Of a DNA stretch of 64,000 nt, positions 1 through 64,000 are shown piece by piece. The translations under genes and the position numbers were made by a program. How positions within the stretch are numbered: the first letter of the stretch is position 1; every line of letters starts with the position of its first letter. The stretch comes from Chrysophaeum taylorii (lineage: Eukaryota > Sar > Pelagophyceae > Pelagomonadales > Pelagomonadaceae). The notes below the pieces were generated by a model. That model ran no database searches, was not told the origin of the DNA, and was given only the letters and a program-made list of their open reading frames with translations. Where the stretch lies: NCBI GenBank assembly GCA_029834535.1, contig JAQMWT010000684.1, positions 124,001 through 188,000 of the forward strand, read 5' to 3'.

Positions 1-537
1 ATGCCGTATCGATCGGTCGCCAAGGAGCAGTATGGGTTCGTTCCTTCCAGACTTGGCGAGAGCATCGAAGGGGTCGATTGGTAAACATCTGGGGCGCGCA
101 GAGCTACCGTGAGCGCTACCCAAAATCTTCTTCTCCTGACCGAGGGAAACACCAGATTGCTCGACGAGACACGTCGAATCGGGTAAGAAACACAAAATAC
201 CATCCAAAGTCGACCATTTCAAACCCAAGAGCACCAGACCTAGGCACTCGCGGGCGGCGGGCACGGAATTGACGGGGCGCAGCGGGGACGCACGGCACGC
301 GCAGGCGTTACGAAGAATAGTAGCGTTCACTTTACCAAGATTCACGGATCGAGGTTGGACGACGTCTTCGTTCACTTCAATCATACTTCCAAAAACACAC
401 AACCCGCGTGCACGTTCGCTCGGCCGCCCGGGTCCCTGGCGGCGGCGCCCGGACGGTTTAGGCTAACGCCTTGCCGTCCCCCTTACACCCACTCACCCCA
501 CTCTCATTTCAGCTCGACGCTCTTCTCACTCCACTGC

Positions 538-2100
538 ATGTACTCGTTGGGCCGCTACTGCATCGCCCCGCGCATGGACTACCTCGCGCAACACTGCTAC
601 CCCGCCAATGCCTTGAGCGCGCTCCGCCGCTTCGACGTTGCCGTCCTCAGCTTCGTCGCCACAGCACTTGGCGCTGAGCCGCCTCAGGTTTTTGACTCCA
701 CCGGCATCGTCCTCCAACGCCTCCGCCTTCCTGCTTGGAGTGGGGGTGGCGGCATTCGCTCCTGCTGCGCCGACCTCAGCCCCGCCGCCTTTGTTGGCAC
801 GGCGGCCCAGGCCCCCCCACACCTCGTCGACCTTCGCGATCCTACGGGTGCCGTGGAGGTCCCTGGCTACCTCCCCTTCCTCGCCTCGGTCCTGGGTGCC
901 ACTTCTTTTCGCACAGGTAACGAGTTGCACCGTTGGCACCACCTCCTCGCATCCGGTTGCCGCCTGGGGCGAGCACTCGCGACTGCGTGGGACGGACTTC
1001 GGGCTGATCTCCGTACCACGCTGGCTTTTTCCCACGGCGGCGCTGGTTCCGGCGACCACGCCAACGCTCATCTCGTCGACGGTCCTCTCTTCCACGAATT
1101 CGTCTCCATGGGCGTCCTCGTCGACCCCACCATCTCGACACCCGTGCTCATACTCCAACTCCAGCGTGCTCTAACCTCCCAGCGCGAGACAGCTCGGGCC
1201 ACTGCACTCCAGCGCCTTGCGGCCGCCCTTCCCATCACCGATGCACTTCGAGTAGCGGCGTCCTCATGGGATCGCTTCTCGACCACGTCCATCAGCTCGT
1301 GGCCCAGCTCCTCCCTTCAAATCCCCAACCGCTGCTGGGCTGAGATGTGTGCCCAGTACTTTGGCTACCCCTCTCCAGCTTGTTCGGGCCTCGATCGCAT
1401 TCTGGGCACTGACGTCGTTCTCGACGCTCACGGCAAGGTGCTTCTCACGCAGGCCAACCTCGTCAACCGCGGAGGAGCGCGGACCACTTGGCACGACAGC
1501 TTGCTCGATCGCGCCCTCTCCACCACCAAAGAGGCCGGCATCCCAGCCCTGTCCGAGGTTTTCGGCATCTTTGCTGACGTCGTCGCCCCTACCATTCGCA
1601 CGCGCCTCTACGGCCGGTACCGAGGCAATCTCGCCCGACGCCAAGTCGTCCCAGACATCCTCACCCTGCTCGACAACAAGGAGCAACTCTACGACCTCAA
1701 AACCCTCGCTTGGGGTTCGTTATACACCGCCCACGCCCTCCATCCCTCCCACCCGTCGCCTGTCGATCGGCGCGCAGCGCAAGTCCACTCCGAATACCTC
1801 GCTCACGCCCGCGGCATCGACGCCATCATCCCCCAGCCGGGCACAGCACCACCGCCTGGCTTCTTGGGCCCTGTCGAACAGCGGCTACGTAGCTACGGCA
1901 CTGTCGCCGGCCTCGTCTTTGGTGCCTTCGGCGAGGCCCCCAGCGCGGCGTGCCACGCTCTCACCCAAACATGCGCAGAGCGCATCGCTACGCGAACCTG
2001 GGTGGCAAGCGGCTGCGCCAACTTTGAACACAGAGACAAAGGCGGCCCAAAAAAAACTCGCCGCATCTACCGTGAGTGGGGGGAGATCGCCAACGCATGA
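538..2100 (+). CDS. Retroelement ORF: post-RT region with PD-(D/E)XK-like endonuclease motif, 5' truncated
   Basis: An open frame of 520 residues from the first ATG; the frame is also open upstream to about 355. The N-terminus (RYCIAPRMDYLAQ, then a LRRFDVAVLSF stretch) resembles the segment after the palm of non-LTR reverse transcriptases, where an IAPR/RYLL motif precedes an A..ALRRFD motif and a GG-rich LP..GGGGIRS segment. Near the C-terminus, P372-D373 is followed by D386-x-K388, the spacing of a PD-(D/E)XK nuclease as in restriction-like endonucleases of R2-type elements. It continues into GPVEQRLRSYGTVAGLVFGAFGEA, written here only as a region of about 24 residues at 445-470. No RT catalytic YADD is present, so the element is truncated at its 5' end. 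Family assignment (non-LTR versus another RT class) is inference; it could also be a stand-alone nuclease-like protein. Confidence 0.5.
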   Translation: MYSLGRYCIAPRMDYLAQHCYPANALSALRRFDVAVLSFVATALGAEPPQVFDSTGIVLQRLRLPAWSGGGGIRSCCADLSPAAFVGTAAQAPPHLVDLRDPTGAVEVPGYLPFLASVLGATSFRTGNELHRWHHLLASGCRLGRALATAWDGLRADLRTTLAFSHGGAGSGDHANAHLVDGPLFHEFVSMGVLVDPTISTPVLILQLQRALTSQRETARATALQRLAAALPITDALRVAASSWDRFSTTSISSWPSSSLQIPNRCWAEMCAQYFGYPSPACSGLDRILGTDVVLDAHGKVLLTQANLVNRGGARTTWHDSLLDRALSTTKEAGIPALSEVFGIFADVVAPTIRTRLYGRYRGNLARRQVVPDILTLLDNKEQLYDLKTLAWGSLYTAHALHPSHPSPVDRRAAQVHSEYLAHARGIDAIIPQPGTAPPPGFLGPVEQRLRSYGTVAGLVFGAFGEAPSAACHALTQTCAERIATRTWVASGCANFEHRDKGGPKKTRRIYREWGEIANA

Positions 2101-2419
2101 TCGCCAACGCATTGAAACCCGGGCGCGCTGTGCCCTCACCGCCCTCACCCATGTCGCCGCCGAGAGGTCGGGCAACCCCACCCCGGCCGCCCGATCCCAA
2201 CAGGACGTCACCCTTCGTCGCACATACGTCCGGCGGCAGCTTGCGTACGACCTACCAAGGCGGGGCCCTTGGTCCTCTCTTCGCCTGCCCCACGACTCGG
2301 CGATGACCCCGACTAGGTCCCGCATACCTATATACGCCGGTCGGAGGCACATCCCTCCTACCCCACAAAACCACACACATCCTTCATTCGCCACACACAC
2401 ACCCCCCTCTTAGCAGTCT
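2101..2419 (+). repeat. Putative 3' tail of the retroelement, ending in a dispersed CA-rich terminal motif
   Basis: Downstream of the RT-like ORF there is no further gene. The last 85 bases (about 2335-2419), with CCCCACAAAACCACACAC and a terminal TTAGCAGTC, recur at about 51994-52080 and 55159-55255, and the terminal motif alone recurs near 11713. Sharing only a 3' end fits 5'-truncated non-LTR copies, but this is inference. Helitron H1 starts immediately after the motif. Confidence 0.45.
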
Positions 2420-3431
2420 TCTTAACTACTAATCGACAGATGTTTGTTTGTCTGTCTGTCTGTCCCTCGATTTAGGGTAAGGATCAGGTAGGCACGAGAG
2501 TAAGATCAGGTAGGGGCGAGAGCCAGACAGTGATCCTCCAAGCCGTCTACGTCGACCTCGCAGACTATTTCCACGACCCGCGGCGGCTCTTTCAGCGCGC
2601 CATTCTCACGCCCCGTCGAAACGATGTTGTCGATGCTGACAACGCGCGCATGACCGCGGCCTTTTTTTCCCGGAGACGAGGCGTCGGAGTTCTTTTCGGC
2701 TGACTAGGCTGGGTCGGAAGACGACGCCTCGCTCTTTACAGTAGAGTTTTGAACTCCCTGAAAACCAACGGCATGCTTTCTTTGATCGCGAGCTTAATGT
2801 CTTCGCAACCTCGACCCGTCGCACGGCCACTGCAACGGTACCAGATACATGATCGATCGTGTCGTTGTCACCAAGGCTCCTCCAACCTGTATCGCTTAAG
2901 GCCCGCCTACGCCAAACGATCAACAAGAGCCAGGGCCAGACGCCCCGCGAGGTCGGCGTCCTCTTTCCCAAGCCCGTCTTCTGTCACGTCCAGCTCTACG
3001 TGGCTCTCTGTCGATCGGCAACCCCGAGGATATCCTCTTCTGAGTCGACGACTCCACCCTACCCCACACGTGCTGCGCAATACCGATAAGCCCCCTCCCG
3101 GCGTCTACACGCGCACTGTAAGTGAACTTACTGGGACCAGGTGAACTTACTGGAACCAGGTGAACTTACGGAGGTTAGAGATTGGTACTAGGTGAAATAA
3201 GTGACCAGGCGAACTTACTGAGACCAAGTGAACTTACTGGGGTTTTTAGAGTAAACTCAAAGGTTAGCGGCGTGTGCGGATCAAAGCAGCTTAGATTGGC
3301 GGGGGTGACGGCGACGAGTTCAAAGGAGAGTGGATGTGAACACGAGTGGGTTTACGCCGAATTTACTGGGGTTAGAGATTGGGACTAGGTTAACTTAACG
3401 GGGACTAGGTGAACTTACTGGCCTGCACTTG
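2420..3431 (+). mobile_element. Helitron-like element H1, internally deleted (about 1.01 kb)
   Basis: Begins TCTTAACTACTAATCG and ends CTGCACTTG, ends shared with three other copies in the window (H2, H3, H4). It carries only the C-terminal part of a Helitron Pif1-like helicase, broken across frames: RAILTPR..VVDADNARM (2610-2660), NSLKTNGM (2750-2770) and QTINKSQGQTPREVG plus PKPVFCHVQLYVAL (2905-3000). These are the conserved late motifs of Helitron helicases. The 3' third consists of degenerate repeats of GTGAACTTACTGG. The Rep/HUH nuclease and early helicase motifs are absent, so this is a non-autonomous deletion derivative. Its 3' end lies 45 bp before the PIG-V start codon. Confidence 0.8.
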
Positions 3432-3476
3432 TAGACTCCTAAACTCGTGGGTGGGCGGCCGGCCCGATGTGTTGTG

Positions 3477-4472
3477 ATGGTCGTGAGAATTGCTGTCGCG
3501 TCGCGGGTGGCGACTGTGACATGGTGCGTGGTCGCCGACTTGGTTTTCCCCGACCACGTCGCGCACGTGCGGGAGTTTGGCGTCGAGAGCTGGGTGCTAA
3601 GGCCGTTTACCCGGTGGGATGCCGCGCACTTTCTATCGATCGCTAAAGACGGGTATCAGAGCGAGAGCGACTGCGCGTTCTTTCCAGGATATCCATTGGT
3701 CGTGCGGTGGGTTGCGGCGGTGACGGGGAATGTCGTGGTCGCCGGCGTGCTGGTGTCGAACGCGGCGTTTGTAGGCGCCGTCGCTCAGCTCGGAGCCTGC
3801 GGCGGTCGGGCGGCAGCGGTCGCGCTCTGCATCTCTCCCGCGTCCGTTTTCTTCTCCACGTGCTATGCCGAGAGCCTGTTCGCGCTCTTTGCGTTCGCGG
3901 GACTCAACTGCCGTCACCGACGCGAGCAGTGGAAGGCCGCGATCGCGTTTGCGGCCGCTGCGACGGTGAGGTCGAACGGTTGCTTGCTCGCGGCTTTCGT
4001 AGTAACGCTAGACCTTCCGGCGTCTCTCGTGCGCGTGGGGATCGTCGCGCTGCCAGGCCTCGTCCACGATGCGCTCAATCGTGCGCGCTTCTGCGCGGTG
4101 GCGCCCAGATTCTGCGCCAAGTGGCCGCCGCGCTCCTTTTACCGGCGCGCGCAACGTCGTTACTGGAACGTCGGACTCCTCCGATATTGGCGCCTGCGGC
4201 AACTCCCGAACTTTTGCCTCGGCGCCCCCGCCATCGCCCTCTCCGCCTCGAAACTCACCTTCTCTCCAATCGGCCTGCACTGCGCCGCGACGATCCTGCT
4301 CTTACTCCTCGTCGCACACGTCCAGATTTCGACGAGGGTCCTCGCGGCCTCGACCATCCCCTTCCACGCGGCGATTGCGGACCGCCTCACGACCCCGCCG
4401 ATGCTCCTCTACCTCGTTGCCTTTGCTGTTTTCGGCACGGCGGCCCACGTCAACTTTCTGCCCTTCACCTAA
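3477..4472 (+). CDS. PIGV: GPI mannosyltransferase 2 (PIG-V/Gpi18 family)
   Basis: Transfers the second mannose from dolichol-phosphate-mannose to the GPI anchor precursor in the ER lumen. The 331-residue product has the PIG-V hallmarks in order: RWDAAHFL at 46-53 with the family's essential Asp, CAFFPGYPL at 66-74, SPASVFFSTCYAESLF at 120-135, VRSNG at 164-168 and YWNVGLLRYWRLRQLPNF at 229-246, with several hydrophobic membrane segments between them. It is shorter than human PIG-V (about 490 residues), mainly through short loops. A frame from GTG at 3447 is open but the first ATG is 3477, and it keeps the N-terminal membrane segment. The Helitron H1 3' end sits 45 bp upstream, so promoter and 5' UTR may lie in transposon sequence. 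Confidence 0.85.
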   Translation: MVVRIAVASRVATVTWCVVADLVFPDHVAHVREFGVESWVLRPFTRWDAAHFLSIAKDGYQSESDCAFFPGYPLVVRWVAAVTGNVVVAGVLVSNAAFVGAVAQLGACGGRAAAVALCISPASVFFSTCYAESLFALFAFAGLNCRHRREQWKAAIAFAAAATVRSNGCLLAAFVVTLDLPASLVRVGIVALPGLVHDALNRARFCAVAPRFCAKWPPRSFYRRAQRRYWNVGLLRYWRLRQLPNFCLGAPAIALSASKLTFSPIGLHCAATILLLLLVAHVQISTRVLAASTIPFHAAIADRLTTPPMLLYLVAFAVFGTAAHVNFLPFT

Positions 4473-5237
4473 CGTAAGGCGACGATGGTGTCGTTGTTGG
4501 TGTTGTCGCAAACGCGATCGATCGATCCATCTGTGAGAGGCACCCGATCTCATTGCGCTCTGCCGGCCGGCCGTTTCTGCGTGCTTGCTTGCTTGCGTGT
4601 AGACCTCGATGTCGTCGCTGTGTAGTTCTTTTGTTTCCACCAGGCCTCTACACATCATCGCGGCGGCCCCGGGTATACACTATACATTATTGCGCCACGG
4701 GCCTTAGGACGTCGACGGACCTCCTTGTGAATTTCTCATCCAGCGGCGTCGGTTATAGTCCGAAGATTCATTTAAGCCCCCCTCCTGGAGCCTGGAGGAG
4801 GAAGACCGGCGAAAACGATGAGGAGGAAGACCGGCGAAAACGATGGGGAAGAAAAAAATCGCCTCGAAGCAAGCATTGTAAAAAGATTCGCACGTCACAA
4901 ATATCTGCCGCGGTGGTGGCGAAATGGAAGAAGAAGAAGAAGAAGAAGGGTTTCGAATTTCTGTCTTGTGGAGAGAAATGAGTATTGGATTTCTTTCTGG
5001 TAGAAATAGAACGTCGTGCGGTCTGGTGAAAATCTTTCCGCGCGCGTGTCGTCACGAGTACGACCTCGGGTTGAACTTGAACGTTTGTGAGCATGACGTC
5101 ATGAAGCACTGACGTCAAGGATCTCTTCGAGAAACTCAATGTTTTGACGCAATCTTATTGAATAATCTAGTAGAGAATCCAGGCCCACGCAAACAAACGA
5201 ACGTCTTTTCACAAAGGACTATCCTGACGAACAAAGT
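4473..5237. other. Intergenic region with purine-rich tract
   Basis: No gene recognised. GAGGA/GAAGAAG-rich repeats lie around 4790-4960. Short frames here are low-complexity. The last part probably holds the promoter and 5' UTR of the tyrosinase gene. Confidence 0.5.
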
Positions 5238-7133
5238 ATGTACGGCGCTGTTGTCCTCGAGCCACGGAGGAGGAGGCAATCATCGAGGTGGGTCCGCGTC
5301 GCGTTCGCGTGCGTCGCCGCGTCGCTGCTAGTGGTGCAGGGCCGTCGGCGCAGCGTCGGCACGTATTTTTTTGAGGGATCTGCTGTTGTTGATGAGGACG
5401 ATGAAGCGATTACTCTCGGAGTCGAAGCTTGGGAACAGAAGGTGTGCGGCGGCGCGGGAGTGTGCGTGGTGGCGTCGAACGAGTACGAGCGGTCGCTTGG
5501 TCGGGCAATCATGAACGGCAAGCAGGAAGAGCTCGGAGCCATCGTCGTCGAGGTGTTCGAGCCGACGGTACTGCGCGTCGCGGGCGCAACGAGCTGCAGT
5601 TTGGAGGTCGAGGAGCCCCTGGTGGTTGTGGAGGGCGACGGGTGCACGCTGATCGTGGAGGCCGCGACGGCCGGCGAGACCTCGGGGCGCGTCGTCGGCC
5701 ACTTTAGTTTCCTCGTGCTGACGAGATACGTCCGACGCGAACTTCGGGACCTGAGCGCATCGGATCGCGAGAACTATTTGGGCGCCATGCACGTGCTGTG
5801 GGACCTCGACGACGAGGCCGGGGCGGCGCGGTACGGCGATAAGTTCAAATCGACCGCCTCGCTGACGCGAACCCACCTCTATCACTCGGCGAACAAGGAG
5901 TGCGACAGCTGGCACGGCGGACCCAGTTTTTACGTGGTGCATGCTGCCTTCACCACGGCTTTCGAACAATCCATCCAGAGCGTCGACGCTCGCGTGTGTG
6001 CGCACTATTGGGATCACACGATCGACGCGGCTTCCGGGGCCGGGTGGGTCGAGTCGCCCGTATTCGCGGATTCGTTCTTCGGCAGCGTTCACCCCAACAA
6101 CACGGCCCACGTCGTCGACAGTGGTCGATGGGCCTACACCAAGTTGTACGCCAAGGCCTGGAGCTACTCGAGAATCACCAACGCTTACGGGCTCTTGATG
6201 GCCCCCTGGAATACGATCAAGACGCCGTTCGTTACCCGAGCTCAACAGCTCTGGGGATGGCCTCACGACAAGGGTGGCATGGTCGATTGCTTCAAAGTTG
6301 AAACGACGGTGAAAACGTACTCGTCGAGTCTCTCGGAGATGATGGAACCAACGGAAGTCAATTTGCACTCGAAGATCCACGGCTTCGTCGGAGGCGCGTG
6401 GAACTATCTTCCCGAAATGAAGGCAAGAGAACAGCGCCTCTACGACGCGATGGGAAAGCAAGGTACGTCCTATTGGCTCGAGGTCCACAAAGAACTTTGG
6501 CGCTTGGGTGCGGTCCATTGTCCAACCTACTGCGCGGAAGACGTTCTCGAAAGTAACTGCGACTGCGTGCTCAACCCCTACTTTGCCAACTACACGGCCT
6601 ACCACGTCCTAAAGTACGCGCACTTAATCGAGACGTACTTATCCAATGTCACCAACACCGGCACCAACGACACCATCTGGAATGACGTGCTGGACCAGGG
6701 CGTCAACGGAGGCCACCAGGGGACGATGCTCAACGACGGCTCGCCCTCCGATCCCGTATTTTGGATTATTCACCAGATGCAGGACCGACTCATTTCGGCG
6801 CTCCGATGGTACGCCGACACCAGCACCCTCGTCTTTGGCCAGGAATTTGGTGACTCTCTTTCTCAGAATCTCTTCAATTGGACCGGCGTTGACGGCCCTC
6901 CCTTCTTGGCCCGCGTCGATTGGTCGAAATCTTACTCGTGTCCCGGCCAAGGCGTCAACGACCTCCAGCCCTTCAAGAACCTCCTCCGCAACACGCGATC
7001 TTCGACACACACCAACGCCGAGTACTACAACATGACAGCTCCTTTCTCCAACCACACCACCTTCGTCTATGATCAGCTCACTAATTTTTCGCAGTGTGGC
7101 GATGTCGTCAAGAACAACGGCCTCTTCTTGTGA
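5238..7133 (+). CDS. Tyrosinase-domain (type 3 copper) protein, secreted or membrane-anchored
   Basis: A 631-residue protein. A basic N-terminus and a hydrophobic stretch (about 20-34) form a signal anchor or signal peptide. The tyrosinase domain spans about 160-530. CuA ligands are probably H216, H226 (WHGG) and H235 (VVHAAF), and the His-x8-His spacing of the last two matches the family. CuB ligands are H377 and H381 (LHSKIH) and H512 in DPVFWIIHQMQDR. In many tyrosinases the last site reads His-His; here only one His remains. At least eight N-x-S/T sequons in the C-terminal half fit passage through the secretory pathway. Likely role is oxidation of phenols or peptidyl tyrosines outside the cell or in the endomembrane system; substrate unknown. 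The ATG has an in-frame open upstream region only within noncoding sequence. Confidence 0.85.
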   Translation: MYGAVVLEPRRRRQSSRWVRVAFACVAASLLVVQGRRRSVGTYFFEGSAVVDEDDEAITLGVEAWEQKVCGGAGVCVVASNEYERSLGRAIMNGKQEELGAIVVEVFEPTVLRVAGATSCSLEVEEPLVVVEGDGCTLIVEAATAGETSGRVVGHFSFLVLTRYVRRELRDLSASDRENYLGAMHVLWDLDDEAGAARYGDKFKSTASLTRTHLYHSANKECDSWHGGPSFYVVHAAFTTAFEQSIQSVDARVCAHYWDHTIDAASGAGWVESPVFADSFFGSVHPNNTAHVVDSGRWAYTKLYAKAWSYSRITNAYGLLMAPWNTIKTPFVTRAQQLWGWPHDKGGMVDCFKVETTVKTYSSSLSEMMEPTEVNLHSKIHGFVGGAWNYLPEMKAREQRLYDAMGKQGTSYWLEVHKELWRLGAVHCPTYCAEDVLESNCDCVLNPYFANYTAYHVLKYAHLIETYLSNVTNTGTNDTIWNDVLDQGVNGGHQGTMLNDGSPSDPVFWIIHQMQDRLISALRWYADTSTLVFGQEFGDSLSQNLFNWTGVDGPPFLARVDWSKSYSCPGQGVNDLQPFKNLLRNTRSSTHTNAEYYNMTAPFSNHTTFVYDQLTNFSQCGDVVKNNGLFL

Positions 7134-7339
7134 TTTACTTTTTTTATTACAAGTAGGGGTCTAGACCACCAAGGACACACTCACTTTTAAATGGGTTCAA
7201 TTTAACTTTTGATTTGATCCACCATATTGCCTTAATCTACTACTACAGGAGAACGTTGTTATTAGATGCGACGACTTTTTAACTACGAGAAAATAATAAG
7301 TTAGTTATTGACGAAGAAGATAGAGCAATAATGATTTCT

Positions 7340-7371
<32 letters not shown>

Positions 7372-7460
7372 GTTACATCATTTTTTACACTTATTAATAT
7401 TGTTAGATGGAGGAACCAATTATAGTTGGTTGGTGCGTGATTACCCTTACATTGATTCTA
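7134..7460. repeat. AT-rich 3' flank with (TAA)n microsatellite
   Basis: AT-rich noncoding sequence after the tyrosinase stop. A perfect (TAA)n run occupies about 7341-7371. Nothing else recognised. Confidence 0.7.
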
Positions 7461-7842
7461 AGGCGGTGCGAAGACCGCGTCCAGGGATGGGGGGGCGCGA
7501 GGACAACGAGATACTAGTGCCCAGGGCCCAAGCGGGAGGAGTTCGCCCTGAGAACTCGACGTGTGCACCCACCCGTGGGTCTTCCTCGTGCTTACCATCG
7601 CACGCCAAAGCCCTCCCCCCAGCCCTAAATGCCCTGCTGATCTGTAGCTTGACGAGTAGAGACTGTCTACCGCAGCAATGACGGTCGTCCCGGGAGGGGT
7701 CCGAGACCCCCAAGCGCCACTGACAAGCAAGCTCCAGGGAGGAGGTCGCCGACCCCCTAGGGCTAAATTTTCATGCTGGGGTGGTCTTTTGTCGTGTCCT
7801 CGCGCGCCCCCCCCCCTGGAAGCTGTCTTCGCACAGCCTAAC
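7461..7842. mobile_element. MITE-like element with about 50-bp imperfect terminal inverted repeats
   Basis: The left end (7461-7510; GTGCGAAGAC, CCAGGG, GGCGCGAGGACA) is repeated inverted at 7791-7842 (TGTCCTCGCGCG, CCTGG, GTCTTCGCAC). The inside (about 280 bp) has no convincing coding frame. No target duplication could be fixed by eye. Confidence 0.5.
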
Positions 7843-7918
7843 AACCAGTTCTTCTGCATCACACTTAAGTCGTTGTTGTCTGGGTTCCCAGCGCGGTGAG
7901 GCTGGCTCCCTTCCCCTG

Positions 7919-8210
7919 GTGGCTAAATGGTTGCGATGGTGGACGTACCCCTTGCGCAGGCGTCGATTCCCCCGGCGTATGTTCGCCTCCCGGGCGATGG
8001 TGGACGTACGCCTTGGCAGGCATCGGTCCCCCCGGCGTAGGTTGGCACCTGTTCGCCTCCCGAGCGGGCCGGTTGGAACTTAAAATACAATGGAAGCAGA
8101 CGGAACGTTCGCAATGGGACGGGTTATGGCCGGGGACGCCTAAGGAAAATTTATCGACGAGATGGTTGTCAGTCAAATCGTGGTCTCCGTGTCGCATGGC
8201 GACAGGCATC
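7919..8210 (+). mobile_element. SINE-like repeat, type A, 3' truncated (SA1)
   Basis: Shares GGTTGCGATGG, a repeated CCCCCGGCGTAGGTTGGC block, CGCCTCCCG and GGGACGGGTTATGGCCGGGG with the copies at 22304-22663 and 28976-29337. The GTTA tail is missing. An internal segment (GATGGTGGACGTAC...) is duplicated. TGGCTAAATGG near the start matches an RNA polymerase III A-box, which is suggestive only. Confidence 0.6.
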
Positions 8211-8213
8211 AAA

Positions 8214-8618
8214 TCACCCTCGACGTTCCTTTACCGCGCCTCTCGTCTGAAAAAGCAGGATTGGCAGACGGCTTGGCAGACAGCCAAGTAGCATGCGATT
8301 TCTCGGCGGCGGCGCGAAGCGAGCGTGGGCGTCCCGCGGCCTAGTGAGCTGCGACGTTGTGGAGAATTCGATGACAGTTGACTTACGGATCCAATAGCCG
8401 TCGGCTGGTCCTGCACAAGGTTTTATCCGAACGATATACTGGCCGAGACGCACATTGGCTGGCAGGTAGTAGCCCAGGTCAATCTCGCTGGTGATGCAAC
8501 GGTCGCCTCCCCATGCGTGGGAGTCCGCATTGGAGCCGTCGTCATACTCGACGACGACGACGACGTACATCTTTGACTGACTGGTGGTGCTCGGCCTTTG
8601 CAGTACCAGCGAAAGCAT
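8214..8618 (-). CDS. Hypothetical ORF next to the MULE remnant
   Basis: A 134-residue frame from ATG. Its first 80 residues (MYVVVVVEYDDGSNADSH, GGDRCITSEIDLGYYLP) have a protein-like composition; the rest runs into repeat sequence. It lies downstream of and on the same strand as the MULE transposase remnant. No family recognised; it may be part of that element or a decayed host exon. Confidence 0.25.
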   Translation of the reverse strand: MLSLVLQRPSTTSQSKMYVVVVVEYDDGSNADSHAWGGDRCITSEIDLGYYLPANVRLGQYIVRIKPCAGPADGYWIRKSTVIEFSTTSQLTRPRDAHARFAPPPRNRMLLGCLPSRLPILLFQTRGAVKERRG

Positions 8619-9190
8619 AGTCGCTTGGGGGCTTGTGCTCCATGAAGTTCAGGTGGCCATGACTCGGACGGAGTCACGCTGCTCGTTGATGAGTCCGTCG
8701 ATCAAATAACGCAGTCTGGCTTGGGCAGAGCGCTTGGCAGAAGTGGTCATGGCAAACCAAAGAACAAGCAGCGCTGGCCTCTTGAGATACCCAGGACCCT
8801 GCTCGTCTCCAACAGCGTGGGGCATCGAATCGGGCTGGTCAACATCTTCACGGAGTAGTCCAGACGGCGCAAGCTGGACGCGGGAGGGTCTGCTGCCGGG
8901 CGCTTGCCTTCGCGCGCGCGCGCTTGTTTGTTTGAAGCGCCATCGTCGATCACGTTGGCATCGCCGATATTCAGAGTCGGGATCACGTGGACGGAGTTGG
9001 CGAGCTCGGCCTCCATGTCCTAATTCTCACGATCCAGTTGATTCTGCGCAGCGCTGCTGCTGCTTCCTCATCCTTATCCGCTTCCTCTACCTCCTCGTCC
9101 TCCGCGCCTGTGGGAAACGTATGAGCTGGTCCACACCGAACTCTACATCTGAGCCTTTCTGCCGCGACAAGACACCAGCAAGTCCGCCAA

Positions 9191-9830
9191 TTATGCCGTT
9201 CCTTGCTTTCTTCGTTTTCGCTGCATCTTTTTAGAATCCTGGCCTCGTCCACGCTTGGTCTTGACAATCTGCGCTCGAGCAGGGTCCTCGAAACGCTGAT
9301 GCTTCTTAGGCCGCCCTGATTGCCTCGGTTTGATGCAGGGTGGCAAGATAGGGTCATGCAAGTCGACACTTTCGAGTCGCTCCTGATAGGCGGCTTCGAC
9401 GTCATCTTTTTCCAGAATTCGAAGTGGCTCCAGGCCTTCGTACTGCAAACTGTGGTAAGCGTTGGTGTACCACCTCGGATAGAGGCTGGCGGGATCCTCA
9501 GCTCGCGATTCCTGGGCGATGATCATGCACCCGCATGGCAGTCCCGTAGTTGAGAAGCGGCCGCAAGCGCAGCTGAGATTCACATATGCCTGACATCCAT
9601 AGTCAGTTTCGTTAACGAAGTCTCGGGGGCCAATGATGACCGAGTAAATCTTCTCGCGAGCATCGTCGGCCAGGGGCCATTTAATAGCAAAATGACCTTA
9701 GTCTTCGCTGACCATCCGCACAGTGGCACGCGACTCGGCTGCGCGTTGTGTCACCAGATCCTCGTAGGCTGCCGTCCTGCGAAGTTCCACGCGGAGGTGT
9801 CACATGGCTTAGTCCAGTCACGAACACATT
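9191..9830 (-). pseudogene. MULE (Mutator-like) transposase, C-terminal SWIM region, decayed
   Basis: Reading leftward, the frame gives AYEDLVTQRAAESR, one in-frame stop, then HFAIKWPLADDAREK, then CACGRFSTTGLPCGCMI followed by DPASLYPRWYTNAYHS and PRQSGRPKKHQRF. The C-x-C...C-x-H SWIM zinc finger, the P.WYT..Y motif and the terminal GRPKK tail are typical of MULE transposases. The last SWIM ligand is Cys rather than the usual His. One stop and missing catalytic DDE residues mark it as dead. Confidence 0.75.
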
Positions 9831-9960
9831 TTGTTCGATCAAAATAAGCTCAGTTAGATATCCTATCTTTAATATGTTTGATTCAATTATAGCATTGTTT
9901 GATTCAATAAAACTTAATTTTATACAAACAAACTTAGTTTGATACATTTACACTTCATAA
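9831..9960. repeat. AT-rich block with repeated TTTGATTCAA/TAGTTTGAT motifs
   Basis: Short motifs such as TTTGATTCAAT and CTTAGTTTGATAC recur here and at 11640-11700. It interrupts the MULE remnant, so it is probably a small insertion or a transposon end. Confidence 0.4.
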
Positions 9961-9994
9961 CCTTTACGTCAGACGCATCGAACTTTTCTTCGCC

Positions 9995-11330
9995 TCAGCC
10001 GCGGCACCGAGCAGTTGGTTGAATCTCTGGCTTGCTTCCTTGATGACGACGAACAGCGACCTCGGCAAGTTGGTCAGCCGGGCATTTATGTTCATGTTGT
10101 TGTGCGACCCGGCCATGTTTGTCGTCGTCTTGCCCATCAGGCTCTTTCCCGCGTTTAGAGCGCTGAAGGTGATCTTGGCTCATTGCTTCGAGCCGATGTC
10201 GTTGGCGGCTTTCAGGCGGTGTGCGAGCTGTAGAAGCGTAGTGAGCAGACCCTGTTTGACACTTACCCAATACTTTGCCGGTCTTGGCATCCGGCCACGA
10301 GCCCGATCCATCTCGTGGATTGTCGTTGCCGTTGCCCACTCGCGGTAGTTCTCGCCGTCACCCTGCTTGCCTAGTTCTCTCCACCGTGGTTACCTGCACA
10401 AGGGCACAGTCAAATGGCGCCGCCTTTCGGTCTAGGGACCGGCTAAACATGGTTGAAAATAATGAACACTGGAATGTTACAGCCCAGTACTCCGCATCCC
10501 CGACCCAGCTCTTGTTAGCCAACTCTTTGATCTTCTGACCACGCTTCGGACATAATTCGCGGTGCAAATACGGCCTGAGAATCACGGCGAGCACCTAGTC
10601 GTGATGTCGACCTCGGTCTTTTTCTTGTGGTTGCCGCCTTGCTGGCCCTCGATGGATGCGAGGACGGCGACCTTGATAATGTTCTCTAGATGCTTGACCG
10701 TATAGTTGGACATGGCCTGGGTGGCCATTGGCCTGAAATCCCCAGGATTGCAAGTGTGAGGTACGGCGGCCGTGCACGTGCTCCAGGACCGTCACACCCG
10801 CAGCTGGAAGACGCATAAGAACTCGCAGCCTTTGACCTTGCAGACAAGGTCCATCCGCCGCTTTGTGGACCTAGAGTTCTCGAGAAGGTGACCGTCTTTC
10901 TCGGCTTCCTCCAGGACGTTTAACTGAAAGCCTCACTTTGATTTGAAGCCATTCGCCACGGTCACATTGTGGGTGATCGATCTCCCACAGAAAAAAACAA
11001 TTTCCGCGGCTCGCGGCTTCGTAAGTGTCGGTGCAGTGGCGAGACTTTCCTGTCCTCCTTGTGGGCCTTTTCCTCCGGCCTTCATTCACCGCCTTCTCGA
11101 ACGCGAGCTGAATGTCGTGTTCGTCGCTGTCCCCGAACTTCATCGTAGACCCGAAGGACTCCCGCCGTGCCTCCACGGCGCCCATACTTCCCCGACCTGT
11201 CAGCCTCGCGAACAGCCTACCGTTGTCGTGTGTCGACCTCCTGCAACTGCGGTGCACACGGTGTGCCGTGAAGCAATCCAGGGTTATTGAACTTTGCTGT
11301 GGCGCATCGTCGCGTCCGAAGGCCATGCGA
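9995..11330 (-). pseudogene. Probable upstream part of the decayed MULE
   Basis: Leftward frames carry fragments that fit MULE N-terminal regions. At 10871-11130 there is MKFGDSDEHDIQLAFEKAV and a HPQCDRGEW motif. At 10600-10800 a shifted frame reads HTCNPGDFRP followed by a helical segment, as in the zinc-binding stretch before the DDE core. Frames change several times. Assignment rests on position and weak motif similarity. Confidence 0.35.
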
Positions 11331-11856
11331 AGAACACGACATACACGTCGTATCCCGCATGAATCGCGAGTCCATCGAATGAGCCCGCGCGCCGTACGGA
11401 CATCTCCTGCGCGGGCGTCTCAAGAAAACGTCGGAGATCCCCTCGGAAGCGAACGGAGAGCCACCCAAAGATCTATAACAAGCGCGCGTGGGCGGCCTAG
11501 CGATTTTAGTACACAACTTCCATGACCGCGCCGTGCAGCTTTTGGGGCGGCACGGTTCCACCGTGCCGTACGGATGTGCCGGGTGGCACGACACGGAAAC
11601 TGGCGTACGGGTTGTTTTGGTGCCCGTCCCAACGTTCCAGCTTAGTTTGAAACACTTGAGCTTAGTTTGATATCATTTGAATCAAACTAAGCCATCGACT
11701 TACTTATTAGCAGTCGACCTTTAAAAACCACGAAGGATTTGGATCCAACTAATCAGGTGCGCTTTCCCCTTGTTTATTTTAAATTGATAGATATACTACG
11801 CTCCTGACAACAATACGTCGTATCTCCCGACACGAAGACGCTAACTTATCTTCTCC
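11331..11856. other. No gene recognised; short repeats near 11640-11730
   Basis: Contains TTAGTTTGAT repeats (11640-11700) and the TTAGCAGTCGACCTTTAAA motif (about 11713) seen at 52060. Otherwise nothing supported. Confidence 0.4.
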
Positions 11857-12227
11857 CATGCTACGTTCAGGCTCCAACTTTTGGTCGCCATAGTCAATGC
11901 TTTGCTCTCAACAACGTTCTAGCCCACGCCCCTCTTTTCGATCATCATTCCGTCACCCACCTTCATCTTCACGTGGTTTTCATCGCAAGCGCCAACGCCA
12001 TACTGATCTTTGTCACTTTTGTGGTATTCCTGGCCATCACCAGAATGATTGTCATAAGCGTCAGCGCTATTTGCACTCACAAGCTACCGCCCGCTCATGG
12101 CATCAACACCAATACCCACGTCGGTTGCATTCCCAATACCCACCTCGGTCCACTCCCCAATACCCACCTAGGCCCCATCCACCCTTCTACCAACACCATC
12201 TTTTCATCCCCAATCCACCCTTGCCGC
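11857..12227 (+). pseudogene. Fragment of copia family A gag joined directly to an LTR end
   Basis: Nearly identical to 13060-13477 of the neighbouring element (CCHC zinc-knuckle region and the QYPPRS repeats), with two small deletions at its start. It stops abruptly at the LTR junction. It looks like the remains of a head-to-tail element lost by deletion. Confidence 0.8.
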
Positions 12228-12323
12228 TGTGAAGAAGCTATGACACTTACCCCTGCACCACGTATCCAGTATCCTTACGTCTTTCTCCTATCGCTAGTCT
12301 AACGCCTCATACCATTCGTAACA
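12228..12323 (+). repeat. Copia family A LTR, right-hand 96 bp (5' copy)
   Basis: A 96-bp block beginning TGTGAAGAAGC and ending CGTAACA is repeated identically at 21462-21557. A primer-binding-like TGGTAGCAGC follows directly at 12324-12333, resembling the 3' end complement of initiator tRNA-Met. The true LTR may be longer to the left, because the left part here is replaced by the gag fragment. Confidence 0.75.
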
Positions 12324-12434
12324 TGGTAGCAGCTGGTGTCCGTCACGGTCGCACGACCGCTTGACTTCCCGGACAACAGCGACTCCTCCTCGGCTTCAGT
12401 TCATTGCTACGTGTTCGGTTCGTTATCGTTTATC

Positions 12435-13640
12435 ATGTCCTCGATCGAAATTAAGGATAGCAAGCTTTCGCAAAAACTCGATGCTTTCAGTGGTGAGCGA
12501 CATCTTTTTCACCCTTGGGCCCGGCGCTTGGAAAACATGATCATTTCCACCGGTGATCGCATTATCTTGACCACTGACACTTGGACTAGCATTTCCGCTT
12601 CTGGCTGCTCTGAAGAAGAATTTGGTCTCAAGCAGCAACGCTGGTACAGTGCACTCTTCATGGCACTACCAATGCATGATACTGATCGTGCGGATATCCG
12701 TGAAAACCGCGATATGAACTTCACGCGGCTTTACAAACGCATTACTGATGTTTACATGGGTCATGGAGATCGTGTCGCTCAGTCTGCAATTGCTTCATTG
12801 CATTCCTTGGTGTGCAATAACATCGATGAACTTGAGTCCTTTCTTAACAAGTTCATCACTGGTGTTCAAGTTGCTCGGCATCATCAAGATTTCCCTGACT
12901 CAACTGCATTGCAGCTGCTCCAAACGAAAATCCCCGACTCGCTCTTGTCTAAAGATCTCATTGCACTTGATCCTAAATTGCGCACATATGATGGTTTCGT
13001 TGATCGCCTCCACAGTAAAGTTTTTGATTATCTTCAGACCAAGTCTATGCACGTCCATGCTACGTTCCGTGAAAGTCCCCGTCATCGTGAACGCTCCAAC
13101 TTTTATGGTCGCCATCCTTCTGAAAAGTATTTTCATCGCTTCAATGCTTTGCGCTCTCAACAACGTTCTAGCCCACGCCCCTCTTTTCGATCATCATTCC
13201 GTCACCCACCTTCATCTTCACGTGGTTTTCATCGCAAGCGCCAACGCCATACTGATCTTTGTCACTTTTGTGGTATTCCTGGCCATCACCAGAATGATTG
13301 TCATAAGCGTCAGCGCTATTTGCACTCACAAGCTACCGCCCGCTCATGGCATCAACACCAATACCCACGTCGGTTGCATTCCCAATACCCACCTCGGTCC
13401 ACTCCCCAATACCCACCTAGGCCCCATCCACCCTTCTACCAACACCATCTTTTCATCCCCAATCCACCCTTGCCGCCATCTCAATCCTCTCCGCCGCTTC
13501 TTGCGTTGCCACCCTCCACCACACCCTCTGTCCCGCCTTCCACCGCTGTCACCCTTCCTGACCCATCCCTTTCTGCACCCACCTACCCGTCCTACAATTT
13601 CCACCTTCTTTCCATCTCCCCTCCATTCACCAAGTCCTTT
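12435..13640 (+). CDS. Copia family A Gag (CCHC zinc knuckle)
   Basis: Starts MSSIEIKDSKLSQKLDAF at the first ATG after the primer-binding site. The capsid-like segment includes FHPWARRLENMI. A zinc knuckle C-H-F-C-G-I-P-G-H-H-x4-C (13258-13302) is followed by a region rich in Pro, Gln, Tyr and Arg. The frame runs on into pol, but the protease DTGA is one frame back, so either a -1 frameshift or a mutation separates gag from pol. Confidence 0.8.
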
Positions 13641-15341
13641 CCTCCACCAACGCCCTTACCGCTCTGCTCACCGCTCGTGAGCGTGACTACCTTCACAGCA
13701 CCAACCTTCGTCTCGTTGTCTATGATACCGGCGCCAACGTCAGCCTTTTTTTCTCCCGCTGGCTTCACTGACCTGGACAACACTCAACAGCATTCCATCA
13801 CTTCTGCTATCGGCACTGGCTCTGTTTCCGGTTCTGGCACTGCTCACTTAACGTTCCCTTCAATTGGTCCTCTTGACAATCGTGGTCTTCCTTCTCCTGC
13901 ACCCACTCTCTCCGCCCCTCATGGTATACATGTCGCGTTTCCGCATACCCTCATCTCTCCTGGCCTTGGTGACAAACGGATTCTTTCGGATCATTCCCTT
14001 GAACAAGTTGGTTACGATTGCCACACCATTCAGGCCGTTGATCCTGCTTATCCGCAACGTATTTTACGTCACCGCCAAACGCATCACGTTATTCCCCTGC
14101 TTCGTCGCTGTGGTCTTCTTTTGATCGTCTGTTGGATCGGCAATACGACCGCTGCGCCCTACACGGACTACGTTTCACCTTTTGTGGCATTTTCTTCTTC
14201 CCCTCGTGTCCATGATCCTTGTGCGTTTCCCGCTGTGTCTCAACGCACTCAACTAACTTTCGATCTTTGGCATGCTCGTCTTGGTCATTATAATCCTGCC
14301 TATCTTCGGCGTTTGTCTTCTCTTGCTGTCGGCGCACCGTTTTTCCCGAGCTCCGCGTCGCTTTCTTTTTGTCCTGCTTGTGCTCTCGGTAAAATGCATG
14401 CTGCGCATGTTGGCCAACGTAAAGCTCATGCTTCCACTTCGTCTCCTTCCTCCGAGCCTTTGTCTCGTCCACGTGCCGTTGCGCCCTATCTTATTATCCA
14501 CGCCGATCTCATGTTTGCTGGCGTCCCATCCTACATATATCACGATCGCGCGATCCTCACGTTTGTCGATGATCATACGCGCCGCCGCACGCGTTACTTT
14601 GCTCCACGACACGATGCCCTTACGAACGCTCGACAACTCGAACTTTTTCTGTCTACCGTGGTTCGCCCATTCGGATATCGCGTTGCCCTCATCTACACCG
14701 ATCGTGACCGCTCTCTTATGGGCCAATTCGAAACCTTCTGTCTGGGCAACAATATTGCGCTTCGGCGCGCTCCGGCAGCACAGTCCAAAACTTCACAAGC
14801 TCACGCTTTTTCCGGTGTTGTGGAACGCTCTCATCGTGCAACCGCGGATATTACTCGCACTCTTTTGGTACATGCGCACCGTCCACCTGATTTTTGGCGT
14901 TGGGCCATGGAAACGGCTGACTTCATCTCTGAGCGTATGCCAAATGCCTCTAATCCTGGATATATGACGCCATATGAAATGCTACATGAAACACTCCCGC
15001 GTGTCGATTTTCTTCGTGTTTGGGGCTGTCCTGCTGCAATTCTCACTGGCGACAAATGGCCTACCAAAGCTATAACCGGTATCTTCATTGGGTATCCCTC
15101 TGCCGGCCCTGGATATCGCATATTGCTTCAACGCCCCACGGGTCCTGTCATCCACACCTCGATTGATGTTGTTTTTGACGAAAATTTCGCTCTGCGTAAG
15201 TCACTGTCCACCCAACCCCTTCCTCCGTCTCTCGTAGATTCTCGTTTTCCTGACTTGTTTTATTACGACCCTCGTCTATCTTCGGCCGTCAACCCAATAC
15301 TTCTCTTTTTGATGCTCCGGAGCCGGCCTTATCGGGACTGA
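13641..15341 (+). pseudogene. Copia family A protease and integrase, copy 1
   Basis: The retropepsin motif VYDTGANVSLF is at 13718-13750 in a frame different from the following integrase. The integrase has an HHCC zinc motif (HARLGHYN ... CPACALG, 14270-14390) and a DDE core: D in IIHADLMF (14500), D in IYTDRDRSL (14695) and E in VVERSHR (14820). A 1-nt loss near 15300 ends the frame before RT. Confidence 0.85.
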
Positions 15342-15477
15342 TCACCCCACAAACGTCACTGCCTACAATGTTACCGGCCAATACGAAACGTGCACCATTA
15401 CGTCGTGCCAAACGGGGCCGACCGCGCAAAGTCGACAAATCAACAAACTTTTTACGGGCCATGTTTCATCCTGTTAC

Positions 15478-15625
15478 AATGTTGATACGGGCCATTCTCA
15501 TGTTGATACGGGCCATTCTGATGTTGATACGGGCCATTATGTTGATACGGGCCATTCTGATGTTGATACGGGCCATTCTGATGTTGATACGGGCCATTCT
15601 GATGTCGATACGGGCCATTCTGTTT
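15478..15625 (+). repeat. 21-bp minisatellite encoding VDTGHSD repeats, copy 1
   Basis: About seven units of GTTGATACGGGCCATTCT plus GAT, one unit short by 3 bp. All changes keep the frame that joins integrase to RT in the second copy. The same array recurs at 19350-19497. Confidence 0.85.
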
Positions 15626-15656
15626 CCTCTGTCGCTTCTGTTTCCCCTGTCACTCT

Positions 15657-17392
15657 TTGTATGTCTCTTCTGTTAGCTTTCGTTTGTTAGTTCATTATGT
15701 CTTCCTTCCCCTTTGTTTAGCTAGCACCCTTGTTGATCCTCATGCACACGTTTATTACTCTGCTTCCGAAGAAATGTCCCAGTATTCAGACCTTGACGAA
15801 ACCACTATCACTTCCACCCATTTACGTGAAGCTTTAGCTCCGACCAATCCTGAGCGTCCTGGTTGGTTGCAAGCCATCGCTAAAGAATACAGCTCTCTTG
15901 GTCAACTTGGTTGTTGGGATGTGATTCGCCTCCCTCAGACTTTTTCTGGCAACATTTGTACCCTCAAGTGGATCCTCCGCAAGAAGTATGACTCTGGCCG
16001 CTTCAAATCGTACAAGGCTCGCCTTGTCGTCCGCGGTTACACCCAGGTTCACGGCATTGATTATCATGACACCTACTCACCAGTTGCCAACATCGTCACG
16101 ATCCGTTTCTTTCTGACCTTTGTCGCTGTTCGTGACTGGGATTTGCACAAGTTGGATGTTAGCTCCGCTTTTATTCAAGCTCCCATTGACGAAGACATCT
16201 ATGTCTGGCCACCCGAAGGCTATGCTCCTCGCCAACCCACCGATGGTTCCAAAATCGTTTACAAGCTCCGTCGCTCTTGGTATGGTTGCAAACAAGCTTG
16301 TCGCAATTGGTGGCTTTATTTGGAACGCTTCCTTCTCAATGATTGTGGCTTCGTCCGCGGATCTGGTGACACTTGCCATTACAAGCTCGTGCTCAATTCT
16401 ACCGTGGTCCTCCGTCTTGTTTTGGTCGTCGATGATCTTCTTGTAGCGCACCCTCCTCACTGCATTGGCCATTACCAAGCCTTTTTCCTCCGTTTCCGCG
16501 CTTTCACTGACGTCAATGAACTCGATCTCACCTCTTACGTTGGTCTTCGCATTACGCGTGATCGCCCTCGGAGAACCCTCACTCTTGACCAATCCCATGC
16601 TATCCGTGAAATCCTTACCGAACATCGCTTCATCAACAGTAAACCTGAACTCACTCCCGCTCCCAAAGGTCTTCATCTTTCTGCGGCTGATTGTCCGGCT
16701 CCTGGTTCTCCAGATCACATTTTCATGGCACGCATCCCTTTTCGCCGTATTGTTGGCTGTGTCCTCTTCATCTCCATCATGACTCGCCCTGATATCACTT
16801 GGTCCGTCAATCAGTGTGCGCGTTTTTCCCACAATCCTGGTAAACCCCACTGGCACGCTTTATCCCACACTCTGCGTTACCTCAACGGTACTCAGGATCT
16901 TGCCCTTATTCTTGGTCGCGATTCTACCCTTCATCTCTGTGGTTATTCCGACTCCAGCTGGGCCGACGACCCTGATGACCGCCACTCTACAACTGGTTTT
17001 GTTTTCTCCTTGCTGGTTCTATGATAGCCTACTGCTCCCGCTCGCAATACTTACTTGCTCGTTCTTCTTTCGAAGCCGAATTGCTTGCTCTTTACGCTGC
17101 TACTGCTGAGCTCTCTTGGCTTCTCAAACTTTTTGATGACTTTGATCTCCCTCGTCACACGGTCCCAATGTATGTTGATAATAGCACCACCGTCACCCAA
17201 GTTCGTCTCCAATGTCTCACACGGCGCACCCGCCATATTGACATTCGCTTTTACAGTACCGCCGAGTACCATCGTAACCACATCATCGATCTCAAGCACA
17301 TACCCCGCCTTAACAATCTTAGCGATATTTTCACCCGCAGTACGGAAGCTCCTTCCTTCCTCCGGCTTCGTGCTCTTTACCTCACTTCGTGA
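15657..17392 (+). pseudogene. Copia family A reverse transcriptase and RNase H, copy 1
   Basis: RT motifs: LKWILRKKYDSGRFKSYKAR region (15965-16020), DVSSAFIQAPI (16155), VVDDLLVAH (16425) as the catalytic YxDD equivalent. RNase H has SDSSWADDPDDRHSTTG (16950) and the copia C-terminal NNLSDIFTRS. The frame shifts at about 17003, splitting RNase H. Confidence 0.9.
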
Positions 17393-17518
17393 TCTTCGCC
17401 CTGATCTCTGTTGTCCCTTTTTTTTCTTGCCACAATGCCTCTGTGACGTCTTCCTCAAATGTGACGTCTTCCTCAAAGCTTCTTCTGTGAGCGTCTCACT
17501 TACCCGTTTTTCCTTTTC

Positions 17519-18790
17519 CACGCCCTTACCGCTCTGCTCACCGCTCGTGAGCGTGACTACCTTCACAGCACCAACCTTCGTCTCGTCGTCTATGATACCG
17601 GCGCCAACGTCAGCCTTTTTAATTCTCCCGCTGGCTTCACTGACCTGGACAACACTCAACAGCATTCCATCACTTCTGCTATCGGCACTGGCTCTGTTTC
17701 CGGTTCTGGCACTGCTCACTTAACGTTCCCTTCAATTGGTCCTCTTGACAATCGTGGTCTTCCTTCTCCTGCACCCACTCTCTCCGCCCCTCATGGTATA
17801 CATGTCGCGTTTCCGCATACCCTCATCTCTCCTGGCCTTGGTGACAAACGGATTCTTTCGGATCATTCCCTTGAACAAGTTGGTTACGATTGCCACACCA
17901 TTCAGGCCGTTGATCCTGCTTATCCGCAACGTATTTTACGTCACCGCCAAACGCATCACGTTATTCCCCTGCTTCGTCGCTGTGGTCTTCTTTTGATCGT
18001 CTGTTGGATCGGCAATACGACCGCTGCGCCCTACACGGACTACGTTTCACCTTTTGTGGCATTTTCTTCTTCCCCTCGTGTCCATGATCCTTGTGCGTTT
18101 CCCGCTGTGTCTCAACGCACTCAACTAACTTTCGATCTTTGGCATGCTCGTCTTGGTCATTATAATCCTGCCTATCTTCGGCGTTTGTCTTCTCTTGCTG
18201 TCGGCGCACCGTTTTTCCCGAGCTCCGCGTCGCTTTCTTTTTGTCCTGCTTGTGCTCTCGGTAAAATGCATGCTGCGCATGTTGGCCAACGTAAAGCTCA
18301 TGCTTCCACTTCGTCTCCTTCCTCCGAGCCTTTGTCTCGTCCACGTGCCGTTGCGCCCTATCTTATTATCCACGCCGATCTCATGTTTGCTGGCGTCCCA
18401 TCCTACATATATCACGATCGCGCGATCCTCACGTTTGTCGATGATCATACGCGCCGCCGCACGCGTTACTTTGCTCCACGACACGATGCCCTTACGAACG
18501 CTCGACAACTCGAACTTTTTCTGTCTACCGTGGTTCGCCCATTCGGATATCGCGTTGCCCTCATCTACACCGATCGTGACCGCTCTCTTATGGGCCAATT
18601 CGAAACCTTCTGTCTGGGCAACAATATTGCGCTTCGGCGCGCTCCGGCAGCACAGTCCAAAACTTCACAAGCTCACGCTTTTTCCGGTGTTGTGGAACGC
18701 TCTCATCGTGCAACCGCGGATATTACTCGCACTCTTTTGGTACATGCGCACCGTCCACCTGATTTGGCGTTGGGCCATGGAAACGGCTGA
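17519..18790 (+). pseudogene. Copia family A protease-integrase, copy 2
   Basis: The frame is open from the duplication junction through DTGA and the HHCC and DDE motifs, then breaks at a 2-nt deletion (18762) after the catalytic Glu. No own start codon is available, so expression would need readthrough from the first copy. Confidence 0.8.
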
Positions 18791-21266
18791 CTTCATCTCT
18801 GAGCGTATGCCAAATGCCTCTAATCCTGGATATATGACGCCATATGAAATGCTACATGAAACACTCCCGCGTGTCGATTTTCTTCGTGTTTGGGGCTGTC
18901 CTGCTGCAATTCTCACTGGCGACAAATGGCCTACCAAAGCTATAACCGGTATCTTCATTGGGTATCCCTCTGCCGGCCCTGGATATCGCATATTGCTTCA
19001 ACGCCCCACGGGTCCTGTCATCCACACCTCGATTGATGTTGTTTTTGACGAAAATTTCGCTCTGCGTAAGTCACTGTCCACCCAACCCCTTCCTCCGTCT
19101 CTCGTAGATTCTCGTTTTCCTGACTTGTTTTATTACGACCCTCGTCTATCTTCGGCCGTCAACCCAATACCTTCTCTTTTTGATGCTCCGGAGCCGGCCT
19201 TATCGGGACTGATCACCCCACAAACGTCACTGCCTACAATGTTACCGGCCAATACGAAACGTGCACCATTACGTCGTGCCAAACGGGGCCGACCGCGCAA
19301 AGTCGACAAATCAACAAACTTTTTTACGGGCCATGTTTCATCCTGTTACAATGTTGATACGGGCCATTCTCATGTTGATACGGGCCATTCTGATGTTGAT
19401 ACGGGCCATTATGTTGATACGGGCCATTCTGATGTTGATACGGGCCATTCTGATGTTGATACGGGCCATTCTGATGTCGATACGGGCCATTCTGTTTCCT
19501 CTGTCGCTTCTGTTTCCCCCTGTCACTCTTTGTATGTCTCTTCTGTTAGCTTTCGTTTGTTAGTTCATTATGTCTTCCTTCCCCTTTGTTTAGCTAGCAC
19601 CCTTGTTGATCCTCATGCACACGTTTATTACTCTGCTTCCGAAGAAATGTCCCAGTATTCAGACCTTGACGAAACCACTATCACTTCCACCCATTTACGT
19701 GAAGCTTTAGCTCCGACCAATCCTGAGCGTCCTGGTTGGTTGCAAGCCATCGCTAAAGAATACAGCTCTCTTGGTCAACTTGGTTGTTGGGATGTGATTC
19801 GCCTCCCTCAGACTTTTTCTGGCAACATTTGTACCCTCAAGTGGATCCTCCGCAAGAAGTATGACTCTGGCCGCTTCAAATCGTACAAGGCTCGCCTTGT
19901 CGTCCGCGGTTACACCCAGGTTCACGGCATTGATTATCATGACACCTACTCACCAGTTGCCAACATCGTCACGATCCGTTTCTTTCTGACCTTTGTCGCT
20001 GTTCGTGACTGGGATTTGCACAAGTTGGATGTTAGCTCCGCTTTTATTCAAGCTCCCATTGACGAAGACATCTATGTCTGGCCACCCGAAGGCTATGCTC
20101 CTCGCCAACCCACCGATGGTTCCAAAATCGTTTACAAGCTCCGTCGCTCTTGGTATGGTTGCAAACAAGCTTGTCGCAATTGGTGGCTTTATTTGGAACG
20201 CTTCCTTCTCAATGATTGTGGCTTCGTCCGCGGATCTGGTGACACTTGCCATTACAAGCTCGTGCTCAATTCTACCGTGGTCCTCCGTCTTGTTTTGGTC
20301 GTCGATGATCTTCTTGTAGCGCACCCTCCTCACTGCATTGGCCATTACCAAGCCTTTTTCCTCCGTTTCCGCGCTTTCACTGACGTCAATGAACTCGATC
20401 TCACCTCTTACGTTGGTCTTCGCATTACGCGTGATCGCCCTCGGAGAACCCTCACTCTTGACCAATCCCATGCTATCCGTGAAATCCTTACCGAACATCG
20501 CTTCATCAACAGTAAACCTGAACTCACTCCCGCTCCCAAAGGTCTTCATCTTTCTGCGGCTGATTGTCCGGCTCCTGGTTCTCCAGATCACATTTTCATG
20601 GCACGCATCCCTTTTCGCCGTATTGTTGGCTGTGTCCTCTTCATCTCCATCATGACTCGCCCTGATATCACTTGGTCCGTCAATCAGTGTGCGCGTTTTT
20701 CCCACAATCCTGGTAAACCCCACTGGCACGCTTTATCCCACACTCTGCGTTACCTCAACGGTACTCAGGATCTTGCCCTTATTCTTGGTCGCGATTCTAC
20801 CCTTCATCTCTGTGGTTATTCCGACTCCAGCTGGGCCGACGACCCTGATGACCGCCACTCTACAACTGGTTTTTGTTTTCTCCTTGCTGGTTCTATGATA
20901 GCCTACTGCTCCCGCTCGCAATACTTACTTGCTCGTTCTTCTTTCGAAGCCGAATTGCTTGCTCTTTACGCTGCTACTGCTGAGCTCTCTTGGCTTCTCA
21001 AACTTTTTGATGACTTTGATCTCCCTCGTCACACGGTCCCAATGTATGTTGATAATAGCACCACCGTCACCCAAGTTCGTCTCCAATGTCTCACACGGCG
21101 CACCCGCCATATTGACATTCGCTTTTACAGTACCGCCGAGTACCATCGCAACCACATCATCGATCTCAAGCACATACCCCGCCTTAACAATCTTAGCGAT
21201 ATTTTCACCCGCAGTACGGAAGCTCCTTCCTTCCTCCGGCTTCGTGCTCTTTACCTCACTTCGTGA
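18763..21266 (+). CDS. Copia family A integrase C-terminus, RT and RNase H, copy 2
   Basis: From the integrase indel the frame is continuous to the stop: integrase C-terminal RVWGCPAAI region, the VDTGHSD repeats (19350-19497), RT (DVSSAFIQAPI; VVDDLLVA) and complete RNase H. This is the best preserved RT of the family in the window. The open frame also extends upstream to 18144, but those codons are out of frame with integrase. Confidence 0.85.
19350..19497 (+). repeat. 21-bp minisatellite encoding VDTGHSD repeats, copy 2
   Basis: Same array as at 15478-15625, here in frame with both flanking integrase and RT codons. Confidence 0.85.
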
Positions 21267-21383
21267 TCTTCGCCCTGATCTCTGTTGTCCCTTTTTTTTC
21301 TTGCCACAATGCCTCTGTGACGTCTTCCTCAAATGTGACGTCTTCCTCAAAGCTTCTTCTGTGAGCGTCTCACTTACCCGTTT

Positions 21384-21461
21384 TTCCTTTTCCTTCTTTT
21401 CCAGCACCTGTGTGAAGACCTCACTTACCCCTTTTTCCTTTTCCTTCTTTTCCAGCACCTG
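21384..21461 (+). repeat. 52-bp tandem pyrimidine-rich repeat before the 3' LTR block
   Basis: Two units of CTCACTTACCC plus a TTTTTCCTTTTCC tract plus CAGCACCTGTGTGAAG. The sense strand is pyrimidine-rich, not the purine tract expected just before a 3' LTR, which suggests that the LTR really begins further left. Confidence 0.6.
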
Positions 21462-21557
21462 TGTGAAGAAGCTATGACACTTACCCCTGCACCACGTATC
21501 CAGTATCCTTACGTCTTTCTCCTATCGCTAGTCTAACGCCTCATACCATTCGTAACA
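21462..21557 (+). repeat. Copia family A LTR, right-hand 96 bp (3' copy)
   Basis: Identical to 12228-12323. A divergent form occurs inverted at about 61150-61250. The next base starts the 54-bp tandem array, with no 5-bp target duplication visible. Confidence 0.75.
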
Positions 21558-22303
21558 GTGGGAGTGAGTACTTTAGGTGCGTGTCCGTTGGCGAAGTATA
21601 TAGTCGTTTTGTGGGAGTCGATACCTTTAGGTGCGTGTCCGTTGGCTAAGTATATAGTCGTTTTGTGGGAGTTGATACCTTTACGTGCGTGTTCGTCGGC
21701 GAAGTATATAGTTGTTTTGTGGGAGTCGATAGCTTTACGTGCGTGTTCGTCGGCGAAGTATATAGTTGTTTTGTGGGAGTCGATACCTTTACGTGCGTGT
21801 TCGTCGGCGAAGTATATAGTTGTTTTGTGGGAGTGAGTACTTTAGGTGCGTGTCCGTTCGCTAAGTATATAGTTGTCTTGTGGGAGTCAGTACTTTAGGT
21901 GCGTGTTCGTCGGGGAAGTATATAGTCGTTTTGTGGGAGTCGATACCCTTACGTGCGTGTTCGTCGGCGAAGTATATAGTCGTTTTGTGGGAGTGAGTGC
22001 TTTAGGTGCGTGTCCGTTCGCTAAGTATATAGTTGTCTTGTGGGAGTCAGTACTTTAGGTGCGTGTCCGTTGGCTAAGTATATAGTCGTTTTGTGGGAGT
22101 CGATACCCTTACGTGCGTGTTCGTCGGCGAAGTATATAGTCGTTTTGTGGGAGTTACGTAATAGTTTATCAGGGAGTGGTGCTGTAATAGTTACTTTTTC
22201 GAAAGTCGTGTAATAGTTTATCGGGAGCCAAATAGTTTTGAGAATCGGAGAGAACAAATTGGATGCTGTCCGTTAAGCTGACGCAGCCGTCCGTTAACGG
22301 ATC
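21558..22303 (+). repeat. Left inverted arm: eleven 54-bp repeat units plus unique inner segment
   Basis: Unit: GTGGGAGTCGATACCTTTAC, then GTGCGTGTTCGTCGGCGAAG, then TATATAGTTGTTTT. Variant units (GAGTACTTTAGG, CAGTACTTTAGG) occur in a fixed order. Because 54 is 18 codons, several frames stay open through the array; they are not treated as genes. Confidence 0.9.
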
Positions 22304-22663
22304 TAACTAACTAACTTCAGACCTCTCCCGAGCATGGGAGCCAGGCCGGACCGACAGGAGCCAGTCCGGAATCACGGGCCTGTAGACGAGGAGCGCCGAA
22401 AGGTCGGTCGGCGGAGAGTGACAATCAATCGCCATGCGACGAGGAGACCGCAATGTGACTGACAACCATCTCGCTGTTAACGCTTCCTTCAGCGTCCCCC
22501 GGCCATATCCCGTCCCACCGCGAACGTTCCGGCTGCCAACCGGCCCGCCCGGGAGGCGAACAGGCGCCAACCTACGCCGGGGGGACGGATGCCCTCGCAA
22601 GGCGCAGGTTCAGGAGGCACCGTCCTCCATCGCAACCATGCGGTCGGCGATCAGGGTAAGGGA
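22304..22663 (-). mobile_element. SINE-like repeat, type A (SA2)
   Basis: Minus-sense copy with tail TAACTAACTAAC at its left and hairpin CTCCCGAGCATGGGAG. It matches 28976-29337 throughout. No target duplication is visible, since its tail touches the inner end of the foldback arm. Confidence 0.75.
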
Positions 22664-23854
22664 CATTCCGCGTCACATATGCGCCTGCATTGTGTCCGCA
22701 CCCGAAGCCACTCGCAACAACATTGTGCTAGTCATTGCGGCACTTGCGTATATGCAAACATTCTTTTGCAAGAGTCTCGCGCGATTTTGACCGTCTACGA
22801 CACGGTAGTAGGGAGTGTGTGTTCGAGGCTGACATGTGGAGTGAACTCGATTTGAGTGGCTGAGTACGAGGCTGCGACATACGACCAGAGTGAGGCTTAG
22901 TCGTTGGATGTCGGCGGCAAGCGGCTTAAGGGGCTCCTTATCGTCAGCCTCGCCACCGGATTCGGCGTTACCGTCCGTGTCGTGTCCAGGGTTGTTGTGT
23001 TCACCCGTCGTGTTGGGCATCTGAGGGAAAATCACCTGAGCCCAGTCGTAGTCGAGGTTGCCGTCGAAGACATGGTGGAGGCCCGCCTCAAGATGAAGAA
23101 AATGTTGAACCCTGATAGTAATACTGGCGAGCTCATGGACATGTCCGACCTGCGCAGCATTAACCAAGTCTCGTCGCACGGGCACACGTACGATGGGCAC
23201 GAAAGAGAAGCACACGAGTGCGCTATCCTGACGCGGATTTTCCACGTGCCGGTCCGAGAATATGGGGCTCACACTCGCCGCGGGAATGTGATGATGCGAG
23301 CCGTCGCCGAGCACCTCCTTCTCACCGACGACCTCGAGGACCGGCATCCTCAAAGCTCTCGTGGTAGAGAACTTGTCAAAGTTTTCGAACATTGAGACAA
23401 CTCATGAAAAGATGTACGACAGCACGCTTGCGACACCCTCCGCATCCCTTGTCTCCATTTCTCACAAGGCGAACGAGCGTGTGACCGTCTTTGCGCGCCT
23501 CGATAGCCGTTACTGCGGCGCGCCTGCAAAAAAGGATGCGCGACACGAGCGCATTCGTAGCGCCTCGAAGCTGAGGAATGAGAAACTCGATGCGACGTCG
23601 ACGCCGGCATCCGCGAGGAAATCAACACCAAGATCAGCACCCTCCCTGAATAGTGAAACTCGGGGATCAAGGAACACGTTCGCCACATCCCCCGTCCACA
23701 CTTTCTTGCTAGGCTCTAGCTCCCCTGTTGGAACACGTGCGCAAAACAGTCGACACATTCCTAGCTTACCGAGCTTACCCAGCCAATCAGTCGACCAAAT
23801 GCTGTCGACCGCGGCCGAGATTCGTGCCATGGGGCTGATTCACGTGAATTAGCA
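22664..23854. other. Interior of the foldback element, no recognised gene
   Basis: Overlapping open frames exist on both strands: plus 22904-23395 and minus 22673-23392. Neither shows a known motif. The region may hold a decayed second gene or the transposase 3' flank. Confidence 0.4.
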
Positions 23855-25239
23855 TTAGTCGGCGTCGAGAAACTCGTGGACAACCATTCGTAGTAAGAGG
23901 TACTTGGTGCGCAAGGAATATTCCCTAGACGCACGTACAGTAGCGACAGCGCCTTCGAGGCGTCCCTCCCAGCGTGTTCCTTCCAGAGGGGAGCGCTCGT
24001 AGCCCTCGGCCGGGGCTGGCTCGATGTGTATGTTGTCCTCAAGGTCTAGGAGTACCGCATCAATACGGTGGATATCGAAGTTCTCGCGGACGGTCGGATG
24101 TTTCCGATACACATCAACCGGCGAACCCGAAACGTAGAACGGATTGCGGCTAGAGCATCGCCGCGGTCGAAAGTTGAGGGCGCGGTAGTGCTCACTGACG
24201 TTCTCGCACAATGGCCCCAAGTATACACGGTGGAGGCACCAGATGTCCACGTCGAAGTCGGGGTCATTCTCATGCGCGAGGAGCCCGTCGCGCTGCAGGC
24301 GACAGAACTCGTTGTACCACTTCGCCGTGGTCTCGTTCAGGAACCGCCACCTGCGCGAACCCTTATCTCAACATTAGCACTATTCTTCATCGCAGCAGCA
24401 AATTTCCATTCAGAACACTGGCCTCACTGGATCTCGACGGGCGTATTATGCGTCGACTTGCCGTGCTGGACTGTGTCCACGAGCACATACTCGCCGTTGC
24501 CGACCGGCACGAGGTCTGGGTCGCGCTCGCCCATGAGTGCCCACATGAAATCCTCGATGCCGTACCAGCCCCTGTGCCGATCGAGCCGAAGGTGGTGAGG
24601 GACATGTCCAAGCAGCAGGAGCTCTTTGAGGAACCCTTGAAACAGGGTGCCCGAGTCCAGCCGCACCGTGGCGTAGTGGAACTTGCATAAGCGCGAGAAG
24701 CCGTCGATGACGGCGTGGAAGTAGATACGGAATTTGGCGAGCTTGCAGTTCGAGTCCAGGCACCACACGAAGTCGGGCGCCACGCCGTTGAAGTACGTCG
24801 GCCTTCGTGTCGCGGTCGGCGTGTTCGCCGAAAAGTCGCGGGCTCGGTGCAATGCAGCACGCAGCCGCCGACGCTGGACGACGATTCCTCGCGCACGTAG
24901 AGCCCCAGCAGCCACAGTGCCACCGATGCGGCCATGCTGCTGCTCTAAGATGTCGCAGACTTCCTGCGCAATGTGCGGGGAGTCGTCTGCGACACGAGAC
25001 AGACAGGTCACCTTGACGAGATCGTCATCGCTTATGCCGGTGTACCCCTCGAAGCCTTGCTTTTGCAACAGGGTGCGCAAGCGGCTGCGCGTGACGCAAA
25101 AGCCCGCACCTCTGAGGCGGTCGAAGACCTGGCAAGGACGGCAGCCCTCTTCGATAGCAAGCTTCACGATCTCCGCTTGCGTCAGGTTCGAGTGACCTGA
25201 ATCATCTCCGTCAATGGACACATCGTCTCCAACCTGCAT
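23855..25239 (-). CDS. Integrase-like DDE transposase (rve-type core), two exons
   Basis: Exons are 25239-24428 and 24350-23855, joined over a 77-bp intron, giving about 435 residues. An N-terminal helix-turn-helix-like segment (20-60) and a second DNA-binding-like segment (HGRIGGTVAAGALRARGIVV and QRRRLRAALHRA, 102-133) precede an integrase core. Candidate catalytic residues are D162 (VWCLDSN), D220 (HLRLDRHRGW) and E269 (STHNTPVEIQ). After the intron, WRFLNETTAKWYNEF and IWCLHRVYLGPL continue the family pattern. The order and motifs match eukaryotic proteins annotated as integrase core domain-containing, where motifs such as WHxDGxHKL, RSDxGGEN and HNxRIERLW occupy the same places. It probably mobilises the surrounding inverted-arm element. 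Start chosen at the first ATG, 25239. Confidence 0.8.
24351..24427 (-). other. Predicted spliceosomal intron in the transposase gene
   Basis: On the minus strand the donor is CCA|GTGAGG and the acceptor CGCGCAG|GTGG. Unspliced, the frame stops at TGA one codon after VEIQ. Splicing gives VEIQWRFLNE, restoring the conserved catalytic-Glu context and the downstream frame. Confidence 0.75.
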
Positions 25240-26484
25240 TTTTTTTACACAAGGGTTTAGGAGTAACTCAAAGGTTAGACTGACTACGGTGCGTTGACGT
25301 CATGCGAGAAAGCACCAAGGTGGACACAAACGCGGACTGTGCAGTTCGCACGAGCATCATCGGACTCTTGTCGGAGCGCATCGTGCTCGTCGCGTGTACC
25401 CCTCCTAAACGACAGAAAAGGCGCGGTGTTCACACAAACATTTAAGACGTCGTCATAGTATACGAAGGAGTAACAGCGAAGCGAATGCTCGAGGGCGCGG
25501 TGTGCAGGTGCCGACGCGCAATCGCCCGCGAGACGCACGATCATCGCAAGAGAACGCCGCAAGGGGCCGGGCGTACGGATGCAGGCGTTGGCCTAGAGAC
25601 TGGGACGACAAATCCCTTGATGGTGAGGTGCTCTATGGGGTACCGCTTCTTGCTGGCGAAGTAGGGAGCAGGGCGGCAGTGGCTGCGTTTCAGTGTCGGT
25701 GCGGGCCTTTGACGTGGCATGAAATTGTAAACCATAGGCAACCAGCCGCACCGTCACGGTGGTTTCAACGAAACAAATGCGCTGGGCTTTATGGTTGGTC
25801 GGGGGCACACTTTGGGCTCGTCGCGGAACACACGGTGTTGGTCTGATCGGCCCGTCGTCTCAATCTGCAAACCGCCGGTTGTCTTCGTAGGCGGCTTTAC
25901 AGAAGTTTGTGCGCCCGGAACGTCAGTGAGGGATGTTGACGTGCGAAATGTTGAGCGCGCGCCCACATTCGTGCCACTTGCATGGCGCGTCACCCGACCG
26001 GAGTCATCAAATATAGAACCCAACACAAGCCACCACATTGCCGTGGGTTTCGAACACATCGGTGCGGCCGTCGTCGCGCGCCTCATGCGAACGTCTTCGA
26101 AGGTCATCTAACCAGCTGCTTACAAAATCGCGTGGCGTCGCCGTGAAACTTCACCGAGTTGCCAACCGTGTCGCTGGCTCGTTTCGTGACGCGGACTTGG
26201 ATCACCGATCGGCGCCGTCGCGATGCAGCCTGACACAGATGGTCGTCATCACCTCAGCAGCTTCGCCATTCTGGCCGTCAGTGTCCACACCCGTCGCCAT
26301 GCACGTGCTCGTCGAGGACCCATTCGTCGGGGCCACGAACGACTGGCGCTTCCAGTCCTCTAGCCAGACGCCGCGGGCCACGATTGGAGCTTCCAGTCCT
26401 CCCGTCGCCCACAATCATGAGCCTCACAAACCAAGACCGTTGCGAGCCTGCAAGTTGACGTAAAGAAAAACTGACGTGGTGTTG
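25240..26484. other. Right interior of the foldback element, no recognised gene
   Basis: Includes the transposase promoter side. Short frames on both strands (for example plus 25791-26111) have no recognisable domain. Confidence 0.4.
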
Positions 26485-26496
26485 AGTGGCCTGTAC

Positions 26497-26894
26497 TAAC
26501 TAAACTAACTTCAGACCTCTCCCGAGCATGGGAGCCAGGCCGGACATGCAGGAGCCGATCCGGAATCACAGAGGAAAATCACGCAGTTGGGGCTGAGGCG
26601 AGGGACGAGGACTCGTTGATGGTGGACCGCCACTGCGCGCGGTCTTGTGCGAGGTCGTGCAAGAGCGTCGCAGGCCGCGGACGTGTTGGTCCACGAACAA
26701 TCGACCTGTCCGTCGCGTTCTGCCCAACCGAGCGCACCCCATCCCGGCGCGGACTTTCCGGGTGCTAACCGGCCAGCCCGGGAGGCGAGGAGGCACCGTC
26801 TCACTCCGGGACGGCAGGGGCCGCCGCAGGGAGCAAGCGTGTTAGGCGCCGTCCTCCATCGCAACCATGCGGTTAGCGATCGGAGGGTTAGGGT
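26497..26894 (-). mobile_element. SINE-like repeat, type B (SB1), with 12-bp target duplication
   Basis: Flanked by AGTGGCCTGTAC at 26485-26496 and 26895-26906. The tail TAACTAAACTAAC is at the left, hairpin CTCCCGAGCATGGGAG next, and the 5' end is rich in CCTAACCC. Tail plus target duplication indicates target-primed reverse transcription. Confidence 0.85.
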
Positions 26895-26926
26895 AGTGGC
26901 CTGTACACCGACGCCTGAACCTAGTT

Positions 26927-27650
26927 GATCCGTTAACGGACGGCTGCGTCAGCTTAACGGACAGCATCCAATTTGTTCTCTCCGATTCTCAAAACTATTT
27001 GGCTCCCGATAAACTATTACACGACTTTCGAAAAAGTAACTATTACAGCACCACTCCCTGATAAACTATTACGTAACTCCCACAAAACGACTATATACTT
27101 CGCCGACGAACACGCACGTAAGGGTATCGACTCCCACAAAACGACTATATACTTCGCCGACGAACACGCACGTAAGGGTATCGACTCCCACAAAACGACT
27201 ATATACTTCCCCGACGAACACGCACCTAAAGTACTGACTCCCACAAGACAACTATATACTTAGCGAACGGACACGCACCTAAAGTACTCACTCCCACAAA
27301 ACAACTATATACTTCGCCGACGAACACGCACGTAAAGGTATCGACTCCCACAAAACAACTATATACTTCGCCGACGAACACGCACGTAAAGCTATCGACT
27401 CCCACAAAACAACTATATACTTCGCCGACGAACACGCACGTAAAGGTATCGACTCCCACAAAACGACTATATACTTAGCCAACGGACACGCACCTAAAGG
27501 TATCGACTCCCACAAAACGACTATATACTTCGCCAACGGACACGCACCTAAAGTACTCACTCCCACAAAGCAACTATATACTTCGCCAACGGACACGCAC
27601 CTAAAGTACTGACTCCCACAAACCGACTATATACTTAGCGAACGGACACG
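26927..27650 (-). repeat. Right inverted arm of the foldback element
   Basis: Reverse complement of 21558-22303. It lacks two internal 54-bp units present on the left but extends about two units further outward (27567-27650), ending near CGTAGGGTACTGC. The order of variant units is otherwise the same. Confidence 0.9.
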
Positions 27651-27743
27651 TAGGGTACTGCGGCCCCAGAATTACTATTCGCCAAACGGCCTACAGTACT
27701 ACGAAGCTCATTGAGTCCTTTTTGCGCATCATTAAAATCCAAC

Positions 27744-28147
27744 CCTAACCCCTGCGATCGCTAACCGTTGGTTGCGATGGAGGACGGCGCCTAACACGCT
27801 TGCTCCCTGCGGTGCCCCCGGCCGTCCCGGAGCGAGACGGTGCCTGCTCGCCTCCCGGGCTGGCCGGTTAGCACCCGGAAAGTCCGCGCTGGGATTGTGT
27901 TCGCTCGGTTGGGCAGAACGCGACGGACAGGTCGATTGTTCGTGGACCACAACACGTCCACGGCCTGCGACGCTTTTGCACGACCTCGCACAAGACCGCG
28001 CGCAGTGGCGGCACACCATCAACAAGTCCGTCCTCGTCCCTCGCCTCTGCCCCAACTGCGTGTTTTTCCTCTGTGATTCCGTACCGGCTCCTGCCGGTCC
28101 GGCCTGGCTCCCGTGCTCGGGAGAGGTCTGAAGTTAGTTAGTTAGTT
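27744..28147 (+). mobile_element. SINE-like repeat, type B (SB2), full length, with 13-bp target duplication
   Basis: Flanked by ATTAAAATCCAAC at 27731-27743 and 28148-28160. It starts CCTAACCCCTGCGATCGC and ends in a hairpin CTCCCGTGCTCGGGAG, AGGTCTGAA, then (GTTA)n. GC-rich body of about 404 bp without coding capacity. Confidence 0.9.
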
Positions 28148-28160
28148 ATTAAAATCCAAC

Positions 28161-28330
28161 AGTGTCAAAAAACGGAAATCCAACTTCGTCCGCGCGGGGG
28201 GCTCGGGGGGCATAGCACTCCGAGTAAAATAAATAAATAAATAAATAAATAAGAAAAAAATAAATAAATAAGAAAAAAATAAAAATAAAGACGCGCGTGA
28301 AGCACGGTAGCTGGATACCCTTGCTTGTAT
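28161..28330. repeat. (AAAT)n low-complexity tract
   Basis: AAATAAATAAAT-type repeats with AAGAAAAAAAT interruptions at about 28226-28290. Noncoding. Confidence 0.8.
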
Positions 28331-28576
28331 TCACGTCACTCTAGGGCGCGATAAAGCATTGGGGCGAACGTGGTGCGTAAGTGGTCCACAACCTCTTGCT
28401 CCTTGACCACGAAATGCGGCTGGTTGTTGGGTATAGCAGGCCTCCCGATGGATCGGAGGGGTCTTTAATTCATGAGCTTCCTCCTTAGGGACGTACACGG
28501 TGTCGTGGAATCTCATGCCAAGAATGTAGTAGTTCCCTTTGTAGAAGAGTTTGTGCGACGTCCCGAACGCGTTCGT

Positions 28577-28846
28577 CCAGGTCAGGGTCGGATAAGAAAG
28601 TTCGTACGAGCCGTTAACTATGTTTCAGTTTGTACTAAGACATACTCAACGGGTCGCTGAGCTATGTTCATTTGTACTCAAGCAGTATGTGCCGCCACGC
28701 CGCGAGATCGTCGCGATGGAACTAGTCCCCATAGTGAAGTCGGCATCCTTTCGTCCCCTCACGAAAAAAAGGGAAAAGCCCACGCGTTGTAGGACCCGTC
28801 GTTGCGGCGCGGGCTAGTCTCGTTTTCTTATCCGACCCTACCAGGT
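28577..28846. mobile_element. Small MITE-like element with inverted ends
   Basis: CCAGGTCAGGGTCGGATAAG at 28577 is repeated inverted as CTTATCCGACCCTACCAGG at 28827-28845, enclosing about 230 bp. No coding frame. Target duplication not resolved by eye. Confidence 0.4.
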
Positions 28847-28975
28847 AAATTACATGTTGGAGATGGCCGCACAAACCCCCTTGCAAATGAATTCGTTTCG
28901 CTCTATGCTTGGCATGCATCATGCTACTACGGATTTTGAACCAGAACACCATTTGTCATGCTGACCCCGGAGACC

Positions 28976-29337
28976 TAACTTAACTAACTTCAGACCTCTC
29001 CCGAGCATGGGAGCCAGGCCGGACCGACAGGAGCCAGCCCGGAATCACGGGCCTGTAGACGAGGAGCGCCGAATGGTCGGTCGGCGGAGAGTGACCATCA
29101 AGCTTGTCGCCATGCGACGAGGAGACCGCGATGTGACTGACAACCAACTCGTCGATAACCTTCCGTATTCGCCCCCCGGCCATACCCCGTCCCACTGCGA
29201 ACGTTCCGGCTGCCAACCGGCCCGCCCGGGAGGCGAATAGGTGCCAACCTACGCCGGGAGGGCGGATGCCCTCGCAAGGCTCAGGATTCATGAGGCACCG
29301 TCCTCCATCGCAACCAAAGTCGGCGATCAGGGTAAGG
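28976..29337 (-). mobile_element. SINE-like repeat, type A (SA3), with 13-bp target duplication
   Basis: Flanked by GACCCCGGAGACC at 28963-28975 and 29338-29350. Tail TAACTTAACTAAC at the left, same hairpin as other copies, 5' end CCTTACCCTGATCGCCG. 362 bp. Confidence 0.9.
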
Positions 29338-29601
29338 GACCCCGGAGACCACAACGCCGTTACCCAGCTTATCCACGCCAAACCGTGGAAAACTGCTGGC
29401 GAGGCCGCGCGTCGCTGCCCTCTCTACGTGAAACTCCATGGGTATCGCCGCCTTTTAAGGCGGTCATGGGAGGGTGCCCATGCCGTGCGCGTACCGTCAC
29501 GGGCAAATTTATTCTGCGTAACCGCACACCACCTAGCTCTCGTACTTAAAGTACCGAGCGCGCTCACGCGCCTTAGAATGCCTCATAAAGTTTGGTTGTA
29601 A

Positions 29602-29876
29602 GAGCCAAAGTTTGATCAATGCTGAGGAAGTTTTGAGGAGTAGTGATCAAACTTGTCGACCAAACTTTGGGCAAGAATGATCAAACTTAGAAGGTCATTG
29701 ATCAAACTTGAACGGCCCATTGATAAAATTTAATGCAGCCTGGGAATGATCAAACGTGATTGATCAACTATAACGAATATGATCAAACTTACATAATTTT
29801 CCACCACAAACATACACCATATTGACCAAACAGCTTCAAAGAAATTGATCAAACTTTTGATCAAACTTGACCGATC
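29602..29876. repeat. Cluster of about ten TGATCAAACTT motifs
   Basis: The 11-mer TGATCAAACTT and near matches, in both orientations, recur through 275 bp of AT-rich sequence. TTGATCAA is palindromic. Spacing is irregular, which argues against a satellite and for a subterminal binding-site array. Confidence 0.7.
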
Positions 29877-31265
29877 CCCAAAAATGTGTACCTACAACGC
29901 ATCCGTCAAAGTCCTTGTGGTTGTTCATTCTGATAATTGAGGGAAAAACACACACATGCACACACGATAAACTCCAGTTCGAACTCCTCGTACCGTCCGT
30001 CCGCGGCCCCTCGCGGTCTTTTGATCCTCGCAAAGAGAGCAAGCTTCAAGTGCGAGGCGACCCCACTGCCGCCGTCTAGTCACAATCAACGACGTGGCAA
30101 GAGGCCGAGACCGAGCGCTGCTCGCTTCCAAGAAGGTCTTCCTTCCGGGCATGCTGAGTCGCGGCTGCTCCACAACGCGACGATAAACGGGCGATTGTCA
30201 CAGGTTGGCTGGAACCTCGTTAAAATAACCGGCATGCTTCCCTTGAGATTATGCGACGCCACGCTGCTGCCGATCCTCCCTATCCCCGACAAACTCCGGC
30301 CGTCTGAGTTCTGCGCATTCGCCGACAGCACCTCATGGTTTCTGTCTCGGGTCTACCCGCAACTTCCACCGGTATGCTCCGTCCCAGAACGCTTCCTCGC
30401 AACAGACCGGCATTACCACCCGCTCATTGGCGTCTGGTTAGCACCTACCATAGCAACCTCCAGCACGCCAGCAGCATCTGCAACCGGAGCTTCCCGTGGA
30501 GATAGCGTCGCGGCACTCGGCTCGTCGGGCTCGCTGCGTGTTGCCTCGAGTCTAAGACCTTTTCCTCGGAGATGCCAGGCAGGAGTTGAGCTGCATCACA
30601 ATGTCATAGCCGTCATCAACGCGAGGGCGCGGGCGAGTCGAACCTGAGGAGCGTGTCGTCTTAGCGACGCTCCTCACGCCAGACTAAGTCCAGAAGCCAA
30701 GCTGGTGCGTTGAAAAAGATACTGCACATAGTACCCATCAACTCTGTGAGATGTTGTTGCAGGCAACTGCGAAAGAGGCGTGTCTCTGTCGCAAAGCACG
30801 CTTTTCGTCGCCGTACCCCCGCTCTCGAGTAGCAGGCGCGCGACAATTATGCAATGCCTGTTGCAACAGTTTTTCTTTAGATTGTTGAGTGACACGCGTA
30901 CCAGGCCTGAGCAACCGCCGCTTGAAGACGATGCCAACCTGGCTCGCGGCCGTCACTGCTGGTCTGGTGGACATTGGTTCAAACCTGGTGGACGTCGGCA
31001 CCAATCAACAGGCGTCGGACGTCGACGTTGCCTTAAAGGCAAGTTGACGAAAAGTGGCAATCGGCGGCGGCGGCGGCGGCGGCGGCTCAAAAGTCCCGCA
31101 GCGCAAGTCTGAGCTTGTCGTGGTGGCCAATCTTGCATGCACCAGAGAGTCACCTCTGAAGGCACCGCGAGAGCTCGCCTGACCCCCATGTAGGATGCTG
31201 CGCACACCTCCACACGGCACTTCGCGCTACCGTACTCACGTTGACGCAGGCTAGAATGAGACCAC
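29877..31265. other. No confident gene; open frames of unknown status
   Basis: A plus-strand frame spans 29937-30647 (a protein-like stretch around SQVGWNLVKITGMLPL at 30195-30245) but has no recognised domain. A (GGC)n run lies at 31066-31086. The right part is downstream sequence of the ABC transporter gene. Confidence 0.35.
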
Positions 31266-34200
31266 CTAATAGTGAAGGCGCCTCGCCATGAAGACGCATC
31301 CGAGAGCCCCGAGGAGGAGGACGAGTGTGGAGGCTTGAAGGTAACGCGCGCTTAGGGTGTGGCGGGCGTAGGAATGGGTCTCTTGGAGGTAGGTCTTGGC
31401 GGACACAGGGCAGTTCGAGAGGCCGCGATTCCGACCACAGCGAAGAGTTTTGGGGAGCTGAGTCGTGACGGCGACGTCGAGCATCATGTAGAAGACCCCA
31501 AGGTGGTTGGCGAACCAGCGGAGAACCTTTGGAAAGTCGGCGATCGCGCGGTAGAAGCCGTTGAGGGTTGAGGTGTAGAACACGAGGGCCATCCACGTGC
31601 CCATAACGGCCTTCTTGCGACACAAACCAAGCAGGAACAGCAATGAGGCCAGGCCATAGAGGCAACATATCCACGTCGTGGCGAGGGTGTGGAGAAAGGC
31701 GCGCGGGGTGGGGTTGAGGCCAGCGAGGAAGTAGGTGGGAACGACGGCAGGCAACGCCGAGCAGAGTAAAACGCGAAAAGAATGCACAGCGACCAAAGCA
31801 GCCAGCGAAGACATCGCACTGTACTTGCCACAGCGAACCTCGTGGCAAACTTGGTGCTCGAGGTCGTCGACAACGTCCCAAGCCATCATGCTAGTGGCGA
31901 ATCCGAGGGTAGGCGCGATCTGGGCAACGCCCGCGACGTCGCGAGCAAGAGACGCGAGCCGAACGTCCAGTCGCGAGCAGGCCAGGCCGATCACTGCCGA
32001 GACCAGAGAGTGCTGGAGGAGCAGAGCGAAACCGAGCCCGGGGTTCCTGAGCGTGAGCTTGGTGTGCCGGCGACAGTGGATCCACACGTGTTCGAGGGTA
32101 GGTTTGGCGTACGGCGCCGACGGCGGCACTTTCGCGGGAACAGGACCCTCGTTGTCTCGAAGAAGAAGAATTTCGTCGTCGTCGTCGTCGTAGTCGTCCA
32201 GCACTTTGAGGCGCGTCATGATGGCTTCGGCCGCGTTGGCGTCGGAGCCCTCGAAGCTGGCGGGGACTTGGTCTCGCGGGCCGGCGTAGTAGCAGACGCC
32301 GCCTTTCCCGAGTAAAACAACGGTCTCGAAGAGGGCAAAAATCTCGACGCGGGGGCTGTGGAGCGACGTTAAGAGGACCCAGCGTGTCGCGAGGGCGAAC
32401 GCATGCATGTTTTTGGCTAGATGATATGCGTCAGACGCCGAAAGCCCAGTCGTCGGTTCGTCTATCAGCAGCCACGGCCGACCGGAAAGGATCCCGTCGG
32501 CACCCAGCGCGGCCCTTCGCGCCTCGCCTCCGGAGAGTCGCGATATGTTTGTACGAGCGACTCGCCTCAGTCCCAGAAATCCGATCGTCGCGTCGACGAT
32601 ATCTTCTGGGAGTCCAGCGAGTTGGGCGTGGTACGCGAAGAGCTCGAGAACGTTGAGCCACCGGGGCAGCTGGGGGTGCTGCTGAACGTAGGCGATCGCG
32701 TGATGCCTCTCGACGCGGCCTGTCGCGGGGATTCTCCCGGCGAGGGCATTGAGTAACGTTGATTTGCCACTACCCGAGTTGCCGAATATGGCGGTCAACG
32801 ACCCGGGGTCCGAGCGGAACGACGCGTTGCGCACTAAGCTACTTCTGCTGCTGCCCACGGAGAGCTGTTCGACGCGGAGAGGTCGAACTATTGGAGGAGT
32901 AGTCTCCGACAACAACGCTACCAGACGCTGCACCACCTTGTCGTCGTCGTCGACATCTTTATTATCCACCGCGACCGGTTCGACGACGTGGTTTTTACCC
33001 GAGAGTTGAAGGTCGTTCGCAGCCACAAGTTTGATGCGGCATATCACGATGCGATGAAGAGCGCACAATATCACGATGACACAAGCGAGCTCGTAGACCC
33101 CGAATCGCAGGACCCAGTCTCGAGTTTGACCCATATTGAAATGGTCCAGAATTGAGCTGCCTCGAACGGGGCACAGGTAGACTTCCTTTTCCCGGCCTCG
33201 GCACTCGTAGACTCTTCCTCGGAGCTGGGATGTCGCCGTGCCGTCGTTGACCCATCTCAAAGGCAAAATGTCCGAAAAATGAGCCGCCAGAGCGGTGGGC
33301 ATGACGCGCTGCGAGAAAAAGACGCCCTTGAGATTGTTATTCAGAATCATCCAAATTGTCATCATCAACGACGCCAGAGTGGTATCGCCTTGGAGCGCGC
33401 TCACAAGAAGAATCGTCATAAGTGTGAGCGAATGGGCCCCGAGCCATTGGAACAGCGCAGTTTTAAAAAATGGGGAGCCCGGGTACCAGTCGACCATGAC
33501 GTAATATATCGTCATCGTCGGGATGGTCATCAAGATCGAGCGGATCGACGTACATATAAAGAGCGCCACGAAAAAGGAAACGTAGCGGTATCTTCCGTTG
33601 CGCATCTCCGAACTTGTGATCGGCGCAATCGCGCAATAGCAGACGATAAGCGGCACGCAGTGGTCGTGGCTTTGCGCTTGCGTGAAGGACGCGGCGTAAA
33701 ATCGAGCCCAGGCGCCGTCGGCGGTGTTCGACGGGTTGAGCATGAACCATCCAGAGAGCGTGCATTGGGCCATCTGAAGAACGAACGGAATTGCGGTGAG
33801 ATTGACATCGAATAAAAATATCGCGGCGAGGCGTCGCGTCAGGACGGTCGTCTCCCTCACAAATTCGAGAGCGTTTCGCGCGATGGAAAAACTCGCTGCG
33901 GGTTTGCGAAAGGTCCGTTCCTGGTCGTCGCGAGAAAGGTCATCCACCGCAAAGTCGTCGAACATCGAAATCGAGTCCAGCAACCACTCGGCCGTCGTCG
34001 ACGCGGGGGAATTCCCCTCGAGGCGGTCGCGAGCCTCGGCGCGGGGTCCGGCGTACACGGCGCTGCCACTCTTAAGCAGCACGAGCGCGTCGAAGAGCGA
34101 GAATATAGAATCGCCGGGCTGATGGATCGTGGCTATGGTAAAGCAATTCGCGCGTCGGGTCAACCGCGAGATGAATCGAACGAGACCCAGAGCATCGGCG

Positions 34201-34829
34201 TGACCGAGCGAGCTCGTGGGTTCGTCGTAGAGACAAACTTGCGATCGTTTTAGAAGCGCGTCGGCGGCAATCGCGAGTCGCTTCCTTTCCCCACCACTCA
34301 ACACTGAAATCTGCGTCCGAACGTCGACGTCCAAAGCGTCCAAAACAGAGTAATCGGCCCGAAAACCCAGCTGAAGCATCGCGACGTAGTCGACGTAGGC
34401 TCCGACGCTCATCGATTCCCACCCCGGGCAGAACGCGGGCTCTTGCGAGACGTACCCAATCAGATCCTTGCGAGTCTGCGGGCTGAGACCCAAAATGGAC
34501 ACGCCGCCGAGCGTGGCATTTCCCGCGACCGTAGCGCCCGCCGGCAGCCTCCCGGCCAACGTCAGGAGGAGCTGCGTTTTGCCGGCACCGCTCGGCCCCA
34601 TGACGCACGTCAGCTCTCCCGGCGCGCACCGCGCCGACACCCGACTCAGGACCTGGTGCCCCTTGACACTCACACCAAGGCGACTGATCACCAGCGGTAC
34701 TGACTTAACGTCGCACGAAAAGCTCGCTTCCACAAAATCAAACGACTTGGCGCGCTGAGCGATAATTTTGCCCACGACATCCTCGGGAATCACCCTTTGT
34801 AGTCGTTCTTCTCGACGCTCGGACCGCAT
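31266..34829 (-). CDS. Full-size ABCG/PDR-type ABC transporter
   Basis: A 1187-residue protein with the NBD-TMD-NBD-TMD order of full-size ABCG transporters, which move hydrophobic compounds across membranes using ATP. Positions below count from one codon before the ATG, which changes them by one. NBD1 has Walker A GPSGAGKT (79-86), signature LSGGERKR (178-185), Walker B LYDEPTS (201-207) and H-loop ATIHQPG. TMD1 follows at about 325-600 with several hydrophobic spans. NBD2 has Walker A GNSGSGKST (684-692), signature LSGGEAR, Walker B LLIDEPTTG (788-796) and H-loop SLHSPR. TMD2 ends at the C-terminus. Both nucleotide sites look intact, unlike fungal PDR pumps in which one site is degenerate. 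A run of Asp codons (GTC/GTCGTC repeats near 32181) lies after NBD2. Single exon. Substrate unknown. Confidence 0.92.
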   Translation of the reverse strand: MRSERREERLQRVIPEDVVGKIIAQRAKSFDFVEASFSCDVKSVPLVISRLGVSVKGHQVLSRVSARCAPGELTCVMGPSGAGKTQLLLTLAGRLPAGATVAGNATLGGVSILGLSPQTRKDLIGYVSQEPAFCPGWESMSVGAYVDYVAMLQLGFRADYSVLDALDVDVRTQISVLSGGERKRLAIAADALLKRSQVCLYDEPTSSLGHADALGLVRFISRLTRRANCFTIATIHQPGDSIFSLFDALVLLKSGSAVYAGPRAEARDRLEGNSPASTTAEWLLDSISMFDDFAVDDLSRDDQERTFRKPAASFSIARNALEFVRETTVLTRRLAAIFLFDVNLTAIPFVLQMAQCTLSGWFMLNPSNTADGAWARFYAASFTQAQSHDHCVPLIVCYCAIAPITSSEMRNGRYRYVSFFVALFICTSIRSILMTIPTMTIYYVMVDWYPGSPFFKTALFQWLGAHSLTLMTILLVSALQGDTTLASLMMTIWMILNNNLKGVFFSQRVMPTALAAHFSDILPLRWVNDGTATSQLRGRVYECRGREKEVYLCPVRGSSILDHFNMGQTRDWVLRFGVYELACVIVILCALHRIVICRIKLVAANDLQLSGKNHVVEPVAVDNKDVDDDDKVVQRLVALLSETTPPIVRPLRVEQLSVGSSRSSLVRNASFRSDPGSLTAIFGNSGSGKSTLLNALAGRIPATGRVERHHAIAYVQQHPQLPRWLNVLELFAYHAQLAGLPEDIVDATIGFLGLRRVARTNISRLSGGEARRAALGADGILSGRPWLLIDEPTTGLSASDAYHLAKNMHAFALATRWVLLTSLHSPRVEIFALFETVVLLGKGGVCYYAGPRDQVPASFEGSDANAAEAIMTRLKVLDDYDDDDDEILLLRDNEGPVPAKVPPSAPYAKPTLEHVWIHCRRHTKLTLRNPGLGFALLLQHSLVSAVIGLACSRLDVRLASLARDVAGVAQIAPTLGFATSMMAWDVVDDLEHQVCHEVRCGKYSAMSSLAALVAVHSFRVLLCSALPAVVPTYFLAGLNPTPRAFLHTLATTWICCLYGLASLLFLLGLCRKKAVMGTWMALVFYTSTLNGFYRAIADFPKVLRWFANHLGVFYMMLDVAVTTQLPKTLRCGRNRGLSNCPVSAKTYLQETHSYARHTLSARYLQASTLVLLLGALGCVFMARRLHY

Positions 34830-36730
34830 CACCTACGACACCCTTAGCCACACGACCGTCAACGCGATGCTATATGAGTCATGCCTGACGTGGCGGCGTT
34901 GGCCCCTAGACCCCCGAACTCTGCTTTTGGGGAAACGTAAAACTTCCTGGTTTCGTTCAACGACCGAACCTTGAAACGAGCTACTACGGTTTGTTTCCGA
35001 GATCGCTAAAATCTCGGTCCTTGACGCAGCGCTCGAGTCGGTACCGGAGAACGAAAGACTGACTGACTGCTCCTCGACGTTGCCGTCGTTGGCTCTCTTT
35101 AAATGCCAAACCCCGATGACCGCGTTCCCGAAATGACCGATCACTCGTGACCGTCGTCGTCGTCGTCGTCGTCGTCTTTAGGGCACCTCCAGTTTCCGCG
35201 ATCCCGCTGTTCTTGCAGCCGCAAGACGCGTCTCCCGGTGTGATGCCTGACGGCGCCACAACGACGGCACGAACTCGCTGGAGTAAGCAGTATATCTGCG
35301 ATGTCGGCGGGAAGAACAAGCTTACGCCCCGTAACCCAGAGAGGTCGAGTGCTGTTCGCAACAAGCGCGGCTAGCGATGTGTCGACGATGCATGACTTTT
35401 TTGAGAGCGTTGAGGACGACAGTTTCGAAGCGGCTTCCGGTTGGAGATTTTCGGACAATGTCCGCACGAGTCTCGAGTCCGTCACCACCAAGTTTATTGA
35501 CGGCCTTGTCGACCTCAGCCGCAAGATTTTTTTTTTTTTGCGACAACAAAAGTCGGCATGCTTCTTGACGGCCACCCGTTCACGTTCAAAAAGCACCGAA
35601 GAAGTCTTGAAAGCCCGTCCTCCACATCGTTTCCAGGCTTCGAGGACCACCTCGTTTTTTTCACCCGATGCTTGACGACCGATGGCTCTGGCATATCACT
35701 TCCGAGACGTCCGCCCAAGATAGGCGGCGTCCGCGCTATAGGGCTCGCTTAAAACACCCCGGTTCTCCTGGTCGTACTATCCATCAAAGGACTCCGCGTT
35801 TGCGTCACCAGGTCGTTTGTCCCAATCCGAGTTCGCCCCCCTGAGGTTAACGCTGGCGAGTGGAAGCTTGGCAACGATCGAGCCAGGTGGACGATAAAGA
35901 AGCTCCTCGTAAAGTCGCCGGGTATCGCGAAAAGTGAAGACTCGAAACTCTGCAAACGTCCCGTAGCGTCGAGTTTGTGCAGTCGCTGTTAGACTCGGCC
36001 ATTTAATACGCCACGGACCGCTTCAAGGTCGAAACTGAAACTCCGGCGCTCGAGATTTCGTCAGCCTTGAATGCTCGCAAGACACGCCCTTTTGTTGCGC
36101 CATCGGCTGAGAGACTCTTCAGAGAACCCTCGGGGTTCGAGATACAGCTCTGGCCTCGCGAGGTCGTTGTTCACTTCGAACTGTCTTTGTGCGCAAGGCA
36201 AAGCTCCTCGACTTGCTTTGGCACGCAATGTGAGGTTGCGTTGGTTCGGCGTCGTCGGAAACACACTGCCTATTCTTGACCGTCTTTGGCATGGCTTTCG
36301 CCGCGTGCGCTGCGGCGTCGCTCATCTTTATTGGCGGCGCTGACAGCCGAAAGTTACGGCGGCGGTCGTAGTTCTGTTGTTGGGTCGCCAAAGTGATACG
36401 AAAGATGTGGCCGCGGAGCTCCTAATAATAAGAAGAATCTCAACTAATGAACGAACGTCTCCGGCGTGGTGTCATCATGGTTATCCCGGCTGCGACCAGA
36501 AATACAACAATGCACCGCCCTTCGCTTCCTTCTCCCATTCGTTGCTTAACGCTCAGTTTATCATGATTGGCGACAGATGGGTGCTCGAAACGTCGACGAT
36601 ACATACTCCGCAACTGTGACACGCCTCTTCCGCACGCTCAGCATTACCATCCATTGCCCGCGCACTCCTCGCTCAACGCCGACCCTCACCAATATACGCC
36701 CGAGTCACCCGAGCTGTCCACGATGGGTGC

Positions 36731-36775
<45 letters not shown>

Positions 36776-37126
36776 GCCTGCTCAGTGGTCAGCGCCTGCT
36801 CAGTGGCCAGCGCTCTAGCGATGGGCTCTGAGCCCCCCTCGCCCTGCCAACCCCTCTCTCTCCTCCTGCCAACCCCTCTCTCTCATCCTCCCCCCTTCTC
36901 CTACCTTCCCCGCCCTCGCTCTTGCCCACCTCTTCGTGTCAATCTTGCAATCTTGTCACGCCGTCGTTGGCTTCTCTGCTGATCGCGTAGGTCCTCCCTT
37001 TGCGTAGATCCGACCGAGCGGAGCGCCCCTTGGTCACATTCCTAAAATTAATAAGCCAAAAAAAAGTACTTGTTGTTGTACAAAAAGTAAAGTTCCATAA
37101 TTGTACCGTGGTCGGTAGTATTACGG
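34830..37126. other. Intergenic region, no confident gene
   Basis: Contains (GTC)n at 35152-35177, a T11 run near 35526 and a (TC)n microsatellite at about 36739-36774. Minus-strand frames at 35141-35718 show protein-like pieces split by the homopolymer (a C-x2-C...C fragment near 35200-35270), perhaps a decayed or multi-exon gene. Frames at 35750-36400 are also unassigned. Confidence 0.35.
36739..36774 (+). repeat. (TC)n microsatellite
   Basis: Uninterrupted TCTC run followed by a duplicated GCTCAGTGGYCAGCGC segment (36779-36815). Confidence 0.9.
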
Positions 37127-37921
37127 ATGATCCGAAGTATGCGATGGGTGATGATGTGGGTGAGCATTGTTGGGGTGTCTTGGGGGCTCATGGTTTCATC
37201 ATCGTTGGAGGAGCTGCCAGCGAAGGAGGAATGGATGAACAACGAGGCGGTGCCCGAGGGCGTGACGAACACGACGAGCCTGTATCACTCGGTGTACGAC
37301 CAGCTATACGCTCGCGGGTACCATCGAAACAAGAATATCACGCACGCCAAGGAATTGGTGGAGTACTTGGGTCCGATGGCGTGGATCGAGTCGGTACTGG
37401 ACGTCGGGTGCTCGCACGGCAAAGGCGTCCAGCTGCTGTGGGAGGCTGGGAAGCGCGCGGCGGGCATCGACATCGCGCAGGTCGCGATCGCTAACGCGAG
37501 GAAATGGCGATGCGGCGACGACGGATGTACGCGGGAGCGGTGCGGCGTGGACGTGTGCTTCCAGGTGGCGTCGGCCACCGCGCTTCCGTTTGCTTCCAAG
37601 TCGTTCGACGCGATCATCTCGACCGACGTCCTCGAGCACATATTTTCGGACGACGTGCCGGAGGTGGTGCGGGAGTTGACGCGCGTCGCGCGGCGCCTCG
37701 TCGCTGTCAAGGTCGCATCCATTATCGAGCGCAAGAACTACGCCCAAAAGCAGGCTTTGCACCTCGAGAACCTCCACGTCACGACCCAGAGGCTCGACTG
37801 GTGGGCAGAGGCGTTCACCAATAACAGCGCGTGGAAGCTCCAGGACGTCATCGCCCACTACGAGTCCAAGGGCTTTTATGCCGGCTTCGCCGCCAGCTTC
37901 GCGCCGCGCGACGAGAAATAA
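37127..37921 (+). CDS. SAM-dependent methyltransferase (type 11-like), secretory-pathway
   Basis: 264 residues. Residues 1-22 form a hydrophobic signal peptide or anchor. The methyltransferase fold begins with motif I VLDVGCSHGKG (90-100), followed by the acidic end of strand 2 in AAGIDIAQ (111-118), and the motif SFDAIISTDVLEH (about 162-174), all typical of class I SAM-binding enzymes. Substrate cannot be read from sequence; related small-molecule and glycan methyltransferases share these motifs. Start at the first ATG. An (AATA)n tract follows the stop directly. Confidence 0.8.
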   Translation: MIRSMRWVMMWVSIVGVSWGLMVSSSLEELPAKEEWMNNEAVPEGVTNTTSLYHSVYDQLYARGYHRNKNITHAKELVEYLGPMAWIESVLDVGCSHGKGVQLLWEAGKRAAGIDIAQVAIANARKWRCGDDGCTRERCGVDVCFQVASATALPFASKSFDAIISTDVLEHIFSDDVPEVVRELTRVARRLVAVKVASIIERKNYAQKQALHLENLHVTTQRLDWWAEAFTNNSAWKLQDVIAHYESKGFYAGFAASFAPRDEK

Positions 37922-37947
37922 ATAAATAAATAAATAAATAAATAAGT
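37920..37947 (+). repeat. (AATA)n tract between convergent genes
   Basis: Seven AATA/AAAT units beginning within the methyltransferase stop codon. The next gene on the opposite strand ends 27 bp beyond. Confidence 0.8.
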
Positions 37948-37973
37948 AGCACCTCGGAGGAGAGGGCAAGCAC

Positions 37974-38861
37974 CTAGAGGGCGGCGTAGGACGCGAGGAG
38001 GGTGACGAGGGGTTTGAGGTCGTCGAGGTGCTCTCGGGGGGTCGGGGCTTGCTTGGCGACCTCCTCGGCAATTTGCTGGGCCTTGAGCGGCGGGAGGTGG
38101 GCGAGGACGTCGGCGAAGTGGGCCCTGATGTCGGAGGCGGGCCCGGCGGCGGGCGGCGCGTGGAGATGCCTCTCGCGGTAGGCGTCGAGAACGAGCTTGA
38201 GGAAATCGGGGGTGTCGAGGGGGCCCGGGTGCGCCTGGAGAGTGTCGATGAGTGCCTTGTAGGTAGGCGTCTGGGGGTGCGCGATGCGCGCGACGACGGC
38301 GGGCCAGCGAAGGCCCGGAGCCTTTCTGGCGACGCCACGTACGTACAAAAAAAATTCCAGGTCGTCCCGGCCGTAGGTTTCATCGAGAAAGCGCGCGAAC
38401 AGCTCGAGGCGGGTATCGTGGGCGCGCATCGCGTGCACGGTGCACACGAGGTCCCAGCACTTGGTGGCGACGAGCTTGGGCACGCCGTGGCGCGTCGTTA
38501 AGTGCTCGACGACAAAAGCGGGGAAGCAGGTCGCGCGGGGCCTCGCGTCATACAGCTCTTCGATCAGCTTTGCGGCCCACGCGGGCCGCACCCGCGGCGC
38601 CTCGCAGGGCTCGGGAGCGACCCCGCAGAAGGCGGGGTAGCTCTCGGCGCCGGGCACCGACACGATGGGCGGCGGCAGCGGCGGCTTGGCGCGTCGCGGG
38701 GGCGGGCGGTACCCCGCATCGAGCCCGGGACCCAAGATCCGCACCGATGCGACACCCGACCTCACCTTGACATCCGACTGCGCAAGCATCTCCAGCATCG
38801 ATTCGCGCCTGGCGGCATCGAGCTCCGCCAGGACGACCGCCCGCGTCGGTTTGAATTCCAT
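37974..38861 (-). CDS. Conserved hypothetical protein, second ORF of a TGA-TAG-ATG pair
   Basis: 295 residues, Pro-rich near 50-75. The middle (PAFVVEHLTTRHGVPKL ... RLELFARFLDE, about 115-165) resembles a helical segment present in several algal and ciliary proteins where a FV.dfl..kyGlk.la motif precedes RlaLFgrfl; this comparison is from memory and weak. Function unknown. Its ATG comes directly after the TGA-TAG that ends the upstream DUF616 ORF, in the same frame, leaving no room for its own 5' UTR. It is either the second cistron of a dicistronic mRNA or the product of readthrough. Confidence 0.65.
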   Translation of the reverse strand: MEFKPTRAVVLAELDAARRESMLEMLAQSDVKVRSGVASVRILGPGLDAGYRPPPRRAKPPLPPPIVSVPGAESYPAFCGVAPEPCEAPRVRPAWAAKLIEELYDARPRATCFPAFVVEHLTTRHGVPKLVATKCWDLVCTVHAMRAHDTRLELFARFLDETYGRDDLEFFLYVRGVARKAPGLRWPAVVARIAHPQTPTYKALIDTLQAHPGPLDTPDFLKLVLDAYRERHLHAPPAAGPASDIRAHFADVLAHLPPLKAQQIAEEVAKQAPTPREHLDDLKPLVTLLASYAAL

Positions 38862-38864
38862 CTA

Positions 38865-39980
38865 TCAATAATCCCGTTGGTGGGGGCACTCCAACGGAAC
38901 GCTTTGGGTGCGGGGCCGGAGGTGGCTCCCCTTCTGGACATAGGCCGCCAAGCGACGGAAGGGAACCGAGTGAAGCCGGGGTTCGAGCTGGAGCTTCCAG
39001 ACGACGTAGCTCCAGCAGACCTGGTCCCGCACCGAACCGCGCATGTACTCGTCGAACCACGCGCACATCAGGACCCGCATGTCGAGGGACTTGGCGTTGT
39101 AGGCGAAGAATCCCATCTCGTGGACGCGGGGCGCGTGGTCCTCGGGCATTCCGTCCGCACGATACCGCGCGAGCTGGGCCTCCACCTGCTCGCGAGACGC
39201 GAGCTTGGACCGTACCACGACCCCGCCCTCCTCGTAGACGCTGATCTTGGTCGAACGCGGGTGCTGCATCGCGACGAACGCCTTTTCGGGAACGACCAGA
39301 AGGTCGTGCACGAGCTGCGACGGCGTCCGCAGCAGCTTCTCGCGGGCGTCGATCGATACGAACCACCCCGCGTGCGGAAACAGCCGGAAACCGAGCATCT
39401 TCCCGACACGACTCGCGCGCCGCAGGTCTGCGAACCCCCACTCGCACGCGTCGACGACTCCGACCCTCCACGGATCGACGCGCGAAACTTCGACGCCGCC
39501 CGGGCTGCAGTCATCGACGACGCGCTGCGTCTCGCACGTCGCGCGGTCCACGAGCGCAAAATAACAGCTCGCGGCCTCCACGGCCTCCGGCGGCACCGTC
39601 GACCCGAATTTATCGTAGTTGTTCATAATCGTCGTCAACACCACAATCGGGCACCCCGCCGCCTGCTGCGCGTGGCTCAGCCGCTCGGCAAGATCCCGGC
39701 TCGACGCCCCCATGAACCCGCACTGCACCGCGACCTCGGCCTGGGGGGCTGCGGGCCCGCGTCTCTCTTGTGTCGCCGCATTCAGCGTGCTGATTGGACC
39801 CAACCTGGCGAACTCCTTGTTCAGATTGAGATCATCGGCCGCGGCGTACTCGACCGACCGCACAACGTCATGCCGCCACGCGTCGAGGCGGCTCGAGTTA
39901 TATAATCTTTCAACCGAAATCGCTGCCGCCGCCGCCGCCGCCGCCGCCGCCGCCTTTGCGACCACAATGCAAAACTGCAT
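38865..39980 (-). CDS. DUF616 (TOD1/MUCI70-type) glycosyltransferase-like protein
   Basis: 371 residues from the first ATG (39980). Residues 1-21 are hydrophobic with a run of Ala encoded by (GCC)n, probably a signal anchor. The DUF616 core starts at IVVLTTIMNNYDKFG (112-126) and continues with CYFALVDRAT, a W-R.GVVD segment, KMLGFRLFPHAGWFVSIDA and the late SVRDQVCWSYVVWKL motif. Plant members are Golgi proteins acting in cell-wall or pectin glycan synthesis, so a Golgi glycosyltransferase role is inferred. The frame continues upstream to a GTG at 40007. Its stop is TGA followed at once by TAG and the next ORF's ATG. Confidence 0.8.
   Translation of the reverse strand: MQFCIVVAKAAAAAAAAAAAISVERLYNSSRLDAWRHDVVRSVEYAAADDLNLNKEFARLGPISTLNAATQERRGPAAPQAEVAVQCGFMGASSRDLAERLSHAQQAAGCPIVVLTTIMNNYDKFGSTVPPEAVEAASCYFALVDRATCETQRVVDDCSPGGVEVSRVDPWRVGVVDACEWGFADLRRASRVGKMLGFRLFPHAGWFVSIDAREKLLRTPSQLVHDLLVVPEKAFVAMQHPRSTKISVYEEGGVVVRSKLASREQVEAQLARYRADGMPEDHAPRVHEMGFFAYNAKSLDMRVLMCAWFDEYMRGSVRDQVCWSYVVWKLQLEPRLHSVPFRRLAAYVQKGSHLRPRTQSVPLECPHQRDY
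39919..39955 (-). repeat. (GCC)n polyalanine tract
   Basis: About eleven Ala codons near the N-terminus of the DUF616 protein, a coding trinucleotide repeat. Confidence 0.85.
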
Positions 39981-40020
39981 AGTACGGACGGACAATTCTT
40001 CGGTCACGAAACCCCTTTTT

Positions 40021-40900
40021 TAAATTACGAGGATTTTTGCCTTGATCCTTACTACTTGTATTATTTAATATTTTTTAATTATTAATTGAACAATGTTATA
40101 ACTAGTAAGTGCCAAGTGGAAAGAATGAGTTTATTTATTTTATTTTATTTTATTTTATTATTTTTTTTCTTCTCGGAGGGCTACGCCCCGAACCCCTCTC
40201 CAGTTGAGGGGCTGCGCCCCCCAAAGCCCCCGCACGGTCTCCGACCACGCTGCCCGGCGCCCCGTATTTTTTGGGGGGCTTCGCGCCACCTCAACCCCCC
40301 CCCCGGCGTTTTGCGACCGGGGGCGCGCTGAATTAAAAATTATTAAATACTAGTAATGATTATTTTTTTACCGTAGGGCGGTCAAAGGGCCGTGGTAGAA
40401 AGCGAATCACAGCCAGCTCAGGGGTGTTTACCTAGACCCGCCGGCGCCTCTAGAACCCGAGGTTGGAGCGCTAGGCCGGGGGTTGGCCGCTCGTTACCAC
40501 GCACAACTCACTCGCCAAGCCTCCTAACTTGAGGCAGGGGGAGATCGTTTATAATAGAAGATACTCCTTATGAGGTAATGACGTGTTTGTCACAGAAAAG
40601 GGTGGGACGTAGCCGTCACGTAGCCGTCACAGATGGCATTGACGTCACGGAAAAGAGCAGGGAAAGGAGGTAGGGTAAGCTCTAAGAGGTAGGGTGAGCC
40701 CTAAGAAGCAGGAGTTTCCGCCACAGGACTCCCCTAGTGAGGTTACGACCTGCCCTCAGCGAGTGGCTCTTTTGCGCTAAGCGCGAGCTTTCGCATCTTG
40801 AGCACCTCGGAACTTGATTCGGTCGTACACGCGCTTGATAATAGGGTCAGGCACCATGCCATTGCGCAAAGTGAATTTAGGGGCCAGCACATCAATCTCG
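40021..40900. other. Low-complexity intergenic DNA
   Basis: (TTTTA)n at about 40134-40165, then a GC-rich stretch with inverted GGGGCTRCGCCCC motifs (40180-40330). No gene seen. Confidence 0.5.
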
Positions 40901-40921
40901 TGAGGAGAGAAATGAGTAACG

Positions 40922-42350
40922 CAGGGAGTTGGAGAGATTTGACCCTCTCCGGGTACATGGTAGAGACTGCGCGCAGTCTTAGGCGTGTACAGACCATTCC
41001 GCTTGTCACATGCTACTACACAAGGTAGGGGTTTAGGTCCTAGCTCCTTAAGGACATTAGGTCCCATAGAAGCGTTTACACTGACAACGAGGAACGAAGC
41101 CTCTGTTAATTAAACAGAAAACAAGTGCAGGCCAGTAAGTTCACCTAGTCCCAATCTCTAACCCCAGTAAATTCGGTGTAAACCCAATCTCTAACCCCAG
41201 TAAGTTCGGCGTAAACCCACACTCACCCCACTCTCCTGCGAGCTCGTCGCTCTCACCCCCGCCAATCAAAGCTGCTTTGATCCGCACACGCCGCTAAGCT
41301 TTGAGTTTACTCTAAAAGCCCCAGTAAGTTCACACTTGGCCTCAGTAAGTTCACCTGGTCACTAAGTTCTTCTAGTCCCAATCTCTAACCTCAGTAAGTT
41401 CACCTGGTCCCAGTAAGTTTACCTATAGTGCGCGTGTAGACGCTGGGAGGGGGCTTATCAGTATTGCGCAGCACGTGTGGAGTAGGGTGGAGTCGTCGAC
41501 CAAGAAGAGGATATCCTCGGGGTTGCCGATCGACAGAGAGCCACGTAGAGCTGGACGTGGCAGAAGACGGGCTTCGCCAAGAGGATGCCGACCTCGCGGG
41601 GCGTCTGGCCCTGGCTCTTGGTGATCGTTTGGCGTCGGCGGGCCTTAAGGGATACAGGTTGGAGGAGCCTCGGTGACAACGACACGATCGATCATGTATC
41701 TGGTACCGTTGCAGTGGCCGTGCGACGGGTCGAGGTTGCGAAGACTTTGAGCTCGCGATCAAAGTCAGCATGCCGTTGGTTGTTAGGGAGTTCAAAACTC
41801 GACTCTTGAGAGCGAGGCGTCGTCTTCCGACCCAGCCTAGTCAGCCGAAAAGAACTCCGACGCCTCGTCTCCGGGAAAAAAAGGCCGCGGTCATGCGCGC
41901 GTTGTCAGCATCGACAACATCGTTTCGACGGGGCGTGAGAATGGCGCGCTGAAAGAGCCGCCGCGGGTCGTGGAAATAGTCTGCGAGGTCGCCGTAGACG
42001 GCTTGGAGGATCACTGTCTGGCTCTCGCGCCTACCTGATCCTTACTCTCGCGCCTACCTGATCCTTACCCTAAATCGAGGGACAGACAAACAAACAAACA
42101 GACAAACAAACAGACAAACATCTGTCGATTAGTAGTTAGGACCCCATACCTGACGGTACGCACCTGGAGGCCTACTCCATGTTGGAAGAGAGCTTCAGGC
42201 TGTAATCTTCATAGTCATGAAATAAATAATTGCAGAAGGGTAAGGAAGGAGAGGGAAAGCCGTATTACGGGGGGGGGACCCTCAAGTAGAAGAAGTGTGA
42301 AAGGAGTAAGGAACGTCAGTGTCGTACACATTGTAGTGTAGCGCTCTGGA
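40922..42350 (-). repeat. LTR-type block C (copy 1), interrupted by Helitron H2
   Basis: 40922-41121 plus 42142-42350 together match 48692-49108, the block at the 3' end of the Ty3/gypsy fragment. It is therefore probably a solo LTR or 3' terminal piece of that family, later split by H2. Confidence 0.65.
41122..42141 (-). mobile_element. Helitron-like element H2, internally deleted (1.02 kb)
   Basis: Minus-sense element from TCCTAACTACTAATCG (42141) to CTGCACTTG (41122). It carries the same helicase C-terminal fragments as H1 (QTITKSQGQTPREVG, PVFCHVQLYVAL) with different frame breaks. The same host sequence without the element is present at 48886/48887. Confidence 0.85.
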
Positions 42351-42554
42351 TCCCCTCAACGTGTGGGAAAGGCTTTATGCGTTCCAGACGTTCTTGAGTG
42401 TGAAGCTTGTGTACGATACATGAGAGCATCGAGTACCTTAGTAACATCGAGTAACTTAAACATAAAACAACAACATAAACGATGAGGTAACATTAAAATT
42501 AACATTATGAGGAAGTTGGACGCGTTGTCACATTACGTAATGAATCAGCATCCA
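42351..42554. other. 3' flank of ORF X1, no gene
   Basis: AT-rich sequence between the LTR-type block and the end of ORF X1. Nothing recognised. Confidence 0.4.
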
Positions 42555-44201
42555 CTATGTCAGATGCGCGGTCCAATTCATCATCACTATTGTCTTCAAG
42601 TTTCTGTAATTCTGGAGTGGAAGTGTCATGATCTTCGAACTTGTCGTTGTAGTGTTGTTTATAGTAGTCGCGTCGCAGAGATCAGCAAGAGGTGACATGA
42701 CAGAAGACAAGTAGGACATAGCCGCAGCAGGTGTTAGAGGGCGCAGTTCTGTTGCAGGAAGAACATGATCCTGTGCATCAGACATCGCAGTATGTAAGCC
42801 AGCAGCTGTATTTTCAATTAAAAGTCGCTGTATCTCCTCAAAGGTATTTGGAGGAGACTGTTCAACTGAAGTGATAATGGATTTAGAAATCAAATGAGCT
42901 AAGACAGCAAGGGTGGACAATGTAGCATCCTGGTGCATCTGGTAGCTGGAAAGCAAATTGTCCAAGAGTGACACATGCTTGATGTTCTCTGTTAATTGCG
43001 CGTCAAGAGCATCGTTTGCACTTTGAAGTTGAGTGATGGTCTCCAGAGCATCGGAGATTCGTAGGTCACGTTCTGCAAGTTGCTTATAACGCTCAGTGAT
43101 GTGCAAGGAGAGTGACTGGATTTCTTCTTTTAAAATTCGTAAAGTTTCAGGGACATTGTCGGGAGGCTCAACTGTAGGAGTAAGCGCAGCATGCTCATGT
43201 GCTTGCTCAGATTCAGACAATTTAGTGTCTGAAAATGAGCCTATTATTGCGGAAGGATAACCAACTTGTATAAGCACATTTTTGAATGCAGTCTGATGAT
43301 TTGGGACTAAATTAAGGAAGTAGTCCACCATCGGTGGCAATGTCTCACAAGCGGAAGTGTGAATCTGATGTGCAACATCATTAACGAAACACTCAATGAG
43401 AACTCCGTCAGGGGTTGTGACGACACACACTTTGTCTTCGACGGACTGTAGTAGTGACCAGGCGGTAATAAGTATTTCGATATTGAGAGTCGAAAAATGA
43501 GGTAGTTGCAGAAGCAGCGGGGAATTATCATTGTCCGGGTTGATTACTATATCGGAGCTGTCAAGGTTGTGAACGGCCATGTATTTGATGAGCGCATCTT
43601 TGAGCTGTTTATTAATTGGGATGGACTTTCCAAAGCGTAAGATAGCAGCTCGAATATGAGCCGAGGGGTCATTATGACACGAGAGAAGAAACGTGTCAAG
43701 ACGATTCTTCGTTAATGCGGTCCCGTGTTGTGAGAGGTTGCAGATCACACATATCAATAAGAAAACTGGGCGAGGGATATCGAAGCAGTGTGCGGCATGC
43801 TGTGATGATGACAGGTGTTCTTCGATGATTTTAGTAACTTCATCCGTCGTGACCTCGTCCTCAGTACAAATAGCGAGTACTAACGGAGTACCAGGTGCGT
43901 CTGATTTATTGAGGCACTTGGTGCAGAGAACATGCACTTTTACAATTCCTTTAACCTGGGAAAACCTGTGTAAACGTATACCTTCATGTGTAGGTACATT
44001 TGGTGCGTTCTTAATCCGTTTAGTCCTTAAGCACAGGAGGGAGCTCAAGAAATGAAGGTTGTCAACTTTATTGTTCTGTTGTGCATCGGTGAGCAGCTGC
44101 TGCAGAGGCTGAGACCAACAGTGGATATCTTTAGGTCGTGGTAGCAGGAAATTAGGAGGGTGATTACCAAGCGAAATAACATTTCCTTTCATCATCGCCA
44201 T
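42555..44201 (-). CDS. ORF X1: uncharacterised ORF downstream of copia pol
   Basis: 548 residues from the first ATG; the open frame begins at GTG 44294. Features: CTKC (93-96), CVIC (about 151-154), SAHIRAAILR (180-189), a coiled-coil (about 360-410, ILKEEIQSLSLHITERYKQ) and a helical C-terminus. It aligns by motif order with ORF X2 (62460-63890): CT-K/Q-CLN, a second CxxC, C...HIRA-T/A-I-I/L-R, coiled coil, then a PxxFEEIQRLL-like helix. It lies about 290 bp after copia RNase H on the same strand, where envelope-like ORFs sit in some plant Sireviruses. No known domain recognised; it could be a Gag-like or accessory nucleic-acid-binding protein. Confidence 0.65.
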   Translation of the reverse strand: MAMMKGNVISLGNHPPNFLLPRPKDIHCWSQPLQQLLTDAQQNNKVDNLHFLSSLLCLRTKRIKNAPNVPTHEGIRLHRFSQVKGIVKVHVLCTKCLNKSDAPGTPLVLAICTEDEVTTDEVTKIIEEHLSSSQHAAHCFDIPRPVFLLICVICNLSQHGTALTKNRLDTFLLSCHNDPSAHIRAAILRFGKSIPINKQLKDALIKYMAVHNLDSSDIVINPDNDNSPLLLQLPHFSTLNIEILITAWSLLQSVEDKVCVVTTPDGVLIECFVNDVAHQIHTSACETLPPMVDYFLNLVPNHQTAFKNVLIQVGYPSAIIGSFSDTKLSESEQAHEHAALTPTVEPPDNVPETLRILKEEIQSLSLHITERYKQLAERDLRISDALETITQLQSANDALDAQLTENIKHVSLLDNLLSSYQMHQDATLSTLAVLAHLISKSIITSVEQSPPNTFEEIQRLLIENTAAGLHTAMSDAQDHVLPATELRPLTPAAAMSYLSSVMSPLADLCDATTINNTTTTSSKIMTLPLQNYRNLKTIVMMNWTAHLT

Positions 44202-44584
44202 AACATCGAACTTACAGTGCTTCAATAAATAGTATTCTGTACTCTTTACAGGGGTGTCACCATCATGTCGATTTGGTATTGACGTGGGGGTCACTGGAGC
44301 TTTAGTTCATTGAGCAACAGAGAGATACGATGGTCGTTTACGGTTGTTGGGAGATCCGGCAGGAACAAGTGACGGATTCAGAGCATTAAAAGGTGATGAT
44401 AGGGCGGATATTCCACCCCGTCCACGATTCACTACTGAGTATCGTCGTCGTGCTGCCTCTTTGATCTTGGCAGGGTTCATCTTTTGTAAACATAATATGA
44501 AGATGCTTCGTCAGCAATCTGCAGTTTTCGTTTCTGTGAGGGCTAGTTTAATGTCATTATGGACGTAGTGATAAGGGTAATGAT

Positions 44585-46343
44585 TAAGGGTCTTGCTGGG
44601 CTATGGGTTGTTGTAGACCAAGTAACGTGCGAAACCTAGTAAAGAAAGGAGCACCGAAGGGCTTAGTGAATCCATCAGCAATATTCTGAGTGCCAGAAAC
44701 ATGGTGCAAGCGAATACGTCTTAGGTGAACATAGTCACGAATACGAAACCAGCGTGTACTGATGGCTTTGGCTTTGGTTGCACTATCCGGATTATTCGAT
44801 CAGTGGATGGCAAAAGCTGAATCTCCGAGTATAGGGCTGTTACGTATAAATGACATGTCAGACGGGAGAGGATTGTCATGGGCATCGTAATCTAGTAGCA
44901 GATCTCCCCCTGGAGGTTGGCGAAGATAGTACTGCGGATTTATAACGAACGCCATTTCCGTCAGAAGTTTGCGTAGCCAGACCATATCATCAGCACACAT
45001 ATTTAGAGCAATAAGCTCACTCTCATGTGTGGAAGTGGCCGTTATAGGTTGTAATTTGGATTTCCAAGTAATAAGAGAACCAAACAGAAAAATAGCATAA
45101 CCAGTTGTAGATTTGCGATCTTGTTCGTAGGAGGGTGCGTTATCAGCGTCAACGAACGCAACCAGTGGATCAAAATTACCTGAATCCACTTGTTATTTAG
45201 TATAGTCTAAAATGGTTGCCATATCAGTGCGATTGCCGATAATAGATCTGAGATGTTCCATTAGAGCAGAAGAACCAGAGTAGTACCATAGTCGAAGATT
45301 GCGATTTTCTGGTTTGCGCAAGTAGCGAAGTACTCCTGTTAATACCTGGAAGTGCAGATATTCTGGATTGTGCGTTCCACGGGAGCAGCGACTAAGGCTT
45401 TGCGATAAGTCAGGGCGACAGGCCAACTGTACAAAAGTGAGCTTGCCGAGTAAGGTGGAGAAGGTGTGCTGGATGAACTTGTCCATATCAGAGGATGGCT
45501 CTCCAGTTTTATATATAGTCGAAGGAGACATAGAGGTAGATGTGGGATGTAAATTTGTTAGTATAGGGTACTCTTCAAACAAGGCATCGAGTTTGGCTTG
45601 GAAGTCGAGTGAGATGGAACCATCGGTAGTGCGTGTTACTCGCATGCCTAGAAGAGTAAGAACTTCTTCGAAGTCTTCAACAGAGTATTCTTTCTTGATG
45701 GCTTGTTGGAATTCACGACGTAGACTTTCCGATGTACAGATGACAACAACATCATCCAGTGGTAGAGTACAAAGTAAAAACGTAGCGTCGGATTGGACTT
45801 CGGTATAGATGCAGGTATGTGTTCGAAAGCGTTGATAGCCTAGCGTGTCGAAGAAACCATTTATGGTTTGGTTCCAGAGTGCAGGACTCTGTCGTAATCC
45901 ACGAAGAGATTTGAGTAGTTTTGGGAGACGTCGTCCTTGGTACTTTGCATCTTCTGGATCCAATAGGTGAATACCTTGTGGCAATTTAACGTAGACATGA
46001 GAATCTATGGGGGCTTGAACAAACGCGTTAGGCACATCTATGTGATAGACGGGAAGTCGGAGGTGTGCTGCGAGCGCCAGAACACAACGGATACCAGTGA
46101 GCTGCGCCATTGGACTAAATGTGTTAAAAAGTCGGTGCCCAGGGAGGCTAAAAATCCCCGCAGGACCAATCTCGCTTTGTGTTTGAGGTATTCGCCGGCA
46201 GCGTTAGTCTTTATACGTAATACCAGCCGGGTATCAATAGGCTTGGAGTTGGCCATGAGCAACGATAACTTAAAGCAGCCAAATTTGACAATATCAAAAA
46301 TCTCCTTGGAAATTGCGGGGATGTAGGTGCAGGGCATTTAACA
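44585..46343 (-). pseudogene. Copia family B reverse transcriptase-RNase H, 5' truncated
   Basis: Reading leftward: VLRIKTNAAGEYLKHKARLV (RT start, 46240-46170), a frameshift near 46110, YHIDVPNAFVQAPIDSHVYV, LPLDDVVVI as the catalytic YxDD-type motif, then RNase H VAFVDADNAP..QDRKSTTGY (45180-45080). After an in-frame TGA at about 44800 the copia end IRLHHVSGTQNIADGFTKP follows, to about 44585. Gag, protease and integrase are missing. Confidence 0.85.
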
Positions 46344-46643
46344 TGCAGTGGTAAGTCACCTAGGAAACCATCCCGTCTCATCATGAACGTCTGGAAGTAT
46401 TTAATTCGGGGAATGAAAGGATGTGTTCCCTATATCCTCAGAACACGACAGGCGGCATCTAGAACTACACGAGAAAGGTTAAGTGTATAGTGCTACATAC
46501 CTCGGGACGCGCTAGACCATGATGATGAGCTTGAGCACAAATCAGTGGACAATTGACTGTGTAGAAAGGAAGAAGAAAGGGTAAGGAAGAGATCGCGCTC
46601 TCAACGGACGGAATAAGGGTAGGAGTTAGCAGATTTCTCTGCA
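46344..46643 (-). repeat. Copia family B LTR (300 bp), 5' copy
   Basis: Minus-sense TGCAGAGAAATCTGC ... CCACTGCA, with TG/CA ends. About 90% identical by eye to 61627-61927. It directly precedes the truncated copia B pol. Confidence 0.7.
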
Positions 46644-46697
46644 GAGCGTTTAAATTCTCAAGTACAAGTTTATCATCGTCATTTAATTCGGGACGAA

Positions 46698-47791
46698 CAA
46701 GTGCAGGCCAGTAAGTTCACCTAGTCCCAATCTCTAACCCCAGTAAGTTCACCTGGTCCCAGTAAGTTCACCTAGTCCCAATCTCTAACCCCAGTAAGTT
46801 CACCTGGTCAGTAAGTTCACCTAGTCCAAATCTCTAACCCCAGTAAGTTCGGCGTAAACCCACTCGTGCTCACACCACTCCTTCGAGCTCGTCGCTCTCG
46901 CCTCCGCCAATCTAAGCTGCTTTGATCCGCACACGCCGCTAACCTTTGAGTTTACTCTAAAACCCCCAGTAAGTTCATCTGGTCCCAGTAAGTTCACCTG
47001 GTCACTAAGTTCACCTATCCCAATCTCAAACCCCGGTAAGTTCACCTGGTCCCAGTAAGTTCACCTACAGTGCGCGTGTAGACGCCGGGAGGGGGCTTAT
47101 CGGTATTGCGGAGCACGTGTGAGGTAGGGTGGAGTCGTCGACTCAGAAGAGCATATTCTCGGGGTTGCCGATCGACAGAGAGCCACGTAGAGCTGGACGT
47201 GACAGAAGACGGGCTTGGGCAAGAGGACGCCGACCTCGCGGGGCGTCTGGCCCTGGCTCTTGGTGATCGTTTGGCGTCGGCGGGCCTTACGGGATACAGG
47301 TTGGAGGAGCCTCGGTGACAACGACACGATCGATCATGTATCTGGTACCGTTGCAGTGGCCGTGCGACGGGTCGAGGTTGCGAAGACTTTAAGCTCGCGA
47401 TCAAAGTCAGCATGCCGTTGGTTGTCAGGGAGTTGAAAACTCGACTGTAAAGAGCGAGGCGTCGGCTTCCGACCCAACCTAGTCGGCCGAAAAGAACTCC
47501 GACGCCTCGTCTTCGGGAAAAAAAGGCCGCGGTCATGCGCGCGTTGTCAGCATCGACAACATCGCTTCGACGGGGCGTGAGAATGGCGCGCTGAAAGAGC
47601 CGCCGCGGGTCGTGGAAATAGTCTGCGAGGTCGCCGTAGACGGCTTGGAGGATCACTGTCTGACACTCGCACCTACCTGATCCTTACTCTCGCGCCTACC
47701 TGATCCTTACCCTAAATCGAGGGACAGACAAACAAACAAACAAACAAACAAACAAACAGACAGACAAACATCTGTCGATTAGTAGTTAGGA
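46698..47791 (-). mobile_element. Helitron-like element H3, internally deleted (1.09 kb)
   Basis: Minus-sense TCCTAACTACTAATCG (47791) to CTGCACTTG (46698). The helicase remnant is slightly longer in one frame: YGDLADYFHDPRRLFQRAIL through FNSLTTNGMLTLIA (47650-47400). The 3' region of GTGAACTTACTGG repeats is longer than in H1. Confidence 0.85.
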
Positions 47792-48175
47792 CAAGATTAA
47801 AAGACTCTTGAAAGAAAATTCGTTCAAGATTATTTCGCTCATCGACAGATCGTCGATGAGTGTGATTTATATGCCACGTCTTGAGGTGGGCCGGGAGTGC
47901 ATCTTCATCTGGAAGATGAAGCTCGTTGACTTTCTCTAATTTCCAACGAGAAAAGATGATATTAACTTCGTGGTCGATCAGTTGATTGTACTCCGGGGCA
48001 TTCCGCGTGTAAGCGTCGAATGAATCGTAGCAAAACAACGCGTCCGCATATGGGCTCGTCATGTGCCTACGAAGCATTTCAAGTTGCAAACTGACCTTAG
48101 TTGAATTGTCTTGGAAACGAAGTCCAGCGTTTAACTTGTCAACTAGAGGTTGTTCCCGTTATAAATATCCGTGGT
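47792..48175 (-). pseudogene. ORF fragment truncated by H3
   Basis: The leftward frame LVDKLNAGLRFQDNS, LEMLRRHMTSPYADALFCY, DHEVNIIFSRWKLEKV ends at the H3 boundary. It looks protein-coding but no family was recognised; a retroelement Gag is possible. Confidence 0.4.
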
Positions 48176-48691
48176 GGGTATTGGTTTGGGTTTTGCCATT
48201 GTTGTGACCGACTCGAGGTAGGTTAGAGGATTGATAAACAGGTTCGACACCTAAGAATGAAGGGCTTCTATAAGGCGGGTACATATGTACAGTACGCCAT
48301 ATTTAAGCATGGATTTATTCACAAGACCAAACAAAGCAACATGTCATTTAAACATGATGATTTGAGACTGAAGAACGGATTAATTCTCTAGCAGTAGGTC
48401 TGTTGTTGGGAATGCAAGGAAAAACCCGCACAAGTTTCCGCGGCTTGTGTAGGAGAAAAAAAAATAGTTTTATTAGTTATGCGAGTGCACGTGACCAGTG
48501 ACCGACCCAACTCGGTCATGAACCAAAATAACTGGTGGACACGCACCGTCACACAACAGATATGTACAGTAGACCACCGCCAAACACATTGTCGGGTTGT
48601 GCTCGTGATCAGGCGTGATCAGGCGTAAATTGATCACTCCATTATACGCACAACGCAGTTGGGCTGACACACCTACGCATCTGGGCCCATA
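48176..48691. other. No gene recognised
   Basis: AT-rich sequence left of LTR-type block C. A minus frame entering from the block (48832 leftward) shares its first 47 or so residues (GPNVLKELGPK...) with 41067 leftward, then diverges. Confidence 0.4.
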
Positions 48692-49108
48692 ACCTGGAGA
48701 GATTTGACCCTCTCCGGGTACATGGTAGAGACTGCGTACAGTCTTAGGCGTGTACAGACCATTCCGCTTGTCACATGCTACTACACAAGGTAGGGATTTA
48801 GGCCCTAACTCCTTAAGGACATTAGGTCCCATAGAAGCGTTTACACTGACAACGAGGAACGAAGCCTCTGTTAATTAAACAGAAAACCCCGTACCTGACG
48901 GTACGCACCTGGAGGCCTACTCCATGTTGGAAGAGAGCTTCAGACTGTATTCTTCATAGTCATGAAATAAATAATTGCGAAAGGGTAAGAAAGGAGAGGG
49001 AAAGCCGTATTACGGAGAGAAAACCCTCAAGTAGAAGTGTGAAAAAGGAGTAGTGTGAAAGGAGTAAGGAATGTCAGTGTCGTACACATTATAGTGTAGC
49101 GCTCTGGA
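48692..49108 (-). repeat. LTR-type block C (copy 2), uninterrupted, with the H2 empty site
   Basis: Matches 40922-42350 without the Helitron. The H2 insertion point corresponds to CAGAAAA|CCCC at 48886/48887. It follows the gypsy pol end on the minus strand. Confidence 0.7.
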
Positions 49109-51560
49109 GGAGTGGGATCTTTGGTCAGCTTCGAATTATCGGTAAAGCTACAAACATCAATATCCTTGTATTCGGGCTTGAGTAGGCGGGTAGAAAGACG
49201 AGGTGTCGGCTTAAAGTAGGAAAGCTTGTCCTTGGGACCGAGATCGGTATAAAAGTGTACAGCAACTCGATCGTTCTCGAAATCATAGCGCTCGTAATCT
49301 TCGGGAACATAAATAATCTTCTTGCGCCAATAAGACTTTTTGTGATCTGGAATCCGGAAAACAACGAACTTGCCATGTTTGTAGTCGCACCGGAAAGTCT
49401 CTTTCGGCTTTGGAATAGCGCGATCAACTATCGGAGGAACCATAACAGGCGTAATTTGTTGGACAGACACGGTCCGTCGCTCGGGTGGAGAGTCAAGAGG
49501 CTCGATCTTGTAGGTAGCGGTGAGAGTCGCTTGATGATAACAAACGGTCCACGCCACTCGGGTCGTAGTTTGTTCTGCGGACGAGGGATGTACAGCAAAA
49601 CATGAGATTCTTCTTCGTACTCGACATCGACTTGATCAGCGTCATAGGCTAACTCTTGCTTGCGCTTAGCTTTCTGGTGAGCTTCAGCAACAACTAGCGT
49701 GCAGTATGTTAGCGCATTGCGAGTTTCAGTCAAAGCATCAGCACGTGTTTTGGGCAAAAGATGAATTGGCTGAACTAACAAGGTGTAATCAGTCGGGAGC
49801 ACGGGCTGGCGGTTTTGACGAAGCACGAACGGCGAAATTTGCGTAACAGGAATGAACATGCGATTGTAGCAAAAGGCAACGTAGTGAGCAAAGGCAGGCC
49901 AATCAGTGATACTCCGACCTTGAAGACAGGCTCGAAGAAAAGCCTTGAGAAAACGGTTCACGCGTTCTGCAGGAATAGCCTGAGCATGATAGGGATTCCT
50001 AGTCTTGTATCGCACATTGAAGAGATGGCAGAACTCCTCCATCATCTTATTGACTAATTCACGACCATTATCCGTGCGAATCATCTGCGGCAAATATCCT
50101 TTTAACAAGATGTTGGTGACAAAAGACTCAAGAATAGCCTCAGCGGTCTTGCTGTGAAGCACATCTAGAATTAAGAAGTGAGAAAAAGGATCGAAGAAAA
50201 CGATAATGAGCGTTTCAGGTCCGGAACTAAGCAAGGGCCCGAAGAAATCCATACAAAGAACAGAACAATCTCCATCATAGGCGGGCTGGTGAAGTAGACC
50301 AGCTTCTTCGGTTCGGGCGTGCGAGCTTTCTGACACACCGAACAGTTGAGCGATATAGGCTCCGACTTCGCTCGACATGTGTGGCCACGAGAAGCGCTCC
50401 AAAAGTGCCTGGACCGTGCTCTCGCGACCCATGTGTCCACCATTAACAGGGCTGTCATGGTACAGCTGAATTATACGTTCGCGGAGTCTTGCGGGTTCAA
50501 CAGTCATTGGATGCAGATCGACAGCGATGCGATAGAGTACTTTTGTGACCCGTTCGAAACGAGCGTTGGCTCCATAACGACGAAGGGAATGTCCTTGAGC
50601 CATCCGAGAGCGAATATTCTTGCACATCGGATCTTCCTTCTGCTCTCGAATAATCTCATCGAGCGTCAGGTTGTCGGGAATCTTGTCGATGTACTCCTGA
50701 TAAGCAGCAGCATCATGCAAAGGCTGAGGTTGGGTCTGCAAATGACGCTTTTGACGTTGAGTCGTCGCACTGGACACCGCTAGATACATAGGATCGTATG
50801 GAGGTTCACCTTTCTCCTCAGGTATGTAGGTTGTAATAAATGACAACATGACATGACACCTTGCAGTGGTACCCCTTTCTCATCAATAGACTTCGGCAGC
50901 TGTTGGAAAACCAAATAAGCGTGGTTGAGAGGCTCGCCAAACTCGTCAGTCTCGATCACGTGATCTATAGGATTGCGAGAGAGGCAATTAGGGGTGCTCA
51001 TTCCCGGCGACTTACCCGGCTTGTACCAAATTCAGGGTTAAAGTTCGCGAGTCGCATAGCCCATCGAGCGAGCTGGCCAGATGAATGAGTAGCTTTACGC
51101 AAGAACGTCAAATTACGATGATCCGTCTCGAGAACAGTCCTATGTCCTTCAATACAGGCTCGAAAATGCTCCAGAGAGAGAATGACAAACAACAGCTCCA
51201 AACGGCAAGGCTCATAATGTCGCGTCTCCTTCGGCACAGCACGGCTCCAATACTCGATCACTCGCTCCTCTCGCGTCACCTTCCCACCGTCGTCTTTGAC
51301 ATCGACGATCTGGAGGAGATATGCGCCAAGACCATCCTTAGACGCATCAGAGCGTATCTCGAACGGCAAATTGCAATCTGGGTGGTACACTCCGCGAGAA
51401 TCAGCAAGAACGGCAATAATCGTACGTCGTCAACTCCGTTGAGAAGCGCGAGCGCGTCCATGTCGACAAGCATCCGCAGCACCGTTCGGTTTGCCTCATT
51501 AGTCTTGGCTATCGCACGCGGTTCGTCTGCCATGCCGCGGTTGACCGTTCACTGGAAGCG
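49109..51560 (-). pseudogene. Ty3/gypsy pol fragment: RNase H and integrase
   Basis: Reading leftward: a degenerate RT end, then RNase H (FEIRSDASKDGLGAYLLQ, YEPCRLELLFVILSLEHF, LETDHRNLTFL; 51360-51060), a PNCLSRNP motif and integrase (50849-49430). Integrase has HMGRESTVQALLERFSWP and a DDE core with D in VLCMDFFGP, D in IRTDNGREL and E in PAERVNRF. The CxxC of the zinc motif (NCSVCQ) is visible only in a shifted frame near 50350, so compensating indels have altered it. A further frameshift near 49550 leads to the C-terminal tail. No 5' LTR, Gag or full RT. Confidence 0.85.
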
Positions 51561-51732
51561 GATACCGGGTGTAGGTAATACAAGGTAGTAAGCACCGTTC
51601 TTTACGGATTACAAGAGTGAAAGTTGGCCGAATAGCGAATAAAGTTTTAGGAATAATTGAAAAAAAAAAGACACGTATAAAAATTACGCAAAAAGATGTG
51701 ACACCTAAAACGTTAAAATACATGCAAGGACT
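51561..51732. other. AT-rich junction sequence
   Basis: Decayed element 5' side and host sequence. It includes ACATGCAAGGAC (51720-51732... left copy of the SB3 target duplication). Confidence 0.4.
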
Positions 51733-51980
51733 GACTAAGCGAACTAATTTAAGACCTCCCCCGAGGCATGGGAGCCAGAGCATGGGAGCCAGGCCGGACC
51801 TGCAGGAGCCGATCCGGAATCACAGAGGAAAATCACGCAGTTGGGGCAGAGGCGAGGGACGTGGACTTGTTGATGGCGGACCGCCACTGCACTCGGTCTT
51901 GTACGAGGTCGTGCGAAAGCGTTACAGGCCGCGAACGTGTTGGTCCACGAACAATCGACCTGTCCGTCGCGTTCTGCCAA
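51733..51980 (-). mobile_element. SINE-like repeat, type B, 5' truncated (SB3)
   Basis: Same hairpin and body as SB1, with a duplicated GAGCATGGGAGCCAG segment and decayed tail. Flanked by ACATGCAAGGAC and ACATGCAAAGGAC (51981-51993), a probable target duplication with one indel. Confidence 0.75.
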
Positions 51981-51993
51981 ACATGCAAAGGAC

Positions 51994-52080
51994 ATATAAA
52001 GAACCCCACAAAACCACACACATCCTTCATGCACCACCCCCCCCACCCCCCTTAGCAGTCGACCTTTAAAGACATATAAA
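51994..52080 (+). repeat. Dispersed CA-rich 3'-terminal motif (copy)
   Basis: CCCCACAAAACCACACAC through CCTTAGCAGTCGACCTTTAAA, matching 2350-2419 and 55170-55255. Confidence 0.65.
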
Positions 52081-52146
52081 GAAAAATATAGACTAATTAG
52101 GGCCGGCGCGGCAGGGCTTTGGTTGAAAGTTTATGAAAGTTAGAAA

Positions 52147-52183
52147 GGGGGGGGGGGGGGTTAGAAAGGGGGGGGGGGGGGCG
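52147..52183 (+). repeat. Duplicated poly-G tract
   Basis: Two G runs of 13-14 separated by TTAGAAA. It overlaps the C-terminal codons (Pro run) of the next gene. Confidence 0.8.
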
Positions 52184-53021
52184 CGAGCGGAAACGAAGCA
52201 AGGAAGGGTATGAGCGAGATCAAAGCATCTTGCGCGTCTTTTGCAATTAGTTCGGCGTTGCGCAAATCTCTGAGATTCTGCGACAAATAGGCGCTTTCCT
52301 CGTCGTCCAGGTCACGAAATCTTGTTGCGTCCTGCGCCACGTACTCGAGGAATGCGTCCATACGCTCACGACGAAGACGACGCATGCGCGCACTCAACGC
52401 TTCGCGCTCGCGGTCTAACGCCAAGATTGCGGACTCGGTACCAGCATCAGCTTGTTTCTTTGTAGCATCGCGCGCTCGCTCGTGACTTCGACGGTTGGCC
52501 TCGCGTTCCCGCTCACATTGCAACATCGCAGCCTCGTCTCCAGCTCGTTTAGCTTCCCTGCGTCTCTCGAGCCTTGCGACGTGGCGCAGACGATCAGCCT
52601 CGCGTTCGTCCTCGAGCGCGCGAATCGCGTCCTCGTCGCCGGCGTGCGCTTCTTCTAGACGATCATCACTCCGCTGTGAAATTGCAATACGCTCGGCCTC
52701 GCTTTGACGCTCAAGCAGCATCGCCGCATCCTCGTCGCCGGCGGCAACAGCTTCACGACGAGAGGCCCGCAAGCGCCCCATCTTGTCGCGACGGACCGCA
52801 CGTTCGCGCTCGAGAAAGCTATAGTCTCGAACACGCCACAAGCGCTTCCACGCATGAACAGCGCGCTTGTACACTTTCTCTTCGCCATTCCACTCCTGGG
52901 CGAGGACACTCGAGTACCAGTTCCTTTTCAAAGGCTGTTGCGCCTCTTTCGTTTTCCCGCGTAAATCCGGCGGCGGGAATCTCTCCACGGAATGCACGAA
53001 ATCCGGCGTTCCCCGTACCAT
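52161..53021 (-). CDS. Charged coiled-coil hypothetical protein
   Basis: 286 residues from ATG 53021 (MVRGTPDFVHSVERF); the frame is open upstream to 53234 but that part overlaps a duplicated noncoding repeat. From about residue 80 the protein is a long Arg/Glu/Asp/Ala-rich helix with repeating AxDE-A-A/I-x-x-L-E/D-R-E phrases (for example AGDEDAAMLLERQ, AGDEDAIRALEDE, AGDEAAMLQCERE) at about 28-30-residue spacing. The C-terminus is a Pro run. Function unknown. Confidence 0.55.
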   Translation of the reverse strand: MVRGTPDFVHSVERFPPPDLRGKTKEAQQPLKRNWYSSVLAQEWNGEEKVYKRAVHAWKRLWRVRDYSFLERERAVRRDKMGRLRASRREAVAAGDEDAAMLLERQSEAERIAISQRSDDRLEEAHAGDEDAIRALEDEREADRLRHVARLERRREAKRAGDEAAMLQCEREREANRRSHERARDATKKQADAGTESAILALDREREALSARMRRLRRERMDAFLEYVAQDATRFRDLDDEESAYLSQNLRDLRNAELIAKDAQDALISLIPFLASFPLAPPPPPF

Positions 53022-53088
53022 GATCAACAAGATGATCGACGTTTCATAGGTTTTGTCGCCGCGAGTAAAAACGGAAACGTCCGAAGCA

Positions 53089-53222
53089 GTCTTGCGTCCT
53101 ATAGGTAATTTCTCTTTTCTAGCAAGCAACGAGAAAATACGGAAAAACCCAAAAAACCCGAAGCAGTCTTGCGTCCTATAGGTCATTTCTCTTTCTGGCA
53201 CGTAAAAAGAAAATACGGAAGA
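53089..53222. repeat. 65-bp tandem duplication upstream of divergent genes
   Basis: CCGAAGCAGTCTTGCGTCCT to GAAAATACGGAA occurs at about 53089-53141 and 53158-53221 with few changes. It lies between the divergently oriented genes at 52161 and 53342. Confidence 0.75.
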
Positions 53223-53341
53223 CTGACAGGACACACAGACGAGAGGGCTAGTTTTTCAACGAAAGGATAACTCACTCCTTAAAAAACCACTCTCGGAACG
53301 CTATCACTGAACCCCTTTAACAAGAAGATCTTTGGGCTATT

Positions 53342-53740
53342 ATGGCGAGTTCGGTTATCGAGTGCGTCGCTGTCGGCGTGCTCGGGGCCCTCCTCTCCGA
53401 GGCCGCCAAAGAGTCACACACGTGGTGCAGAATGAGACCTTCGAAACTGCAAGTCCGTGTTTGTTCGCATGAGTTATGGATCCTCGTCGCATTCGTGGCA
53501 GCATGTGGCGGCGTCATGACCTGGATCTACTACCTTGACGCTAATGGCGAGATCAGTTACTTTCGTTGCTTCGCCGCCGGAGCCGGGGCTCAGACTTTCT
53601 TGCGCAACGTTTCGGCCAAGTCGTCGTCTAACTGGTACGGGAGATCGAAACCAAAGTGGAGGGAGCGACTACGGAAATTCGCTGGTGGCTCCTCTTTGCT
53701 TAGATGGGTACTGCGCTCTTGTGATCGACATCGAGCTTAG
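53342..53740 (+). CDS. Small hypothetical membrane protein
   Basis: 132 residues from ATG. One clear hydrophobic span (ELWILVAFVAACGGVMTWIY, about 44-63) and a weaker N-terminal one (IECVAVGVLGALL). The C-terminus is basic. No family recognised. It is divergent from the coiled-coil gene. Confidence 0.45.
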   Translation: MASSVIECVAVGVLGALLSEAAKESHTWCRMRPSKLQVRVCSHELWILVAFVAACGGVMTWIYYLDANGEISYFRCFAAGAGAQTFLRNVSAKSSSNWYGRSKPKWRERLRKFAGGSSLLRWVLRSCDRHRA

Positions 53741-54197
53741 GTGAAGGAAAGCGCGAGACCAATGTGGAACGATTGCGCCGCGCTCAGTTCCGGCTTAAGA
53801 ATGATAGGGAGCGCCCGGGAAAAAAATCGACACTTGATGAGCCTGGGGTTGAAATACGAGTCCAGCGCGGTCGTCCCATTTGCGGGTCGCCGGACGTGCT
53901 TCTTTTGCTAGGCTAAATACTCGCGACTCGAGTGTGGCCCACCTCTGACAAGCGTATCCCGAGGACTCTTTCGATCCCCAGTAACGCAAAAATCAGCCGC
54001 GATGTGCGCGCATTTTGCGCGCTGGAATATGTAGAGACTGCACGTCTACTTCGCACGGAAAGGAAAGGCTCGCGTCTACTTCAAAAATTGTGTAGCGTGG
54101 TAGTCCCGTTTATGAGTGCTTCCTTGTGCTGTTCCCCACCCCCCTTTGGTGGGATGTAATCGGTGTTGATCTCGAGTTACGCTACTCTTGTTTACTA
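53741..54197. other. No gene recognised
   Basis: 3' flank of the small ORF up to the H4 boundary. Nothing supported. Confidence 0.4.
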
Positions 54198-55299
54198 CAA
54201 GTGCAGGCCAGTAAGTTCACCTACTCCCAATCTCTAACCCCAGTAAGTTCACCTGGTCCCAGTAAGTTTCGTATAAGTTCACCTGGTCAGTAAGTTCACC
54301 TAGCTCACACCAACTCCTTTGAGCTCGTCGCTCTCGCCTCCGCCAATCTAAGCTGCTTTGATCCGCACGCGCCGCCAACCTTTGAGTTTACTCTAAAAAC
54401 CCTTTACTCTAAAAACCCCAGTAAGTTCACTTGATCCCAGTAAATTCACCTGGTCACTAAGTTCACCTAGTCCCAATCTCAAACCCCAGTAAGTTCACCT
54501 GGTCCCAGTAAGCTCACCTACAGTGCGCGTGTAGACCCCGGGAGGGGGCTTATCGGTATTGCGCAGCACGTGTGGGGTAGGGTGGAGTCGTCGACTCAGA
54601 AGAGGATATCCTCGGGGTTGCCGATCGACAGAGAGCCACGTAGAGCTGGACGTGGCAGAAGACGGGCTTCGCCAAGAGGACGCCGACCTCGCGGGGGGTC
54701 TGGCCCTGGCTCTTGGTGATCGTTTGGCGTAGGCGGGCCTTACGGGATACAGGTTGGAGGAGCCTCGGTGACAACGACACGATCGATCATGTATCTGGTA
54801 CCGTTGCAGTGGCCGTGCGACGGGTCGAGGTTGCGAAGACTTTAAGCTCGCGATCAAAGTCAGCATGCCGTTGGTTGTCAGGGAGTCCAAAACTCGACTG
54901 TAAAGAGCGAGGCGTCGGCTTCCGACCCAACCTAGTCGGCCAAAAAGAACTCCGACGCCTCGCCTTCGGGAAAAAAAGGCCGCGGTCATGCGCGCGTTGT
55001 CAGCATCCACAACATCGTTTCGACGGGGCGAGAGAATGGCGCGCTGAAAGAGCCGCCGCGGGTCGTGGAAATAGTCTGCGAGGTCGCCGTAGACGGCTTG
55101 GTGGATCACTGTCTGGCTCTCGCGCCTACCTGATCCTTACCCTAAATCGAGGGACAGATCTCTGCCCGTCAGGCACATCCATCATACCCCACAAACCCAC
55201 CCACATCCTTCATGCTCCCCACACACACCCCCCTCTTACCAGTCGACATTTAAAGACAGACAAACAAACAGACAAACATCTGTCGATTAGTAGTTAAGA
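54198..55299 (-). mobile_element. Helitron-like element H4, internally deleted, with nested insertion
   Basis: Minus-sense TCTTAACTACTAATCG (55299) to CTGCACTTG (54198). Same helicase C-terminal remnant as H1-H3 (QTITKSQGQTPREVG). A block at 55159-55255 interrupts the CAGACAAACAAAC tract and matches the dispersed CA-rich 3' motif; GACAGA on both sides may be its target duplication. Confidence 0.85.
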
Positions 55300-55439
55300 A
55301 GATCTTACCCGAGGCATGCTCCGCGGCGGTGTTCCCAGTAGGGAACTTGGAGGTTTCATGCATGCAAATGCATATGCAGGAGCGTCGTTTTATAAGGCCC
55401 AGATGAAGAAGGGCAGGCGAGTGGGCGTAGCACGATGGA

Positions 55440-55922
55440 TCACGTCGGGGCATGGCGCCACAAAGAGGTGGCTGTCGACGAGCCATGGACAGTCTTGGAG
55501 TTGACGCTCGATCGCCGCCTTGCGCCGCTCGACGCGCAGGAGATCGTCGATCTCTGCCGTTTCTTGCGTTCCAAGCGAGCGGTCTTCTCGGCTTGCGCGT
55601 GCTCGCGAACGAGGGCACAGAGTTCCCGCATCTTTATCTCGCGCTCCTCGCGAGCTTTGGCATCCTTTGCCTCAAGGTCCGCCTTCTCGCGATCCTTGGC
55701 CGCCTCAAGCTTCACCTTTCGCGACGAGTGGACCGGTATTTTTGTGCTGTCTGCGGCTTCCGCGTTGTCTCGCGGGCCCTCCTTGGTGGCCTTGTCCTGG
55801 ACGCACTCACGCGTCGCCTCGACGTCGAAAATCGCCGTTATGGTGCGCGGTTCCTCGCTCGCATTCAAAACACCTTCCAATTCGCACAGGCGGTCTTCCA
55901 ACTCGGTGATCGTCGTCTTCAT
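55440..55922 (-). CDS. Coiled-coil hypothetical protein
   Basis: 160 residues from ATG 55922 (MKTTITELEDRLCELEGVL). A Lys/Glu/Ala-rich coiled coil (about 75-125; KLEAAKDREKADLEAKDAK) follows an acidic segment. The last 35 residues look low-complexity and may not be native: a neighbouring frame (QDCPWLVDSHLFVAPCPDVI) suggests an unrecognised intron or frameshift. H4 lies about 140 bp beyond its stop. Confidence 0.5.
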   Translation of the reverse strand: MKTTITELEDRLCELEGVLNASEEPRTITAIFDVEATRECVQDKATKEGPRDNAEAADSTKIPVHSSRKVKLEAAKDREKADLEAKDAKAREEREIKMRELCALVREHAQAEKTARLERKKRQRSTISCASSGARRRSSVNSKTVHGSSTATSLWRHAPT

Positions 55923-56196
55923 AGTCTGCGATGCTTCCTCTCGGGTATATGTCGGCTCGAGCCTCCATCTCTCTTTCGTTCGGCTTGATGATTATATTTC
56001 TTTCTTTCCACTTTTTTGGGATTTTATTTTCGAATTAATTCGAAAAGTCTTTCCACCCGTTCTTCATCCCATCGCTTACCCTTCTTTCGGCAGTTCAACC
56101 TCTGAGCGCACGCACTCTTTCTTTCGGCCACCACGTGTGCGAGAAGCGTGACTCGTCAAACTCAGAAGAAATCATCACGCACGTCCATTGTCAATC

Positions 56197-56838
56197 ATGA
56201 TGATGCTCTTGATCATCGGCAGCGCGGCAGCCTTCGTGCAGCAGCATGGTACCCTCCGCACTGTGCTGCGTGCTGTCGAGGAGGTGCCAGGAACGCCGGA
56301 GACGCCCGAGGTGCCGCCGCCGCCCCCCAGTTTTGATGTGAAGGCGCTCCCCGGCGTTACCGGTCCTTTTGGGTTCTTCGATCCCCTCGGCCTCTCGACA
56401 GACCTCACGGAGAAGCGCGTTCTGTACTTTCGCGAGGCAGAGCTCAAGCACGGTCGCGTGGCGATGCTCGCAGCCGTCGGGTTTGTGGTCGCCGAGTTCT
56501 TCCATCCGCTCTTCGGAGGCACGATCGACGCTCCGTCGTATGTCGCTTTCCAGCAGACGCCCCTCCAGACCTTCTGGCCCGTTGTCGTCTTGTACATTGG
56601 CGTTATCGAAATTTTTTCGGTGTTCACTTTCGAGAGCCCCTTCGAGGGCAACTGGTGGACCATCGACTCAAAGCACAAGCCCGGCGACTTCAGTTTCGAC
56701 CCCCTCGACCTCAAGCCCACCAACCCCAAGGAAATCTTGGACATGCAAAACAAAGAGCTCAACAACGGCAGGCTTGCCATGATTGGCATCGCCGGCATGG
56801 TCGCCCAGGAACTCGCCACCGGCAAGACTCTCTTCTAA
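56197..56838 (+). CDS. Fucoxanthin-chlorophyll a/c light-harvesting protein, plastid-targeted
   Basis: 213 residues. The first ATG starts a short signal peptide with GSAAAF (8-13), equivalent to the ASAFAP cleavage motif of red-lineage secondary plastids, then a transit-like segment (HGTLRTVLRAV). The LHC fold has helix A with EAELKHGRVAMLAAVGFVVA (80-99), helix B about 125-143 and helix C with NKELNNGRLAMIGIAGM (185-201). The E...GR pairs bind chlorophyll Mg and cross-brace helices A and C. An acidic Pro stretch (PETPEVPPPPPSF, 34-46) lies before the mature core. Three membrane helices in the thylakoid. The frame extends to an upstream TTG, which is not used here. Confidence 0.93.
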   Translation: MMMLLIIGSAAAFVQQHGTLRTVLRAVEEVPGTPETPEVPPPPPSFDVKALPGVTGPFGFFDPLGLSTDLTEKRVLYFREAELKHGRVAMLAAVGFVVAEFFHPLFGGTIDAPSYVAFQQTPLQTFWPVVVLYIGVIEIFSVFTFESPFEGNWWTIDSKHKPGDFSFDPLDLKPTNPKEILDMQNKELNNGRLAMIGIAGMVAQELATGKTLF

Positions 56839-57234
56839 AACGCGACCGGACGCGGTGCGGCAACCCCCTAATATTAAACCTAATTACTGCTTGTGGTTTT
56901 GCACCGGTTGCGCGATAGAGGACGGTGCTTTACGAAGGATGCGCCTTTTGATTGGTCCTCGCGGCGGCATTGGGACCACGGACACCGGAGGACGTTAACG
57001 ACGACGGTGATTCTCAGGCAACACAACACGCGGTCTGCGCGTTCCACAGCCCGATGATCAATCTCCGCCGACTGAGCTTTCGGGGTCCCTCGTCGTTTGA
57101 AGGAACGCCTTCTGACGACTCTGATCACGCGCCGCCGAAGCAAAAAAAAAAAAGAAGAAGAAGGGTTTAGGAATGATATGTTATGCCAGTAGGAGTAGTA
57201 GTAGTACTTGTTCGACGGCCCCGAAAAAGGACGC
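56839..57234. other. Intergenic region
   Basis: LHC 3' flank and 5' flank of the glycosyltransferase; A11-type and (AAG)n tract near 57140-57165. No gene seen. Confidence 0.5.
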
Positions 57235-59151
57235 ATGATATTCTTATGGCCGGTGATAGTCCGAAGCGTCGCGGCGTGTTCCGAGGCGCCAAAGAAGCAC
57301 TTCCTCGCCGCGACGCTCGTGTTTAAAAACGAGGCAGACGTCCTCGGCGAATGGCTCGAGCACTACCTGTGGCAGGGCGTGACGCACTTTTACCTGATGG
57401 ACAACAATTCGACAGACGACTGGGAAGCGGTCGTCGCACCGTACGCGTCATACGTGACATCGGTCAGGAACGCGACGCGCCACATTCAGAAAGAATTGTT
57501 GACGGAGTGGGCGTTGCCTCATCTCCGGGACGAGGCGCGATGGGTCGCGCAGGTCGACGCGGACGAGTACTTTTACGCGCGACCCGGGAGCGGGTTCGAG
57601 ACCGTCGCCGACTTTTTGAGATGGGCCGAAAAAAAAGACTGCGGCACGCACCTGATCGAGGGATGGCGCATGTTCGGATCCTCGGGCCTGGCCCGTCAGC
57701 CTAAGAGCATACGCGCGACGTTCGCGAGGAGCAGCCGTTCGACAAAACCTCAAAAAAAATACATTGCGCGCGTCAGCGCGCTCAAGGGATTCGAAATTCA
57801 CAAGCCCATATTGCTGGAGCCACCAAAGCCCATCACCAACGCCGCCGGAAACGCGACGCCAGCGATAGCTCTCAATCATTACGCGATCATGTCGAGAGAG
57901 CGCTTCGTCCAACACAAAGTTGGCCGCGGGAGCGCGACGAGTACCAACCTCGATCACGTCAGGACCCTCAATTATTTCGAGGCATACGACAAGGCGGGCG
58001 ACCAGCAGGACAACTACGAGCTGCGCGACCTCCTCCTTCGAACAAGAGCAGACGCGATCAACAACAAGAACCAAAGTGGGTTGTTACGCTGCGATCTCGC
58101 CGCGCTCAACGCCGACAACTCGCCCCTGCGCTTCCAGCACGCGTGCTCGATGTCGTGCGGCAACGCGGAGGACTGCTGCGTCTTTGGCAACGAGCTTAGG
58201 TGGCCGAAGCAACAACAACTCGCCCCACGAACAAGTCGGAGACGCGAAGAGTGCGCGCTTCTGTTTTTCGGACTCCCGAGGGGTTTTCGCGCTGCTGCGT
58301 GGCCGTCCATCGCCGAGCACATCCTGGCGCCCAACAGCAAGTGCGCGAGATTCGTGCACACCTACGACCAGATGAGCATCACCGACGCGAGGTCCGGCGA
58401 GGCGCACTCGCCGCTTCACCCCGAAGACGTCGGGCTCCTCGACGCGACGGCCACGGTCGTAGAGCCCCTCGACGCCTTTTACGAAGCTCTCACGCCCAAA
58501 CCACGATGCTGGCTCGCCTTGATGCCGGCGAAGAACCAGGGTTGGCTCTCGCGCACCATGATGAACCAACTCAAGCAGTGGTACTCGATCGAACGCGTCT
58601 GGCACCTCATGGAGGCGCACGCCGTCTACGATCGCGTCGGCCTCTTCAGGCTCGACGTCCAGTACATGACCGACATCCACGTCGTCGCTGGCGCCGAGGA
58701 CGCCGTCGTGCCGTACATGCACTACTGGCCGGGCAGGCAGCTCAACGACCGCATGTTCTACGGCACCCGGAAGAGCGCTCGCGTCTGGGCCTCAAAGCGC
58801 TTCAGCTCTGTCCCGAAATTTCTGCTCCAAGCAGACAGGACACAAAAAAAGCGACCCGGCCTCCACTCGGAAACTTTCATGTACTTTCTCATGACCGCGG
58901 TCCTCGCGCCCATCCGCGTGCGCTTGGGCATTATTTGCTTCTACCGGGTGCGCGCCAACCAGACCGGGGCGATCGTCAAGACCACGGACTGCGACGCACA
59001 ATCCGCGCGCATGATCCAGGACGGTGTCAAATACCTCCGCCACCCAACGACCCTCACGCTCCCGCTCGAAGAAGAACGGTGCGGCCAGACGTGGGCGCGA
59101 GGCGCCCCGGCGCCGCCGCCGTGTTCGACAACTTCGGAGTCGTCGTCTTGA
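57235..59151 (+). CDS. Two-domain glycosyltransferase (GT92/GT2-like N-terminal domain plus second domain)
   Basis: 638 residues. Hydrophobic N-terminus (1-16) as signal peptide or anchor. The first domain (about 20-290) has LVFKNEADVLGEWLEHYL (28-45), HFYLMDNNSTDDW (51-63) and WVAQVDADEYFY (103-114), whose D-x-D (108-110) is the metal and nucleotide-sugar site of GT-A enzymes, then a late ALNHYAIMSRERF motif. This fits the GT92/Glyco_tranf_2_4 group. The second domain (about 335-615) starts ECALLFFGLPRGFRAAAWPS and has YDQMSI, WYSIERVWHLM, YDRVGLFRLDV; it resembles uncharacterised glycan-related domains of algae. Likely a Golgi enzyme; acceptor unknown. Single exon. Confidence 0.8.
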   Translation: MIFLWPVIVRSVAACSEAPKKHFLAATLVFKNEADVLGEWLEHYLWQGVTHFYLMDNNSTDDWEAVVAPYASYVTSVRNATRHIQKELLTEWALPHLRDEARWVAQVDADEYFYARPGSGFETVADFLRWAEKKDCGTHLIEGWRMFGSSGLARQPKSIRATFARSSRSTKPQKKYIARVSALKGFEIHKPILLEPPKPITNAAGNATPAIALNHYAIMSRERFVQHKVGRGSATSTNLDHVRTLNYFEAYDKAGDQQDNYELRDLLLRTRADAINNKNQSGLLRCDLAALNADNSPLRFQHACSMSCGNAEDCCVFGNELRWPKQQQLAPRTSRRREECALLFFGLPRGFRAAAWPSIAEHILAPNSKCARFVHTYDQMSITDARSGEAHSPLHPEDVGLLDATATVVEPLDAFYEALTPKPRCWLALMPAKNQGWLSRTMMNQLKQWYSIERVWHLMEAHAVYDRVGLFRLDVQYMTDIHVVAGAEDAVVPYMHYWPGRQLNDRMFYGTRKSARVWASKRFSSVPKFLLQADRTQKKRPGLHSETFMYFLMTAVLAPIRVRLGIICFYRVRANQTGAIVKTTDCDAQSARMIQDGVKYLRHPTTLTLPLEEERCGQTWARGAPAPPPCSTTSESSS

Positions 59152-59795
59152 ACCCCAGCAGCTCAGCTCAGCTCCTCCTGCTGCTGCTGCTGCTGCTGCC
59201 GAAGAGGTTGCTCAGCAGCAGCATCATCATGGGCCATGGGTGCAATGCGGGCGCCATTTTCTTCTGGCGGGATCTCGTCGAAGGGCGGTGCGGCGCCTCC
59301 CTAGATTTTTTTTCCATCGACTTATTTATTTATTATTACAGGCTGTGCTGCCAGGACTCCCTTTTTTCATTATTACGAGCATGATATCGAAGTCAGCCAG
59401 CACAGCACTGTGCCCTCCGGGTTTGCGACGCGGTGGAGAGTACGAGAATACGTCCTCAAAGCGTCGCAGGGAATAGCGAAGGTGGCGCCTCAGACGTGTC
59501 GGGCGAAGAGACCCAGAAGAAGAGCGCGACGAGGAACACCACCTCGACGACTGCTTGCTTGCTTGAAACGGCCGCCACGAATAATAATTATGGCGCATTT
59601 TTTTTCGTGTTGGTATTATTAGTTTTCGTTTTGCGTCGTCGTTTCGTTTCGTTTCGTTTCGTTTCGTTCCGTTCATTCATAATATTAGGACGACGGGGCC
59701 AATCTTGAGGCCGTTGAGCTGCCGAACGTTAGGACGACGTCGCAGGCGGTAGATTAAAAGAGCCGTTGAGAGTGAGTGAAGCTCTGACACACACG
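59152..59795. other. Intergenic region with (CTG)n and (TTTCG)n repeats
   Basis: (CTG)n at about 59181-59201, (TTTCG)n at about 59641-59670. No gene recognised. Confidence 0.6.
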
Positions 59796-60176
59796 ATGTT
59801 TCTCGCATTGATGCTGATCGCGGGCGGCTTGGGGCTCGTGGCGCCACCGTCGAGGGTTGCGCCCAGGACGAGAGTCGACATGGGATTTATGGACGGGTTC
59901 AAGAAGGCGTTCGAGAACGAACAGTTCGACGCGAAGCCGTCCGCCGGGCTGTCCGGGACGAAAGCGCCAATCGAGGTGGTGATCTGCGGCAAGAAGAGCC
60001 AGGGACTACCGGGGCAACGCATGAAGGACCTCGTGCGGTCGGCGCGCGCGCCAATCAAGTTCAACTGCGAAAACGGGGAGTGCGGGACCTGCGAATGTCT
60101 CGTGAACGGCCGGAAAGTGCGCGTCTGCATGGCCAAGGTGCCCGCAAAGGGCCCGGTGGAGGTCAAGCTAAAGTAG
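59796..60176 (+). CDS. Plant-type 2Fe-2S ferredoxin-like protein, plastid-targeted
   Basis: 126 residues from the first ATG. Residues 1-15 are a signal peptide ending near LGLVAPPSR, followed by an Arg-rich transit-like part. FMDGFKKAFENEQFD (31-45) is a conserved preamble of plastid proteins of this type. The cluster loop CENGECGTCEC has C91, C96 and C99 in CX4CX2C, and C111 in VRVCMAKVP is the probable fourth ligand. The spacing from C99 to C111 is much shorter than in photosynthetic ferredoxins (about 29), so it is a variant electron carrier rather than PetF. Its stop is 8 bp from the stop of the convergent translocator gene. Confidence 0.82.
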   Translation: MFLALMLIAGGLGLVAPPSRVAPRTRVDMGFMDGFKKAFENEQFDAKPSAGLSGTKAPIEVVICGKKSQGLPGQRMKDLVRSARAPIKFNCENGECGTCECLVNGRKVRVCMAKVPAKGPVEVKLK

Positions 60177-60184
60177 TAGGCTTA

Positions 60185-61075
60185 TTATTTAGATAGGGAG
60201 TACGCGAGGACCCCGAGGAGCGCGATGGAAGAGCCGATGGCTTTGCGGGGAGTGACGGCCTCCCCGAGGAGGAGGATGGCGGCGAGGAGAATGAAGACCC
60301 GCTTCGCCGAATTGGCGACGGCCTGGGGAACGGGGCCAAGGAGGTCCAAGACGCGAAACGAAAACTCGTTTGAGGCGTAGTAGGCCGCGCCCGAGAGGAA
60401 GAGCTTGAGGGCGATTTCGGGGGGTGCCCGAGAGAGGGCCGCGCCGTCGACGAGCCACGCCGGCGGCGCCAAGAGGAGGCACGAGCAGCAGGTGAGGAGA
60501 GCATAGGTGTTCCCCGGGTCGAGGCGCATCTCGGTCTTGGCCTGGGGGGTCATGACAGCCTTAGCGAGGGCCTTGGCCACCGCGCCGGAAACCGTGCTCG
60601 CGAGACTCGCAATCGAGGCCGCCGAGATTAGCTCAGTCGAGACCCCCGGCTTGGAGGCGGCGATCGAGATACCCGCGACCACCGGGACCAAGGCGGCCGT
60701 GGCTTTCCAGGGGGTTCGCTTCCCGCGGGCGATCCCGACGATAGTGCCCGCGACCGGCTCGGTCGCCTTGACGACGTGAGCCATGAAAACGCTCCCGAGG
60801 CCCATGCCCACCACCTGGGCGGCGTGGGCGATGCTATGGAGGCCCGCGATCGGCCCGAACTTGCGGGCGACCCACCGAGCCTCGACGCGCGGGGGGGCGC
60901 GGAGCCCGAGGACCCAGAACGGCGCCACCGACGCGACCCCCGCCAAGAGCTGGCACCAAGACACCGCCCACGGAAACGGCTGGGACCTCAGGACCTCCTT
61001 GTTCCAGACGTTGAATAGGGCGCTGCACGCGTACCACCCGAATAAACACAAAACAAGTCGCGCGCCATCTCTCAT
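60185..61075 (-). CDS. Triose-phosphate / nucleotide-sugar translocator family (TPT/DMT)
   Basis: 296 residues with about 8-10 hydrophobic spans. The TPT pattern is visible: ALFNVWNKEVLRSQPFPWAVSW (19-40), AHVVKATEPVAGTIVG mid-protein, ALAKAVMTPQAK, YYASNEFSFRVLDLLGPVPQAVANSAKR (about 230-257) and a C-terminal GEAVTPRKAIGSSIALLGVLAYS. Members exchange sugar phosphates across plastid membranes or nucleotide sugars at the Golgi. There is no clear bipartite presequence, so the membrane is undecided; an outer plastid membrane or the endomembrane system is possible. An upstream open frame to 61150 runs into retroelement sequence and is excluded. Confidence 0.85.
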   Translation of the reverse strand: MRDGARLVLCLFGWYACSALFNVWNKEVLRSQPFPWAVSWCQLLAGVASVAPFWVLGLRAPPRVEARWVARKFGPIAGLHSIAHAAQVVGMGLGSVFMAHVVKATEPVAGTIVGIARGKRTPWKATAALVPVVAGISIAASKPGVSTELISAASIASLASTVSGAVAKALAKAVMTPQAKTEMRLDPGNTYALLTCCSCLLLAPPAWLVDGAALSRAPPEIALKLFLSGAAYYASNEFSFRVLDLLGPVPQAVANSAKRVFILLAAILLLGEAVTPRKAIGSSIALLGVLAYSLSK

Positions 61076-61149
61076 GCTCTCAACGGAACGAAAATCTATA
61101 AGAGTCAACGGTATGAAAACTGGTGGTTGTTGTCTTTTTGGTTGTGACA

Positions 61150-61605
61150 ACAGGAATGGGGCGTTACTCTAGCGATAAGGGAAATGACGTAGGGATACTG
61201 AAATACGCGGTGCAGGGGTAAGTGTCATAGCTTCCTCACACAGGTGCTGGAAAAGAAAGAAAAGAAAAAAATAAGGGGCCTTCACAGAGGAGAAGCGGGA
61301 AGGTGGAAAAAGACGTCATGAGAGGCATTGCGGCATAATAAGACAGGAAATGTCATGCGAAGTCACGAGGTGAGGTAACGAGCACGAAGCCGAAGGAAGG
61401 GAGGAGCTTCCGTACTACGGGCGAAGATATCGCTGAGATTGTCAAGGCGGGGAATGTGTTGGAGATCACTGATGTGATTGCGATGATATTCGGCGGCGGT
61501 GCTGTAAAACCGAATGTCAATGTGGCGGATGCGCCTCGTGAGACACTGGAGACGTACTTGGGTGACGGTGGTGCTGTTATCGACATACATAGGTACCGTA
61601 TGACG
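61150..61605 (-). pseudogene. Copia family A 3' fragment (RNase H end plus LTR end)
   Basis: Minus-sense YVDNSTTVTQVRLQCLTRR to RARYLTS (61590-61363) matches the family A RNase H end at 17165-17392. The following sequence down to about 61150 matches the 3' region and LTR end (GCTATGACACTTACCCCTGC). It ends about 75 bp before the translocator ATG. Confidence 0.85.
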
Positions 61606-61626
61606 AGGAAGAGCAGAGCATTAGCA

Positions 61627-61927
61627 AGCAGTGGTCAGTCACCTGGGAAACCATCCCGTCTCATCATTAACGTCTGGAAGTAATTAATTCGGGGAATGAA
61701 GAGGTATGTTCCCTATATCCTCAGAACACGACAGGCGGCATCTAGAACTACACGAGAAAGGTAAAGTGTATAGTGTTACATACCTCGGGACGCGCTATAG
61801 ACCATGATGATGAGCGTAGGCACAAATCAGAGGACTATTTGATTGTGTAGAAAGGAAGAAGAAGGGTAAGGAAGAGATCACGTTCTCAACGGACGGATAA
61901 GGGTAAGAGGCAGCAGATTTCTCTGCA
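61627..61927 (-). repeat. Copia family B LTR (301 bp), 3' copy
   Basis: Matches 46344-46643 throughout, same orientation. It follows ORF X2 on the minus strand. Confidence 0.7.
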
Positions 61928-62129
61928 CCCCCTCGAGATGTCTTAAGCGCAAGGTGCGACTGTGGCGCATCTCTTGAGAAAGATGATGATGAAGAAAAAG
62001 GAGGGAATGCAGTCTTGATGGTCCCAGAGGTCACATACGAAGCATCAAGAGTATAGAAGGGTCTTAGGACTTGGACTTGGACTTGGTGGAGCTGAGAGTC
62101 GATTTGACGCTTTTAAACAGTTAAACGCA
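61928..62129. other. 3' region between ORF X2 and LTR
   Basis: Includes a short GGACTTGGACTTGG repeat (62071-62086). No gene. Confidence 0.4.
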
Positions 62130-62270
62130 GTGGCGGTCCGCCATCAACGGCTTTTCATCCCTCGCCTCTACCCCAGCTGTGTGATTATTGCTCTGTGATC
62201 CTGGACCGGCTACTGCCGGCCCAGCCTGGCTCCCATGCCCGGGAGAGGTCTGAAGTTAGTTAGTTAGTTA
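62130..62270 (+). mobile_element. SINE-like repeat, type B, 5' truncated (SB4)
   Basis: Last 140 bp of type B: GGCTCCCATGCCCGGGAGAG hairpin, GTCTGAA, then (GTTA)3. Inserted between ORF X2 and its LTR. Confidence 0.8.
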
Positions 62271-62459
62271 CGAAACACAGGTACAACAGACAGTGTGTTG
62301 AGGCCATCTGAGGTGGTGGACATCGTTTCTGGTTCGAGAGTATCGGTATCTTCTTCGTCAGCTTCTGCTGTCAGGTGGTGAACACCAATAGCAGAATGGT
62401 GTGGTACCATACGAAACGTGAGTGCAAGTAAAGCATTCAGTAGGGATGGCACTAGTGAG

Positions 62460-63890
62460 TCAAGTTTTAGGGTGTCCAGTTGGTTTTCCAAAAAAGTTGG
62501 ACTCAGCGAACGGATCCGAGAGGATAGAAGGGTCTTCCGATTCACATGCGAAGGGAATGCTTTGAATACACGAGAGCAAATTATCACGCAGATGATGGAG
62601 GTGATCGTCCGGGGAGGAGTGGTTGGCGGCATATTGGTCATGAGCTGTAAGAGTTAAGCGAGACAGCAGCTCTGTGATCTTGTACAGTGTTATGAGCAAC
62701 ACGTGTGCATTGGTTCTAGGAGGAAAGAGCCGGTTCTCCAGGGAGGTAATTGAAGCAATGACAGCCTGCAGATCTGTGCGCAGAGATAGATTCTCAGCAC
62801 TGAGGGTGTTGACCTTGCGAATATGTAGGCGAAGAGTTTCCTGGAGTTGCTCGATTTTTTTATGTAAGGCATCGACATCATCAGGCGAGGCAGAAGGAGC
62901 AGGGTGTGTCGATGGCGAAGACATTTCCAGAGTAGGTTCTGATGTGGAGAGTGAGTAGTTTAACGACGTTTCGGTCAACGCATGCTGTGCAAGTAGGGGG
63001 TATTTCGCGTTTAGAAAGTGCAGAAAGTCTTGACGTTCGGCCGAAGTATAGGTGGGACCGAACATTACATCCAAGAGTGATGGCGGCTTTGTATCGTCTA
63101 AGGATGATACGTAGTCGTCAAGGTGTTGTACCCACGATTGGATAACAGTATGAATCACATGGTGGTATTTGGTGGCTTTGAACATAGCCTGATGTTCACG
63201 AGCTTGTGTTCGCTCGAGCGTTACAATAAAGTTAAGATGCTCCAGGTGCATCTGAGTAATACGCCGAAGATCCAGTGCCAATGGTAGTTGAGTAGTGGAG
63301 TCTGTGGCTGCATCGGTTACTGATAAGACTAAATGACCAAGTGACGAATGTTGCGTTAGACTGCTAGTCAAGAGAGTATGTAGCTCCTTTGGCAAATGAT
63401 ACGTGCGTATGATGGTTGCGCGTATATGACCAGCTGAGCACCCATCACAGGAGGGTTGGAGGGAAGTAGCATTACGTGCACATACGTTAGGTTGTATGGG
63501 CGCCTGATCGGTGTTGTGACAAGCGCAACAAATGTTAGTGGTGATAGTTGAGATGGGGATGTGACCATTCTTCTTATGGTCATCTGTGTTGAGGTGACTC
63601 AGCACTTCAGTGGGGAGTGCCCGAGGTGCTTGTGACTTCGAATTATATGTGGTGGAGGCAAGAAATGTAGGTTGTCCCAAATCGTTGAGGCATTGCGTAC
63701 AGTAGGATGACAGAATGAAACGTTCACGTTTGGGGCCTCTGTAGCAGCCAATAGAAGCAATAGCAGGAGCAGCTTCCCGAAATGTAGTAACGGGTAGGCG
63801 CATGGATATGAATGTTGTTAGTTCCACAAACAATGAAAAGTCAGCAGACTGATAGATCGAGTTGAGTGCCGTAGAGATTTCCGCTCGCAT
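62460..63890 (-). CDS. ORF X2: paralogue of ORF X1
   Basis: 476 residues from ATG. Motifs: CTQC (64-67), CCAC (121-124), CDGC (148-151) and SAGHIRATIIR (152-162), a DUF-like middle, a Pro/Ser-rich linker, a coiled coil (about 335-385; DDVDALHKKIEQLQETL) and a helical C-terminus with DDHLHHLRDNLL. Motif order and spacing follow ORF X1, though overall identity is low. A copia B LTR lies 530 bp downstream on the same strand, so both ORF X copies occupy the pol-to-3'-LTR position. Function unknown; multiple CxxC pairs suggest zinc binding. Confidence 0.65.
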   Translation of the reverse strand: MRAEISTALNSIYQSADFSLFVELTTFISMRLPVTTFREAAPAIASIGCYRGPKRERFILSSYCTQCLNDLGQPTFLASTTYNSKSQAPRALPTEVLSHLNTDDHKKNGHIPISTITTNICCACHNTDQAPIQPNVCARNATSLQPSCDGCSAGHIRATIIRTYHLPKELHTLLTSSLTQHSSLGHLVLSVTDAATDSTTQLPLALDLRRITQMHLEHLNFIVTLERTQAREHQAMFKATKYHHVIHTVIQSWVQHLDDYVSSLDDTKPPSLLDVMFGPTYTSAERQDFLHFLNAKYPLLAQHALTETSLNYSLSTSEPTLEMSSPSTHPAPSASPDDVDALHKKIEQLQETLRLHIRKVNTLSAENLSLRTDLQAVIASITSLENRLFPPRTNAHVLLITLYKITELLSRLTLTAHDQYAANHSSPDDHLHHLRDNLLSCIQSIPFACESEDPSILSDPFAESNFFGKPTGHPKT

Positions 63891-64000
63891 AAAAGAAGAG
63901 ACAAAGGAGTGGCAGGGGTAAGGAAGTTCTCAGAGAGAGAGATTCCTCGTTCAATCGAGGAAAATCCATGTTGAGGCCATCCTGGAGTGTTAGGGATTGT
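63891..64000. other. Window edge, upstream of ORF X2
   Basis: Short AT-rich leader; any pol gene of this element would lie beyond the window. Confidence 0.4.

Follow-up and report, generated by a model that had tools for sequence, protein, structure and literature searches.

A putative cut-and-paste DNA transposon family in Chrysophaeum taylorii with foldback arms and an integrase-like transposase

In a 64-kb stretch of DNA from the pelagophyte Chrysophaeum taylorii (here the window; the assembly is 70.8 Mb in size), long inverted arms enclose a gene for an integrase-like enzyme, raising the question of whether arms and enzyme form a single mobile element, as the initial annotation had proposed. 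We conclude, with a probability of about 0.82, that both belong to a family of DNA transposons of the cut-and-paste type in C. taylorii, with an enzyme and tips related to the IS3EU/IS481-like group. The combination of foldback arms and an integrase-type transposase appears to be new.

Arms and tips

The near-perfect inversion and the 54-bp tandem repeats noted in the initial annotation are both real. The arms (21558-22303 and 26927-27650) are complementary over 437 nt at 100% (21558-21994 vs 27130-27566) and over 249 nt at 98% (22055-22303 vs 26927-27175), and consist mostly of 54-bp units, of which TRF counted 11.1 copies at 21558-22154 and 10.7 copies at 27076-27650. The limits of the element, previously given as 21558 and 27650, required revision at both ends (Table 1). 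The right arm continues to a tip at 27698, where TACTGTAGGCCGTTTGGCGAATAGTAATTC, on the minus strand, is the single match in the window at up to 3 mismatches (0 of 100 shuffles); the left tip is absent, and the end of a copia retrotransposon (21557), whose 96-bp LTRs at 12228-12323 and 21462-21557 are identical, abuts position 21558. We read the window copy as a 6-kb derivative that retained the transposase and whose left tip was lost through the copia insertion or a rearrangement. A guessed tip pattern gave zero matches and was dropped. The window contains no tRNA and no RNA family reaching its gathering score, and an exact-pattern scan of viral contigs returned no match.

Table 1. Features of the window copy and its left neighbour (positions within the window)
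Feature	Positions	Strand	Remark
copia-like LTR retrotransposon	12228..21557	+	3' LTR occupies the expected place of the left tip
left arm array	21558..22154	+	about eleven 53/54-bp units, without tip unit and second unit
left-arm inner domain	22155..22303	+	
dispersed repeat directly inside left arm	22304..22660	+	relatives within the C281 and C677 arms, and elsewhere on C416 and C480
transposase exon 2	23855..24350	-	includes stop codon; exact splice site by eye
intron	24351..24427	-	77 nt, GT-AG; by eye against P0001
transposase exon 1	24428..25239	-	exons 1 and 2 together 435 aa, PF24764
stretch upstream of transposase gene	25470..25661	+	joined to the ORF2 end in three transposase-less copies (deletion-junction mark)
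dispersed repeat directly inside right arm	26485..26926	+	relatives in C415, C281, C199, C333 and C48
right-arm inner domain	26927..27075	-	
right arm array	27076..27657	-	53/54-bp units and a 49-bp second unit
tip unit	27658..27698	-	41 bp; reads inward TACTGTAGG..

Because the 54-bp units are related in register to the 41-bp tip, each arm looks like a series of amplified tip modules. Among 53 rotations, the in-register one shares the top score, and the tip-versus-unit score was reached by 0 and 5 of 5000 shuffles for two of the four units tested; the other two stand out less clearly from shuffled sequence (38 and 79 of 5000). The longer copies have between 9 and 16 units in an arm and a short one (C480) has 3-4, so the exact number seems unimportant; together with the IS3EU-like enzyme and tips, this variation would suit an ordinary IS3EU element whose short terminal inverted repeat (TIR) was lengthened by chance duplication, with arms that have no role. 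We consider this possible but rather unlikely, since each arm read in the transposase-bearing copies holds 9-13 units (the left arm of the window copy being counted without its tip), or roughly 0.7-0.9 kb of tandem units. For nine of the ten arms at the five transposase sites, the closest arm is the same-side arm of another copy, and left-right homogenisation at each transposition was therefore set aside. In the mechanism that we favour, the tip module would have been amplified in tandem, and each end would probably present numerous binding sites to the transposase, an arrangement reported for Galileo.

The transposase

The transposase gene (P0001) runs from 25239 to 23855 on the minus strand. 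The initial annotation ascribed an rve-type DDE core to it; its integrase-like character is upheld by the Pfam scan, but the family is PF24764 (rva_4; 63.3 bits against a cut-off of 26), the rve model reaching only 12.5 bits, under its cut-off of 32.6, and the gene is split by one intron. The rva_4 family is, we assume, the home of IS3EU transposases. Among NCBIfam models the best match is IS481 (1.5e-5, 24.7 bits), while IS3 also matches (2.4e-4, 20.5 bits), both far under those models' own cut-offs. No HHCC motif was seen by eye. The presumed catalytic residues are D162, D220 and E269; their prediction rests on the Pfam match and on motif reading, because the fold model is too poor for a structure search (pLDDT 40) and homology searches with the transposase returned a C. 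taylorii record and no protein from other organisms. A sequence search against solved structures likewise gave no match.

In profile searches of the transposon ORFs, rva_4 was the sole match over a curated cut-off; weak matches to Ycf9, APP1, Hamartin and other profiles, all under curated cut-offs, were discarded, as was a PHROGs transposase match (E 0.013). Polinton/Maverick elements encode an integrase alongside capsid proteins and DNA polymerase B; no DNA polymerase B or capsid domain was found in six window ORFs, P0001 or P0002-P0006, a set in which the middle of C53 is partly represented.

Copies, insertion sites and derivatives

The assembly contains further copies that have both arms and transposase. 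PF24764 matches six times, at five insertion sites (one site lies on two near-identical contigs), and all six matches sit between arms of the window element's family. Arms of this kind are present at other loci too, where both the number of units and the target duplications differ, which speaks against an assembly artefact.

Tips and target duplications were scored by BLAST in the seven copies for which both tips were read (C268 and C6 taken as one). The family tips are TACTGTAGG..CCTACAGTA; the inward reading is TACTGTAG at both ends in six of the seven, and C333 has TACAGTAG at one end. Target duplications at the outer ends, which the initial annotation had suggested looking for, are exact and 5 bp long in four copies (GAAAC at C268/C6, AAAAG at C53, GAGAT at C62, TACTG at C281), 6 bp in one (CTGCAC at C113) and imperfect in C480; C333 has none. 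Uninterrupted sites were sought with the joined flanks of C53, C113 and C62. For the C53 flanks (289 candidates), 40 of 40 scored matches, at 94-98%, continue unbroken over the junction, and those of C113 run without a break through the first 200 or so positions at 40 places (98-100% at 39 of them); for C62, matches extend merely 5-7 bp beyond the junction. The duplications and uninterrupted sites show insertion with a mostly 5-bp stagger. In the cut-and-paste mode that we propose, the rva_4 DDE transposase would recognise the TACTGTAGG tips and catalyse this insertion.

The transposase frame is intact at three insertion sites, with 1-4 differences per 435 codons. Divergence between transposase copies is 0-0.5% in the coding sequence, roughly as small as in the upstream stretch (0.2-0.3%), but is higher in the downstream stretch in three of four comparisons. 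Internally the copies are almost identical; they look recently mobile, and the family is a young one.

Copies differ in gene content. The 13.7-kb copy C53 carries the transposase and a convergent ORFan gene (ORF2), whereas the window copy lacks ORF2; in C281, C199 and C333 the gene between the arms is ORF2 alone, and C415 and C480 are short arm-bearing copies without the transposase gene. Arms lacking the gene, which the initial annotation would have counted against a single element, do occur, although none of the six PF24764 matches lies outside arms. They could suggest that the arms are an independent foldback or satellite-like repeat in which the rva_4 gene is a passenger. We regard this as very improbable: besides the between-arm location of all six PF24764 matches, the TA..TA tips and 5-6-bp duplications suit the rva_4 enzyme group, and C281, C199 and C333 share the transposase-upstream stretch and one deletion junction, indicating descent from gene-bearing elements. 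With tips in common as well, the transposase-less copies are read as non-autonomous derivatives.

For ORF2, dN is 0.0060 and dS 0.0062 (8 differences), and its structure model is too poor for a structure search (pLDDT 29). Both genes recur, in the convergent order of C53, in a diverged relic, C48, in which pieces of protein are 43-64% identical; it has no PF24764 match at E 0.001, and no flanking arm pair was found. That C53 is instead a composite of two nested elements, with ORF2 derived from another element, seems quite unlikely: its middle (26765-33455) was read at 30416-31756 only, which leaves room for such a structure, but the conserved gene order in C48 and the occurrence of ORF2 between the window family's arms at C281, C199 and C333 argue against it. 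C53 and C48 point to an ancestral element that would have had two convergent genes, transposase and ORF2, which the family's derivatives separate.

Relationship to known elements

The closest known elements are IS3EU/GingerRoot by enzyme and tips, and Galileo, Tetris and Foldback by arms. As published accounts describe them, IS3EU/GingerRoot elements, including Styx of Zymoseptoria, have an IS3/IS481-type integrase-like DDE transposase without an HHCC motif, and accessory ORFs; two of the four coding sequences of Styx are restricted to its genus, and in TET-bearing fungal IS3EU the transposase and alpha-kinase genes are oppositely oriented (PMC10045372, PMC12730594, PMC10853768). In the same accounts TIRs are short (36 bp in Styx, >30 bp in rust IS3EU), and IS3EU termini are TA..TA with duplications usually, not invariably, of 6 bp (PMC10045372). 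The C. taylorii family has a transposase, termini and accessory ORF of this kind and also lacks the motif, but differs in its tandem-unit arms and mostly 5-bp duplications; the likeness was judged from published descriptions and profile matches. IS481EU has TNT..AYA or TGT..ACA termini, duplications of about 4, 15 or 25 bp and TIRs mostly <50 bp, and is reported from parabasalids (PMC10045372). Its transposase group is related, IS481 being the best NCBIfam match albeit under cut-off, but its termini differ from TA..TA.

Long TIRs containing tandem units place the element in the Foldback-type structural class, alongside Tetris and other Foldback/Mutator elements. Tetris has tandem units of about 220 bp that share a 37-bp stretch with the TIR flanking domain, 8-10-bp duplications and no known transposase (PMC4079207). 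In contrast to Mutator/Foldback elements, P0001 has no MULE match and the duplications are 5-6 bp rather than 8-10 bp. Galileo, of the P superfamily in Drosophila, is described as having long TIRs whose tandem repeats bring extra transposase-binding sites (PMC3688188), but its transposase is of P type with a THAP domain, while rva_4 alone exceeds its Pfam cut-off here. Foldback arms are reported mainly from Mutator- and P-type elements in the literature covered, and searches of one open-access library brought up no element pairing them with an integrase-type transposase.

Only tentatively, the family could represent a eukaryotic transposon superfamily of its own, or a deep lineage, next to IS3EU and IS481EU. 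It would be marked by convergent rva_4 and ORFan genes, duplications mostly of 5 bp and ends in which 9-16 tip-derived, putatively transposase-binding modules form an array, and its foldback architecture would have arisen independently within the IS-type integrase group. Foldback arms on an algal integrase-type lineage would make the idea that such ends are repeatedly evolved arrays of transposase-binding sites testable with an unrelated enzyme.

Copies of the element and traces of transposition

The foldback element of C. taylorii is well supported as real. The initial annotation had described inverted arms with 54-bp arrays around a transposase gene in the window; arms and arrays were borne out, and a genome search for gene and arms together placed all PF24764 matches between family arms (6/6, with 85/85 candidates scored). 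Transposase sites are found on contigs C684 (the window copy), C268/C6, C53, C62, and C113, and a degenerate relic lies on C48; the relic is not among the six matches, and no arm pair was found around it. C268 and C6, 99.7% identical across 8.9 kb, flanks included, were taken as one site. Intact transposase frames (C684, C268/C6, and C53) show 1-4 nucleotide differences in 435 codons, and the matches in C113 and C62 are fragmented. Outside the arms, the copies on C268, C113, C53, and C62 differ from the window copy by 0-1.7% per region, a divergence that marks the family as young. The assembly comprises 697 contigs and 70.8 Mb, with the window at C684:124001-188000; the published C. taylorii genome is described as 71 Mb in 702 contigs, from short and long reads combined (PMC10366177).

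Of 27 matches from a tip search across the family's loci, 20 begin with TACTGTAG and three more with one-base variants; the remaining four are two damaged tips (C632, C664), one internal (C415), and one chance 12-bp match (C333:74030). Both tips are readable in seven copies (C113, C268/C6, counted once, C281, C333, C480, C53, and C62). At their outer ends, where target duplications were to be sought, we read exact 5-bp duplications in four of the seven and a 6-bp one in another; the duplication is imperfect in C480, and C333 has none. The comparison of joined flanks covered C53, C113, and C62, three of six. Those of C53 are contiguous over the junction in 40/40 scored matches, and those of C113 are so at 40 places, where the match spans positions 1 through ~200 of 300; for C62, matching copies stop 5-7 bp beyond the junction, which is weakly compatible with an uninterrupted site. 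The C53 and C113 sites are highly repeated host sequences, with 40 scored uninterrupted places each, and are perhaps themselves mobile.

Each arm is laid out in register with its tip: first come a tip unit of 41 bp and a second unit of 49 bp, and the rest are 53/54-bp units. By motif count, transposase copies have 9-13 units per arm, whereas C199 reaches as many as 16 and C480 has 3-4. Against four units, the tip unit outscores dinucleotide shuffles (its score was reached by 0, 5, 38, and 79 of 5000), and the in-register rotation was joint best of 53. With gap columns ignored, nine of the ten arms at the five transposase sites are closest to the same side of another copy, not to their partner (the exception, C62L, is a partial arm). 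Arms therefore seem to be passed on by side with the element, not rebuilt from each other at each move; what function they have is something we infer.

Several other copies were observed. A short one (C480:230488-234102) has only arms, between which a copia element has inserted; AGTCG was read by eye as the 5-bp duplication on either side of this copia. A 2-kb copy (C415:53012-54980) has no transposase match and carries a second tip-like sequence in its left arm, at 53207. Two one-ended copies (C199:10161 and C529:4519) are identical over 30 bases beyond their tips, and represent allelic contigs or a duplicated site.

The transposase and a second gene

The window transposase gene, identical to C. 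taylorii record CTAYLR_005536, has two exons separated by a 77-nt GT-AG intron and a joined product of 435 aa. The proposed rve-type DDE core stands in part: the enzyme is integrase-like, with its Pfam match to PF24764 rva_4 (63.3 bits, residues 153-333), and rve itself falls below its cut-off. In NCBIfam, IS481 and IS3 both match far under the models' own cut-offs. From the position of the Pfam match and known motifs, the catalytic triad is likely D162, D220, and E269. A word-based search of a 5.8-billion-protein database, requiring shared short words (3179 and 7993 candidates scored), found no transposase relatives outside C. taylorii.

The 9.4-kb copy on C281 contains a long ORF (ORF2) without a Pfam match above cut-off. 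Relatives lie between arms on C53 (alongside the transposase), C199, and C333; another, on C416, is ~18.5 kb from the sole arm found on that contig, and fragments are present in the C48 relic. The annotated ORF2 proteins (579-789 aa) have no Pfam match, and no relative was found outside C. taylorii in the search. In C281, C199, and C333, the end of ORF2 is fused, at one identical junction (window 25470), to sequence from upstream of the transposase gene; this marks a single common deletion that took out the transposase. Arms without the gene, which the initial annotation had held to count against the element, do occur, among others in these copies that carry ORF2 and share a deletion. The ORF2 genes of C53 and C416 have a different C-terminus, common to both and kept in C48; C53 and C48 both have the transposase and ORF2 in convergent orientation. 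We infer an ancestor with both genes, from which transposase-only and ORF2-only copies would derive. The transposase-only copies on C684, C268/C6, and C113 are about 6 kb, and in C62, also transposase-only, the left arm has taken up an additional insertion. Between the ORF2 of C281 and that of C53, dN equals dS, from 8 differences.

Relation to known elements

IS3EU families are described with TA..TA termini and duplications usually of 6 bp (PMC10045372), and TET-bearing IS3EU of rust fungi with TIRs >30 bp (PMC12730594). In Styx, TIRs measure 36 bp and duplications 6 bp, and of its four coding sequences two are confined to its genus (PMC10853768). The C. taylorii family agrees with IS3EU in enzyme and terminus but differs in duplication length and departs greatly in arm architecture. 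Compared by described criteria rather than tree placement, it is IS3EU-like, not filed as a member, and its novelty is that of a variant of an already known kind of transposon. In the open-access library searched, IS3EU and foldback co-occur only in one paper, an oyster satellite survey, whose two mentions of IS3EU both stand in a table.

The window copy and its left end

Comparison with other copies extends the right end from the 27650 originally assigned to 27698. The tip search found only a right tip in the window; the left arm begins mid-unit, immediately behind a copia element's 3' LTR. No matching duplication was read by eye at the far side of the copia, which suggests that copia insertion was followed by rearrangement.

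Coordinates of features in and around the window copy
Feature	Position	Strand	Remark
Foldback element	21558-27698		
Transposase exon 1	25239-24428	minus	
Transposase exon 2	24350-23855	minus	
Copia element	12228-21557		LTRs 96 bp
Copia tandem duplication	13650-21393		halves 13650-17519 and 17520-21393
Copia internal piece	13141-13476		recurs at 11894-12227
Dispersed repeat, inside arms	22304-22660; 26485-26926		
Dispersed repeat, outside element	27769-28139		

The copia contains a ~3.87 kb tandem duplication (99.7% identity) with a 21-bp tandem array in each half. Its internal piece recurs directly upstream of the 5' LTR (99.4%), so the outer junction looks rearranged. CTCCCGAGCATGGGAGCC is part of a dispersed repeat that occurs inside both arms and once more outside the element; a further copy of this repeat directly adjoins the C268 insertion.
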